From a virus, in the IMG/VR virus record IMGVR_UViG_3300028569_000071, positions 1 to 40,596 of that record: DNA of 40,596 nucleotides; one strand, given 5' to 3'. How positions within the stretch are numbered: the first letter of the stretch is position 1; the number at the start of each line of letters is the position of its first letter. Positions 1 through 40,596 of the stretch are shown here, piece by piece. The translations under genes and the position numbers were made by a program. The notes below the pieces were generated by a model. That model was not told the origin of the DNA. It worked only from the letters and a program-made list of their open reading frames with translations, and searched no databases.

Positions 1-146
1 CCTGAACCTGCTTGACCCCTTAGTACTGTAATTGGGTTATCCAAGATAATATCTTTGGATTGTTTTTGTTCATTATTTAGTTGAATGTTAAACTTAATTG
101 GACCTTTTGGTTTACGTTTTAGGGATTGATTGTCTGTAACTTCCAT
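1..146 (-). CDS. phoH: PhoH-like ATPase, N-terminal fragment (cut by window edge)
   Basis: This reading frame starts at an ATG at 144-146 and runs off the left edge, so only about 48 residues are visible. The segment LDNPITVLRGQAGSG near the edge is the beginning of a Walker A P-loop in the context typical of PhoH-family ATPases, preceded by the usual 'NEQK' stretch. PhoH-like proteins are common in T4-like phages. They are predicted ATPases or RNA helicases whose role in infection is not settled. The leader (AATAAAACA before ATG) has no Shine-Dalgarno sequence. The gene lies downstream of the capsid gene, separated from it by a homing endonuclease gene. The family call rests on the P-loop context only, because the catalytic remainder is outside the window. 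Confidence 0.75.
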   Translation of the reverse strand, partial: MEVTDNQSLKRKPKGPIKFNIQLNNEQKQSKDIILDNPITVLRGQAGS

Positions 147-171
147 TGTTTTATTATATATATGGTGTTTA

Positions 172-1509
172 TTAGTTTAAATATTCAAATTTTAAATTTC
201 CTGTGTTCCATACTTTATAAAATCCTCTATTTAACATAATTTCATATTCTGTTAAATTTTTATCTTCACCTTGTTTAACTAATATATCTTTCCTAAAAGT
301 AAATCTATTATATTTAATTTTTGATTTATACCAATTATACCCTGGGGTGGTGGGAGGTAATGGAGTCATATCTAATTTTTCATATAAATTTCCATTACTC
401 CAATCTCTATTAGCATATGATATTATCCTAATTGGTTTATATATGTTGATAAAATATTTAAATAATTTAGATGCACCTCCAATAACACTAGTATTTAACT
501 TATTACAAAATCTTAATAATTCAAAATGTCCTTCAATATTATTTTGTTTTAAATTTTTCCGTAATTTACTAAAAGTCATTAATGATACTAGTTCTTCATT
601 ATAGTATAATCCTATATTATATTTAGATATAGAAGAACCTTGGAGATGATTTTTATCTAAAAATAAAACACTTTCTTTTCTTGATACTTCTTTTATTATA
701 CAATTTCGGGCATAGATTTTATTATCTGTGGTATTTATTTTATTTTTTAATATTGATTTAATTATATCTTTTTTATAAATCCAATCACTATCCCATATAT
801 GAATTAAATCTATTCCTTTATTATTACATTCTTTAGTTTTATTTAAATGATAATTTTTATCTTTTTTAAACAGATCTGAGTGATAGTAAGTCCCGTTAAA
901 TTCTATAGCTAAATTAAGATCAGGTAAGTATATGTCTATTTCTTTTCCGCTTAAAATATCATTGTTATTCAATGATATATTATCAGTATATTCACGTATA
1001 AATAAAACCAATTCTTTTTCTAATTTAGAAATACCTTTATATAATCCTTTTTCATTTTCTATTCTTTTTATAGCACTTACCCTCATTTGCTTTTTAGTTT
1101 CCTCTGAATGGTAATTATATCCAGGTTTTACCCAATCCCAGTGTCCTTTTATGTAATTTGTAAACCATTTATCTGCAGAATGTCTTAGGAATTTGGTTTT
1201 TTGCCCACATCCGCATTTGCATGTTGGAGAAGTATTATTAAAATAATATTTTATTATATATTCTTCTTGGGTTATATTTTTATGTTTCTTAGTTATATGA
1301 AACATTAAATTTCTATAATCAAGGATAACCTCATTACATTCAAAACATTTTATAAAAGATTTTTCTTTTTTTTCAATTTTATCTAATTTTTTGGGTCTAA
1401 ATTCTCCATATGACTTAACATATTCATCTGTTTTTATATTATGACTCCATTTTAAATGCATAGCCATAGATCTAAGTGTTATTTTATTATTACATATTTT
1501 ACATTTCAT
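172..1509 (-). CDS. Free-standing homing endonuclease, zinc fingers plus VSR-like PD-(D/E)XK nuclease
   Basis: This 445-aa protein looks like a mobile homing endonuclease. It starts with two C2H2-type fingers (C3/C6/H18/H23 and C55/C58/H71/H76). A Cys-rich CKCGCGQ segment follows near residues 97-103, ending in a GH at 122-123. A short DNA-binding-like stretch (HSEETKKQMR, 134-143) comes next. The nuclease core lies around residues 162-245: EIDIY (190-194), AIEFNG (201-206), YYHS (209-211) and a closing 'GIDLIHIWDSDW' block. This is the pattern of the VSR-like (EDxHD-type) PD-(D/E)XK homing enzymes found in phages. The C-terminal 180 residues, with an HLQG motif, are a conserved companion region of unknown role. 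The gene sits between the capsid terminator and phoH, a typical insertion point. The target site is unknown. Confidence 0.85.
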   Translation of the reverse strand: MKCKICNNKITLRSMAMHLKWSHNIKTDEYVKSYGEFRPKKLDKIEKKEKSFIKCFECNEVILDYRNLMFHITKKHKNITQEEYIIKYYFNNTSPTCKCGCGQKTKFLRHSADKWFTNYIKGHWDWVKPGYNYHSEETKKQMRVSAIKRIENEKGLYKGISKLEKELVLFIREYTDNISLNNNDILSGKEIDIYLPDLNLAIEFNGTYYHSDLFKKDKNYHLNKTKECNNKGIDLIHIWDSDWIYKKDIIKSILKNKINTTDNKIYARNCIIKEVSRKESVLFLDKNHLQGSSISKYNIGLYYNEELVSLMTFSKLRKNLKQNNIEGHFELLRFCNKLNTSVIGGASKLFKYFINIYKPIRIISYANRDWSNGNLYEKLDMTPLPPTTPGYNWYKSKIKYNRFTFRKDILVKQGEDKNLTEYEIMLNRGFYKVWNTGNLKFEYLN

Positions 1510-1550
1510 GCTAAAAAAATTATATGGTCTAAACGTTGATTATAAATATA

Positions 1551-1583
1551 TAAAAAAAGAGGGAAGTAAACAAACTTCCCTCT
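1551..1583 (-). terminator. Rho-independent terminator after the capsid gene
   Basis: A perfect 10-bp inverted repeat (1558-1567 with 1574-1583, arm AGAGGGAAGT) encloses a 6-base loop. Read on the minus strand, the hairpin is followed directly by seven T residues. It lies 26 bases past the capsid stop codon, so it should end the head-gene transcript and separate it from the homing endonuclease and phoH. Confidence 0.9.
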
Positions 1584-1608
1584 CTTTATTTTATCAGTTT
1601 TACGTTTT

Positions 1609-3234
1609 TTAGATAGTGTTAAGACCACTAACATAAATTTTTCCGTAAAATTCCGGACGTACCATTTTCTTGGCATATCTAGTCAACAGACCTTTTCTTG
1701 GAACGAAAGTATCTGGGTCATATACCAATGGAGTCATAATCAATGGGATGTATGGGGCAAATACAGCACCTGCTTCCAGGAACTGACCACCTCTGTAACC
1801 CATTAAGATCACATTCTCAGTCATATATGGATTCTTGTAAACATCATAGCGATTGTTTAACTGACCTGATTTTTGAACACCAAATGCATACTTGGACTTT
1901 GCAGCATCACCATCAGAAGTAGAAGCAAATCCTGGGATTGATTCTAAAACAGTAGCTACGCTTGGAGACAAGATCATGAAATTAGCACCTCCACGTAGAG
2001 TTTTCTGGTGGATAATGTTGCTTAATTTCTGCATTTTAGTTCCTAGAGTTTGGAACCACTGACCTTGTGAGTTATAATAACCTAAGTTAGAGTTAGTGTA
2101 ACCAGAATTACCTAGAGCTCTGTTGTTTTCAGCAGTCCAGTATTCAGTACCAGCGGCAGCTGAGTCAATCAACATATCTAAGATTTCAAGGTCAATCTCA
2201 AGAGCAATGTACTCACTCATAACAGAGGTAAGTTCTGCTTCAGCATCTAGAGCATGATAAGCATTCAAATCTTGAGCAAACTCAGGAGTCCAAACAGCTT
2301 TCAGTTTTCTAGTTTTAGCTACAATAGCGCTTGATTGCAATTTAACATTGATTTCAGGAATGCTAATTGTAGTGTTATTTGAGTTAAGATCAGTGTTACC
2401 TTCTTCAAAGTCACCTCTCTTGTTGTCTACTGGTTGTAGAGTAAAGAATACAGTTGCTACGTTAAGAGCTGAACCTGAACCTAAACCACTAAGGGCTACA
2501 AATTCTAAATTACCACCATCAATTTTAGTGAATGCAGGTAAAATATCAGCAGAAGTGATAGTAGCATTACCTGAACCTGAGATATAGAAACTACGAATAG
2601 CTTCAGCATCATAATTGGCTCCTAAAGAAGAGGTAGGAATTGAATATACTGAATAGCTAGTGAATGAAGAAGTAAAAGCTCCATCTGCATTGAAATCAGT
2701 AAACCAGTTAGCAGATGCAGTAGCATTGATAGCAGTTACTGAAGAGGTGTTGTTGATTGAGTAACCAAAACGACCTGCTCCGTATAAACCACCAGTGTTA
2801 GTGTTACCAAATGGATTATTTGCTGCTGGTCTATCACCATACATTGAAGTACCAGCACTAAATGGAGTTTTGTTAGAACCATACTGGAAGTCAAGGTAGA
2901 ATACTAGACCAGAAGGTAGATTCATAGGTTGTACAGAGACAAATTCTTTAGAAGAAATTTGACCGAACACCTTTCTTACCAATGGTAGAGCTACACCAGC
3001 CCATTGTTCACCAGTTCCAGCGGTAAAGGTTGCAGTACCACCAGTTTGTGAGGTTTCATTTAGAAGCTGTTTTGCTTGGTTTTCAAGGATCATTGCCATG
3101 TTGTTTTTGTCAGCTTCGGAGGCAAGTCCTTCAAGTAGGCCCGTTTTGGCCCACTTACGTGCTAATCTTTCAGCATCGTTTTGTACGATTTTATGCTGAT
3201 TAGCACTCTCTAATAGAGATTGTAATTGTGACAT
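1609..3234 (-). CDS. 23: Major capsid protein, T4 gp23-like
   Basis: The 541-aa product (T4 gp23 has 521) is the major head protein. Family signatures include VQPMNLPSGLVF (about residues 101-112), LRGGANFMILSP (in the region of residue 415), VYKNPYM followed by NVILMGYRG, and a C-terminal block TPLVYDPDTFVPRKGLLTRY, which all parallel conserved gp23 segments. T4 gp23 is matured by gp21 cleavage after residue 65 at an [L/I]-x-E site. Here LLNE ends at residue 60, directly before TSQTGGTATFTAGTGEQWA, so cleavage after Glu60 is the natural prediction. The leader has no Shine-Dalgarno sequence. A strong terminator follows the gene, and the scaffold gene lies 33 bases upstream. The identification is firm; the cleavage site is inferred by analogy. 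Confidence 0.96.
   Translation of the reverse strand: MSQLQSLLESANQHKIVQNDAERLARKWAKTGLLEGLASEADKNNMAMILENQAKQLLNETSQTGGTATFTAGTGEQWAGVALPLVRKVFGQISSKEFVSVQPMNLPSGLVFYLDFQYGSNKTPFSAGTSMYGDRPAANNPFGNTNTGGLYGAGRFGYSINNTSSVTAINATASANWFTDFNADGAFTSSFTSYSVYSIPTSSLGANYDAEAIRSFYISGSGNATITSADILPAFTKIDGGNLEFVALSGLGSGSALNVATVFFTLQPVDNKRGDFEEGNTDLNSNNTTISIPEINVKLQSSAIVAKTRKLKAVWTPEFAQDLNAYHALDAEAELTSVMSEYIALEIDLEILDMLIDSAAAGTEYWTAENNRALGNSGYTNSNLGYYNSQGQWFQTLGTKMQKLSNIIHQKTLRGGANFMILSPSVATVLESIPGFASTSDGDAAKSKYAFGVQKSGQLNNRYDVYKNPYMTENVILMGYRGGQFLEAGAVFAPYIPLIMTPLVYDPDTFVPRKGLLTRYAKKMVRPEFYGKIYVSGLNTI
3001..3054 (-). repeat. Shared post-cleavage arm motif, capsid copy
   Basis: This segment encodes capsid residues 61-78, beginning directly after the predicted protease site (LNE, 58-60). 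A closely matching segment occurs at 7289-7342 in another head-cluster gene: 13 of 19 residues are identical (xSxTGGxATFTxGTGxQxA), and the DNA is also similar. Confidence 0.7.
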
Positions 3235-3267
3235 ACTTTTAGGGTTTTGTTTGTTTAAAAATTAAAA

Positions 3268-4269
3268 TTAAATTCCGGCGATTTTCTTAAATCTAGCTAC
3301 CATTGCAGGATCTAAAATAGGATTAGATTGAGCAACTCTTGGAGCTACACCAGCGGATTTAGAAGCAAAGTTTAAATTTTCTTTGATTGGAGCTTTTTTC
3401 GGCTTCAAATTCTCAGATAATGATTCATAAACTAGTTTTACTTCTTTTACATTGGTTGCTTTGTCCATAGAGCTCAATACTTTCACCTTTTGAGATTCTG
3501 TTAAAGCACTAGCTTTGAAAATCTTGTTAGTGTAAAGTAACTTAGCATTCAGAAGATTAATTTCATTGATGTCTTGAGTAAGTTTCTGGATAGTAGCGTA
3601 GGCTTCTTCTAGTTCTTCTTTCATTTCATCTTTTTCTTCTTTCATGCCTTTTTTAGCTTTTTCTTTCATGTTTTTGTCATGACTAGCTTCAGCTAAGAGT
3701 TCATCAATGTCAACTTCTTCGTTTTCCATTTCTTCCTCTTCTTCCATGCCCTCACCGGCTTCTAACTCACCAGCTTGAACCATGTCTGTAATAACGTCCT
3801 CAATGAATTTTTTAAGATCTTCATCAGTCATGTTTTCTAAATCTAAAGTTTCAGCTTCCATGTCTTCATCAGACATTTCTTCTTCCTCAGATTCTTCTTC
3901 ATCACCTTCAGCCTCATTTAAATTCTCTTCAGTTGATTCTTCCTCGTCTAAACCTTCAAGTTCAGCTAGAAGTTCATCTAAATTAAATTCTTCTTCATCA
4001 AGTTCTACTTCGTCAAGGTCTTCAGAATAATCCATTCCTTCCTCCATTTCATCATCCATGTTATTCATGTCATAGGCTTCATCCATGTTATCCATGTCGT
4101 AAGCTTCTTCCATGTTGTCCCCATCTTCCATTTCCTGGATTTTAGCGGCAAACATAGATTTAAGTTGGGGAGTGAAAGCCTCTTCCAAAGCAGCCTTGGC
4201 ATTTGCAATAGCAGTTTCTTTAACCGCCTTTGCGTCAGCAATAGCTTCTTTTAGTAGTTTTCTGTCCAT
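3268..4269 (-). CDS. Prohead core / scaffold protein (gp22 position)
   Basis: This 333-aa, very acidic, Met- and Glu-rich protein sits between the prohead protease and the capsid gene, exactly where T4 encodes its scaffold gp22. It opens with an Ala/Lys-rich helix (from MDRKLLKEAI), has a long Asp/Glu-rich middle (about 45-195), then a predicted coiled coil (about 200-250). The C-terminus is basic and less charged, ending RFKKIAGI. Scaffolds of this type form the internal core on which the capsid assembles and are then degraded by the gp21 protease. Many [L/I]-x-E tripeptides (LKE at 6-8; LAE and LDE in the middle) would allow this. A 27-bp repeat lies at 4054-4119. Function is inferred from position and composition; sequence similarity to gp22 itself is not evident to me. 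Confidence 0.8.
   Translation of the reverse strand: MDRKLLKEAIADAKAVKETAIANAKAALEEAFTPQLKSMFAAKIQEMEDGDNMEEAYDMDNMDEAYDMNNMDDEMEEGMDYSEDLDEVELDEEEFNLDELLAELEGLDEEESTEENLNEAEGDEEESEEEEMSDEDMEAETLDLENMTDEDLKKFIEDVITDMVQAGELEAGEGMEEEEEMENEEVDIDELLAEASHDKNMKEKAKKGMKEEKDEMKEELEEAYATIQKLTQDINEINLLNAKLLYTNKIFKASALTESQKVKVLSSMDKATNVKEVKLVYESLSENLKPKKAPIKENLNFASKSAGVAPRVAQSNPILDPAMVARFKKIAGI
4054..4119 (-). repeat. 27-bp tandem repeat in the scaffold gene
   Basis: About 2.4 copies of a 27-bp unit encode DNMEEAYDM, DNMDEAYDM and NNMDD, at scaffold residues 51-72. The copies differ by a few bases. Copy number could vary between relatives without breaking the reading frame. Confidence 0.75.
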
Positions 4270-4395
4270 AATTAAATTTGTTTTTGGAAATACGTTTATT
4301 GGGAAACGTAATAAAAATTATTACTTATTAAATGCTATATAATGGATAGCATATTGGTCTAGGATATGTATGTATGGGGGGATTCAAAGTCAAAA

Positions 4396-4428
4396 AAAGT
4401 GCACTCTCTTTAAAAGAAGGTGCACTTT
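4396..4428 (-). terminator. Rho-independent terminator after the HNH gene
   Basis: A 9-bp perfect inverted repeat (AAAGTGCAC at 4396-4404, GTGCACTTT at 4420-4428) is followed on the minus strand by a T run (4392-4398 region). It lies just past the stop of the HNH gene and about 125 bases before the scaffold start. Scaffold and capsid would then need their own promoter in 4270-4395. It may have arrived with the HNH element. Confidence 0.8.
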
Positions 4429-4449
4429 AGTAAAAAAGATATGTTATAC

Positions 4450-5112
4450 CTAGAAAAGATTATATGATGATCCTTTTTTTCTATTATCTGATATAGTAAG
4501 GGGTTGAGTGTTTTTGTAATGGAAATATTTAAAACAATCTTCTTTATTTTGTATTAAAGCAAGGGGTTTAATATGATCAATTTCCCAATATACACCATGA
4601 TTATCCCAATTCATCTCAGGAGTAAATTGTTTTTCTATATGTTCTTTGTAAGTTTTAATATCACATCCTAAGTATTTTAATCCTGAGTGATTTTTAGTTA
4701 TATTATTTTTCTTTAAAATCTCGTTAACTCGTAATCTAATACAATATTTTAATTTAAATATAGGATCTGTTTGTTTTTTATGTTTAAAATATTTCAGTTG
4801 TTGTTTTGTTTTTTGTTGATACTCATTCCATTTTTTATTAAAACATGGTTTACAAGTAGAACTAACATTAAATCTTCCTTTTCCAGGTTTAAATTCTGAT
4901 AATAATAATTCTTGTTTACAGTTAGAACATATTTTGTACCCTTCTTTTAGATTTTCATTTAGACGAGGAGATTTTTTAGTATGGTAATGTTTGTTATGAT
5001 GGTTATGGCAACATTCTCTGCATTCACGTTGGTATCCATCTTTACAAGATTTATTTTTATTAAATTCTGTTAATTCTTTTATTTGTTTACATGTGGGACA
5101 TAATTTTGGCAT
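4450..5112 (-). CDS. HNH homing endonuclease with zinc-ribbon repeats
   Basis: This 220-aa protein has two Cys-pair zinc-binding repeats in its N-terminal half. The first is CPTC with the later CREC and CC (about 5-36). The second is CSNC with CKPC (about 62-90). A C-terminal HNH nuclease follows: WEIDHIKPLALI supplies the first His, NTQPLTISDN the Asn residues, and a basic NRKKGS tail completes the fold. This is the usual design of phage HNH homing endonucleases. It separates the protease gene from the scaffold gene, which are adjacent in T4, so it looks like an insertion into the head operon. Its own terminator follows at 4396-4428. The family call is firm; homing activity is inferred. Confidence 0.9.
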   Translation of the reverse strand: MPKLCPTCKQIKELTEFNKNKSCKDGYQRECRECCHNHHNKHYHTKKSPRLNENLKEGYKICSNCKQELLLSEFKPGKGRFNVSSTCKPCFNKKWNEYQQKTKQQLKYFKHKKQTDPIFKLKYCIRLRVNEILKKNNITKNHSGLKYLGCDIKTYKEHIEKQFTPEMNWDNHGVYWEIDHIKPLALIQNKEDCFKYFHYKNTQPLTISDNRKKGSSYNLF

Positions 5113-5161
5113 ATCTATATTTTATTATAAATATGCCAAGACTTTGAAAGAATGTGTTGGT

Positions 5162-5770
5162 TTAAAAAAGAGGACAATTTCCTTTGGAACAAAGGATATC
5201 TTTAATTATTTTGTCTAAGTTTGATTGGGTTCTGATTTGTTTGTTTTCACTTAGTGATTCTTTAATGGGATGCATCCAGGAGCCTGGATTTGATGGGGTA
5301 GATACAAAGTCAAAGCATAGTAAGTCAAAATCATCCTGTACCTCTTGAAGTTCTCCCATCGGTTGTAAACTACCCATTCCACGAGAAGATACTCCAACTT
5401 TAATACCACTACTAATTAATGCTTTTAATATGTTGCCTGATGGAGTTGGTAGAATTTCTATTTTACCTATGATATTATCTCCGTCCCACCAGAAATCAGT
5501 AATATTGTGAGATACATTTTTTAGGTTAATAATTTGGGAATCCGGGTGGTCTAGTTCACCTAATGCTCTGTTTTCTTTAACAGATTCAGCGTACTTGTTC
5601 ATTTCTCTTTCCCATAATGATCTACGATAGTATCTTCCGTTACCGTTTTTAATTTCAGCGGTGGCTAAAATACCTTCTACCAGGGGATTACCTCTTGGTG
5701 AGGTTTTACCCTCAAACAAAAGAGTACTTACTGGTTGGAATGTTTGTGTTTCTATCAGAAGATGTTTCAT
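5162..5770 (-). CDS. 21: Prohead core protease, T4 gp21-like
   Basis: The 202-aa product matches the T4 gp21 serine protease family, which cleaves scaffold, capsid and internal proteins during head maturation at [L/I]-x-E sites. Visible family motifs are GNGRYYRRSLW (44-54), GELDHPDS (71-78, catalytic His75), DFWWDGDNIIGKIEILPTPSG (92-112) and GVSSRG (126-131, candidate catalytic Ser128 or Ser129). The N-terminus carries two candidate self-cleavage sites, LIE (5-7) and LFE (18-20). Its start codon overlaps the upstream stop as ATGA, indicating translational coupling. In T4 the scaffold gene follows directly; here an HNH gene intervenes. Confidence 0.95.
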   Translation of the reverse strand: MKHLLIETQTFQPVSTLLFEGKTSPRGNPLVEGILATAEIKNGNGRYYRRSLWEREMNKYAESVKENRALGELDHPDSQIINLKNVSHNITDFWWDGDNIIGKIEILPTPSGNILKALISSGIKVGVSSRGMGSLQPMGELQEVQDDFDLLCFDFVSTPSNPGSWMHPIKESLSENKQIRTQSNLDKIIKDILCSKGNCPLF

Positions 5771-6933
5771 ATTTTATTCAATTCTTCTTTAATAATCAAA
5801 CGGATAGCTTTACGGATTTGGTTTTCACTCATTGGTCTTGAAGATTCAATTCTAAAATCATTAAATCCTCCTATAAAAGAAGCCAATGATTCTGAATTAG
5901 AAAGAGAGTTTGCTTTAACGTTTTTCCATGTATTACGTGTTACTTTTTCAAACGGTCCATATCCTCCTCCATAAGCCATATCTCCTATGTTAGCATCTAA
6001 CAGTTGGTTTTCAATGTCTACTAGAGTGTTTTCATTTAAAGATTCATTTAGTTGGAGTTTTTTTAATAATGAATCTTTTGTTGTGGTAGTGGGGTCAAAT
6101 GGCCCAAATTCTTTTCCGTCTTTAGTTAAGAAAACATAAGGTACTCTTCCTCCTGATTTTTTAGACTTTAAAGATAAATTATATTTTTTAGCAAAGCTTT
6201 TAATACCTGAGAGTCCTAATGTTGAGACTTCATTTAAATTAAACTCTCCATTAGATAGCATTTTTTTAGCTGTTTGAATATCCTCATCTGAGAATTGTTT
6301 TTTGGCTAATCCTCTTTTATCTAAATAAGCAATATTTTTATAGTATTGTTTATTTTTTAATGATTCATTTAAATTACCATACCCACTTGATTTATATTTT
6401 CCTTTTGCCTCTTTTGGAGTACCTAATCCAGGATGTTCTGTAGTATATCCTACACCTTTGATTCCAAATTGACCATCTTTAACATAATGGAGTTGATCTT
6501 TGGCTAAGTTTTTAGCTACAATAGATTTTAATTCTTCTACTGTTTTTTCCTCGTTTTTAGGATCTTGCATTTCAGTGTAGAATCCTTTTAGGAATTGCTC
6601 ACCGTAAACATTGTCAATATTTTTCTTATCTTTATAGTCAAAGCCTCTTGTTTCCATGTCAACCACTTCTTTAGTTGGTTTTTTTTCTTCAGCTTTAGCC
6701 TCATTTATGGATTCATTAAATAATTTAAACCAATCAGGTACTGTTGGTTGAGCTGAGACTATACCTAGCATACCTTCATTTAGGATGTTTCTGTATTTTA
6801 ATTCATTTACAGTTTCATTAAATCCATAATAATTAGGGATGTCAGGGAATTGAGTTTTGGCGCTTTTAACAAAAACGTCTTTGTTACCTTTTCCTTCTTT
6901 AATTAGGTTGTATTGGTTTTGAAGTGATTTCAT
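5767..6933 (-). CDS. Head-cluster protein with repeated LNE sites, unknown function
   Basis: I choose the ATG at 6933, giving 388 aa. The longer frame begins with TTG inside the upstream gene. The chosen start sits just after the upstream stop (TAATATG), with GGAGAAG about 9 bases before it. The N-terminus MKSLQNQYNLIKEGKGNK resembles a type I have seen in head-region proteins of related phages. It ends in IKE at 11-13, a possible gp21-type cleavage site. LNE occurs at 51, 188, 233, 295 and 299, and INE at 76, which is dense. A KSSGYGNLNE motif (181-190) resembles segments in two other proteins of this window. The C-terminus is an amphipathic helix, NQIRKAIRLIIKEELNKI. The gene lies between portal and protease, where T4 has gp67 and gp68 (prohead core proteins). 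An internal head protein is plausible but unproven. Confidence 0.8.
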   Translation of the reverse strand: MKSLQNQYNLIKEGKGNKDVFVKSAKTQFPDIPNYYGFNETVNELKYRNILNEGMLGIVSAQPTVPDWFKLFNESINEAKAEEKKPTKEVVDMETRGFDYKDKKNIDNVYGEQFLKGFYTEMQDPKNEEKTVEELKSIVAKNLAKDQLHYVKDGQFGIKGVGYTTEHPGLGTPKEAKGKYKSSGYGNLNESLKNKQYYKNIAYLDKRGLAKKQFSDEDIQTAKKMLSNGEFNLNEVSTLGLSGIKSFAKKYNLSLKSKKSGGRVPYVFLTKDGKEFGPFDPTTTTKDSLLKKLQLNESLNENTLVDIENQLLDANIGDMAYGGGYGPFEKVTRNTWKNVKANSLSNSESLASFIGGFNDFRIESSRPMSENQIRKAIRLIIKEELNKI

Positions 6934-6934
6934 A

Positions 6935-7384
6935 TTATTCTTCTCCTTTAATGATTTTTTCAATTTCAGTGATTAATTCTTGAACTAGGTCAGTAGGAAA
7001 TACTATACCAAATGATGTTGGATTATCATTATAATATTCTACCGTTTGATTTTTTGCATTTGATAATATAGGTAATAAAGCATTTATTCTTTTTTCTATT
7101 GAATCAAAAGCCTCAATCCTAGTTTGTTGAAATTTTTGGGCATCTGTTGGTTCTTGCTCATATAATTTTTTTACCTCTAGGCCTGATCCCTTAATTTTAT
7201 CAGGAACAGGTTTGAAACCTAGTTTATAGTAATAATTGCGGGCGGTACCTTTAGCGTTTTTATCTTTATTAAATGCAAATGGAGTAGCGTATTGACCCCC
7301 AGTTCCTGGGGTAAAAGTAGCACTACCACCAGTGGTAGATACTTCTTTAATTTTTTTATTTAATTTATATTTGTGCTTTTCCAT
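6935..7384 (-). CDS. Small head-cluster protein sharing the capsid arm motif
   Basis: This 149-aa protein has no recognised family. Residues 1-14 are a basic leader ending IKE, a [L/I]-x-E site. It is followed immediately by VSTTGGSATFTPGTGGQYA, which matches the capsid segment after its predicted cleavage site. The remainder is helical: a YYYKLGF patch near 52, then a C-terminal region with IEKRINALLPIL and LVQELITEIEKIIKGEE. It overlaps the upstream gene by 20 bases and ends one base before the next ATG, so it is part of the tightly packed head operon in the gp67/gp68 position. I infer that it is processed and packaged with, or binds, the shell. Confidence 0.8.
   Translation of the reverse strand: MEKHKYKLNKKIKEVSTTGGSATFTPGTGGQYATPFAFNKDKNAKGTARNYYYKLGFKPVPDKIKGSGLEVKKLYEQEPTDAQKFQQTRIEAFDSIEKRINALLPILSNAKNQTVEYYNDNPTSFGIVFPTDLVQELITEIEKIIKGEE
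7289..7342 (-). repeat. Shared post-cleavage arm motif, 149-aa protein copy
   Basis: This encodes residues 15-32 of the 149-aa protein, directly after IKE (12-14). It is the partner of the capsid copy at 3001-3054. Confidence 0.7.
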
Positions 7385-8243
7385 CGTTTATAGATATGTT
7401 TAACTCTTCTACTAAATTATAGTATTGCATCAAGTCTACAAGATGGTCATCACTTATTTTAGTTTTTTTATCCAGTTCAACAATATATTTAGATACTTCT
7501 TCTAGTTTAATTTTTAGAATTGGATCTTTTGTTTTACTAGTATGGGATTTAAGGTGGGATTGAATCTCATTAACTTTGGCATTGTAGAATTCTTTTAGGT
7601 AAGGTTTATTATCTACACTATTGATAAATTCCTTTAATACAAGTTTTTGATTTGAAGAAAGATTTTTATATTTTTCATTAAATTTCTCCAATAAAATATG
7701 TTGAGTAAGAATTCTTGTTTCTTTATCTGATTTAGTTAATTCATCCATTACATCCTCTTTAACAGTATTCTCATTTACTTTTTTAGTAGTGAGTTGTTCT
7801 AGTAATGTTATTTTACTATGGATAATTTTATCAGGATTAATAAAGTTATTATCAGAATAAGCCTCAGTTAAAACATATAAAGAGGCATATGTTTTATACA
7901 TAGAGAGTTGAGTTTTAAAGAAATCTTCAATATTGTATTTTTCCTTAATTTCTTTAATAACATTATACTTGTCTTTTTTTAAACGAGTTTTGTTAAGTTT
8001 TTTATGTGAGTCTAAAACAGTTTCTAAAATAGTATTAGCCCTGGCTTCACTTAAATGTTTATTCTTGAATAAAGTCTCATATAACCTGTACTCTTTTCCT
8101 AATTCTGTGTTAGTGAAATTCCGTCTCAATATACCAACCGCCTCAGATTCTTTATTAGATAGAAGCTCAGAGGTAATTTTTTTAACTAGCAATTCAAATA
8201 TGATTGCTGGGTTTTTAAATTTTGAGTGTTTTATTTTACCCAT
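7365..8243 (-). CDS. Conserved helical protein next to the portal, unknown function
   Basis: The 292-aa product is Lys/Glu/Leu-rich and predicted almost entirely helical, with no membrane segment or signal peptide. It opens with MGKIKHSKFKNPAIIFELLVKKI, a start I associate with a conserved protein encoded beside the portal in related T4-like phages; no function is established. Position (portal, this gene, then two small genes and the protease) matches the T4 gp67/gp68 slot, so a prohead core or portal-associated role is reasonable. The start has an AT-rich leader containing TACATATAA 16 bases upstream, and the 3' end overlaps the next gene by 20 bases. Confidence 0.8.
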   Translation of the reverse strand: MGKIKHSKFKNPAIIFELLVKKITSELLSNKESEAVGILRRNFTNTELGKEYRLYETLFKNKHLSEARANTILETVLDSHKKLNKTRLKKDKYNVIKEIKEKYNIEDFFKTQLSMYKTYASLYVLTEAYSDNNFINPDKIIHSKITLLEQLTTKKVNENTVKEDVMDELTKSDKETRILTQHILLEKFNEKYKNLSSNQKLVLKEFINSVDNKPYLKEFYNAKVNEIQSHLKSHTSKTKDPILKIKLEEVSKYIVELDKKTKISDDHLVDLMQYYNLVEELNISINDGKAQI

Positions 8244-8258
8244 TTATCTTCTTATTTA

Positions 8259-8267
8259 TTATATGTA
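8259..8267 (-). promoter_or_regulatory. Recurring TACATATAA intergenic motif
   Basis: The minus strand reads TACATATAA 16 bases before the ATG of the 292-aa gene. The same 9-mer precedes other genes at 16211, 27346 and 32284. It resembles T4-type late promoters (TATAAATA) in composition only. Confidence 0.3.
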
Positions 8268-8279
8268 TATACAAAAGAG

Positions 8280-10148
8280 TTATTCTTTAATATTTTTTTC
8301 ATCTAACAACGATTTTGCATGTTGTTCTTCTTCAAATATTAATTTTTTATCAGGGAACTTCTTTTGTAAATCTTCTAAAGCCAATGGAGAGTTACCATTA
8401 AATGTAGGTTTTAAACTATTGTCTTTATCTTTTGATTTCATTCTTTTAGAACCAAGACGATCCATTCCCATAGGATCATTTTGAGTATTTATAAATGAAG
8501 CTTTTTCTTTTGGGCGGCCTAAAGGATTTTTTTCATCATACCCTTCAGGGACATTCAGATTACCGTTTTCATCATATTTTCCTTTACCATATAAAGAGGC
8601 TAAATCATGTGGTGTACCATAAGATTTACCTGTTTCAATAGGATCATTACCTTCTGATGCAATCTGAGCGTAACGGAATTTACGTTTAACATCTTCGGCA
8701 ATTAAATCTCTATATTCACTGTACATATCCTCACTAACATGAAATATATTTTCATAAACCCAGTCGGAAGGGAAAATATTGGCCTCAATGATTTGAGCGG
8801 CTAAATCCACTTTTTCTTTCATTAATGCTATCCTTTCTTGATCATAAATGATGGAAGGTGTAGTTAAAGAAAGTTCAAAATTGGTTAAGTTTTCATCCCT
8901 ATATCCTTGAACATATAGGTGAATTAAAGCAATTTTATATAGTTCAGATACTACAATTCTTTGAATACGTTCAATTGTGCGGGCAAATCTAACATCTTGG
9001 GCAGCTAATGTAGCTTTACCTTCAAGATTTTCATCATACCCCATGAATGCTTTAGGTACTTTAAGGGCAGCAAATAATTTATCCCTTAAATAATTAACGT
9101 CTTGAATACCATCCCATTGTAGTCCTGATAGAGTTTCAATTTTGGTGGCTGAGTCATTTCCTCTAACTGGAATGTAATAATCTTCTAGTAGGTTTTGCAT
9201 GTTAAACCTTAAATTATAATCTCCGGTTTGTGGGTCAGTATATGGTACTCGTTTTAGTTTAGAGATAGTTTTTTCCATAAATGTATCCACTTCATTTGGT
9301 GGTATAGAACCTACATTCATGTAATGAATACGTTTTTCCGGGGCGCGTACAATTCTATGAATTAACATAGCATCCTCCATCAACGCATATTGTTTATATA
9401 ATTTACGAGCAGGTTCAATATAGGAACGACCGTAAGGTAAAAAGTTCATATCTGTTAATAACCTAAAGTGTGCTACTTCATAGTTGTCAAATACAATATG
9501 ATTTTTGTTAGCATCACTACCTGGCAGGTTATAATAACCATATCCACTGGCTGAAAACCCCTCAGGAGTATAAACAAATCTTACTGATGATGGATTTTCT
9601 CTATCAAATCCTTCTTGTCTTTCAATATGGAACGCAGTGTATGGAACAACATTATATACACCAAATTTTTCAGAGATTTCTAGTTTTAAGAAAAAATCTC
9701 CGTATTTACACATGTTACGAATCCATGGCCATAAATTAAACTCTACATTCAATACATCATAAAACAGATTGTATAGAATTTTTTGAATATTTTCATCTGA
9801 ACTTCTAATTTGTAATACTTCACCAAAGTCATTCTTTAATGTACTTTCATCAGCTATAATATCTAAAGCAGATGCTATAATGGCATCAGTATCCATGGCA
9901 TCATATTCAGAATATAATGTTGGACGTAATACTTGATAATTAAAGTTAAATTGCTGCCCATATATTGAAGTTGGCTGGTTAGTGTAAATTCTATTAAATC
10001 TATCTACTAATGAGTTTGTTTCAAGTTCTCCAGATTGTTGGATTTTATTTATATCCATTATGTGGAGTTGATTTCCACCCACATTCCGTATGACTACGTC
10101 TGTAGAAAATAATTTTTTTAGTCTAGGAAATAGTCTTTTGTCTGCCAT
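8280..10148 (-). CDS. 20: Portal protein, T4 gp20-like
   Basis: This 622-aa protein (T4 gp20 has 524) is the dodecameric portal at the head vertex through which DNA is packaged. Family features include EYDAMDTDAIIASALDIIADE in the N-terminal third and WPWIRNMCKYGDFFLKLEI. A central block has ALMEDAMLIHRIVRAPEKRI, and LLEDYYIPVRG with TLSGLQWDGIQDVNYLRDKL corresponds to the gp20 'LEDYW..R' region. The C-terminal extension (from about residue 520) is polar and Asn/Lys/Gly-rich and accounts for the extra length. The start is preceded by an AT-rich leader without Shine-Dalgarno sequence. It lies directly downstream of the terminase gene. In T4 the tail sheath and tube genes lie between terminase and portal; they are absent from this position. 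Confidence 0.95.
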   Translation of the reverse strand: MADKRLFPRLKKLFSTDVVIRNVGGNQLHIMDINKIQQSGELETNSLVDRFNRIYTNQPTSIYGQQFNFNYQVLRPTLYSEYDAMDTDAIIASALDIIADESTLKNDFGEVLQIRSSDENIQKILYNLFYDVLNVEFNLWPWIRNMCKYGDFFLKLEISEKFGVYNVVPYTAFHIERQEGFDRENPSSVRFVYTPEGFSASGYGYYNLPGSDANKNHIVFDNYEVAHFRLLTDMNFLPYGRSYIEPARKLYKQYALMEDAMLIHRIVRAPEKRIHYMNVGSIPPNEVDTFMEKTISKLKRVPYTDPQTGDYNLRFNMQNLLEDYYIPVRGNDSATKIETLSGLQWDGIQDVNYLRDKLFAALKVPKAFMGYDENLEGKATLAAQDVRFARTIERIQRIVVSELYKIALIHLYVQGYRDENLTNFELSLTTPSIIYDQERIALMKEKVDLAAQIIEANIFPSDWVYENIFHVSEDMYSEYRDLIAEDVKRKFRYAQIASEGNDPIETGKSYGTPHDLASLYGKGKYDENGNLNVPEGYDEKNPLGRPKEKASFINTQNDPMGMDRLGSKRMKSKDKDNSLKPTFNGNSPLALEDLQKKFPDKKLIFEEEQHAKSLLDEKNIKE

Positions 10149-10184
10149 ATGTTATAGGTATGTCATATATGATAATAAGAAATT

Positions 10185-12920
10185 TTAGAGAAGCCAACGA
10201 ATGCTTTCATCTCTTCCTCCTACATTCATATTAAATGGGTTTTGATTATTATTACCTGAATAAGCACCTGAATATCCATGTTTATTACTGGATATATTAT
10301 TTAGGGCTGCTCTAGATAGATCTATACTTTGTTGTTGAAATTTCAATGATGTGTCTCTTAAATACATTCCTATACCAAAAGACATAACAAGGTCATCATT
10401 ATACCCTGTTTGAGCTTCTGGGCGGCCATTTTTCCATATAAATACTTTCATTTCCTCTAACAAACGTTTAGAGCGTATTATAACAGATCTGTCACCAATA
10501 TATTCTCTAAATTTATTGACCACAAGGGGACGTGTTTTTAGATTCATACTAAATCCAGGTACTGTGTTTGAAGAAGATTCATATTTATTAAAATAGGATT
10601 CATATGTATGGGCCTCAGATTTAGGGGCATAATATAAATTTCTATATCCTCGTTCAATGATAGCATCAATTGTGGACCAACCGATATTTGAATTTTCAAC
10701 TATAAGTAAAGCATTATTATATTCAGTGGCTAAACCTGTTAGAAAATAACCATATTCTTTTGGTGGTAATTGTCCCCTAAATTCAGCTACTTGAGTATTG
10801 CTTTCGATATCTACAACATGACATCCAGAAAAGTCCTTACCATCGCCCCTGGCTACATCAGCCATTACCATGTAATCTCTTGAGTAATCAGCGGGTTCCC
10901 ATATCCATAAGTTTTTATCTGCTCCTCTACGTTCAATAGGTTCTTGGATTGTAGTTTGGGATAAAAAGTCTATCCATTCAGCGTGGAATACAATATCCCC
11001 TGAGGTATTAAAGTCGCAATCACAATTATGTACGATACCATATTCTGTTACGTAGGTATGAGTATTTTCTACTTCTATATTAAATACTTGGATAGGAGTG
11101 TAAGTTTGTTCTAATTTTAGGCTTACATAAGGTTCATCAATAAATTCAAATCTAGAATTATAATTTGATTTTCCGGTTGTGTTTATACGACTCCAGTTTT
11201 GAATTCTTTTACTAAATATTTTTTCATCTGAATCGATTTGACTATTAGTCCATGTTAAAGTATAATTTGGTTTCCATTTACTATTTCGTGGATTTTTTGC
11301 TTTACCTTGTTTTAATGTAACATTATGTATTCCTAAAATATTAGAGATATACAAAACATCATAAATTAGATATTTGGATGTTAATAATAACTGGATATTA
11401 TATTTCGATTGGATAAGTCCATCTCCTATCAATACTCCATCCATTATTCCTCTTAATGTTTCTTTATTTGATATAGAATATAAAAATTGACTTATATGTT
11501 TTTCATAACATTTTTCCCCACCCTGAATGCATAATTTTATAAAGTTATGAAAAATTTGATCTTTAATATAAAGCTTACTACTACCTTCCCATATTTTAGA
11601 AGTATAATATGAGAAACGATTTATATTAAATTTTTCTAATAAAATTCTTTCTAATTCAACAGGAAATCCGTTTCTTTCTGTTTTCCCGTTAAAAGAAAAT
11701 TCTACTTTATTTTTAGATAAAGATCCTTCTGATAGAAAACATCCTATAAGGAAACCCAGATCATAATCCACATCAATATATCTGTTAATTTTACTTGTTT
11801 TAGTTAACCATATATAATCATTATCTTTTTTTAATGGAAAACTTGATGGGGAATTAGATGAAATATACTCGCCTAAATCTATTTGTTTTATAGGTTTATC
11901 ATATTCATTTATTTTAGGGAAGTATTTAACTTTATTTTGGGTATTAATTATAGATGATATTTCCTCCCATTCATTATTTGTGTTCAGAAATGGATGGTTT
12001 AGTGTAGTATATTTTTGAATATTGTTTAACCCACCTTTTATTTCTACTGGGGTATCTTCTGTATGATTGAATTTTCTAAGGACAGGATTATATGTTCCGT
12101 CGTGGCTTAAAACTAGATCTCCTATCTCTATATCTTTAATCTGTTTAGGACCGTATTTAGTATATATAATAGTATCTCCACTAAAACATTCTTGGGCCGC
12201 TAGTTTAGGATCTCCTAAAAGTTCATCTTGACGTTTTCTCCAAGCCTCATTTCGTTCTGGATGTACATACCAAGGTAGTTTAATAGGTAAAAAGTCATTT
12301 TCTTGTGACTCTGCTCTTACCCATGTTTTATGGAACCAATTACCAACACCATAAGGAGTAGATAATACAACTGCCCCTCCACCAGTGGCTAAGGTTTGTT
12401 GTGCTGAGGCCCATATTTCATCAATACCTTCAATAAAGGCAGCTTCATCTATTATTAACATAGATACAGCCTCTGATCTACCGGAATCGGATGCGGCTGA
12501 GACTGCTTTAACTTGGGAACCGTTTGATAAACGTAGTGTTAATTTATTATTTTCATCTGCTGGGATTCTAAGCCAAGATGGTAAATTTTCATACATGAAT
12601 TTTACCTTGGTAACCATGTTTTTGGCTGTTTCCTGTTTTGTGGCTATACAGAGTACATTTTTGTCTTTATGGAATAACATTAACCATAAAGAATATCCTG
12701 CTACTAATGTTGAAATACCTAACTGACGAGATTTTAAAACTACAGAATAGGGATTATCCTTCCATAAATTCAAAACTTTATCTTGGAAAGGATATAAGTT
12801 AAATAAAACTCGTCCTCTTGTTGGGTTTTGGATGTAACAATATTTTCGCATGAAGTGAGCAGGGTCACCCGCGCACTTAACATATTCCTGCCGGATTATA
12901 TCTTTTATGTCAGTAGGCAT
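10185..12920 (-). CDS. 17: Terminase large subunit (gp17-like) interrupted by an intein
   Basis: The 911-aa precursor contains a 388-aa intein (residues 245-632). Splicing would give a 523-aa terminase, the ATP-driven DNA packaging motor and headful nuclease. The ATPase half shows SRQLGIST (64-71) at the Walker A position and LIIDEA (155-160) as Walker B. T4 has SRQLGKTT, so the P-loop lysine is replaced by Ile here. The nuclease half shows MADVARGDGKD (D688), LIVENSN (E742) and GYNDDLV (D842/D843), the expected acidic triad. The extein joins as LAAQE followed by CDCDF, just before the nuclease domain. No small terminase subunit is recognised nearby. Confidence 0.96.
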   Translation of the reverse strand: MPTDIKDIIRQEYVKCAGDPAHFMRKYCYIQNPTRGRVLFNLYPFQDKVLNLWKDNPYSVVLKSRQLGISTLVAGYSLWLMLFHKDKNVLCIATKQETAKNMVTKVKFMYENLPSWLRIPADENNKLTLRLSNGSQVKAVSAASDSGRSEAVSMLIIDEAAFIEGIDEIWASAQQTLATGGGAVVLSTPYGVGNWFHKTWVRAESQENDFLPIKLPWYVHPERNEAWRKRQDELLGDPKLAAQECFSGDTIIYTKYGPKQIKDIEIGDLVLSHDGTYNPVLRKFNHTEDTPVEIKGGLNNIQKYTTLNHPFLNTNNEWEEISSIINTQNKVKYFPKINEYDKPIKQIDLGEYISSNSPSSFPLKKDNDYIWLTKTSKINRYIDVDYDLGFLIGCFLSEGSLSKNKVEFSFNGKTERNGFPVELERILLEKFNINRFSYYTSKIWEGSSKLYIKDQIFHNFIKLCIQGGEKCYEKHISQFLYSISNKETLRGIMDGVLIGDGLIQSKYNIQLLLTSKYLIYDVLYISNILGIHNVTLKQGKAKNPRNSKWKPNYTLTWTNSQIDSDEKIFSKRIQNWSRINTTGKSNYNSRFEFIDEPYVSLKLEQTYTPIQVFNIEVENTHTYVTEYGIVHNCDCDFNTSGDIVFHAEWIDFLSQTTIQEPIERRGADKNLWIWEPADYSRDYMVMADVARGDGKDFSGCHVVDIESNTQVAEFRGQLPPKEYGYFLTGLATEYNNALLIVENSNIGWSTIDAIIERGYRNLYYAPKSEAHTYESYFNKYESSSNTVPGFSMNLKTRPLVVNKFREYIGDRSVIIRSKRLLEEMKVFIWKNGRPEAQTGYNDDLVMSFGIGMYLRDTSLKFQQQSIDLSRAALNNISSNKHGYSGAYSGNNNQNPFNMNVGGRDESIRWLL
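11025..12188 (-). mobile_element. Intein with LAGLIDADG homing endonuclease, in the terminase
   Basis: The 388-aa insert begins with Cys245 (CFSGDTIIYT, splicing block A) and ends VENTHTYVTEYGIVHN at residue 632 (blocks F and G). It is followed by Cys633 as the +1 nucleophile. The block B-like TLNHPFL lies at about 306-312. Two LAGLIDADG-type helices flank the endonuclease core: LGFLIGCFLSEG (388-399, Glu in the catalytic position) and LRGIMDGVLIGDG (489-501, Asp500). All residues needed for splicing are present, so it appears active. Both boundaries were checked against the DNA. Confidence 0.95.
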
Positions 12921-12926
12921 ATTTTA

Positions 12927-13655
12927 TTAGCTTAATTTAGCCTCAAGTTTTCTCTTTTGAGCGGTAAGTTCTTTTAGTTTAGATAAGATTTCTTTTTCTT
13001 TTTCAGTTTCTTTATCTTCTTTGGCTGATTTGTATTCTTTAGCTAGCGATTTCATCTCCATTGCTACTTTAACAAGCTGATTGGCCATTGATATGATTGA
13101 ATCTTTTTTACCAGAAGAAGCATTTTTTATAGCTTTTTTATCTATTTCATCCTCGTCTATTTCTTTAACTATTCTGATAGTATCTTCAGGATTAGCTTTA
13201 GATTTTACTTTATCTAGATCCTCAGGTTTTACTTCAATAGTGGCTTCCTTCATTGATTTTTTTAAATCAACTGCTTTAACCCAAGTATCAGGTCTTCCAC
13301 CATATTTTAGATTTTTAATATAAATTCTATCATCAATTATACGAGTAATTTCATGATTCATTCCTTTATATTTTACTTTATCTCCTACTTCAAATCCTTC
13401 AGGTTTAACCACAGGACCTACTGAACGAGTTTCTTCGGTCATCATTCCTTCTTGGTTTTCAAGATAATCAATGATAGCTTGAGGATTATCAGTATGTTCC
13501 ATCCATTTCATCATTACCTCTTTAGCGTCATCTGACATATTAGCTCTACTTATTAGAGCATAAATTTGGTCTGTCATAGAATCATCTCCACCAGAAAGCA
13601 TTTCAATAATTTCTTCACGGATGGCTTTTTTAAATTTTTCTTTAGTCATTTTCAT
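12927..13655 (-). CDS. Unknown protein upstream of terminase, coiled-coil C-terminus
   Basis: This 242-aa protein is not a family I can name. Residues 1-20 form an amphipathic helix (KFKKAIREEIIEML) that recurs in four other proteins here and contains IRE at 12-14. Residues 88-131 look like a small SH3/KOW-type beta barrel (GDKVKYKGMNHEITRIID, then WVKAVDLKK). The C-terminus (about 188-242) is a strongly charged coiled coil. It lies six bases before the terminase gene, where T4 encodes the small terminase subunit gp16. A small-terminase role is possible from position and the coiled coil, but nothing in the sequence proves it. Its start overlaps the upstream stop as ATGA. Confidence 0.7.
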   Translation of the reverse strand: MKMTKEKFKKAIREEIIEMLSGGDDSMTDQIYALISRANMSDDAKEVMMKWMEHTDNPQAIIDYLENQEGMMTEETRSVGPVVKPEGFEVGDKVKYKGMNHEITRIIDDRIYIKNLKYGGRPDTWVKAVDLKKSMKEATIEVKPEDLDKVKSKANPEDTIRIVKEIDEDEIDKKAIKNASSGKKDSIISMANQLVKVAMEMKSLAKEYKSAKEDKETEKEKEILSKLKELTAQKRKLEAKLS

Positions 13656-13921
13656 AGTTCTTGTATTTGTAGTATTAATTTCCCGTTTCCTTTTATTAAA
13701 CGATGATATGTTTGTTCCTGTATAAGTATGTGAGTGTCTTTTTCAAGTCGAATAGGCAGACAATTATCATGTTGGAAGAACCAATCTTGTCCTTCCAGTA
13801 CTGTTATTATACGACTTTTAAGGTCCCTATGCCACATAAGTTCAATAGGATCTATATCATCTCCAAACTCCCTTATAATTCTGTTTTCAGATGAGAATGT
13901 GTCCTTATATGGTCTTGACAT
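13652..13921 (-). CDS. Small cupin-like beta-barrel protein
   Basis: The 89-aa product has the pattern of a minimal cupin-type barrel: MWHRDLKSRIITVLEG, then WFFQHDN, LPIRLEKDTHILI and YHRLIKG. The His residues (in MWHRD and TYHRL) sit where cupins place metal ligands. Similar short proteins are common in T4-like phages, with no known function. It overlaps the downstream gene by four bases (ATGA), so the two are co-translated. Confidence 0.65.
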   Translation of the reverse strand: MSRPYKDTFSSENRIIREFGDDIDPIELMWHRDLKSRIITVLEGQDWFFQHDNCLPIRLEKDTHILIQEQTYHRLIKGNGKLILQIQEL

Positions 13922-13942
13922 AACTAGTTTTTAGTTTTGGGT

Positions 13943-14209
13943 TTAATCTTGAGGTTGGTCTTGATTTTTATCTTTTTTAAAGATACGAGTTGCAGCCCCT
14001 AAACCTAATGCACCAAATGCTAATGCAGCTACTGACTGGATTAACATAGGGGAAGGAGCAAATTCCTCAGTTGTGAATTGGTTGTGGTACATTGTTACAC
14101 ATAAAGATAATGCACACATAATACCTACAAAACGGTTACTAGAGTAATTTCCTTTGTCGTCTTGAAAGATTTGCATAATTAAAGAGGTACGGCTAAATAG
14201 TTTTTTCAT
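13943..14209 (-). CDS. Small two-helix membrane protein, possible holin
   Basis: I start this at the ATG at 14209 (88 aa) because the earlier ATG at 14278 lies inside the upstream gene. Two hydrophobic segments are visible: RFVGIMCALSLCVTMYH (about 29-45) and LIQSVAALAFGALGLGAATRIF (about 55-76). A short polar loop joins them and the tail is charged (KKDKNQDQPQD). Size and topology fit a class II holin, which opens the inner membrane at lysis, but many small phage membrane proteins look like this and no endolysin lies next to it. Confidence 0.65.
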   Translation of the reverse strand: MKKLFSRTSLIMQIFQDDKGNYSSNRFVGIMCALSLCVTMYHNQFTTEEFAPSPMLIQSVAALAFGALGLGAATRIFKKDKNQDQPQD

Positions 14210-14259
14210 AGTTTTAAATATTAAGGTTAAGCCGACAACCAATTTATACAACATATTTT

Positions 14260-16206
14260 TTATTTTGTTTTTCCCCATGTTTTTCCTTTACCTTTATCTT
14301 TACATTTGGCTGCTGTAGGACGACATGAAGGATATTTTGAACGTTTTTCTCCTTTTTTTCTACCGCATGCTTTACATTTGGTTTTTCCATCTGTAGTTCT
14401 GCATGTATTACAATCAACCCAACCACCTTCTTTACCAGAGGGACCTTGGCGTTTGAACCATTTATTTAGAGATTCATCTTCTTTTAAAACAGCTAAATCT
14501 TCATAATCTTCATCTAAAACTTTAATTTTAGTTTTGCTAGTTATAACTTTATGATTATTATCAACATAAATAAAAGGTGATGTCCATAAAATCATATTAC
14601 CTAGATACATGACCATTTGAAAGTAATTAGTTGGATTTTTCGCTTTATTAGCAAAATCAATTTCGTCAACACCACCAAATAAGTCTTGGGCTATTTTGTA
14701 TAATAAATTTCTAGCCACCATCTCATTTATTAAAGCAGTATCATTTCCATATTCATTTTTCCATTCCTTAATTCTATCTTTTATTTCTATATTGAATTCT
14801 TTATACGGGATTTTGTATGTTTTAATCTTAGATGAGATATCTTCTTTTATTTTAGTGTATCCTGAGCTATATGGGGATGATTTATTATCATCCTTAAATG
14901 ATGTAGGGTCTAAATTCTCAGAATTAGTATTCTTACGAGTAATTGTAATATTATTTTTAGAACTTGTTGAATCTACCTCAAATTTAGATGGGTCTAATTG
15001 TTTGTTAATATAGGCCATATATAGTTTCCATCGGCGATCATCCTCTATGGATTTTTTGGATGGAGATATTTCCAATGTTGTTATAGTTTTATTTTCATCT
15101 AGAAACTCTTTAACAATTTGAGTTATAGTGGCCATTACAGAAAACATTTCACCTTTGTTAGTAGATGATAAAAATACTGTAGGTATTTCACCCCTTCTAG
15201 CTAATTCTAAAGATTCTTTAGTAAAAAATGCCACATCAGCCATTTCTTCAAAATATTCAAATCTTACAATATATTCTGTTCCTAAATCAGTTGTAAAACC
15301 ATACTCAATTTTCCAACCTGTATCTTTTATTTTAGAATATGGATATATTTTTGCACCTGCATCTCCTATTTCTTGTAAATTATTTATTTTGGTTGGAGTT
15401 GGTATATTACTATCTTTATATTTATTAAACATAAAGTTTACCATTTGGGTGTCATCAGTACTTAATCCTTGTTCTAGTTTAGGTGAAATTACTATAGCAG
15501 GTATCATATGGTTATTTAGTCTAAAAGCATAAACTCTATGTATCCCATCTATTGCTTTGTATGAATTAGGCCCTGTTTTAAGAGCTAAAATAGGTGGGAA
15601 TTTTGAAGGATCAATTTTTGAATATTTTATTGATGTTGGATTTTTAGGATCATCTGATAAAGAATTCCATTCAGATGGTTGGATTTGATTAGGATTAAGT
15701 AATGTTATATAAGATTCTTTTTTCCAGTCAATGTTATCATCTTTTAAATAACTATCTAAATCTTGAGAATATTCATCATCAGGATCATTATATGGTTCTA
15801 TAGTAGTTAAATTAGATAATATTTCTTCTTTTAAATTTTTCCAAATTTTACCTTTTCGACATCTAACCACAGCTCCAGACTTGTAAGCAGAGGGTTTATC
15901 AAATTTACGGTCTGCTATACGAAGACAACGGTCACGTTTTGTTTTTTCTTCAGATATAACTTGTTGGATTACTTCTTTTATTTTCTGTTTGGTTAAATCA
16001 TCATAATCAACCATAGATAAAATACCTTTTTGTTTAGTACCCTTGATTGCTTTTTCAGCCATATTATGTAAATCCATATCGTCTTTAGCATCTTCTCTGG
16101 CGTATTCTAAAGAACGAATAAACAAAGGAATATCCATGGTGATAGTGTCAATTTTATCCTCTGTTGGTTTAGAGAAAAACTCTTGTATTTTTCTTAAATC
16201 CTTCAT
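14260..16206 (-). CDS. Mosaic protein: ParB-like fold, domain X and Cys-rich basic C-terminus
   Basis: This 648-aa protein combines several modules. Residues 1-9 end in IQE, a possible gp21-type site. Residues 25-52 (PLFIRSLEYAREDAKDDMDLH) and 91-123 (RCLRIADRKF ... PSAYKSGAVVRCRKGKIW) are modules I recognise from phage proteins of unknown function. Residues 166-242 resemble a ParB/sulfiredoxin-type domain (LLNPNQIQPSEW, then IDGIHRVYAFRL). Residues about 300-426 are a copy of 'domain X', which occurs twice more in the 948-aa protein. SSPYSSGYTKIKE (443-455) also recurs there. The C-terminus (589-648) is basic and Cys-rich: VDCNTC, CKAC, SCRPTAAKC. Function is unknown. I infer a DNA-associated protein packaged in the head. 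Confidence 0.8.
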   Translation of the reverse strand: MKDLRKIQEFFSKPTEDKIDTITMDIPLFIRSLEYAREDAKDDMDLHNMAEKAIKGTKQKGILSMVDYDDLTKQKIKEVIQQVISEEKTKRDRCLRIADRKFDKPSAYKSGAVVRCRKGKIWKNLKEEILSNLTTIEPYNDPDDEYSQDLDSYLKDDNIDWKKESYITLLNPNQIQPSEWNSLSDDPKNPTSIKYSKIDPSKFPPILALKTGPNSYKAIDGIHRVYAFRLNNHMIPAIVISPKLEQGLSTDDTQMVNFMFNKYKDSNIPTPTKINNLQEIGDAGAKIYPYSKIKDTGWKIEYGFTTDLGTEYIVRFEYFEEMADVAFFTKESLELARRGEIPTVFLSSTNKGEMFSVMATITQIVKEFLDENKTITTLEISPSKKSIEDDRRWKLYMAYINKQLDPSKFEVDSTSSKNNITITRKNTNSENLDPTSFKDDNKSSPYSSGYTKIKEDISSKIKTYKIPYKEFNIEIKDRIKEWKNEYGNDTALINEMVARNLLYKIAQDLFGGVDEIDFANKAKNPTNYFQMVMYLGNMILWTSPFIYVDNNHKVITSKTKIKVLDEDYEDLAVLKEDESLNKWFKRQGPSGKEGGWVDCNTCRTTDGKTKCKACGRKKGEKRSKYPSCRPTAAKCKDKGKGKTWGKTK

Positions 16207-16210
16207 TTTG

Positions 16211-16219
16211 TTATATGTA
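16211..16219 (-). promoter_or_regulatory. Recurring TACATATAA motif at gene junction
   Basis: The exact 9-mer also forms the last codons and stop of the upstream gene (ends Tyr-Ile-stop) and lies 4 bases before the next ATG. Overlap with coding sequence weakens the promoter reading here. Confidence 0.2.
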
Positions 16220-16831
16220 TGTTTTATTCATATCATAGTAGAATGAATCCCCATCTTCTGTTATCCATTTATCAGACTGATTTTCTACAGAAGGTAATTC
16301 AGTATCTACTTTATATTGCTTTAGATCCTCAGGTAATTTTTTAGTTACCCAATTTGAATCTTTCCAAAATATTCTATTATTAGGCATACACATTAAGTAT
16401 CCTTCATCTGATTCAAATATATGCCCACATTTATAATCTGAAGGTTCATCACTATATGGATTATTAAACCAGTCTATAGTAAACATATAAGTACCCCAAA
16501 CTTTGGTTCCATCTCTTAAAACAATTTGTGCTCTATGATGTGCTAAAAAATCAAATTCAGTGACAGCTACATTTTCACTAAAACAATCCCATAATTGTTT
16601 AAAATTAAATGGAATATCATTTGTTGGTATTTTTGTATAAATTTCTGAAATAGGAATCCTAGAACGAACCATTCCTGTGTCTGTCATAACATGAAATGTT
16701 AATATAACTCCAGAAACAGATTGAATGCCAAAAACATATACATTATAAAATTCGTTATTATCTTCTTTATTTTTAGTAAAATAAGATTTACGAACTAATG
16801 CTTTAAAACTTGGTATATTTGAATTTAACAT
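16211..16831 (-). CDS. Conserved phage protein, unknown function
   Basis: I use the ATG at 16831 (206 aa), directly after the upstream stop (TAATATG); the longer frame would need a GTG inside that gene. The sequence is mixed alpha/beta with many aromatic residues. Conserved-looking blocks are LVRKSYFTKN, EFYNVYVFGIQSVSG, LTFHVMTDTG, QLWDCFSENVAV, VWGTYMFTIDW and PNNRIFWKDSN. I recognise this as a protein shared by diverse tailed phages, but I know no function for it. No signal peptide or membrane segment is visible. Confidence 0.75.
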   Translation of the reverse strand: MLNSNIPSFKALVRKSYFTKNKEDNNEFYNVYVFGIQSVSGVILTFHVMTDTGMVRSRIPISEIYTKIPTNDIPFNFKQLWDCFSENVAVTEFDFLAHHRAQIVLRDGTKVWGTYMFTIDWFNNPYSDEPSDYKCGHIFESDEGYLMCMPNNRIFWKDSNWVTKKLPEDLKQYKVDTELPSVENQSDKWITEDGDSFYYDMNKTYI

Positions 16832-16832
16832 A

Positions 16833-17444
16833 TTACCAAAATCCACTAAAATTTTTATCTCCTCCTAGTTGTTTCCAATATCTACCAATTCTACAACTCC
16901 AATATGAAGGTTTTGTTTTATCTTTCTTTTGAGCACAATTATGACGTTTAGCAAATGCTTGTCTAGCCTTAGGATCGTTTATTTTTACAGATAATCCAGT
17001 AGTTCCACCAAATGAAACTTTTTTAATTTTTTTAGTTTTAGGATCTCTAACATAAACATAGAATTTTTTAGATCCACCTCGTTTTGGTTTTCCAATAGGT
17101 TTATTTTCTTTAGATTCAGCTAGATCTTCTTCTAACATAGGAAAATCCAATGGTACTTTAGTACCATCCTCTAATATACCAAATTCACCTAGATGGGTTT
17201 CAGTTAGTATTTCTTTATCATCACCATAAACTTCAATTATACCTCTTGAGTATAATGCTCTAGCTTCAGCCCATAAATTAAAATAAGCGGAAGAACCAGC
17301 TCGGTATAATTGTTCTGTTATGGGTTTCTTGTTATCAAGGTGGTATTTCAGCCCTTCAGACAATATAGCGCGTGGGGCGATGACCTCATTAAGCATCATT
17401 GTTATCGGTTTTGTTTCGCAAGTATTACATCCGCATTTACACAT
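16833..17444 (-). CDS. Cys- and Lys-rich protein with conserved C-terminal module
   Basis: This 203-aa protein starts with a Cys cluster (CKCGCNTC, residues 2-9), then MMLNE ending at residue 20 and AILSE ending near 29, both [L/I]-x-E. The C-terminal third is a basic module I have seen in many phage proteins: RGGSKKFYVYVRDPKTKK, VSFGGTTGLSVKINDPKARQAF, KRHNC and KPSYWSCRIGRYWKQLGG. Its 'PSYWSCR' resembles the PS/CR elements in the next gene cluster member (648 aa). The start follows the upstream stop as TAATATG. Function unknown; DNA or RNA binding is plausible from the charge and Cys/His content. Confidence 0.75.
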   Translation of the reverse strand: MCKCGCNTCETKPITMMLNEVIAPRAILSEGLKYHLDNKKPITEQLYRAGSSAYFNLWAEARALYSRGIIEVYGDDKEILTETHLGEFGILEDGTKVPLDFPMLEEDLAESKENKPIGKPKRGGSKKFYVYVRDPKTKKIKKVSFGGTTGLSVKINDPKARQAFAKRHNCAQKKDKTKPSYWSCRIGRYWKQLGGDKNFSGFW

Positions 17445-17445
17445 A

Positions 17446-18585
17446 TTATTTTATTTTTTCAAATTTATCTCCTTGTAATTCATAAAGATTTGAAGATGAA
17501 AAAGCTGTTGCTTTAGTCATCACTATAGCTTCATTATTCTTGATGCCAAACATTGTTCTATCTCCTCTATAAGCTGCTGTTAAATATGGTTGGTAATCAC
17601 CTCCAGGCAATTCTGGAGGGGTAAGTTCATGTTCTGCTGTTAATTCATATGTATTACCTGAGGTAGATTCTAGTTTTATTTTTCCTTGTAATATGATATT
17701 AACATTGTCTGGTCCATTATTTTCACCATATTTAGGACCATATATTAGTTTTCGTATTAATTCATCATCTTTTATAGGAGATATGAATCTTGAGGCTCTA
17801 GGTAAACCTTGACCAGGATTATTTTCTTCAACCCATTTTTCTAAAGCTTGATTGAATTTTTTAACTTCAGGATGATCAGCATACATTGTATATCCACTCC
17901 ATCTTATAAAATCATTAGCAGTGGGACCTTTTCCTCCTGCTTTTTTATGAGATATAAAAACTACAGGTTTATTGTCTTTGTCAATTAAGTTAAAATCAGA
18001 TTTAGGAACCCCAGATTGAGATTCAGCTTTAATAATATCTTTATAAATTTTATTTCCTACTTTAATATCAATAGGACCTCCATTTTCCTCAACTAATTTT
18101 AGAATTTGGTTATTTAGTATTTGCAGGTTAGCATCTTCAACAACAGTTCCTGAACCTTTTCCTTTACCACCAAAATAAGAGTCTTTTAAAAGATCAGAAA
18201 TACTATATTGTTTTCCTGTGTCATCTTTAAAGAAGGGAAAGGTGTTTACATTTCCTGATGATAAATTTTTGATAGCATTATCATCTTGGGATAGGAATAC
18301 ATCAGAATGTTCTGGGTTGGTAAATTGGAGAGGGGTTGATTCTCCATCAACTAGATTAAAAGGTAATTTTTCTTCTATTTTTCTAGCTAGGTCTGCAAAT
18401 CTGTATCCTCCTCTTTTCTTTAAATCAAAAAAAGTAAGGGTTTTAAAATTATTCTCGTTCAAACTAAAACCTATTTTATTTAATTCAGTTTCCAACAATA
18501 AAATATCCTGTTCATCATTGATGTCAGGATATCCTTTTGGGAATTTATATGATATATTATGTAGAAACTTTGTGATTGGGTCCAT
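17446..18585 (-). CDS. Conserved phage protein with nuclease-like D...SHK motif
   Basis: This 379-aa protein is a type I recognise from T4-like phages, with no established function. The N-terminus MDPITKFLHN closely resembles MNPISQYLVN of the 948-aa protein. A GGKGKGSGTVVED segment (139-151) is followed by PKSDFNLIDKDNKPVVFISHK (194-214). E150, D197 and K214 would fit a PD-(D/E)XK-type active site in which the usual Glu before x-Lys is replaced, but this is a pattern guess. A Gly/Pro-rich C-terminal region follows (ELTAEHELTPPELPGGDYQP). It overlaps the upstream stop by one base (TAATG). Confidence 0.75.
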   Translation of the reverse strand: MDPITKFLHNISYKFPKGYPDINDEQDILLLETELNKIGFSLNENNFKTLTFFDLKKRGGYRFADLARKIEEKLPFNLVDGESTPLQFTNPEHSDVFLSQDDNAIKNLSSGNVNTFPFFKDDTGKQYSISDLLKDSYFGGKGKGSGTVVEDANLQILNNQILKLVEENGGPIDIKVGNKIYKDIIKAESQSGVPKSDFNLIDKDNKPVVFISHKKAGGKGPTANDFIRWSGYTMYADHPEVKKFNQALEKWVEENNPGQGLPRASRFISPIKDDELIRKLIYGPKYGENNGPDNVNIILQGKIKLESTSGNTYELTAEHELTPPELPGGDYQPYLTAAYRGDRTMFGIKNNEAIVMTKATAFSSSNLYELQGDKFEKIK

Positions 18586-19034
18586 TATATTTCTTCTTCA
18601 GGTGCCTCTTCCTCTGTTGGTGGTTCTTCAATTGATGTATCTGCTGGTGTTGTTTCCTCATCCTTAGATTCTTTAGGCCCGTATCTTAATATTCTAGCTA
18701 TAGCTTCAATTGCATGTTGTTCTTCAGCTAAATTTAATAAATAATATCGTTTTCCCAAAACAATTGCAACCCAACTTCTTCCATTCCATTCAAGATAAAA
18801 ATCTTGATCATTTTTCAAATTTATACGGAATGTAGTTGGTTTTGGAGCTACCCAATCTATAGAAGATAAGAAATTATCAAAATCTGAGGTCAATAAGTCT
18901 ACTATGACTTTTTTAAGCTCAGGAAATTTAGTTAATTCATCATATTCTTGAGAAATAAGATTAACTTTCTTTTTTTCTCCTTTGATGACCTTAACTAAGG
19001 TTTTGATTTTTTCTTTTAGTTCTAGTTCGGTCAT
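18585..19034 (-). CDS. Small conserved phage protein, unknown function
   Basis: The 149-aa product has a helical N-terminus, then a central block SSIDWVAPKPTTFRI followed by DFYLEWNGRSWVAIVLGKRYYLLN, which looks like a small antiparallel sheet. The C-terminal 35 residues are disordered and extremely acidic (many Glu, Pro and Thr). I recognise the central block from other phage genomes but know no function. It overlaps both neighbours (ATGA with the gene upstream, TAATG downstream), so it belongs to a coupled operon. Confidence 0.7.
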   Translation of the reverse strand: MTELELKEKIKTLVKVIKGEKKKVNLISQEYDELTKFPELKKVIVDLLTSDFDNFLSSIDWVAPKPTTFRINLKNDQDFYLEWNGRSWVAIVLGKRYYLLNLAEEQHAIEAIARILRYGPKESKDEETTPADTSIEEPPTEEEAPEEEI

Positions 19035-20206
19035 CTATTCTTTAGTTTATTTAAGATAATTTCAGCTAATCCTTCAGTTGGATTTTCAGCGCTTAATTTA
19101 GCAGCTACAGCCATCTGGCGTTTCTTTTCTTTTGATTTATCTTTAAACTGTGGAGCATCACTCTTGGCAAAATCTTTAATATATTTTTTCATTGGTGTTT
19201 TTGCTGTGAGTTTTTCATCTAAATATGGTTTTAAAATTTTTTTAGCAGCTTCAATATTACCATCATTCATAGCTTTTCTAGCTTGTTTGATGTTGTTTTG
19301 GTCTTCAGCTGATTTATTTTTGTTTGATGCTTTTTGAATATCAGCTGCTAATTTATCAATTTCGCCTACTTCATCTTCCATTATTGGAGCATCATCAATT
19401 ACTTCTTCACTAGAAGCAATACCCACCATAGCATCAACTTGAGGTTCTTTTAATTCAAACTCAAGATAATGTTTAGCTGAAGACATCATACTTGCTGCTT
19501 TGATAATTTTGGCCTGCCACCAATGTGGGAAATCTACCTCACCTTGACCCTCAAATCTATCTACCATTTGGTATAATTCCATAGCGTATTTTCCTATTTT
19601 ATATAGGTCAGCTTTTAACATATGGGGTTCATCATCTGTATGACCTAGGTCTAGATCTTCATCTAAGTTTAATGGAGATGTTTCTATAGAAAAATAATAT
19701 CCTTGCAAACCAGTTTCACCTTCTAATTCTTGGTTTAAATAGAATTCAGTACTATCAGCATCTGCTTGATCTTGTACCTGAAAGTAAAAAGTTTTAAACT
19801 CGTCACTTATCTCAAATGGATAAAAATCTGAGTTGGATTCAAAATGTTCTTTAGCTCTTTCAAATTCGTTAGGATCTTTAAAAGTTAAAGCTAAAGTATC
19901 TACTTCTTCAGAGTATTCTTTAAGTTTAACACCTCTGCCTTTTAAGATATCGGCTTTAGTTACTTTACCATCTCCAGTTAAATCAGGAAATTCTTTTTTT
20001 TCACTTAAAGCCTGATGGATTATTTCTCGGATTCTATTTTCTTTCATTTCTGTTGAATTTAATGCGGTTTTAAGGGCTCGACCATGGATTACTTTTTCAG
20101 CATCAGGACCATATCTTTTGATTAAATCTTTAACATTTTTAATCATGTTAAATTTAACCTGGTTATATTTGGTTTGGTCAAATTTTTGTCCTGATAATGT
20201 ACCCAT
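19031..20206 (-). CDS. Mosaic helical protein with EF-hand-like calcium loop
   Basis: This 391-aa protein strings together motifs familiar from phage proteins of unknown function. Residues 57-69 are an amphipathic helix (NRIREIIHQALSE). Residues 75-86 form a calcium-loop pattern (D75, T77, D79, T83, D86: DLTGDGKVTKAD). Residues 189-255 contain HTDDEPHMLKADLYKIGKYA and GQGEVDFPHWWQAKII, a helical block. The C-terminus has an Ala/Lys/Asn-rich repeat-like helix region and KSDAPQFKDKSKEKKRQMA. The product is strongly acidic in the middle and basic at the end. Calcium binding is an inference from the loop alone. An internal or structural virion protein is plausible. Confidence 0.75.
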   Translation of the reverse strand: MGTLSGQKFDQTKYNQVKFNMIKNVKDLIKRYGPDAEKVIHGRALKTALNSTEMKENRIREIIHQALSEKKEFPDLTGDGKVTKADILKGRGVKLKEYSEEVDTLALTFKDPNEFERAKEHFESNSDFYPFEISDEFKTFYFQVQDQADADSTEFYLNQELEGETGLQGYYFSIETSPLNLDEDLDLGHTDDEPHMLKADLYKIGKYAMELYQMVDRFEGQGEVDFPHWWQAKIIKAASMMSSAKHYLEFELKEPQVDAMVGIASSEEVIDDAPIMEDEVGEIDKLAADIQKASNKNKSAEDQNNIKQARKAMNDGNIEAAKKILKPYLDEKLTAKTPMKKYIKDFAKSDAPQFKDKSKEKKRQMAVAAKLSAENPTEGLAEIILNKLKNR

Positions 20207-20272
20207 TATGTGATTTTTTATTTTTATGTTATGATGTTATGGTTTTAAGATCTTCTAGGTTATCAGATTTTT

Positions 20273-20575
20273 TCATGCAATTCTATAATTTATTTTTTCT
20301 AATTCATCCTCAAATTCATATAAAGTATCATCTCTTTCATCCATAGCTTGTGATTCACTTCCCATTCCCTTAGCTGCTTTAAAGGCACTTTTCATAGCTG
20401 ATTCAATTTCTTTTTTTAACTTTAAAACTTCAGCTTTTTTATTTGCTGGGCCTATCAATTCAGCACCGGTGTATAACTCTATAGTTATTTCTTCATTTTC
20501 ATTTAATATTTTAGAGATTTCTTCTTTCAATAGCTTACCTTCAGCTAAATATTTTCTTAAATCAAAGTTGTCCAT
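20273..20575 (-). CDS. Small protein with capsid-targeting-like N-terminus
   Basis: I start at the ATG at 20575 (100 aa); the longer frame would begin at a TTG with a low-complexity Lys/Asn leader. The N-terminus MDNFDLRKYLAEGKLLKEE is a type I have seen repeatedly at the start of small T4-like phage proteins, and LAE at 10-12 fits the gp21 cleavage consensus. The rest is helical and charged (VLKLKKEIESAMKSAFKAAK, then a Glu/Asp-rich end). Function unknown. It resembles the design of T4 internal proteins, which have a short cleaved leader and a small charged body. Confidence 0.75.
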   Translation of the reverse strand: MDNFDLRKYLAEGKLLKEEISKILNENEEITIELYTGAELIGPANKKAEVLKLKKEIESAMKSAFKAAKGMGSESQAMDERDDTLYEFEDELEKINYRIA

Positions 20576-20594
20576 TTTGTTTTTGTTTTTATGT

Positions 20595-20765
20595 TTATTT
20601 TTTATCTTCAGCAACTGATGCTTTTTTATATTCAGTTACTAGTTTTTTAATTTCACCTAATGCTTTGCGAGCTCTACCATGAGCAGCTTTAGATGGTTTT
20701 GAATGTTCAGATTTAGCTTCAAATAATAAAGATTCAATTTTGTCAAAAATTTCTTGTGTATTCAT
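20595..20765 (-). CDS. Histone H1-like (Hc1-type) small basic protein
   Basis: This short gene has an ATG at 20763-20765 and a TAA stop at 20595-20597 and encodes 56 aa. The sequence fills the space between two real genes exactly: 20 bases before one start, 15 bases after the other stop. The product is helical and Lys-rich. Its second half, KAAHGRARKALGEIKKLV, matches the pattern of the Hc1-type histone H1-like proteins common in Bacteroidota (a conserved 'RARKAL..IKKL' stretch). Such proteins bind and compact DNA. A role in condensing packaged or replicating phage DNA is an inference. The family also supports a Bacteroidota-type host. Confidence 0.75.
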   Translation of the reverse strand: MNTQEIFDKIESLLFEAKSEHSKPSKAAHGRARKALGEIKKLVTEYKKASVAEDKK

Positions 20766-20779
20766 AATTTTTATTTTTT

Positions 20780-21358
20780 TTAGTTCATGTCAGTTTCTTG
20801 TCCAACGATATGGACACGAGTATAGAAAGTAATAGTATTACCAATTTGGTCAACAAGTTTTTCATCACCTAATGTTTTGGCTCCATCCAAAGCAGTTTTA
20901 AGAGAATCTAGGATATCATCTGGGTTACCTTGAGGTGTTTCTTCAGTTGGCATTTCTTCAGTATCTACTGTTTCAGTGTCTTCAATTTCAACGTCCTCTT
21001 CTTCTTTTTCATCTTTTTTGGCCTCAGCTAAAGCCATTTCCCTAATCATGTTTTTGAAGTCTGATTTAGAGATACGTGAAATGTTTTCATTCATCATTAG
21101 AGAATCAACATATTCTTTGGCTAGATCATGTATTTTTCCTTTTTTAAACATATTATCACTAATAAATTTATCTATTTCTTCTGAGGGTAAACCTGCATCT
21201 TTCAGTATATTTCTAGCCATTAATATTGGAGATGATGCATTTTTATCATACCCTATAGGATCAGAAAACATACCTGTTTCATCTATTTTTGATTCTTGAA
21301 CCAAACCTGCAATTTTTTGCATACGTTTGAATTCTTCGCTTAATATTTGTTTTTTCAT
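20780..21358 (-). CDS. Acidic helical protein with LSEEFKRMQKIAGL leader
   Basis: The 192-aa product begins MKKQILSEEFKRMQKIAGLVQES, an N-terminus I recognise from numerous phage proteins of unknown role. LSE at 6-8 fits the gp21 cleavage consensus. The 'FKRMQKIAGL' stretch is similar to the C-terminal RFKKIAGI of the scaffold protein, suggesting a shared binding peptide. The middle has a helix FKNMIREMALAEA (101-113) of the type found in four other proteins here. A Glu/Thr/Asp-rich linker (about 116-145) precedes a final helical domain (DDILDSLKTALDGAK). No enzyme motif is visible. Packaging into the prohead is a reasonable inference. Confidence 0.75.
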   Translation of the reverse strand: MKKQILSEEFKRMQKIAGLVQESKIDETGMFSDPIGYDKNASSPILMARNILKDAGLPSEEIDKFISDNMFKKGKIHDLAKEYVDSLMMNENISRISKSDFKNMIREMALAEAKKDEKEEEDVEIEDTETVDTEEMPTEETPQGNPDDILDSLKTALDGAKTLGDEKLVDQIGNTITFYTRVHIVGQETDMN

Positions 21359-21381
21359 ATCTGTATTTTATTATATATATG

Positions 21382-22008
21382 TTATGATCTTTTTTCAGTT
21401 TGGTAATATAGATAACTAGATAATAGTGAACCTATAACACCTATTTTTTGACGAATAAATATCCATTCATCTTTTGTGAATTTGTGAGGTTTTTTAGTAA
21501 ATGAAATAGATAATACTCCTATAAATTTATCATCTAAATCATGCAAAGCCCAAGTGTACCATGATTTAACCTCATATTCTTTAACCATATTTTGAAGTCC
21601 AAATTCATCATCCTCAGGATAGTTTATCAAGGCTATCTCTCCATCTTTATGAAGTTTGGATATAATTTTAGAAAATAATGATACTGGGATATTTTGGAAT
21701 GTATTTTGGATTGATGGAGTTTCTGAGGATACTTTTTCATAAAAAATAGAGAATTTTTGTATTGAACGGCCTGTAGGGTAAAAATGTCCTCCATTATGGA
21801 ATTGGGCTAACCAAACTCGGTCACACTCAAGTTCATCCATTATAATATCTAGCTGGTTATCTATCCGTTCATTAAATTCAATGGCGGCAGTTAATTCAGA
21901 GGGTTTTTTATCTTTTTTATGTAGACGATTTTTAACCCATTCTAGGGCTATAGGGCCTATAACAGCGGTAATAAAGGCTACAATTACAGTAATAATTCCA
22001 GTTGTCAT
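21382..22008 (-). CDS. Membrane-anchored GAF-like domain protein
   Basis: This 208-aa protein has one N-terminal transmembrane helix (about 4-25, IITVIVAFITAVIGPIALEWV) and a basic stop (NRLHKKDKK). The rest resembles a GAF-type sensor domain: helix IDNQLDIIMDELECDRVWLAQFHNG, then strands around KFSIFYEKV, GEIALINYPE and FIGVLSISFTKKP, ending in a helix. GAF domains bind small ligands or mediate dimerisation. No output domain is attached, so it may sense or bind something at the host membrane. It overlaps the upstream gene as ATGA. The GAF call comes from the pattern of strands and is moderately secure. Confidence 0.7.
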   Translation of the reverse strand: MTTGIITVIVAFITAVIGPIALEWVKNRLHKKDKKPSELTAAIEFNERIDNQLDIIMDELECDRVWLAQFHNGGHFYPTGRSIQKFSIFYEKVSSETPSIQNTFQNIPVSLFSKIISKLHKDGEIALINYPEDDEFGLQNMVKEYEVKSWYTWALHDLDDKFIGVLSISFTKKPHKFTKDEWIFIRQKIGVIGSLLSSYLYYQTEKRS

Positions 22009-22574
22009 TTTTTTAATGAATTTAAATAGTTAATGGTTTCTTCTAAGTTCTCTATAACTTTTTTATTTGAACCCCCACCCCAACTTTCAACGTCACCTTG
22101 TTCTGTTATAAATGAACTATTTGAATCATTAACTTGCTCTTCAACCCAATCCTTAAAATCAATTATGAAATGTTCAATATCTGAATTGTGGATATTTTTA
22201 TGGTATTCTTCCCATGCTCCTATTCTTTTTAATTCAGTTTCAAAGTCTATAACACAATCAAAACATTTTTTATGTATGTTGTAATAATCTTTATCAAAAC
22301 GTTTTTTCATTAAATTATTACATGAAGGACAAAATAAGGGAGTTAGATGTGCTTTTTTAGCTTTATCTAACTTAGTTATATTTTGTTTTATACCATTTGT
22401 AATAGTCCATTTTTTCCCGTTTTCTTCCCATACATCTCCTTCTTCATGGTATTGTGCGACTTTACTATAGCCTACTTGAATACCTGTTTTATCCCCATAT
22501 TTTTTGGTGATTAGGTTTCTTAATCGAGCTATATCTTTTTCCTTGAACTGTTTATTTAAAATACTTTCCGCCAT
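22005..22574 (-). CDS. Zn-ribbon protein, unknown function
   Basis: The 189-aa product contains a four-Cys zinc ribbon: CPSC (82-85) and CFDC (104-107), with 18 residues between. Before it lies a conserved-looking stretch (GDVWEENGKKWTITNGIKQNITKLDKAK). After it is a helical segment (RIGAWEEYHKNIHNSDIEHFIIDFKDWVEEQV). I recognise the arrangement from other T4-like phages but know no function. The C-terminus has a short Gly-rich WGGGSNKK linker before a final helix. It is coupled to the downstream GAF-like gene by an ATGA overlap. Confidence 0.7.
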   Translation of the reverse strand: MAESILNKQFKEKDIARLRNLITKKYGDKTGIQVGYSKVAQYHEEGDVWEENGKKWTITNGIKQNITKLDKAKKAHLTPLFCPSCNNLMKKRFDKDYYNIHKKCFDCVIDFETELKRIGAWEEYHKNIHNSDIEHFIIDFKDWVEEQVNDSNSSFITEQGDVESWGGGSNKKVIENLEETINYLNSLKK

Positions 22575-22583
22575 AACTGAGGT

Positions 22584-23132
22584 TTATAATTTAGGTACAA
22601 CTTGTATATTTAATATATATTTTTTTCTTATGTTATCAAACAGATTGAACGGAGTAGGCATATACATTTCTTCTGGGTTATCATGCCAATCTTGTTCCCA
22701 CTGTGGTCTATTGCGGTATGGTACTGATTTTAGATGAATAGAGCCATTACGCTTAACATACCAAGTGTGGTATCTCAAATCAACCAATTGTAATGTTGAA
22801 TCTGTAGGGTGGTAATAAAGCAATCCATTGTATTTTGCAGCCACACTTAACCAGTTATATAGACTGTCAATATTGGTATTTAATACAATTGTAGTTTCAG
22901 TGGTTTGTTCTATTTTCTCTCTCTGAGCAGTAAACACCCTGTTAATCTCATCAGCCTGAGATTTCAACATTATAACTACAGTGTCTTTGCGTATTACCTT
23001 AGTTATCGGATATTGCGCCGATAGTGAATTTTTTGCCATCCCCAAGATCGTCATCATCATCACGCTTACGAGTAGGGGCAGGTGTTGAAGTTGCTTCTTC
23101 AACAATTGAGTCAAGTTGGTGAATTTGTTCAT
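22584..23132 (-). CDS. Probable envelope protein overlapping the previous gene; start uncertain
   Basis: The open frame is 182 aa from the ATG at 23132, which would overlap the upstream gene by 134 bases in another frame. Later ATGs at 23060 and 23039 give shorter overlaps. The long version has a signal-like N-terminus: two Lys, then LPLLVSVMMMTILGMA and a possible cleavage near SLSAQ. Part of that hydrophobic run comes from the Asp codon repeat of the overlapping gene, so it may be fortuitous. The body has ITKVIRKDTVVIML, a helix and an aromatic-rich C-terminus. It has no Cys, so it is not a lipoprotein. A spanin-like lysis role is possible given the overlap and neighbours. Confidence 0.6.
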   Translation of the reverse strand: MNKFTNLTQLLKKQLQHLPLLVSVMMMTILGMAKNSLSAQYPITKVIRKDTVVIMLKSQADEINRVFTAQREKIEQTTETTIVLNTNIDSLYNWLSVAAKYNGLLYYHPTDSTLQLVDLRYHTWYVKRNGSIHLKSVPYRNRPQWEQDWHDNPEEMYMPTPFNLFDNIRKKYILNIQVVPKL

Positions 23133-23340
23133 CTTTCTGTTTAATTACTTGTTTAAGTTGTTTTGTTGTTGCAACTAGAGTATCATTGGTATGCTTGATC
23201 TCTGTATTTTCCTTAACTAATTCAACTGCTGTTTCTACAGTTTTGTGATGTTTTTGTCCAACAGTACCTAGTTGACCTAAAACTAAAGCTAGGCCTCCAC
23301 CTAGGATACCTAGCATTGCTGTACCTTTACCTATTTTCAT
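22999..23340 (-). CDS. Small membrane-anchored coiled-coil protein
   Basis: This 113-aa protein has an N-terminal hydrophobic helix (about 8-24, AMLGILGGGLALVLGQL) followed by a long predicted coiled coil (about 28-82, KTVETAVELVKENTEIKH through IKQKDEQIHQLDSI). A Pro/Thr linker, a run of five Asp and a short tail follow. Single-helix anchor plus periplasmic coiled coil is the topology of an inner-membrane spanin, and the next gene starts inside it, as in Rz/Rz1 pairs. It overlaps the upstream gene as ATGA. Function remains unproven. Confidence 0.65.
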   Translation of the reverse strand: MKIGKGTAMLGILGGGLALVLGQLGTVGQKHHKTVETAVELVKENTEIKHTNDTLVATTKQLKQVIKQKDEQIHQLDSIVEEATSTPAPTRKRDDDDDLGDGKKFTIGAISDN

Positions 23341-23657
23341 TTTTTACGGGTTGTAGTTCGTGATCGAGTTGTAGTACGCTTTGGGGTTGATTCCTCTAAG
23401 ATAAGATCTTTTAAGTCTCGAAGTGCCTCTGTATTGTTATCAATACTTGTTTTTAGGTGTTGCTGGTCACCTCTAATATACTCAGTCATTTCTTTTTGAA
23501 GATCATCCACTTGTTTTTTAAGGATATCCTCTGATTGTAGTTGGCGCTTCAACATAAACCACAATGCTGAGCCTAGACCTAATGTAATTACACCTAATGC
23601 TCCATATTGGGATAATGTTTCAAAAACACCTAACGATTCTGCTTGTAGTAGTATCAT
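23337..23657 (-). CDS. Small membrane protein with coiled coil, BhlA/holin-like topology
   Basis: The 106-aa product has one transmembrane segment (about 16-36, YGALGVITLGLGSALWFML). A charged coiled coil follows (KRQLQSEDILKKQVDDLQKEM), then a helix (DNNTEALRDLKDLI), and the protein ends in a very basic Thr/Arg tail (TTTRSRTTTRKK). Short N-terminal anchor plus coiled coil resembles holin-like or spanin-like phage proteins. It is first in a run of three overlapping envelope genes (23657 to 22584), the best candidate lysis cluster here, but no endolysin is recognised next to it. Confidence 0.6.
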   Translation of the reverse strand: MILLQAESLGVFETLSQYGALGVITLGLGSALWFMLKRQLQSEDILKKQVDDLQKEMTEYIRGDQQHLKTSIDNNTEALRDLKDLILEESTPKRTTTRSRTTTRKK

Positions 23658-23677
23658 TTAAGTAAAATTTAGTTCAA

Positions 23678-23686
23678 TCATATGTA
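23678..23686 (-). promoter_or_regulatory. TACATATGA variant of the intergenic motif
   Basis: A one-base variant of the TACATATAA motif lies 21 bases before the ATG of the 106-aa membrane protein. Confidence 0.2.
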
Positions 23687-23690
23687 TGTA

Positions 23691-26537
23691 TTAAAGACCT
23701 AAACCTTTTAGTTTCTGTATAGTTTCTTCAGCAGATTTATGTAAAATACCTACTCCACCTTTATTTTCCCATTCTATAATAGTATCAGGTCGATCATCTA
23801 TTAAAATAGCATTTGGTTTAGCATAGTCTTGTTTATTTACTCTGGAGGCTAAAACTAATTTAGTGCCAGGAATATGTTTTTTAACCCATAATCTTTTACC
23901 TAGTCTAGATTCATTATTTCGAGATGGGGCTGATAGTAGGGTTGGTTTATATTTTTTAATATATTCCCATAGTTGTTTACCATCTTGCATCCAAGGGATA
24001 CCCACCCAAAATCTTACTCCTATTTCATTGTCTATGAAATTCCAAAATTTTTCAATACCATATTTTTCTTCATATTGGTCAGGACTCATTTTAGCTAATT
24101 CTCTAAATCTTTTATCAAAATCGGCTAAAACACCGTCCAAATCACAATATATGATATAGTCTTGTTTTTGTTCTTCTAAACCTTGAGCCAACTCACGGGC
24201 ATATTGGTTTATACCAAATGGATCTTTTTTAGAGGATTTAGAAATATTTGGTTTTTTTGTTTGATATATTTCTTGGATAACTTGTCTTTCTATTTTCTTT
24301 TTGATACTATTCCGACGTTCTATTTTACTTTTAGAATTTATATCACCATTTTGCCAGTAAGATAAGGCTTGTTCATAAGACTCATTTAAAGTTTCCATAC
24401 GTTTTTTAATACCAGATTGATGTACTTCTTCAATGGAGCGTAATACTATCCTGTCTTCATCACTATTATCAATTTTATATCTATTATTTAGTAATGTTTG
24501 AAGTTTATCAACATACATTTTGTATAATTTAGTTTTAGCTCCTGTATTACCTGATATATAGATTGCTTTGGGATTATTTGTTTTTAACCAGTCCTCTAAT
24601 ACTTTAAATGAAGTAGCAGTGACTTGTTTCCAAGCTTCTGGGGTTTTATTTTTATTATCTGGTGTGAAAAACCAATTCATAGACCATATATCTCTTTCAG
24701 GGATTTCTAATTTAATGTCATATTTGGCCTCTATATCATCTCCATTACTCACTATATATAAGTTTTTGGATACTTTATCTATAATGGGTAAATCTTTTTC
24801 AAATAGTTCATTTAAAACATACTGTTTATATTCTTTTAAATATTCTTTAGATTTAGATTCATTAGTATTATTTTTTCTTTGTAAAACTATAAATCTTCCT
24901 TTACCTTGAGGTGAATCAAATTGAAGATTAGAATCTTTTCTAAAATATCCAGGGATTAATTTAAGATTATTATCTGTAAGTCTATTATAGACTGTATGAT
25001 AATTTTTATCCCCAGTATTGTCTAATGAAGATATACCAATATATGTTGGTTTTTCTTTTTCTATAAAATCCACTATAATTTTATACATAGTAGACAGTAT
25101 TTTTATATAATTTTCTTTTCCACCCTTTGGGGTTGAGGTTACCTCCCCTCGAGGAGTAAATTGAATATTATAGAATGTTCCTAAATCTTTATAAGGATTA
25201 GATATATTTTTTATACTATATTCATATGTTATATCACCCACAGTAAATGTTCCTCCAGTTAAATCTCCATTTATATCCGCTGCATTTTCTTTAGATAAAG
25301 AAATTTCATTTATATTTTCAACAAGATATTGTTGTATTGTTTTTGGTTGATTAAATTTAGGAATATCTAAGTATAAAGATTCATTTAAATTGTCAGTCCA
25401 ATTTCTGAATGTCATTGTACCTTTTAGATTAGCTTCAGCCTCAATATCATTTAAATGATCATCTTCTTGAGTGTTTGTAGTTGTGATATTACCTAAACGA
25501 TCTTCAATATTTTGCATATGGTGAACCATTTCATGAGAAAATGATCGTAGAATATCTTTTGGATGTCTCCCCTCAGTATATAAAACTATAGTTTGAGTAT
25601 TAGGATCATAGTAAGCGGTTTTGCCTAGAAAATTTTTAGCATTTTCTTTATCTCCATGTTTGAAAATTATTTTAGGTAATGGTAAGATATTCCATCCATC
25701 TTCAATCATATAGTTGGTCAATTCTTTAATATAGGACTTATAGTCTATATCTTTGGAATATGAGGCATTTTCATTTAGTTCTTTATAACCTGAACCATAT
25801 GGAGCTGATTTACCAGTGTGGTTAGGGGCAACATTTTCTTGGGTATTGTCTAAGATATTATCCACTATAATTTTGTCTCCATCTCTAAAAACATTAAAAT
25901 CTGATGGTACAACATTGGATACAAAAGACGTATAATATTCTATTCTATCAAATTCTTTAATTTCATTTAATTGTTGGGGAGACATTAAAATATCTATAAT
26001 TTGTTCAATATCTTCATCTGAAATATTAGATGGAAGATAAGATATAACCTCGGATTTATCTCCTGTTTTTAAAGCTTGTCTTGCTTTAGTTCCACTAATA
26101 TTGGATAATGGAGTGATGACTTGTGAGGCGGTAATATTAGGATATTTTTCTACTGTTTTAGTTCGGTTTATGAAATCCTTCATATCATCTTCATTATCTT
26201 GTCTCCCACCTATAACCCATATAATATTTTCCTGAGGATTTTCTTTTGAATAGTCAAATATTGCTTTAACAGGAGATGGTACAGAAATAATTTCTATATT
26301 GAATGGAAAATATTTTTTATATATGTTCCATATATCAACAGACTGCTGTTGAGTTATTCCATCTCTTTCACCAGAACCAACAAAAATGATATATTTGTTA
26401 AATTGGGGATGTTGTTCTAAAGATTGTTTAACTACCTCTAGATGACCTCTAGTGGGGAATTTAAACCCACCTCCATATATTAAGGTTGTATTATCTTTTA
26501 ATATTTCATTTACTAGATATTGTGATATAGGATTCAT
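23691..26537 (-). CDS. 948-aa fusion: NMN-adenylyltransferase-like, zincin, two X domains, HAD nucleotidase
   Basis: Five domains can be read. (1) Residues 17-160: nucleotidyltransferase of the NMNAT/PPAT class, with GGGFKFPTRGH (22-32) and ISGTKAR (147-153), the nucleotide-binding and ISxTxxR motifs. Such enzymes join ATP to NMN (making NAD) or a similar phosphate. (2) About 257-383: zinc metallopeptidase with HEMVHH (335-340) and a downstream IEAEAN as a likely third ligand. (3) and (4) About 412-556 and 578-702: two copies of an unnamed domain also in the 648-aa protein. (5) About 790-948: HAD-family 5'(3')-nucleotidase with DLDGVLADF (D799, D801), S869 and LIDDRPD (D914, D915). [L/I]NE tripeptides lie at most domain junctions (192, 256, 386, 411, 577, 719). 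The start overlaps the upstream kinase gene as ATGA. The fusion and its packaging are discussed in the findings. Confidence 0.88.
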   Translation of the reverse strand: MNPISQYLVNEILKDNTTLIYGGGFKFPTRGHLEVVKQSLEQHPQFNKYIIFVGSGERDGITQQQSVDIWNIYKKYFPFNIEIISVPSPVKAIFDYSKENPQENIIWVIGGRQDNEDDMKDFINRTKTVEKYPNITASQVITPLSNISGTKARQALKTGDKSEVISYLPSNISDEDIEQIIDILMSPQQLNEIKEFDRIEYYTSFVSNVVPSDFNVFRDGDKIIVDNILDNTQENVAPNHTGKSAPYGSGYKELNENASYSKDIDYKSYIKELTNYMIEDGWNILPLPKIIFKHGDKENAKNFLGKTAYYDPNTQTIVLYTEGRHPKDILRSFSHEMVHHMQNIEDRLGNITTTNTQEDDHLNDIEAEANLKGTMTFRNWTDNLNESLYLDIPKFNQPKTIQQYLVENINEISLSKENAADINGDLTGGTFTVGDITYEYSIKNISNPYKDLGTFYNIQFTPRGEVTSTPKGGKENYIKILSTMYKIIVDFIEKEKPTYIGISSLDNTGDKNYHTVYNRLTDNNLKLIPGYFRKDSNLQFDSPQGKGRFIVLQRKNNTNESKSKEYLKEYKQYVLNELFEKDLPIIDKVSKNLYIVSNGDDIEAKYDIKLEIPERDIWSMNWFFTPDNKNKTPEAWKQVTATSFKVLEDWLKTNNPKAIYISGNTGAKTKLYKMYVDKLQTLLNNRYKIDNSDEDRIVLRSIEEVHQSGIKKRMETLNESYEQALSYWQNGDINSKSKIERRNSIKKKIERQVIQEIYQTKKPNISKSSKKDPFGINQYARELAQGLEEQKQDYIIYCDLDGVLADFDKRFRELAKMSPDQYEEKYGIEKFWNFIDNEIGVRFWVGIPWMQDGKQLWEYIKKYKPTLLSAPSRNNESRLGKRLWVKKHIPGTKLVLASRVNKQDYAKPNAILIDDRPDTIIEWENKGGVGILHKSAEETIQKLKGLGL

Positions 26538-27337
26538 CTACTTAGAAAGGATTGAATTTTAGACTGTGCTTCCTCTTTAGATATTGAGGAATTGATGATA
26601 TTTTGTAGTTGGCTAGACATTAGTATGTCTTGAATTTCAGATTTCAATTTTTGTTCTTGTTCTTTAGCTTTAGCTAACTCTTTGTCTGTTTTAGGCTTGG
26701 AATCAACAGGACGGAAAGGATCAACATATGTTTGTAATATGTCTTCTATATCCTTTAATGTTTCAGATTTACCTGCATTAGACACTGATATAAAATTATC
26801 CCCAAACATTTGTTTATATATGTTGAAATTTTTAGTAATTTCATTCCAGGTTCTTAAAACTATATTTGGATTTAAACTTCGATCTTGTCCTTTAGATTTA
26901 TCAAAACGTTCTTGGTTACGTATTAGAGATGTCTCTAAATCAGTATAAACATATAACATCATAACATCATAACCTGCTTTTTCTAGTTCAGATTTGAGTT
27001 CAGAGGTTTGTTTAATAGAGGCTGATGTACCATCTAAAATAAAAGATTCACGGTTTGAAATGGTGGTTGGAATTTGCTCTTTTTTTAGCTTTTGGGTAGC
27101 TTGAGCCATAGCTTGAGAATACTTACTTCTATTTTCAGCATCGGTTTGTTTTTGGTCTAAACTAAAACCTATTTGTTTAGATAATGCTATAATTGTATCA
27201 TCAACGTTAAGTACTTTTAAGCCACTTAAATTCAAATCATCTAATATAGACCCTTTTCCTGCACCAGGAGCACCTGCTAAAAGCAAGGCTTTAGGTTTGG
27301 ATTGTATTTCTTTTAATAGGTCTATTAATTTGATCAT
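26534..27337 (-). CDS. P-loop kinase, zeta-toxin / polynucleotide-kinase-like
   Basis: This 267-aa protein carries a clear Walker A motif (GAPGAGKGS, 22-30) after the leader MIKLIDLLKEIQSKPK. Next come VLNVDDTII (a DxD-like segment), a predicted lid region and LDGTSASI, then VMMLYVYTDLETSLIRNQER, which resembles the Arg-rich lid of zeta-type and nucleotide kinases. The C-terminus is a charged coiled coil (KTDKELAKAKEQEQKLKSEI). The substrate cannot be read from sequence; phosphorylation of a nucleotide, nucleic-acid end or sugar is possible. LKE at 8-10 fits a gp21-type site. The gene is translationally coupled (ATGA) to the 948-aa fusion, so the two probably act together. Confidence 0.8.
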   Translation of the reverse strand: MIKLIDLLKEIQSKPKALLLAGAPGAGKGSILDDLNLSGLKVLNVDDTIIALSKQIGFSLDQKQTDAENRSKYSQAMAQATQKLKKEQIPTTISNRESFILDGTSASIKQTSELKSELEKAGYDVMMLYVYTDLETSLIRNQERFDKSKGQDRSLNPNIVLRTWNEITKNFNIYKQMFGDNFISVSNAGKSETLKDIEDILQTYVDPFRPVDSKPKTDKELAKAKEQEQKLKSEIQDILMSSQLQNIINSSISKEEAQSKIQSFLSR

Positions 27338-27345
27338 ACATTTGG

Positions 27346-27354
27346 TTATATGTA
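27346..27354 (-). promoter_or_regulatory. Recurring TACATATAA intergenic motif
   Basis: The exact 9-mer lies 9 bases before the ATG of the P-loop kinase, in a 57-base gap that separates the kinase/fusion pair from the nuclease gene upstream. Confidence 0.3.
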
Positions 27355-27394
27355 TTATTTAACTTAATACCTATGTAAAGATAATAAAAAAATA

Positions 27395-28168
27395 TTAAGG
27401 AGCCAAACTTCGCTTTACCTCAGTTGGGAATGATATAAATAATGGTTCTGGGGTTGGGTTTTCTAGGTCAAATAATTTTTTAACTGTCTTAAATATATCT
27501 AGATTTTCCTCATATGAGCGATCTGATTGTACTATCTCCCAACCCTTACCTTGCATTTTTTCTTTATTAAATCTACGTTTAGAAGATTTCAACCATAAAA
27601 CTCCATAATTATCAACATTCATACCAAAACATTCCTCATAACATTTTTTATATATTGCGGTTTGAAGATCATATGTTAGATGAAGATGGTTTGAAGTTTT
27701 AAAGTCTATTAACCATCTCTTACCTTCAATTTCACACACCATATCACAAGTACCTGCTACTTTAATTTCATCAGAAAATAAATGTACTTCAGCTTCAATG
27801 AGTGTAGGATTATAAGTTTCCCAAAACTCAACAAAACGTAAAAACATCCGCCATACTTCCGAGGAATATTTTGGGGTACCTTTTTCATTTAAAAAGTTTA
27901 GTGTATCGCCATTAAGATATTTTTCTATTAAATTGTGGACTTGAGTACCTTCTTCTCCAGCATGTTTGACAATATGTTCAGAGGCATAACCTACTTTTTT
28001 AAGCCAATCCTCAAAATGTTTTCCTTTAGGATAGTATTGTAAAACATATGTGATGGAAGGATAATACTGTCCATTTCTCTTGTAATACCTGGAGTCCGGT
28101 AAGGTAATTTGTTTATGGTCATCAGAAATCTCCAGTAAACGTTTATATGATTTTTTAAATTTACTCAT
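27395..28168 (-). CDS. PD-(D/E)XK exonuclease-like protein (RecB/Cas4-type)
   Basis: The 257-aa protein has the active-site pattern of PD-(D/E)XK exonucleases: GTQVHNL (His78), IEAEVHLF (Glu125/Glu127), AGTCDMV (Asp142), LIDFKTS (Asp155, Lys157) and a Gln/Tyr helix QTAIYKKCYE. This matches the RecB-nuclease/Cas4-like family, which degrades or processes DNA ends. It overlaps the primase gene by four bases (ATGA), so a role in phage replication or recombination is likely. The first LLE (11-13) may be coincidental. The nuclease family is secure; the exact role is not. Confidence 0.85.
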   Translation of the reverse strand: MSKFKKSYKRLLEISDDHKQITLPDSRYYKRNGQYYPSITYVLQYYPKGKHFEDWLKKVGYASEHIVKHAGEEGTQVHNLIEKYLNGDTLNFLNEKGTPKYSSEVWRMFLRFVEFWETYNPTLIEAEVHLFSDEIKVAGTCDMVCEIEGKRWLIDFKTSNHLHLTYDLQTAIYKKCYEECFGMNVDNYGVLWLKSSKRRFNKEKMQGKGWEIVQSDRSYEENLDIFKTVKKLFDLENPTPEPLFISFPTEVKRSLAP

Positions 28169-29091
28169 AGTAATTGCATTTTTTTCTCTAATAATTTAGA
28201 AAATGTTATTGGTTTGGCGTTATGTAGAAGATGAGTGAACTGGATAAATCCTATTTCACTTGGATCTTTTTCTTCTAGGTTGATTAAAAATACTTGTTTA
28301 CCTTCATTTAAAAGTGTTTCACAGAACTCCAGTGATTTTTTTATAGCATCTTTATCTAAGGCTATATAAATCTTTTGAACCTTAGATTCCACTAACTTAG
28401 ACATTAATTTAGGTTGAATATTTTTCCCTAACAATGGTATAGCATTTCGTTTAATAGCTAAAGCATCAAATGGTCCCTCACATAAGATTATAGGTTGATC
28501 CCAGTTTATAAAAAACTCAAACGGTATAATATCTCTTGATGTGTTTGGGTTTTTATATTTAAGTTTAGAATCATTAAATGACCTGGAGGTAAAGTAGTTT
28601 AGATTTCCTTTTTCATCATAAGATGGAATAACAATGGAATTAGCGTATTGTCCTGTCTCGCAATAACCTATATCATATTTTATAATGTCTTGTAGAGTAA
28701 CGCCTCGTTTCCGTAGATAAACCATGGCGTGACGATATATGATAGATGAGGAATGTTTATATAATGGGAAATATTCTTTAGGTAATGTTACTGCTTTATA
28801 AGTTGTCTCCTCTTGAATTTGTTTTGTTTTAGGTAAAAGAGAAGATATTTCCTCATAAATATGTTTTGGTACATTTAGTTCCTTAGATAACTTAGTTAGT
28901 TTAGTACCTTTTTTTCCGCACACCCAACAAGCATATTTTTGAAAATGTGTTGAGTTTTGATCAAAACATATCTCAAATTTAGGTTTATGGTGATTACAAA
29001 AGGGGCAATGGTATGAGTAATTCCCTCGCGATGTGGGTTTACCGTGTGAAAGGACTGAATTGAATATATTTACTAGTAATTCATTTACCAT
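28165..29091 (-). CDS. 61: DNA primase, T4 gp61 / DnaG-like
   Basis: This 308-aa protein has an N-terminal zinc-binding domain (HCPFC at 28-32, then CWVC at 55-58) and a TOPRIM catalytic domain, with IILCEGPFDALAI supplying the Glu and ALDKDA the acidic pair. It would synthesise RNA primers at the replication fork. The length is close to T4 gp61 (342). It is coupled (ATGA) to the RecB/Cas4-like nuclease. No helicase is encoded in this window, so the primosome partner lies elsewhere in the genome. Confidence 0.9.
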   Translation of the reverse strand: MVNELLVNIFNSVLSHGKPTSRGNYSYHCPFCNHHKPKFEICFDQNSTHFQKYACWVCGKKGTKLTKLSKELNVPKHIYEEISSLLPKTKQIQEETTYKAVTLPKEYFPLYKHSSSIIYRHAMVYLRKRGVTLQDIIKYDIGYCETGQYANSIVIPSYDEKGNLNYFTSRSFNDSKLKYKNPNTSRDIIPFEFFINWDQPIILCEGPFDALAIKRNAIPLLGKNIQPKLMSKLVESKVQKIYIALDKDAIKKSLEFCETLLNEGKQVFLINLEEKDPSEIGFIQFTHLLHNAKPITFSKLLEKKMQLL

Positions 29092-29130
29092 ATGTCATAA
29101 TATAAAGATAAAAATTTGGGTAACCAAACT

Positions 29131-29580
29131 TTATCGTACCATAAAGTCTATGGTGAAGAATTTTCCTAAAATGTTACTATTTAAAAATTTTTTTGGATTC
29201 TCTAATACACCAAAGGCAAACATATATTTACATTCATAATATGTTAAGAGTTTCTTATCATAAACCAGCTGAAGTATTTCACGGGTGAACTCGTTTTGCC
29301 TCCCTTCTTTAATGGAGGCTTTAATAGAGACCTCTGAACCATAATATGTTTTCCAGTCTGATTCTTTAAATACATGTCTGAATGTTGGTTTTCTTCCTGG
29401 TCCAGATTGTTCAGTTAGTTCTTTTTTGGTTAGTTTCTTTTTAACCTTATGTTGGAGGGCTTTTTTACCAACATATGCTACACCTGTAGGTGTATGGATT
29501 GTAATGTATATGAAACCGTATGGAGTTGGTTGACCAAAATCCTCTACACAGTTAATTTGTTTTCCTTTATATAACCACAT
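29131..29580 (-). CDS. GIY-YIG nuclease-like protein
   Basis: The 149-aa product shows a GIY-YIG-type start: YGFIYITIHTPTGVAYVGKKAL, where GFIY and YVGKK take the GIY and YIG positions. A basic stretch (KVKKKLTKKELTEQ), WKTYYGS, FTREILQLVYDKKLLTYYECKYMF (with a Glu in the expected catalytic helix) and a short C-terminus follow. Such stand-alone domains in phages are often homing or repair nucleases. It sits between tail structural genes and the primase gene. I do not see the separate DNA-binding domain typical of homing enzymes, so mobility is less certain here. Confidence 0.75.
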   Translation of the reverse strand: MWLYKGKQINCVEDFGQPTPYGFIYITIHTPTGVAYVGKKALQHKVKKKLTKKELTEQSGPGRKPTFRHVFKESDWKTYYGSEVSIKASIKEGRQNEFTREILQLVYDKKLLTYYECKYMFAFGVLENPKKFLNSNILGKFFTIDFMVR

Positions 29581-29582
29581 GT

Positions 29583-30590
29583 TTATCTGTCTAAGTTTAT
29601 TAGTATATTTATGTCTGTTGTACTGTCTATTTTAAAGGGTTGGGATAATTTAGCTACAGCCAATAAGTTTTGACTATCATCATACATTCCAATACTTGTA
29701 AGGTATGGAGTAAAATCAGAACCTGTTGCAAAATTATATATGGCTCCCTCTGAACCAGATAATAGAGATGGATTTAATGAAAAATTAAACTCGTTTTCTC
29801 TTATATTTACTCGATATTGAGTTTCATATAGAGTTATGGATGATGAAAAAGAACAGGTCACATTTGTTGCTGTGTTTAACCCAAAAATAACTCTATTATA
29901 TAAAGTAGGAGAAGATAATGAGGCAGTCAACATTGTAACTATACCATGTTCATAAAATATATTTCCTACAATTTCATTAGTTATACTAATACCACTAGCG
30001 GCTGCATTTAATAGTATATTACCTTCTCCATCATCATTTAAAGTATAAGTTCCTGCTGGAGGATTAGCTAAATTGGTTGGTGGTGGTTTTGGGATAGATA
30101 CTTTATAATTAAAGGAATTTGGTACTATATATTCACCATATAGTCTTGAAGGCACAGATAATACAAAAAACCTGTCTGTTGGTATTTGGTTAAATAGTCT
30201 TGGATAGGTTATGTTGGTTTGAGGATAGTTTTCTCTTGTTGGACTTAAATATGGACCTATTAATCTATCACCTTCAGAGTCTACACCAGGAACTAATTGG
30301 GCCAATGAACCTGTATCTCCAAAACTTGAGCTTAAAAAGTTGGAATAATACAGGTGTTTTATAGAGTCATATAGTAACGCAGAGTATTGTTGGCCTGTTG
30401 AAGTACCAGTGGTACCTGCGGAATTCGGGTCAAATAGAGCGCTAGATGATATAGCCCTATATGTTTCAATACCTATAGGGTCAGAAGCACTACCGGAAAG
30501 CTCTAGTCTCCCCTTAAAAGTAAAACCTTTGCTTACTTTAAAAGGGGATACTATTACATCTTGAGTAGTGAACTGCTTATAGGCACTCAT
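29583..30590 (-). CDS. Tail or baseplate structural protein, paralogue A
   Basis: This 335-aa protein is rich in Ser, Thr, Gly, Asn and Tyr, as are its neighbours, which fits beta-rich virion surface structure. Its last 70 residues closely parallel those of the next gene: NPSLLSGSEG and LLAVAKLSQP align with NPSYISGSTG and LLAVAKLSRP. The N-termini also align loosely (an acidic/aromatic start followed by a DVIVSPF or DFVISSD segment). The pair probably arose by duplication. No enzymatic motif is present. The exact location in the tail is unknown. Confidence 0.75.
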   Translation of the reverse strand: MSAYKQFTTQDVIVSPFKVSKGFTFKGRLELSGSASDPIGIETYRAISSSALFDPNSAGTTGTSTGQQYSALLYDSIKHLYYSNFLSSSFGDTGSLAQLVPGVDSEGDRLIGPYLSPTRENYPQTNITYPRLFNQIPTDRFFVLSVPSRLYGEYIVPNSFNYKVSIPKPPPTNLANPPAGTYTLNDDGEGNILLNAAASGISITNEIVGNIFYEHGIVTMLTASLSSPTLYNRVIFGLNTATNVTCSFSSSITLYETQYRVNIRENEFNFSLNPSLLSGSEGAIYNFATGSDFTPYLTSIGMYDDSQNLLAVAKLSQPFKIDSTTDINILINLDR

Positions 30591-31600
30591 TAAAAGTCTA
30601 GTTTACATCTGATTAGTGCTTCTTTTGTGAAGTCTTTCAACAATGGTCTTGATAATTTGGCCACAGCCAATAACTCATTGTTATCGTTATATAATCCCAC
30701 AGCTGTAATAAATGTTTGAGGGGCATTAATGAATAACGGATATATGACTTCACCTGTTGAGCCCGATATGTAGCTTGGGTTCGTTGAATAATTATATTCT
30801 GAACTTCTTGGGCGAATGAACACAAAATCAGAGGTAATAGTTTCTTCACTATTTAAACGGAATGAACGAGCTGTTACTCCATTAATTGAATTAAATAATC
30901 CACGGTTATTTAAACCGTCTGAGTTAACTGAGTAAGATGGAACTAACTGGATTGATTCACTGATGGCTGTTGGGTGTAATAAGATAGTACCAATGTCAGG
31001 TAAGAAAAAACCATAAGATCCTTTTGATGGACTGTATCCTGATGAATTAACACCTGTATGAACAGTACCTACTGAACCAGATACAATTTGGAATACTCTT
31101 CCCGCCTCATTGAATGTTTGAGTGGTTGTAGTAGATGAATTTTCAGTTAAAGACAATACTCCACCACTTCCAGATAATAGAAGGGTAAATGAACCTAAGA
31201 ATAATTTTTCTTTATATCTTGCTCTGTCAATAGATAAAACCCAAAAATCATTTGAGGTGGTTCCACCAAATGAAAAGTCTGTATTTTCATCTCCTATAAC
31301 TAAGTTTTGATATTGACCAAAAATAGTTTTAGTTGGAGAATTTTTAGGTACTGCTGGATTATATAAAGCACTACCACTACCGTTTTTATTACCATAGGTT
31401 ATGGCAAACTGAATAGCAGCGTTATTAAGGGTTGAACCTGTCTGATAAACATTCAAGTAATAATCTCCTGTTGAGCCAGCTTCCTGGGTAGATGAGGTAA
31501 AAAATGTTGTTAAAGTGGGGGATTCTGTACTCCATGCTGTTGAGGAGATAGCATCACTGCTTATAACAAAATCATCTGAGTCTAATCTTTTAAATGACAT
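30590..31600 (-). CDS. Tail or baseplate structural protein, paralogue B
   Basis: The 336-aa product is the tandem paralogue of the downstream gene, matching its C-terminus (SSYSTNP-like start, YISGSTGEV, VGLYNDNNELLAVAKLSRPLL) and its length. Stop and start overlap as TAATG, so the two are co-translated. The composition is Ser/Thr/Gly/Asn-rich. Two products differing in the middle and sharing the end could occupy equivalent positions in the baseplate or neck. Function beyond 'structural' is not readable. Confidence 0.75.
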   Translation of the reverse strand: MSFKRLDSDDFVISSDAISSTAWSTESPTLTTFFTSSTQEAGSTGDYYLNVYQTGSTLNNAAIQFAITYGNKNGSGSALYNPAVPKNSPTKTIFGQYQNLVIGDENTDFSFGGTTSNDFWVLSIDRARYKEKLFLGSFTLLLSGSGGVLSLTENSSTTTTQTFNEAGRVFQIVSGSVGTVHTGVNSSGYSPSKGSYGFFLPDIGTILLHPTAISESIQLVPSYSVNSDGLNNRGLFNSINGVTARSFRLNSEETITSDFVFIRPRSSEYNYSTNPSYISGSTGEVIYPLFINAPQTFITAVGLYNDNNELLAVAKLSRPLLKDFTKEALIRCKLDF

Positions 31601-31611
31601 AGTATTCTATT

Positions 31612-32265
31612 TTAAGAAATTTTAGTTACTTGAACTGGAATGGTTAAACGGGCACCACTATCTCTACCTATTACAGTTAGAGTAGCATACAGAGTTGTAT
31701 TAGTTGAAAATAAAGTATTTACTGTGGTTGCTCTTAAGTTAATGGTAGTACCTACCACTGTTTTAGAGATGTTAGTACCAATAGTTTGAGTGACATTAAG
31801 GGCATTGGCTGCCTCTGTATCAACCCCAACCCCATTGAATGTGTTAAATAATCTAACATCTGAAATAATGGCTGTATAACCAGATGATTCAAAGTTATTA
31901 CCGCCTGTATAATTTAAGGTTTGAGGAGTAATAGAGAGTGAAGCACCTTGTTTAATAACAATGGAAGTGTATCCAAGGTCAATTACAGGTAGTTTAGCTG
32001 TACCCCTTGGTAGAGTGGCTAGTTTGTATTTTAACATTTGTGTTTCTTGAGGAAACGCCTCAAGTAAAGGCATGTTTTGAATAGCTTCTCCATAATAAGC
32101 AGATCCTGATGGGTGGTTTGGATTGTATAAAGTGTAGTCCACTTCATCATCTGCTAATGAAAATTGAGTGATACGAAAAGAACCATCGTTCCGAGCTAGT
32201 AACTCTCTACCTTTAGTTGTCAAGATAGCATCTACTGTTACTGTTTGATTTGATAAATATCCCAT
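31612..32265 (-). CDS. Conserved phage structural protein (ILTTKGRELLAR family)
   Basis: The 217-aa protein begins MGYLSNQTVTVDAILTTKGRELLARNDGSFRITQFSLADDEVDY, a segment I recognise as conserved in virion proteins of related phages. LYNPNHPSGSAYYGEAI and a YKLATLPRG block follow, then a beta-rich Thr/Asn-rich C-terminus (IG-like, for example TVVGTTINLRATTV). No enzyme motif is visible. It probably belongs to the neck, baseplate or tail tip, because it lies in the structural block between the large proteins and the paralogue pair. Confidence 0.75.
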   Translation of the reverse strand: MGYLSNQTVTVDAILTTKGRELLARNDGSFRITQFSLADDEVDYTLYNPNHPSGSAYYGEAIQNMPLLEAFPQETQMLKYKLATLPRGTAKLPVIDLGYTSIVIKQGASLSITPQTLNYTGGNNFESSGYTAIISDVRLFNTFNGVGVDTEAANALNVTQTIGTNISKTVVGTTINLRATTVNTLFSTNTTLYATLTVIGRDSGARLTIPVQVTKIS

Positions 32266-32283
32266 AGTTATATTATTGTTTTA

Positions 32284-32292
32284 TTATATGTA
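32284..32292 (-). promoter_or_regulatory. Recurring TACATATAA intergenic motif
   Basis: The exact 9-mer lies 19 bases before the ATG of the 217-aa structural gene, inside the 27-base gap after the 778-aa gene. Confidence 0.3.
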
Positions 32293-34629
32293 TTATATGA
32301 CATTGTCTCTTTTAAGTTTTTCTTGAACTTTGTCTATATTGTTTTCAAGTTCATCAGGTATGGCTGCAGGATAAATAAATCCATCTGCTCCTATTCCTTG
32401 GGGTTTGGTATATTCAAATATAATCAAAGCAGGGTCAGGAATCACTCTTCGTATTAGGAAACTATTTAATTCAAATGTTGTTAGTCCTGATGTTGATATG
32501 TCTCGGTCAAAGAATATACGGTTTGATATAAGTCCTAATCCGGGAAATGAAAAAGACTGGCTTACTACAGTATACACATTATTTTCATCATATCCAAATC
32601 TAAATTGGTCTCCAGTTTCAATAGTAAATGGAGTTGTGACTTCATCATATCCTGTTTGGTCTCGGTTTGGAGATGTTTGAAGCATAGAAAATGATGAACT
32701 AAAAAGAGTATTAAAACGATTTATAGTAGCTAAATTAATATTAGGAGAGGTAAAAGACGAATTTCCAGATGATTCAATATAATTAGAACCAGTAGAAGTC
32801 CAGAATGGATATAAAACATCACGTATTATATTAGAAGTAGGTTCAGTAAAAGTAAGAAAAGGTGCTCCATAAGTAGTATTAAGATCTGTAATGTAATCAT
32901 ATCTTACTAAATATGATCCACTTGAACCCCCAGTCCACCCATTATATGGGTCAATAAAACTAAGATTAAGTCCATTGTATTGATGCCAAATAAATGTTTG
33001 TTGTCCTGAGGGAGTACCTTTAGGTAGTCTTACATAGAAATTTGTTGAATTATTTTGACCACCATTTAGATCATTATACCATGAAGATTCAACATTTATA
33101 AATGGTTGAATTTTATCGCCTACTTGTAATGTTCCTTGGTATGTTACAGTTTTACCTATCACACCACTACTTGGTCCAAATGCAGTTTCAACTAAAACTG
33201 AATTATCTCTTAAATTTTTTAGACCAACAGTCATAAAACCTTGATATGTTGGTGATGCAAATCCAGCTATATTAAATTTCGCTGAGATTGTACTAATAGG
33301 AATATTTGCTGTCCCATAATTCACCCCTCCATCAGTATGTACAATAGGGGTAATATCAGCCCCTGAGTATAGTACTCGTTTTAAACCATTCATGGTTTTA
33401 AGTGAGGGTACTTCTTCAGGAACTTTAAGGCTTATTAAGGCATTTTTATCCCTTTCAAAGTTGTATACTAGATCATAGTACCTACCTTTATCAAAATCTT
33501 CACGGGTTGGAATGGCATTACCTTGAGCATCAATAAGATAGATAACATGAGCGGCTGTAGCTCCTTTTAATTCAGGTTCAAAAGCACCTACCCAGTCAAA
33601 ATATCCAAAATATTTTTGGTTTTGTTCTATAACAGCAGTTTTACCATAAGAGATATCTCCTGAAGTGTATTCATTTAGTTGGGCTCCGATTAAACGGCTT
33701 CCGTTATACCTTGGGTTAATATGTCTTAAACTAGTGTAGTTTGAGTCTTGTACTTGGGCTCTAACAGCAGAACCATTAATAATGGCTTGAGTGTTTTGAG
33801 CAGTTATACTAGCATAAGGATAATCTACCTTTAAATGATCTAAACTAAATCTATTTTCAGTGGCATTGTTTATAATAGCGTTACAAGAACTGTTATAAAA
33901 GTTTGGGGGTAAGATTGGTTCCAGTATTGTTAAAGTAGGTGATACTGATTGGGCTCCAGTAAGTGGTACAATATTAAAACTTGCATTAGTTAAAATTCCT
34001 GATCCTCCTGCTGATGGGGATAATTCTACACGGATGATCTCATTATCATATAAATTAGGTAAAGTGAATGAAATAGTTCCTGAAAGATTACCTGAGGTTA
34101 TTGTCAATGAATTAAGGATACCTCTTACACTAGATACTAATAAAAGAAAAGCAAAATCACCTGGGTTAAGAAATCCTACAGTATATGTAGCAAATATAAA
34201 TGTTCCGGTATTAGCAGCTTTACCTACTGTGTAGGCTCCTCCTCCAAAAGGAGAGCCTTGAGCATAGGTTTGAAAATATCCTAAAGGATTAGATATATTT
34301 GCAGGTTTCCAATGTATAATAATATCACCATAAGGAGATAAGGAGAAGGAATTAAGAAAAGATATAGGTTGTACTTGGGCTGCAGAAAAATTGTAATTTA
34401 AAATCTCGTTATCAGTGGCAGATACATTGTTATTGGCAAATACTGAGTATAGATAATGGTCTGAGAATTCAGATATGTTTATAATATCATATTCAATCAC
34501 ACCAATGTCATTGTATTTTAGGCGTAATTTTTGAAGTGAGTTTAGGTCACTGTTTCTATTAGCCCCAGCAAGATCAGTCTTGCTTATCTTGATATATTTT
34601 ATCCCTGATGTTATAGTTGTTATAGGCAT
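32293..34629 (-). CDS. Large structural protein, 778 aa, unknown
   Basis: This 778-aa protein is beta-rich, with high Asn, Ser, Thr, Gly and Tyr content and no membrane segment. It opens with TTITSGIKYIKISKTDLAGANRNS. The N-terminal 250 residues have alternating strand-like segments; around residues 265-450 is a more charged domain. The C-terminus is a helical charged tail (DELENNIDKVQEKLKRDNVI), as often seen where a virion protein docks to a partner. I cannot name a family. Its context in the structural block supports a baseplate, collar or fibre component. Confidence 0.7.
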   Translation of the reverse strand: MPITTITSGIKYIKISKTDLAGANRNSDLNSLQKLRLKYNDIGVIEYDIINISEFSDHYLYSVFANNNVSATDNEILNYNFSAAQVQPISFLNSFSLSPYGDIIIHWKPANISNPLGYFQTYAQGSPFGGGAYTVGKAANTGTFIFATYTVGFLNPGDFAFLLLVSSVRGILNSLTITSGNLSGTISFTLPNLYDNEIIRVELSPSAGGSGILTNASFNIVPLTGAQSVSPTLTILEPILPPNFYNSSCNAIINNATENRFSLDHLKVDYPYASITAQNTQAIINGSAVRAQVQDSNYTSLRHINPRYNGSRLIGAQLNEYTSGDISYGKTAVIEQNQKYFGYFDWVGAFEPELKGATAAHVIYLIDAQGNAIPTREDFDKGRYYDLVYNFERDKNALISLKVPEEVPSLKTMNGLKRVLYSGADITPIVHTDGGVNYGTANIPISTISAKFNIAGFASPTYQGFMTVGLKNLRDNSVLVETAFGPSSGVIGKTVTYQGTLQVGDKIQPFINVESSWYNDLNGGQNNSTNFYVRLPKGTPSGQQTFIWHQYNGLNLSFIDPYNGWTGGSSGSYLVRYDYITDLNTTYGAPFLTFTEPTSNIIRDVLYPFWTSTGSNYIESSGNSSFTSPNINLATINRFNTLFSSSFSMLQTSPNRDQTGYDEVTTPFTIETGDQFRFGYDENNVYTVVSQSFSFPGLGLISNRIFFDRDISTSGLTTFELNSFLIRRVIPDPALIIFEYTKPQGIGADGFIYPAAIPDELENNIDKVQEKLKRDNVI

Positions 34630-34638
34630 ATTATTATA

Positions 34639-37600
34639 TTAAGCAGATTGATTATTAAAACCCCCGATACCTCCACCTTGTGGAACTAAACTACCTCCTG
34701 AACTTATATTTACTAGTGTACTACCTGAGTCATACCATAAATATATCTCTCCTTGGTTTGGATTAGCATGAGTTAAAAATTCTCCAACTGTCCAATTATA
34801 TGAGGAGCCAGACACTGTAGGATCAAATTCATATAAAGTAACATTATAATTTATCTCAAGAGTGCTTCCTTCCAAAATTACCTGACAGTCAGGATTTAAT
34901 ACTTGGCGGGCTGCTTGAATAGAGGATCCTGAAAACTCACCATTGTAAAATTCATCTTGAGTTGACTGGAGGGCATTGACTGGTCCTAATACTGAAGGAT
35001 TTACATAAGCCCAACTTTGAGTAATAGGTACTATATTAAATCCTGGTCCTGATCCTGAGATTTGGCCTTTCAAGTCAGGCATTGAACCTGCTGAAGATCC
35101 TGTAAATGAATACATTTGAATAGAACCAGTATAGATTTGTTCCTCATATGAGGTTTGAATTGGAGTGGTTCTTTGTCTCTCCAGTAATGTAGGTTTGATG
35201 ATAATACCTGTGGCCATTTTGGTACGGGCAGGTACAAAGTCTTTTAGTGTTTTGAATAATGAGTTATCAAAGTACTTAATTAACCTAACATAATCCCATA
35301 TGTTATATGGTTGACCATACTTTTTAAAGTAATCATCTCTTAACTCATCTAGTTGAGCATAGTTTCTGTCTGTATTGAAGCGCTGTCTTGGATCACCAAT
35401 AAGCTCTCCTATATTAAACATTCCTAATTGTTGGGTAATGTCATCATTAACCTCGTTTTGAGGTGAAAAACCAACCTCTAACATATTAACATCTGGACTA
35501 TAACTTTGAGATGGTATATAGTTTTGCTGGATACTAATTTGGTTAGATAATACTGTACCGTAGGCTTGATTAGATAGGATTTGGATTTTATCGTCCACTT
35601 CTCCTCTTATACCTATAGCAGGATTATCTTGATATACAATTTCTCTGTTTGGTTCACTATATCCTCCAGTTATACTATTGCCATAGAATAAGATTTGGTA
35701 TGTAGAGGAGGTAACTCCTGTATTTGGGATTATGAATGAGGCCGTAATTAATGATGGGGCATTTCCTAGTATTGCAGGATGTACTGAGGTAAATGAGCTT
35801 GAATGGAAGGTGGTTTGGGTTGAGGCAAATATAGACTCGAGTTCATTACCTAGGGGAGCTCTAAAGTTTAGTATATCAAATGAACTTGAAACCCCTTGTA
35901 GAGCCATACCTTTAATAGATTCAGGATCCATAACGTAATTGTTGAATGCTGCCTCACTTAATGGTAAACCATAATATCTAAATTCCTGGAATGAACCTGA
36001 AAACAAGTTACGGGCTGTATTTAATGTTAAGTTACCGATTGTAGAACCTGATATGAATCCACCTAAATATACTCCGTCAACAGAGGATGTTCCAAATGAG
36101 TTCCAGGCTTGATTATAAGAACCAGATACAATTACTACTGAACCGTATGAGGAAGAACCATATTGAGATACTCCGTATTGAGAACCTGAACCAGAGGAAG
36201 GTGTTACTACAGTAACTAAATCACTCCAACCTAATTGGTCTCCATCATAACCTTCATATAGTTTATTTTTGGCGTATAAAGTATAAGAGGTAAGTGAAGA
36301 AGAATCACTGGCTGATATATGTTGGTTTCTTCTAAACATAACACTCCACCAGTCACCATCAAAAAATGGTAATGTAATGTCAGGTGAGGTTATGGTACCA
36401 CCTTGGGTTGATGAACCTGAAATGTAAAATCTTAAATTACCATACTGGCTGTACTCATTTGGGATTGAACCTGAGTATGAACCTGATGTTAATGAACCTG
36501 TATAGTATAGGAAAACACCAAAATCAAAGTTAGTTGAAGTACCTGAACTGTTAGATTTTTTAACCAGTAAAGATTGGGTAAATGGTGTTGTGGTTGGAAT
36601 ACCTTCAGTTTTAAACCTAAACTCAATAGTATCAGGTACTATATATTGAGAACTCTCTATGTAATTTTTATACAAAGGCATCCATGGAAATAAGGCTGAG
36701 GATGAGGTAAATGTTTTATAGGCATAATTATACCGGCGATAAAAAGCATCCCAGTTATTGGTGTTAATTTTATCTTTTCCTCCAAACTCTCGTATCTTTA
36801 AGACAGTGTCAGGAACACCAAATATGTTTATTAACATTCTTAGACCAGCTAAAGTACCTTTGGATTTAACTAGTTGAGGTAGGTTATGATATAAACGTTT
36901 GTATATTTCTTTACTTATATCGTCTGTCGGATAAACATAACTTTGAGAGGTTAGAGTTGATAATTGACCGTATGGATTCCAAGAATTAACCAAAGATGAG
37001 GTTAAGTTGGCTGCTATATAGTTAGTTATGAGTTCACTACCTGTTGGAGGGGCATAACCTAAAGATGGGTTTAGACCTGTCCAAGCTGTATAGTTGTCTT
37101 GGCTATTATAATTGTTTCCGTATGTGGTAAAACCAAATGAGTTTAGAGCATCCTCCACCATTTCAGGAGGAATACCTAAATTCATGTTATTGGTGGCTTG
37201 AAGCTTTTGGGTTGAATATTTAGCATAGGTCCATAGATAGTCAAACAGTTGACTAACCATCTCCACAAATGTTAGATATTGAGCGTTTGAAGGATTTTCC
37301 CTTAAATATTCAGGTACTGTATAGTATAGATTACTCTGGTTACCCTCATCATATAAAGAGGCTGAATAAATTTGTCCTCCAAAATATGGGCTTGCTGGAT
37401 TAGCACTACCTAACCAAGTTAAAACTGTAGTACTACCTGTAGGCAGTAGAGTGTAAGGAGGTAATGTTCCAGATTTAGGGTAAGCATAGGAACTAGATTC
37501 ATAATATAAGAAGTATTCATAACCATCAAAATTTTTAATAATATCAGATATCTTACCTTTAAGTAAGTTTGTGTTTGTAGTTAATTGTTGAGACTGTGAT

Positions 37601-38577
37601 ACAGATGATAATGTATTTAAGTCATTTTCAAACGATTGGATTTGGCCAACTTTATAATAAAAATTCTCTATACGAGTTTGGATAGAGGAAAAATGTGTAA
37701 AGTTTGAAAAATCAGTATAGTCTATATTTAGTTCAGTGGACTGTTCCTCTAATATGCTTAATAATTGGTCTAGAGAAGAGGTAGCACTAACATTTAATAG
37801 GCTTGATACAGATTGGTAATCTGAGGAGTTATTAATTTTGTCTTTAAAATCCAGGTTAGTGTTAGGACCTTTAATTTTGATTAAATCGTCACTTAATATA
37901 AAGTCATCCTCAAATACAACTTGGTATGCTTTACTTTCAGCTGATTTTGAAATAACATATACTGTATCTTTGACACTATATTGAGATGGTAATGGTTCAT
38001 ATAACTTGATTAGAACAGAAGTATTTTCTCCTGTCCCGTCTAGTTCTATATTGGTTACAATTTCATATTCGTTATTTCCAAACCCAATATAAAATTCATC
38101 AAAATATTGAGGGTTATTCAAACGCTCCAATACAGTAGGATATTCTGAGATTATAGTTTCAGGGGCTATGAAATTGGATTTTAATCTTAATTCAGTGCGG
38201 TCTCCTGATATATCAGAAATGTAAAATGTATTGTTAATAGAGGAATTAAATTCTCTACGTATGAAATTATATATTGAGTAATAATCACCAATATCAAATC
38301 CAGCGTTTTGGATGTCTTGGCCAGGATTAAGTTCAATGGTTGAGGCTTTATCTTTATCTGTAATACTTGGGTCTTGAACTATAGACCAATCTCTAAAATT
38401 ATACTCAGATGATACTAGAGTTTTGTTCAAGTCATAAATATACAACTCAATAGTATCTTGACCTGGGGTGAATAGACCTTCAACCTCAAAACTAGGAATA
38501 ATAGTTTGGTCAGCTAACTCAAACCCACCTTGAGTTATAAATGTTGGGTCTATGTCTGTTACAGTAAAATTAGCCAT
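34639..38577 (-). CDS. Large tail/baseplate protein with concanavalin-like domain, 1312 aa
   Basis: This is the largest gene in the window. The N-terminal 240 residues are beta-rich (FTVTDIDPTFITQGGFELAD). Residues 255-350 are helical and coiled-coil-like. Residues 556-600 carry a conserved-looking block (EIYKRLYHNLPQLVKSKGTL, then LINIFGVPDTVLKIREFGG) that I recognise from phage structural proteins. Residues about 645-890 look like a concanavalin/LamG jelly roll: IEFRFKTEG, GDWWSVMFRR, GVYLGGF and SGSFQEFRYYGLPLSEAAF. A YG-rich loop (SQYGVSQYGSSSYGS) lies inside. The C-terminus is Gly/Ser-rich. Sugar binding by the jelly-roll domain is an inference from fold type. The 3' end is 9 bases before the 778-aa gene. 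Confidence 0.8.
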   Translation of the reverse strand: MANFTVTDIDPTFITQGGFELADQTIIPSFEVEGLFTPGQDTIELYIYDLNKTLVSSEYNFRDWSIVQDPSITDKDKASTIELNPGQDIQNAGFDIGDYYSIYNFIRREFNSSINNTFYISDISGDRTELRLKSNFIAPETIISEYPTVLERLNNPQYFDEFYIGFGNNEYEIVTNIELDGTGENTSVLIKLYEPLPSQYSVKDTVYVISKSAESKAYQVVFEDDFILSDDLIKIKGPNTNLDFKDKINNSSDYQSVSSLLNVSATSSLDQLLSILEEQSTELNIDYTDFSNFTHFSSIQTRIENFYYKVGQIQSFENDLNTLSSVSQSQQLTTNTNLLKGKISDIIKNFDGYEYFLYYESSSYAYPKSGTLPPYTLLPTGSTTVLTWLGSANPASPYFGGQIYSASLYDEGNQSNLYYTVPEYLRENPSNAQYLTFVEMVSQLFDYLWTYAKYSTQKLQATNNMNLGIPPEMVEDALNSFGFTTYGNNYNSQDNYTAWTGLNPSLGYAPPTGSELITNYIAANLTSSLVNSWNPYGQLSTLTSQSYVYPTDDISKEIYKRLYHNLPQLVKSKGTLAGLRMLINIFGVPDTVLKIREFGGKDKINTNNWDAFYRRYNYAYKTFTSSSALFPWMPLYKNYIESSQYIVPDTIEFRFKTEGIPTTTPFTQSLLVKKSNSSGTSTNFDFGVFLYYTGSLTSGSYSGSIPNEYSQYGNLRFYISGSSTQGGTITSPDITLPFFDGDWWSVMFRRNQHISASDSSSLTSYTLYAKNKLYEGYDGDQLGWSDLVTVVTPSSGSGSQYGVSQYGSSSYGSVVIVSGSYNQAWNSFGTSSVDGVYLGGFISGSTIGNLTLNTARNLFSGSFQEFRYYGLPLSEAAFNNYVMDPESIKGMALQGVSSSFDILNFRAPLGNELESIFASTQTTFHSSSFTSVHPAILGNAPSLITASFIIPNTGVTSSTYQILFYGNSITGGYSEPNREIVYQDNPAIGIRGEVDDKIQILSNQAYGTVLSNQISIQQNYIPSQSYSPDVNMLEVGFSPQNEVNDDITQQLGMFNIGELIGDPRQRFNTDRNYAQLDELRDDYFKKYGQPYNIWDYVRLIKYFDNSLFKTLKDFVPARTKMATGIIIKPTLLERQRTTPIQTSYEEQIYTGSIQMYSFTGSSAGSMPDLKGQISGSGPGFNIVPITQSWAYVNPSVLGPVNALQSTQDEFYNGEFSGSSIQAARQVLNPDCQVILEGSTLEINYNVTLYEFDPTVSGSSYNWTVGEFLTHANPNQGEIYLWYDSGSTLVNISSGGSLVPQGGGIGGFNNQSA

Positions 38578-38929
38578 TTAATGATGATGCTATTTGGGTT
38601 GTTAGGTTTATATTAGTCTGTAGTAATTGAAGATTTTCTTCTCTTAATGATGTTATTTCTTGTAGTAGAGCTTGAATTTCTTCATTATTTTGTTGGACGT
38701 TTATATAATTACCACTTTCTTTAACTAAAAATTCATGTGAGTTAGTAGGACCAAATTTTGGTATTTGGAAAAACAACTCGGAGTATAATGTAAAAAACTC
38801 ATTTATGTTTCCCAAACTTGGGATGACTTGAGTTGCAGCTGGTTCTTTTAATTGACTAAAAGAAGTGTCAACTGTATTTTTGAATTTATTTTTATCAAAT
38901 ACCTGTCTATTTAGGTTTAACTTACTCAT
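38570..38929 (-). CDS. Small structural protein with C-terminal coiled coil
   Basis: The 119-aa protein has a mixed N-terminal half (LNRQVFDKNKFKNTVDTSF, then PSLGNINEFFTLYSELFFQIPKFG). A C-terminal coiled coil follows, QNNEEIQALLQEITSLREEN, with continuing heptads. It overlaps the upstream gene by four bases (ATGA) and the downstream 1312-aa gene by eight. The tight coupling and size suggest an assembly partner or small structural linker for its neighbours. No family recognised. Confidence 0.7.
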   Translation of the reverse strand: MSKLNLNRQVFDKNKFKNTVDTSFSQLKEPAATQVIPSLGNINEFFTLYSELFFQIPKFGPTNSHEFLVKESGNYINVQQNNEEIQALLQEITSLREENLQLLQTNINLTTQIASSLNG

Positions 38930-40041
38930 CCATTCACTACTTTAAACGTTAGGTCTTGATCATGTATTAGAGTTGAGCCATCAATTGTGGTTTTGATAAG
39001 TACGGTATAGTAACGTTCTGGTTCAAATCCATCCATATATAAGGTAAAATGATTACCTGTTGAGTCAGCACTAATGCGGGTATAGGTATTATCAAAGTCA
39101 ATAATGTATTCGTTTGTTTTAGTATCTTTTACAGCATATGTAGAACCTTGAGGTAGATAATAATTTACAGTATAGCCTGATGAAGTAGAATAAGTTCTAG
39201 GTGGGTATTTTTGGGCTACATTTAGTCTAAATTTTTGTATACTACCTGAATAATATGTTCCAATATTTGAGTCTAATGATAGTAAAATGTTTGAGGTTGT
39301 AGTTATAGTACTGGAGGAAGAACCTGTATTGAATGTATAATCATTCCATCTAAATTCCAAATATGGAGGATAGATAGTATGAGTGTCAATAGAAAAGAAT
39401 TTCATAAAAGTGGTGTTAGCATCATTTTGGCTAAACTCACTTGTACTGTATTGTTTTACTATAAATCCATTATTTATAATTGAACCACTATACCAGTTTA
39501 GTACTGTGTTGGTAATATCAACATTTAAATCAAGGGGATCACTATAAGAAAAAGACTGAGTATGGGCTATATTTAGTCCTAAAGATGAACCTGTGTACCA
39601 TGTTCCTCCTCCTGTAGTTCCAGAAAATGAAGCAGTAACATAAGGAGAAAAACTTGATGTGGTCCATTGATTTCCTCCTTCAAAATCTCTCCAAGTCCAA
39701 CTTGTACCATTGGTTGTGATAGGAGAATTTTCAAAACGACCTGTTCCCATTCCCCAACTCCCTGATACTGGGTAAATTTCTAGAGTTGTATCTAGATTTA
39801 AACCTGTGATTATTGCTTTATAATTTTTAAGGTATGTTTTAAAACTAGCACCACTAATTCTATTATTAATAATACTATTTATGTCATTGTCAGTGAATTG
39901 TATTAAGTAGCGGCTAACTTGATCATCCCCGTTTTTAATATAAGTGGAGGCTTCTAGTATCTCATCCAATCCAGTATTCATGGTTGGATACTCTGTATAT
40001 AAGGTAGCGTCTTTAGAAGGGAAAATTTTATATATTGCCAT
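38926..40041 (-). CDS. Structural protein with DNRLRE/CBM-like N-terminus
   Basis: This 371-aa protein begins MAIYKIFPSKDATLYTEYPTMNTGLDEILEA, which resembles the DNRLRE-type domains of surface proteins (a 'DATLYSEYPT.N.G' signature). A SRYLIQF strand and an LEIYPVSGSWGMGTG loop follow. The C-terminal half is beta-rich and Ser/Thr/Tyr-rich, with VNYYLPQGSTYAVKD and YTVLIKTTIDGSTL. Such domains are often sugar-binding or structural. It is coupled to the next gene by an ATGA overlap. Placement in the tail or baseplate is inferred from neighbours. Confidence 0.75.
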   Translation of the reverse strand: MAIYKIFPSKDATLYTEYPTMNTGLDEILEASTYIKNGDDQVSRYLIQFTDNDINSIINNRISGASFKTYLKNYKAIITGLNLDTTLEIYPVSGSWGMGTGRFENSPITTNGTSWTWRDFEGGNQWTTSSFSPYVTASFSGTTGGGTWYTGSSLGLNIAHTQSFSYSDPLDLNVDITNTVLNWYSGSIINNGFIVKQYSTSEFSQNDANTTFMKFFSIDTHTIYPPYLEFRWNDYTFNTGSSSSTITTTSNILLSLDSNIGTYYSGSIQKFRLNVAQKYPPRTYSTSSGYTVNYYLPQGSTYAVKDTKTNEYIIDFDNTYTRISADSTGNHFTLYMDGFEPERYYTVLIKTTIDGSTLIHDQDLTFKVVNG

Positions 40042-40052
40042 TGTATTTTATA

Positions 40053-40583
40053 TTATCCGTAAATAAAAGAGGTACCAAAAAGTGTATTATATGAACTATC
40101 ATCAAGATTTAAATTATTTAAATATGTTTTAAATGGAGTAAATGTTTGAGTATACCCTTTTTTAAGATTTTTTTCAGTAGTTCCACCTTGTGGTCCCACT
40201 ATAATAGGATTATTTTCAATCAAATCTAAACCAGTATCAGCAAATGTTTGTGATAATGGACTTGAATTTTGTAAATCACTCAATTTAGTATCTCCACCAT
40301 CATATAATGGTTTTGAAGGCAAATATGGTTGATTAAATCCTGCTTTAATATTTAAAATATTAGTACCTCCTTGAACTAATACTTTTATTGGACCTCCATT
40401 TAGTAATGGGTTCTCTAGATCTAGATTAGTTTTATCAAAAGATTGTGGTAAAGGGCTATTTCTTTTTATATCAAATAGAGTAGATTTATCCCCATTTTGT
40501 TTTATCCCAAATAGTGGGTTTTGTGGAGTGTATTGTTGGATAAAACCTTCAGTATTGGCATTAGCAAATGTAGAACCTCCTTG
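40053..40583 (-). repeat. 61-70-aa tandem protein repeat at the right edge
   Basis: Unit 1 starts at 40583, unit 2 at 40373 and unit 3 (truncated) at 40190, each beginning with Gln-Gly-Gly. The first two units share the pattern QGG(S/T), G-F-x-Q-x-Y-x-P-x-x-P-L, then NSPL(P/S)Q(S/T)F-D/A and LDL(E/I)-(N)NP. The third keeps QGGT and KKGYTQTFTPFKTYL. Confidence 0.75.
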
Positions 40584-40596
40584 AGTTCCAACATTA
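40053..40596 (-). CDS. Repeat-containing structural protein, C-terminal part (cut by window edge)
   Basis: The frame is open from the right edge to the stop at 40053, giving at least 181 residues; the gene begins outside the window. A TTG at 40320-40322 could look like a start but the frame continues upstream without a stop, so it is internal. About 2.4 copies of a 61-70-residue unit are visible, each with QGGT/S, a GF or GY, a Pro/Tyr segment and NSPL..F...LDL..NP (details in the repeat entry). The protein ends FGTSFIYG. Repetitive, Gly/Asn/Pro-rich sequence fits a tail component of variable length. Function is not recognisable. Confidence 0.8.
   Translation of the reverse strand, partial: NVGTQGGSTFANANTEGFIQQYTPQNPLFGIKQNGDKSTLFDIKRNSPLPQSFDKTNLDLENPLLNGGPIKVLVQGGTNILNIKAGFNQPYLPSKPLYDGGDTKLSDLQNSSPLSQTFADTGLDLIENNPIIVGPQGGTTEKNLKKGYTQTFTPFKTYLNNLNLDDSSYNTLFGTSFIYG

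Follow-up and report, generated by a model that had tools for sequence, protein, structure and literature searches.

Two proteins encoded close together in this phage, the major capsid protein and a small protein of 149 residues, carry a similar stretch of 19 residues directly behind a predicted protease site, and the locus raises the question of what a second protein would do with a copy of the capsid's own arm. The window, by which we mean the whole stretch of 40,596 nucleotides that was analyzed, encodes both proteins on the minus strand, and their parts are the following.

1609 to 3234, minus strand: precursor of the major capsid protein, Gp23 family, 541 aa (PF07068, E 5e-74; phrog_138, E 7e-70)
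3055 to 3234, minus strand: capsid propeptide, residues 1-60, with the predicted cleavage site LNE (58-60) at its end
2998 to 3054, minus strand: capsid arm motif TSQTGGTATFTAGTGEQWA, residues 61-79, the predicted new N-terminus and counterpart of the T4 N-fist region
6935 to 7384, minus strand: small protein of 149 aa, module A fused to module B, without a convincing known family
7343 to 7384, minus strand: small-protein propeptide, residues 1-14, with the predicted cleavage site IKE (12-14) at its end
7286 to 7342, minus strand: small-protein arm motif VSTTGGSATFTPGTGGQYA, residues 15-33, a copy of the capsid arm
6938 to 7159, minus strand: module B, residues about 76-149, probably helical and in many relatives a gene of its own of about 85 aa

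An earlier note on this DNA had pointed out a shared motif, 13 of 19 residues identical, behind LNE (58-60) in the capsid protein and IKE (12-14) in its neighbor, and both the positions and the identity were confirmed when capsid residues 61-79 were aligned with residues 15-33 of the small protein. The pair of arms reached a BLOSUM62 score of 66, compared with a mean of -0.9 and a maximum of 53 in 300,000 motif shuffles. When the window was scanned in six frames with either motif, the best other place scored 29 (self-scores of the motifs, 100-102), and a search of the whole record with the small protein returned the capsid arm as the second match (E 4.7e-4). No third bearer of the motif was found in the head blocks or in 13 long records, and no copy of the capsid arm was found near gp23 in nine other T4-like loci (T4, KVP40, Det7, two cyanophages, two Stenotrophomonas phages, Vibrio K353, and phiKT1024). 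The capsid protein matched the Gp23 family PF07068 with 250 bits (curated cut-off, 24.4). Neither the small protein nor 77 of its relatives had a convincing family match in PHROGs or Pfam, and a comparison with the PDB likewise gave nothing convincing, the best match being a designed helical bundle (E 0.008) in the module B part. Module A consists of the propeptide, the motif, TPxAF, and YYYKLGFKPV; in relatives the small protein is often split into two adjacent genes, one for each module, which are fused in the window.

The order of the genes in the block is portal, a 292-aa protein, the small protein, a 398-aa protein, protease, an HNH gene, a gp22-like protein, and capsid, which is close to the T4 order 20-67-68-21-22-23. 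The other members that bear on the question are given below.

5162 to 5770, minus strand: prohead protease of the gp21 type, peptidase S77 (PF03420, E 7e-30; phrog_207, E 3.5e-60), the presumed cleaving enzyme
3268 to 4269, minus strand: gp22-like acidic scaffold protein, assigned by position and composition
5767 to 6963, minus strand: 398-aa head-block protein without the motif, role unassigned
8280 to 10148, minus strand: portal protein of the gp20 type (PF07230, E 1.5e-65)

The protease gene, whose product matched PF03420 with 104 bits (curated cut-off, 27), thus sits between the genes of the capsid and the small protein. The gp22-like protein had no family match in PHROGs or Pfam; a comparable acidic protein occupies its place in Flavobacterium phage immuto and Microcystis phage Mel-JY01. 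In a tree of capsid proteins, that of the window grouped with RM378, immuto, and Mel-JY01 and was separated from T4, KVP40, and the cyanophages, with a 100/100 split for this Far-T4 grouping and RM378 on a long branch. The Far-T4 side is as described earlier (PMC4360716); the small protein seems not to have been treated in that paper, whose main text makes no mention of prohead, gp67, gp68, or gp24. A gene between portal and protease is also what T4 has in 67 and 68, and this position favors the explanation of the small protein as a gp67- or gp68-like core protein, in which the arm region would bind the core partner of the capsid arm (such as gp22) before cleavage and the pieces would then leave the head. 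We regard this explanation as quite unlikely. Neither gp67 nor gp68 has such a motif next to T4 gp23 or one in common with the capsid arm, and sequence homology between these proteins and the small protein was not detected.

T4 gp21 cuts by an L/I-x-E rule with few determinants beyond these residues (PMC9026906), and T4 gp23 loses 65 residues (PMC9958956). Both sites in the window, LNE and IKE, conform to the rule, and by analogy with T4 we infer that both proteins are cut there; no proteomic study of immuto or Mel-JY01 virions came up in the literature searched. To cover relatives, we used 341 related loci from the RM378/Far-T4 side of the T4-like phages and widened the rule to V and M. Three of the 201 distinct module A proteins scored were cut off by contig ends, and all of the 198 that remained scorable had [LIVM]-x-E directly before the motif (background, 2.1% per position), as all 151 distinct capsid arms of relatives directly followed [LVI]-x-E, although the proteins in both counts are mutually related and do not represent independent events. 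The earlier note had named relatives with the motif away from a cleavage site as a refutation of its reading, and none appeared among the scorable proteins of this sample. The nearest to an exception was a pair of loci (L082/L095) with four extra residues, in which VNE lies four residues further upstream. The small-protein propeptides, meanwhile, are wholly different from one another, with lengths of 12 to about 390 residues and at least two unrelated classes. The first small-protein profile included some propeptide columns, whereas a control profile began behind the motif and saw neither motif nor propeptide. Nearly all of its 147 matches had [LIVM]xE 9-23 residues upstream, mostly at 11 or 19-22, which are the lengths of the short and the long motif.

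Most of the control-profile matches with the site at 6-7 residues belong to a different element. Longer relatives of the small protein (e.g., L086 7170-8084, L109 4650-5231, and L190 7170-7844) have a second conserved segment, PGATLGxGPKA ... YxKxFxYKLV, which follows another cleavage-like site in 61 of 77 proteins, and they look as if they were cut into two similar pieces. Such a second site would fit the fragmentation of a core protein. However, conservation sets in immediately after the cut and the propeptide varies freely, which speaks for a role after cleavage and against the core-protein explanation.

The position directly behind the cut in both proteins is also what would be expected if the motif were an extended gp21 recognition site beyond the cut, needed to find two substrates and without a later role. 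This explanation has a precedent in phage 80alpha, where the capsid protein, the scaffold, and L27 have a common conserved sequence at the Prp site (PMC5744158). We consider it unlikely nonetheless: no other head-block protein has the motif, although the gp22- and gp67/68-like proteins should be substrates, known gp21 sites have few determinants beyond L/I-x-E (PMC9026906), and the variable insertions inside the motif are hard to reconcile with a protease pocket. As in the window, sequence at a maturation cleavage site is common to the capsid protein of 80alpha and to another head protein; there, the common stretch was described as the sequence of the protease site, whereas in the window it lies behind the cut and the propeptide is free except for [LIVM]xE.

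By position, the capsid arm is the counterpart of the N-fist of T4 gp23*, as judged from an alignment with T4 gp23 that pertains to the capsid arm only: in both, the residues directly behind the gp21 cut precede the first helix of the capsid domain. In T4, the N-fist comprises residues 66-91 of gp23*, touches four subunits, and becomes ordered upon head expansion; in the five portal-facing subunits it is disordered (PMC9958956, PMC7136217). It is freed by maturation and contacts neighboring subunits. The window's arm is shorter than the N-fist and has another sequence, and T4 has the arm in the capsid protein only, with no second copy near the capsid gene.

We followed the relation between the two arms across 82 distinct long-motif genomes. 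The small-protein arm scored 0.540 against the capsid arm of its own genome and 0.395 against the arms of other genomes (z 13.9; 0 of 20,000 permutations). The partial correlation of the arm distances given the gp21 distance was 0.49 (0 of 2,000), permutation only within gp21 clusters gave z values of 7.0 to 14.1 (0 of 5,000), and among disjoint nearest pairs, the own pairing won 26 to 13 (Wilcoxon p 0.002). Examples of such pairs are MNTISSNSGFTSGTEGENY with TNVISTNSYFTSGTEGENW (L308), GGGNSFSSQAGAGAQY with AVGNSFSAQAGAGAQW (L304), and SGVGGGPGAGGFQVGQG with SSVGGGSGYGNFSVGQG (L076). The arms tracked each other (r 0.54) better than they tracked the protease (0.40 and 0.28), contrary to what a recognition site for that enzyme would predict. 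In a window-by-window scan over the head-block proteins, the capsid arm was among the two best correlates of the small-protein arm. The correlation between the arms was 0.46 given gp21 and the capsid body, while that of the small-protein arm with the capsid body given the capsid arm was 0.02; the remainder of the capsid protein thus does not account for the match.

Chance or low complexity was excluded as the source of the match for the long form, with 78 of 82 long-form pairs above composition shuffles at z > 3. The same count speaks against the explanation that the likeness reflects ancestry or composition only, that is, that both arms are Gly/Ser/Thr-rich flexible tails that serve no purpose today and may go back to an ancient gene fusion. 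Gly, Ser, and Thr do abound in both motifs, and resemblance is lacking in the short forms of the motif, but the match is genome specific even among close kin and the codons bear no sign of recent copying, and we consider this explanation very unlikely. At identical arm residues, codons agreed in 49.8% of cases compared with 51.9% expected from codon usage, so that the likeness is maintained by selection at the protein level and not by DNA copying; gene conversion and recent duplication were ruled out by the same comparison. It is against the protease-site and the ancestry explanations that the covariation counts most strongly.

One further part of the capsid protein changed together with the arms.

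2308 to 2457, minus strand: capsid residues 260-309, which covary with both arms, a candidate docking site

This segment correlated with both arms (0.50 and 0.47) and with each of them given the other (0.36 and 0.31); its selection by a scan of windows over related genomes makes it no more than a candidate. From its place before the conserved KTRKLKAVWTPEFAQDL stretch, it may be the exit of the E-loop, and if so it would fit the arrangement in 80alpha, in which the mature N-arm has a strand beneath the E-loop of a neighboring subunit (PMC5744158). The like-with-like matching of residues within genomes would also be expected if the small-protein arm bound the capsid arm itself, e.g., as a matching strand, instead of the groove of that arm. 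We think such pairing improbable, as both arms covary with segment 260-309, each given the other, and a shared groove fits this better.

The resemblance of the arms did not extend to all relatives. In 61 of 143 distinct scored pairs (about 43%), the small-protein motif was short (STSGAAGAYNTPYAF type) or aberrant, with a median z of 0.5 against the capsid arm, and therefore the mimicry is not universal. Immuto is among the phages whose small protein has the short form. The idea of a docking arm, put forward in the earlier note, is partly supported: it gains from the covariation of the arms within genomes and of both with one capsid segment, while these 61 pairs show hardly any resemblance. Four loci (L311, L314, L328, and L334) have a shrunken motif in which LEE, VDE, or LDE is followed by a few acidic residues or Gly and then by G[IM]GYMTPxAF; they retain the cleavage-type site and have lost the Gly/Ser/Thr stretch. 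In the small proteins of L054 and L057, natural deletions bring the motif nearly up to NYYYKLGF, and the TPFAFNPNKK link is gone. L074 and L075 have no small-protein gene between the homologues of the 292-aa and 398-aa genes, despite a capsid arm of the usual long form, and a search of the record of the 142-kb relative found the gene nowhere else.

The joint change of the two arms between genomes suggests that the small protein may attach to the shell by presenting its arm as if it were the capsid's. We infer its cleavage, its docking, its place on the particle, and its structural role, and we rate as a little better than even the reading that the 149-aa protein is a head protein with a copy of its own capsid's arm, a mimic of the N-fist that would be unmasked by maturation and dock on the shell. 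Both proteins would enter the prohead as precursors, and the gp21-type protease would cut each after [LIVM]-x-E, so that both arms would become free N-termini in the same step. The capsid arm would insert into a groove on neighboring subunits, possibly near the putative E-loop exit at residues 260-309, and the small-protein arm would take the same kind of groove where the capsid arm is absent, the likeliest places for this being around the portal vertex or at the pentamers. The docked arm would then tie the tail of the small protein, i.e., the YYYKLGFKPV segment and module B, to the shell. At the portal vertex, a pentamer is missing. Additionally, all 13 relatives tested (L124, L155, L167, L170, L178, L183, L335, L074, L086, L153, L103, L116, and L117, two of which are complete isolate genomes) had a single Gp23-family gene and no gp24, whereas T4 has two, and because of this the small protein is perhaps placed at the vertices. 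As a tentative and rather doubtful extension, the system could be a two-part maturation switch, in which the capsid and the small protein expose the same docking arm in a single protease step, the arm in trans plugs sites left empty by the symmetry of the shell (portal vertex and pentamers) in phages without a gp24 vertex protein, and arm and groove coevolve as a genome-specific lock and key. It counts against the mimic reading that the 142-kb relative, as well as T4 and other T4-like loci, manages without the small protein.

A capsid-binding motif common to two proteins is already known from CpmB of SaPI1 and the scaffold of 80alpha, which share an RIIK motif and bind the same place on the capsid protein (PMC5644958); docking in the window would be of this kind. 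The RIIK motif, by contrast, sits at the C-terminus and does its work in the procapsid without exposure by cleavage, and neither of its bearers is the capsid protein. The literature searched, which included few subscription journals, contained no example of a second protein that bears a copy of the capsid's own maturation arm and has it unmasked by the protease that acts on the capsid. If the mimic reading is true, the phage would use its capsid arm in trans, having copied its own maturation arm to a second protein to fill capsid sites, which would offer a possible answer to how relatives of T4 handle the vertices or the portal vertex without gp24 and would for the first time assign a role to a nameless head protein from a group of phages that is widespread in water. 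For direct tests of lock-and-key specificity in capsids, nature provides more than 80 arm pairs, to which the candidate groove can be added.

Three other reading frames in and around the head block, all on the minus strand, also stand out. A probable homing-type endonuclease gene of 220 aa with zinc-finger and HNH-like features (4450-5112) lies between the protease and gp22-like genes, and another of 445 aa (172-1509) lies directly behind the capsid gene. In the terminase-like reading frame of 911 aa (10185-12920), an apparent intein splits the terminase sequence, with a Cys-start block, CFSGDTIIYTKYGPKQIKD, and an end block, HTYVTEYGIVHNC.

Follow-up and report, generated by a model that had tools for sequence, protein, structure and literature searches.

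The gene at positions 23691 to 26537 encodes a 948-aa protein in which several enzymes stand in one chain, and the question that it raises is why they are joined and whether they stay joined. The preliminary description had called this an odd fusion, which would be loaded into the prohead and cut at [LI]NE tripeptides; the parts that it had named, namely, a nucleotidyltransferase, a metallopeptidase, two copies of an unknown domain, and a HAD nucleotidase, were all found in our analysis, where the metallopeptidase motif reads HEMVHH, the two copies are DUF6934-like, and the HAD module is a 5'-nucleotidase.

Layout of the gene and its surroundings

The record of this phage consists only of the 40.6-kb window, i.e., the whole stretch of 40,596 nucleotides that was analyzed. 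The region around the gene is a T4-type head and tail region, and the phage is of the T4 kind, marine-type, with a probable Bacteroidetes host. Among cultured phages, Flavobacterium phage immuto is the closest relative, and its genes are arranged alike (primase, exonuclease, one further gene, the fusion and, later on, terminase, gp20, gp21, gp22, and gp23). The large terminase gene of the window, of T4 type (10185 to 12920), appears to hold an intein, with Hint and LAGLIDADG matches inside it, and a SegE-type GIY-YIG endonuclease (29131 to 29580, E=2.3e-22) lies between the tail and primase genes. The features of the 948-aa gene are the following (residues in parentheses).

23691..26537, minus strand: candidate polyprotein gene, multi-domain, 948 aa (ORF translation)
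26505..26537, minus strand: putative capsid-targeting presequence MNPISQYLVNE (1-11), predicted helix 3-12, ending in VNE
26031..26480, minus strand: nucleotidyltransferase module (20-169), NMNAT/PPAT fold, TRGH and SGTKAR motifs
25962..25970, minus strand: LNE site 1 (190-192); [LIV]xE in 18/18 anchorable relatives
25770..25778, minus strand: LNE site 2 (254-256), in a stretch with pLDDT<50, GKSAPYGSGYKE linker box just before
25398..25727, minus strand: HExxH metallopeptidase module MP1 (271-380)
25380..25388, minus strand: LNE site 3 (384-386), in a linker with pLDDT<50
25305..25313, minus strand: INE site 4 (409-411), closing a linker with pLDDT<50
24882..25298, minus strand: module A of unknown kind (414-552), homologous to module B
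24807..24815, minus strand: LNE site 5 (575-577), in a stretch with pLDDT<50
24429..24803, minus strand: module B of unknown kind (579-703), DUF6934
24381..24389, minus strand: LNE site 6 (717-719), turn joining two predicted helices; LNE kept in 5/5 relatives
24267..24380, minus strand: SYEQ module, helical (720-757)
23694..24164, minus strand: HAD 5'(3')-deoxyribonucleotidase module (792-948); separate gene in nearly all relatives

Identity of the enzyme modules

The nucleotidyltransferase has a PPAT/NadD fold, with a best target-normalised TM-score of 0.77 and with PPAT and NadD matched alike, and its catalytic motifs are present. The models of NMNAT, NadD, and CoaD all scored far below their cut-offs on this module, and the fold does not separate the three; the earlier idea of an adenylyltransferase that restores NAD is thus left unsupported, since what speaks for it stops at the level of the nucleotidyltransferase superfamily. 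The HAD module matched phrog_2643 (E=4.6e-26) and HAD folds in the PDB and contains the DxDG...DD motifs, with Pfam NT5C below cut-off. In MP1, the HEMVHHxQN motif is conserved in the alignment of the relatives and includes the HExxH of zinc metallopeptidases; no Pfam peptidase family matched the 948-aa protein at cut-off. The PADLOC models of anti-phage defence gave no match with either the 948-aa protein or its relatives.

Number and placement of the [LI]NE tripeptides

The six [LI]NE tripeptides reported to end at residues 192, 256, 386, 411, 577, and 719 are all there; shuffling the protein leads to an expectation of 1.02, and fewer than 1 in 500 shuffles reach 6. Elsewhere in the window, such an [LI]NE excess is confined to the gene at 5767 to 6963, which adjoins the gp21 homologue. 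The tail proteins between 29.6 and 40.0 kb, to which a single LNE had been ascribed, do contain only that one, and one INE besides. For the full-length protein, no clear excess of the plain [LI]xE pattern was seen (17 copies versus 11.8 expected, p=0.06), and therefore its placement is the thing to test; the motif is short, and several of its copies fall inside folded modules. What is exceptional about [LI]xE in this protein is where it stands. It had been stated that nearly every domain boundary carries an [LI]NE, which holds for the six sites and not for the last junction, before the HAD module, where IQE-756 and LEE-789 occur instead. A further likely site is VNE-11, at the N terminus.

The protein was modelled with AlphaFold2 as two halves, because the full-length alignment put module B on either the HAD module or module A. 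The two models have a mean pLDDT of 71 and 75, and their domain packing carries no confidence. Sites 2, 3, and 5 lie in stretches with pLDDT<50 and site 4 ends one such stretch, while sites 1 and 6 are found at inter-helix turns, outside the disordered linkers. Residues 3 to 12 are predicted to form a helix.

Related loci are shuffled mosaics

A scan of viral contigs yielded 80 related loci, whose proteins are shuffled mosaics of at least 16 modules and reach 1230 aa in the longest fusion. HAD has its own gene in nearly all of these loci, and in the region from the nucleotidyltransferase to the C terminus both the modules and their order differ from one locus to another; the repertoire includes additional HExxH peptidases and DUF6934-like domains, a zinc ribbon, a basic module, and a Pol-beta-type nucleotidyltransferase, among others. 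In a relative that is 87% identical (L001), the stretch from LNE-192 to LNE-256 is absent, one site being joined to the other. No relatives of the fusion were detected in bacterial genomes or plasmids at the search sensitivity used, and the fusion therefore appears to be of a viral kind.

Some modules of the relatives were considered individually. A reading of the TPD module as T4 RegB was rejected: the Pfam likeness was weak (E=0.07), and the profile gave only calmodulin noise against PDB sequences. The MP2 profile found nothing useful in the PDB. Two rare modules stand between [LIV]xE sites, one possibly ADP-ribosyltransferase-like, with the pattern YHATxxxxLKxIxxxGL...YVYLAxDPxVAxSYAE (L024, 45 to 395), and the other YunG-like (L028, 8907 to 9260; Pfam E=0.004). 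Moreover, otherwise unlike proteins of these phages share a recurrent linker box with the pattern GK[AS][AS]P[YF]GSGYKx, which often closes in [LIV]xE (in the window at 25770 to 25808 and 14260 to 16206; 14 distinct occurrences when other loci are included).

The motif marks the junctions

Three tests were carried out on the mosaics. The first makes no use of domain definitions and considers the ends of local homology between mosaics, with 159 supported segment starts; it matters because, in the second test, the seeds of two modules started directly after a site. At positions +0..4 of these starts, [LI]NE was found in 19 of the 159, compared to 1.9 expected, and [LIV][NTKSQE]E in 58, compared to 7.6; reversed, permuted, and other-residue motifs were flat. 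The second test compared linkers with profile-defined modules: the density of [LI]NE is 24 times higher in linkers, where 58 copies occur versus 7.7±2.6 in composition-preserving shuffles of the same linkers. In the third, redundancy was removed by taking a single linker per junction type. Among the resulting 38 types, [LIV][^P]E is present in 36.9, compared to 19.4±2.9 after shuffling and 5.6±2.2 in module interiors, and [LI]NE in 17.5, compared to 1.8±1.4; the mirrored E.[LI] showed no excess (15.7 versus 16.1), and no enrichment was seen for [LI]xD or [LI]xK. The motif is carried by the junctions and not by the modules.

The end of the nucleotidyltransferase illustrates this well, with [LIV]xE in 18/18 cases at a nearly fixed offset, whichever of five different modules comes after. 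At this site, P3 is V, I, or L and P2 is K, N, D, Q, E, S, or R, while P1 is always E. Furthermore, the middle residue varies at the same junction (LNE, IEE, IQE, LSE, and VKE), and the LNE copies are written with background codon usage in 14 different 9-mers; it follows that the amino acid pattern is what is kept.

An alignment of homologues had been proposed as a check for LNE at junctions, and it returned a junction-specific motif in a broader form, with a free middle residue. The true motif is [LIV]xE, and LNE is its commonest form in this lineage. Homologues lacking LNE at the junctions, which had been named in advance as evidence against processing, do exist in the literal sense; an example is immuto gp88, which has no [LIV]NE at all and LAE, VKE, and MAE at its junctions. 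Such homologues still have [LIV]xE or MxE there.

The motif matches the sites of the head proteins

In T4, gp21 cleaves after L/I-x-E (PMC9026906), and a 65-residue propeptide is removed from gp23. The phage does encode the gp21 homologue that had been claimed for it, together with the following head genes.

5162..5770, minus strand: gp21 homologue, prohead protease (Peptidase_S77, E=7e-30), with [LI]xE near both ends (LIE-7; IKE and LSE near the C terminus)
1609..3234, minus strand: major capsid protein Gp23 (E=5e-74)
3055..3063, minus strand: LNE (58-60 of the major capsid protein), where its maturation is presumed to take place
5767..6963, minus strand: head-core protein, with six [LI]NE (0.39 expected)

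The presumed maturation site contains [LV]xE in all 78 gp23 relatives examined; in this phage, it reads QLLNE followed by TSQTGG and was taken as such because it lies near residue 60. In the gp21 homologues, [LIVM]xE stands close to either end, and conserved copies of it are found in gp22. From the sites in these three proteins, the specificity of the lineage is best written as [LIV]xE, of which LNE is one form. A genome-by-genome match of the middle residue between capsid and junction sites was uninformative, since the head proteins are themselves variable at this position. The head-core protein at 5767 to 6963, judging from its motifs, is probably broken up during head maturation.

A similar tag stands directly after [LI]xE in the capsid protein (1609 to 3234; LLNE followed by TSQTGGTATFTAGTGEQWAG) and in a small head-region protein (6935 to 7384; KIKE followed by VSTTGGSATFTPGTGGQYATPFAF), as if new N termini had a common motif. 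In addition, a 203-aa protein encoded at 16833 to 17444 contains nine [LI]xE (1.9 expected) and is basic in its C-terminal part, which gives it the look of a DNA-binding protein of the head that is cut.

Presequences and a probable cargo cluster

Proteins targeted to the T4 head carry an N-terminal presequence that gp21 removes. In the 948-aa protein, VNE-11 matches the LVNE variant of the capsid maturation site of relatives, with a V in P3 that is outside the strict L/I. Among the nucleotidyltransferase fusions with a presequence, [LIV]xE occurs in the N-terminal extension in 16/16 (after collapsing) versus 9.8 expected, and none of 2000 shuffles reached 16. The stand-alone HADs of the group differ widely in their presequences, and all 25 contain [LIV]xE there (11.6 expected for [LI]xE). 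The 5'(3')-deoxyribonucleotidases of the phrog_2643/NT5C type have the same HAD module, but most of these outgroup genes start near the catalytic core, without a presequence: in 8/14, the start is at most 12 residues away from the DxDG motif of the catalytic site, and in 5/14, [LIV]xE occurs ahead of the core. Of the latter five, two belong to marine T4-like phages (Melnitz-3 and HTVC008M), one has a possibly too-early annotated start, and one is a longer fusion.

A contrast between clades points in the same direction. In the 22 fusions with a presequence, linker [LI]NE amounts to 45 versus 4.3 expected, whereas in the 16 fusions that lack a presequence and start at the core it amounts to 5 versus 2.5, and the [LIV]xE excess does not exceed that of the mirrored motif; 8 of these 16 keep LNE, MAE, VAE, LDE, or MEE right after MP1. 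Thus, the junction sites accompany the presequence, which is what a common role in head packaging would predict. It also follows from this clade that packaging by such a route is not common to every relative and, considering the lack of [LIV]NE in immuto as well, that the arrangement is not universal.

Around the gene, the N-terminal motif is concentrated in one cluster.

12927..27337, minus strand: cluster from exonuclease to terminase, probable cargo region; 10/17 proteins with N-terminal [LIV]xE
26534..27337, minus strand: Zeta_toxin-family kinase (E=7.7e-18), N terminus MIKLIDLLKE with a putative cut after it; upstream of the 948-aa gene, 4-bp overlap

In the window, N-terminal [LIV]xE occurs in those 10/17 cluster proteins versus 1/13 elsewhere (p=0.005), and in immuto, it occurs in 11/13 versus 56/187 (p=1.4e-4), p-values that are indicative because the limits of the cluster were chosen after the data had been seen. 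The mirrored motif gave nothing in the same comparison of N termini. The N terminus of the kinase resembles a presequence, and the kinase may be co-cargo.

Comparison with known systems

The packaging and cutting of single proteins are already known from T4 and from giant phages. The T4 internal proteins and Alt have in common with our case a T4-type head, a gp21-family protease, and an N-terminal helix ending in [LI]xE, and would also share with it the cut after E and the proposed ejection with the DNA (PMC9026906). However, each of them is one enzyme or a small protein, with the cut at an end (in Alt, at both ends), while here there are several enzymes per chain, sites at internal junctions, and an exchange of modules. 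In the giant phages SPN3US, phiKZ, and 201phi2-1, many head proteins are packaged, and a gp21-related protease cuts them after a short motif ending in E (PMC5694885), but the specificity is A-x-E or S-x-E, the sites mostly belong to N-terminal propeptides, and a chain of separable enzyme modules is absent from the literature covered.

Immuto gp88 (annotated as NMNAT) and gp87 share with our locus the place in the genome, the NMNAT-MP1 core, and an adjoining HAD with a presequence; gp88 is different in having an additional N-terminal nucleotidyltransferase and MP2, and in its lack of [LIV]NE. In phage CBB, a predicted deoxyribonucleotidase (CBB_380) and two NMNATs (CBB_113 and CBB_361) do not appear among the 55 listed virion proteins, a list that is not decisive because CBB belongs to a different phage group. 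Our literature search returned no virion proteomics for phages that carry the fusion, no study of immuto virions, and, with few subscription journals covered, no report of a packaged enzyme chain separated by prohead-protease sites. Retroviral Gag-Pol is a packaged precursor that the viral protease cuts into separate enzymes; the logic is the same, although the proteins and the assembly are unrelated, and no membership is meant.

Interpretation and alternative explanations

Taken at the level of sequence, the comparisons argue that the 948-aa protein is probably a multi-enzyme polyprotein that is packaged into the prohead and processed by gp21, as a variant of the T4-type internal proteins. 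The earlier proposal of head packaging and junction cutting is thereby well supported, by the [LIV]xE at junctions, the capsid site, the presequences, and their co-occurrence within a clade, with the exception of the NAD role. The N-terminal helix MNPISQYLVNE would act as a capsid-targeting presequence and bring the chain into the prohead core, where the gp21-type protease would cut after [LIV]-x-E, both behind the presequence and between the modules. The nucleotidyltransferase, the metallopeptidase, the two DUF6934-like domains, and the HAD nucleotidase (the last via IQE/LEE) would be freed in this way, would remain in the mature head, and would go into the host with the DNA.

Three other explanations were weighed. 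The best surviving one, which we hold to be unlikely, is that of an ordinary multi-domain protein of the infected cell, joined by recombination and left uncut, in which [LIV]xE only reflects exposed linkers rich in E, K, N, and L. Such fusions are common in large phages, the linkers do differ from the modules in composition, and the presequence-less clade B looks like one; but the composition-preserving linker shuffles fail to give the motif (7.7±2.6 [LI]NE against the 58 observed), mirrored and permuted motifs, [LI]xD, and [LI]xK are without enrichment, and the motif is that of the capsid maturation site and accompanies the presequence.

It seems a little less probable still that the sites are relics of modules that were once separate head proteins with cleavable presequences, the fusion having kept sites whose cutting is now partial or irrelevant. 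If so, one would need to explain without continuing selection why the [LIV]..E frame is held at a nearly fixed position despite the varying middle residue and codons, and why nearly every junction type shows the excess, whichever modules it joins. This explanation finds some footing in the stand-alone HADs, whose presequences contain [LIV]xE, in the presequence-like internal helix DPFG[LI]N-x-x-A-[KR] that precedes MP1 or HAD in several fusions, and in a nucleotidyltransferase-fused form (L062) with a presequence-like helix inside.

That the LNE runs are short DNA repeats, serving as recombination targets for module exchange and having no role as protein sites, is very improbable and was rejected on codon diversity: breakpoints do coincide with sites and TTAAATGAA accounts for 24 of the 65 LNE copies, but there are 14 different 9-mers with background codon usage, the middle residue changes at the same junction, the same motif occurs near the ends of genes without module exchange, and conservation is of amino acids in frame with free codon choice.

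Returning to the packaged polyprotein, each module is flanked by its own cut sites, so that modules could be exchanged in frame, which would explain the extreme mosaicism. On balance, though with less assurance than for packaging and processing as such, we favor the view that this is a virion-delivered modular effector polyprotein, in which sites of the prohead protease bound the modules, these are exchanged in frame, and one presequence loads changing host-takeover enzymes in equal amounts.

If this is true, the modular effector polyprotein would be the phage counterpart of packaged viral polyproteins. It would also provide a rule, according to which [LIV]xE-bounded modules behind a presequence allow T4-like injected proteins to be predicted from sequence alone, that is, the proteins injected at the start of infection. 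In particular, if they are packaged, DUF6934, several HExxH peptidases, the zinc ribbon, and the basic module would become candidate effectors of the first minutes of infection.
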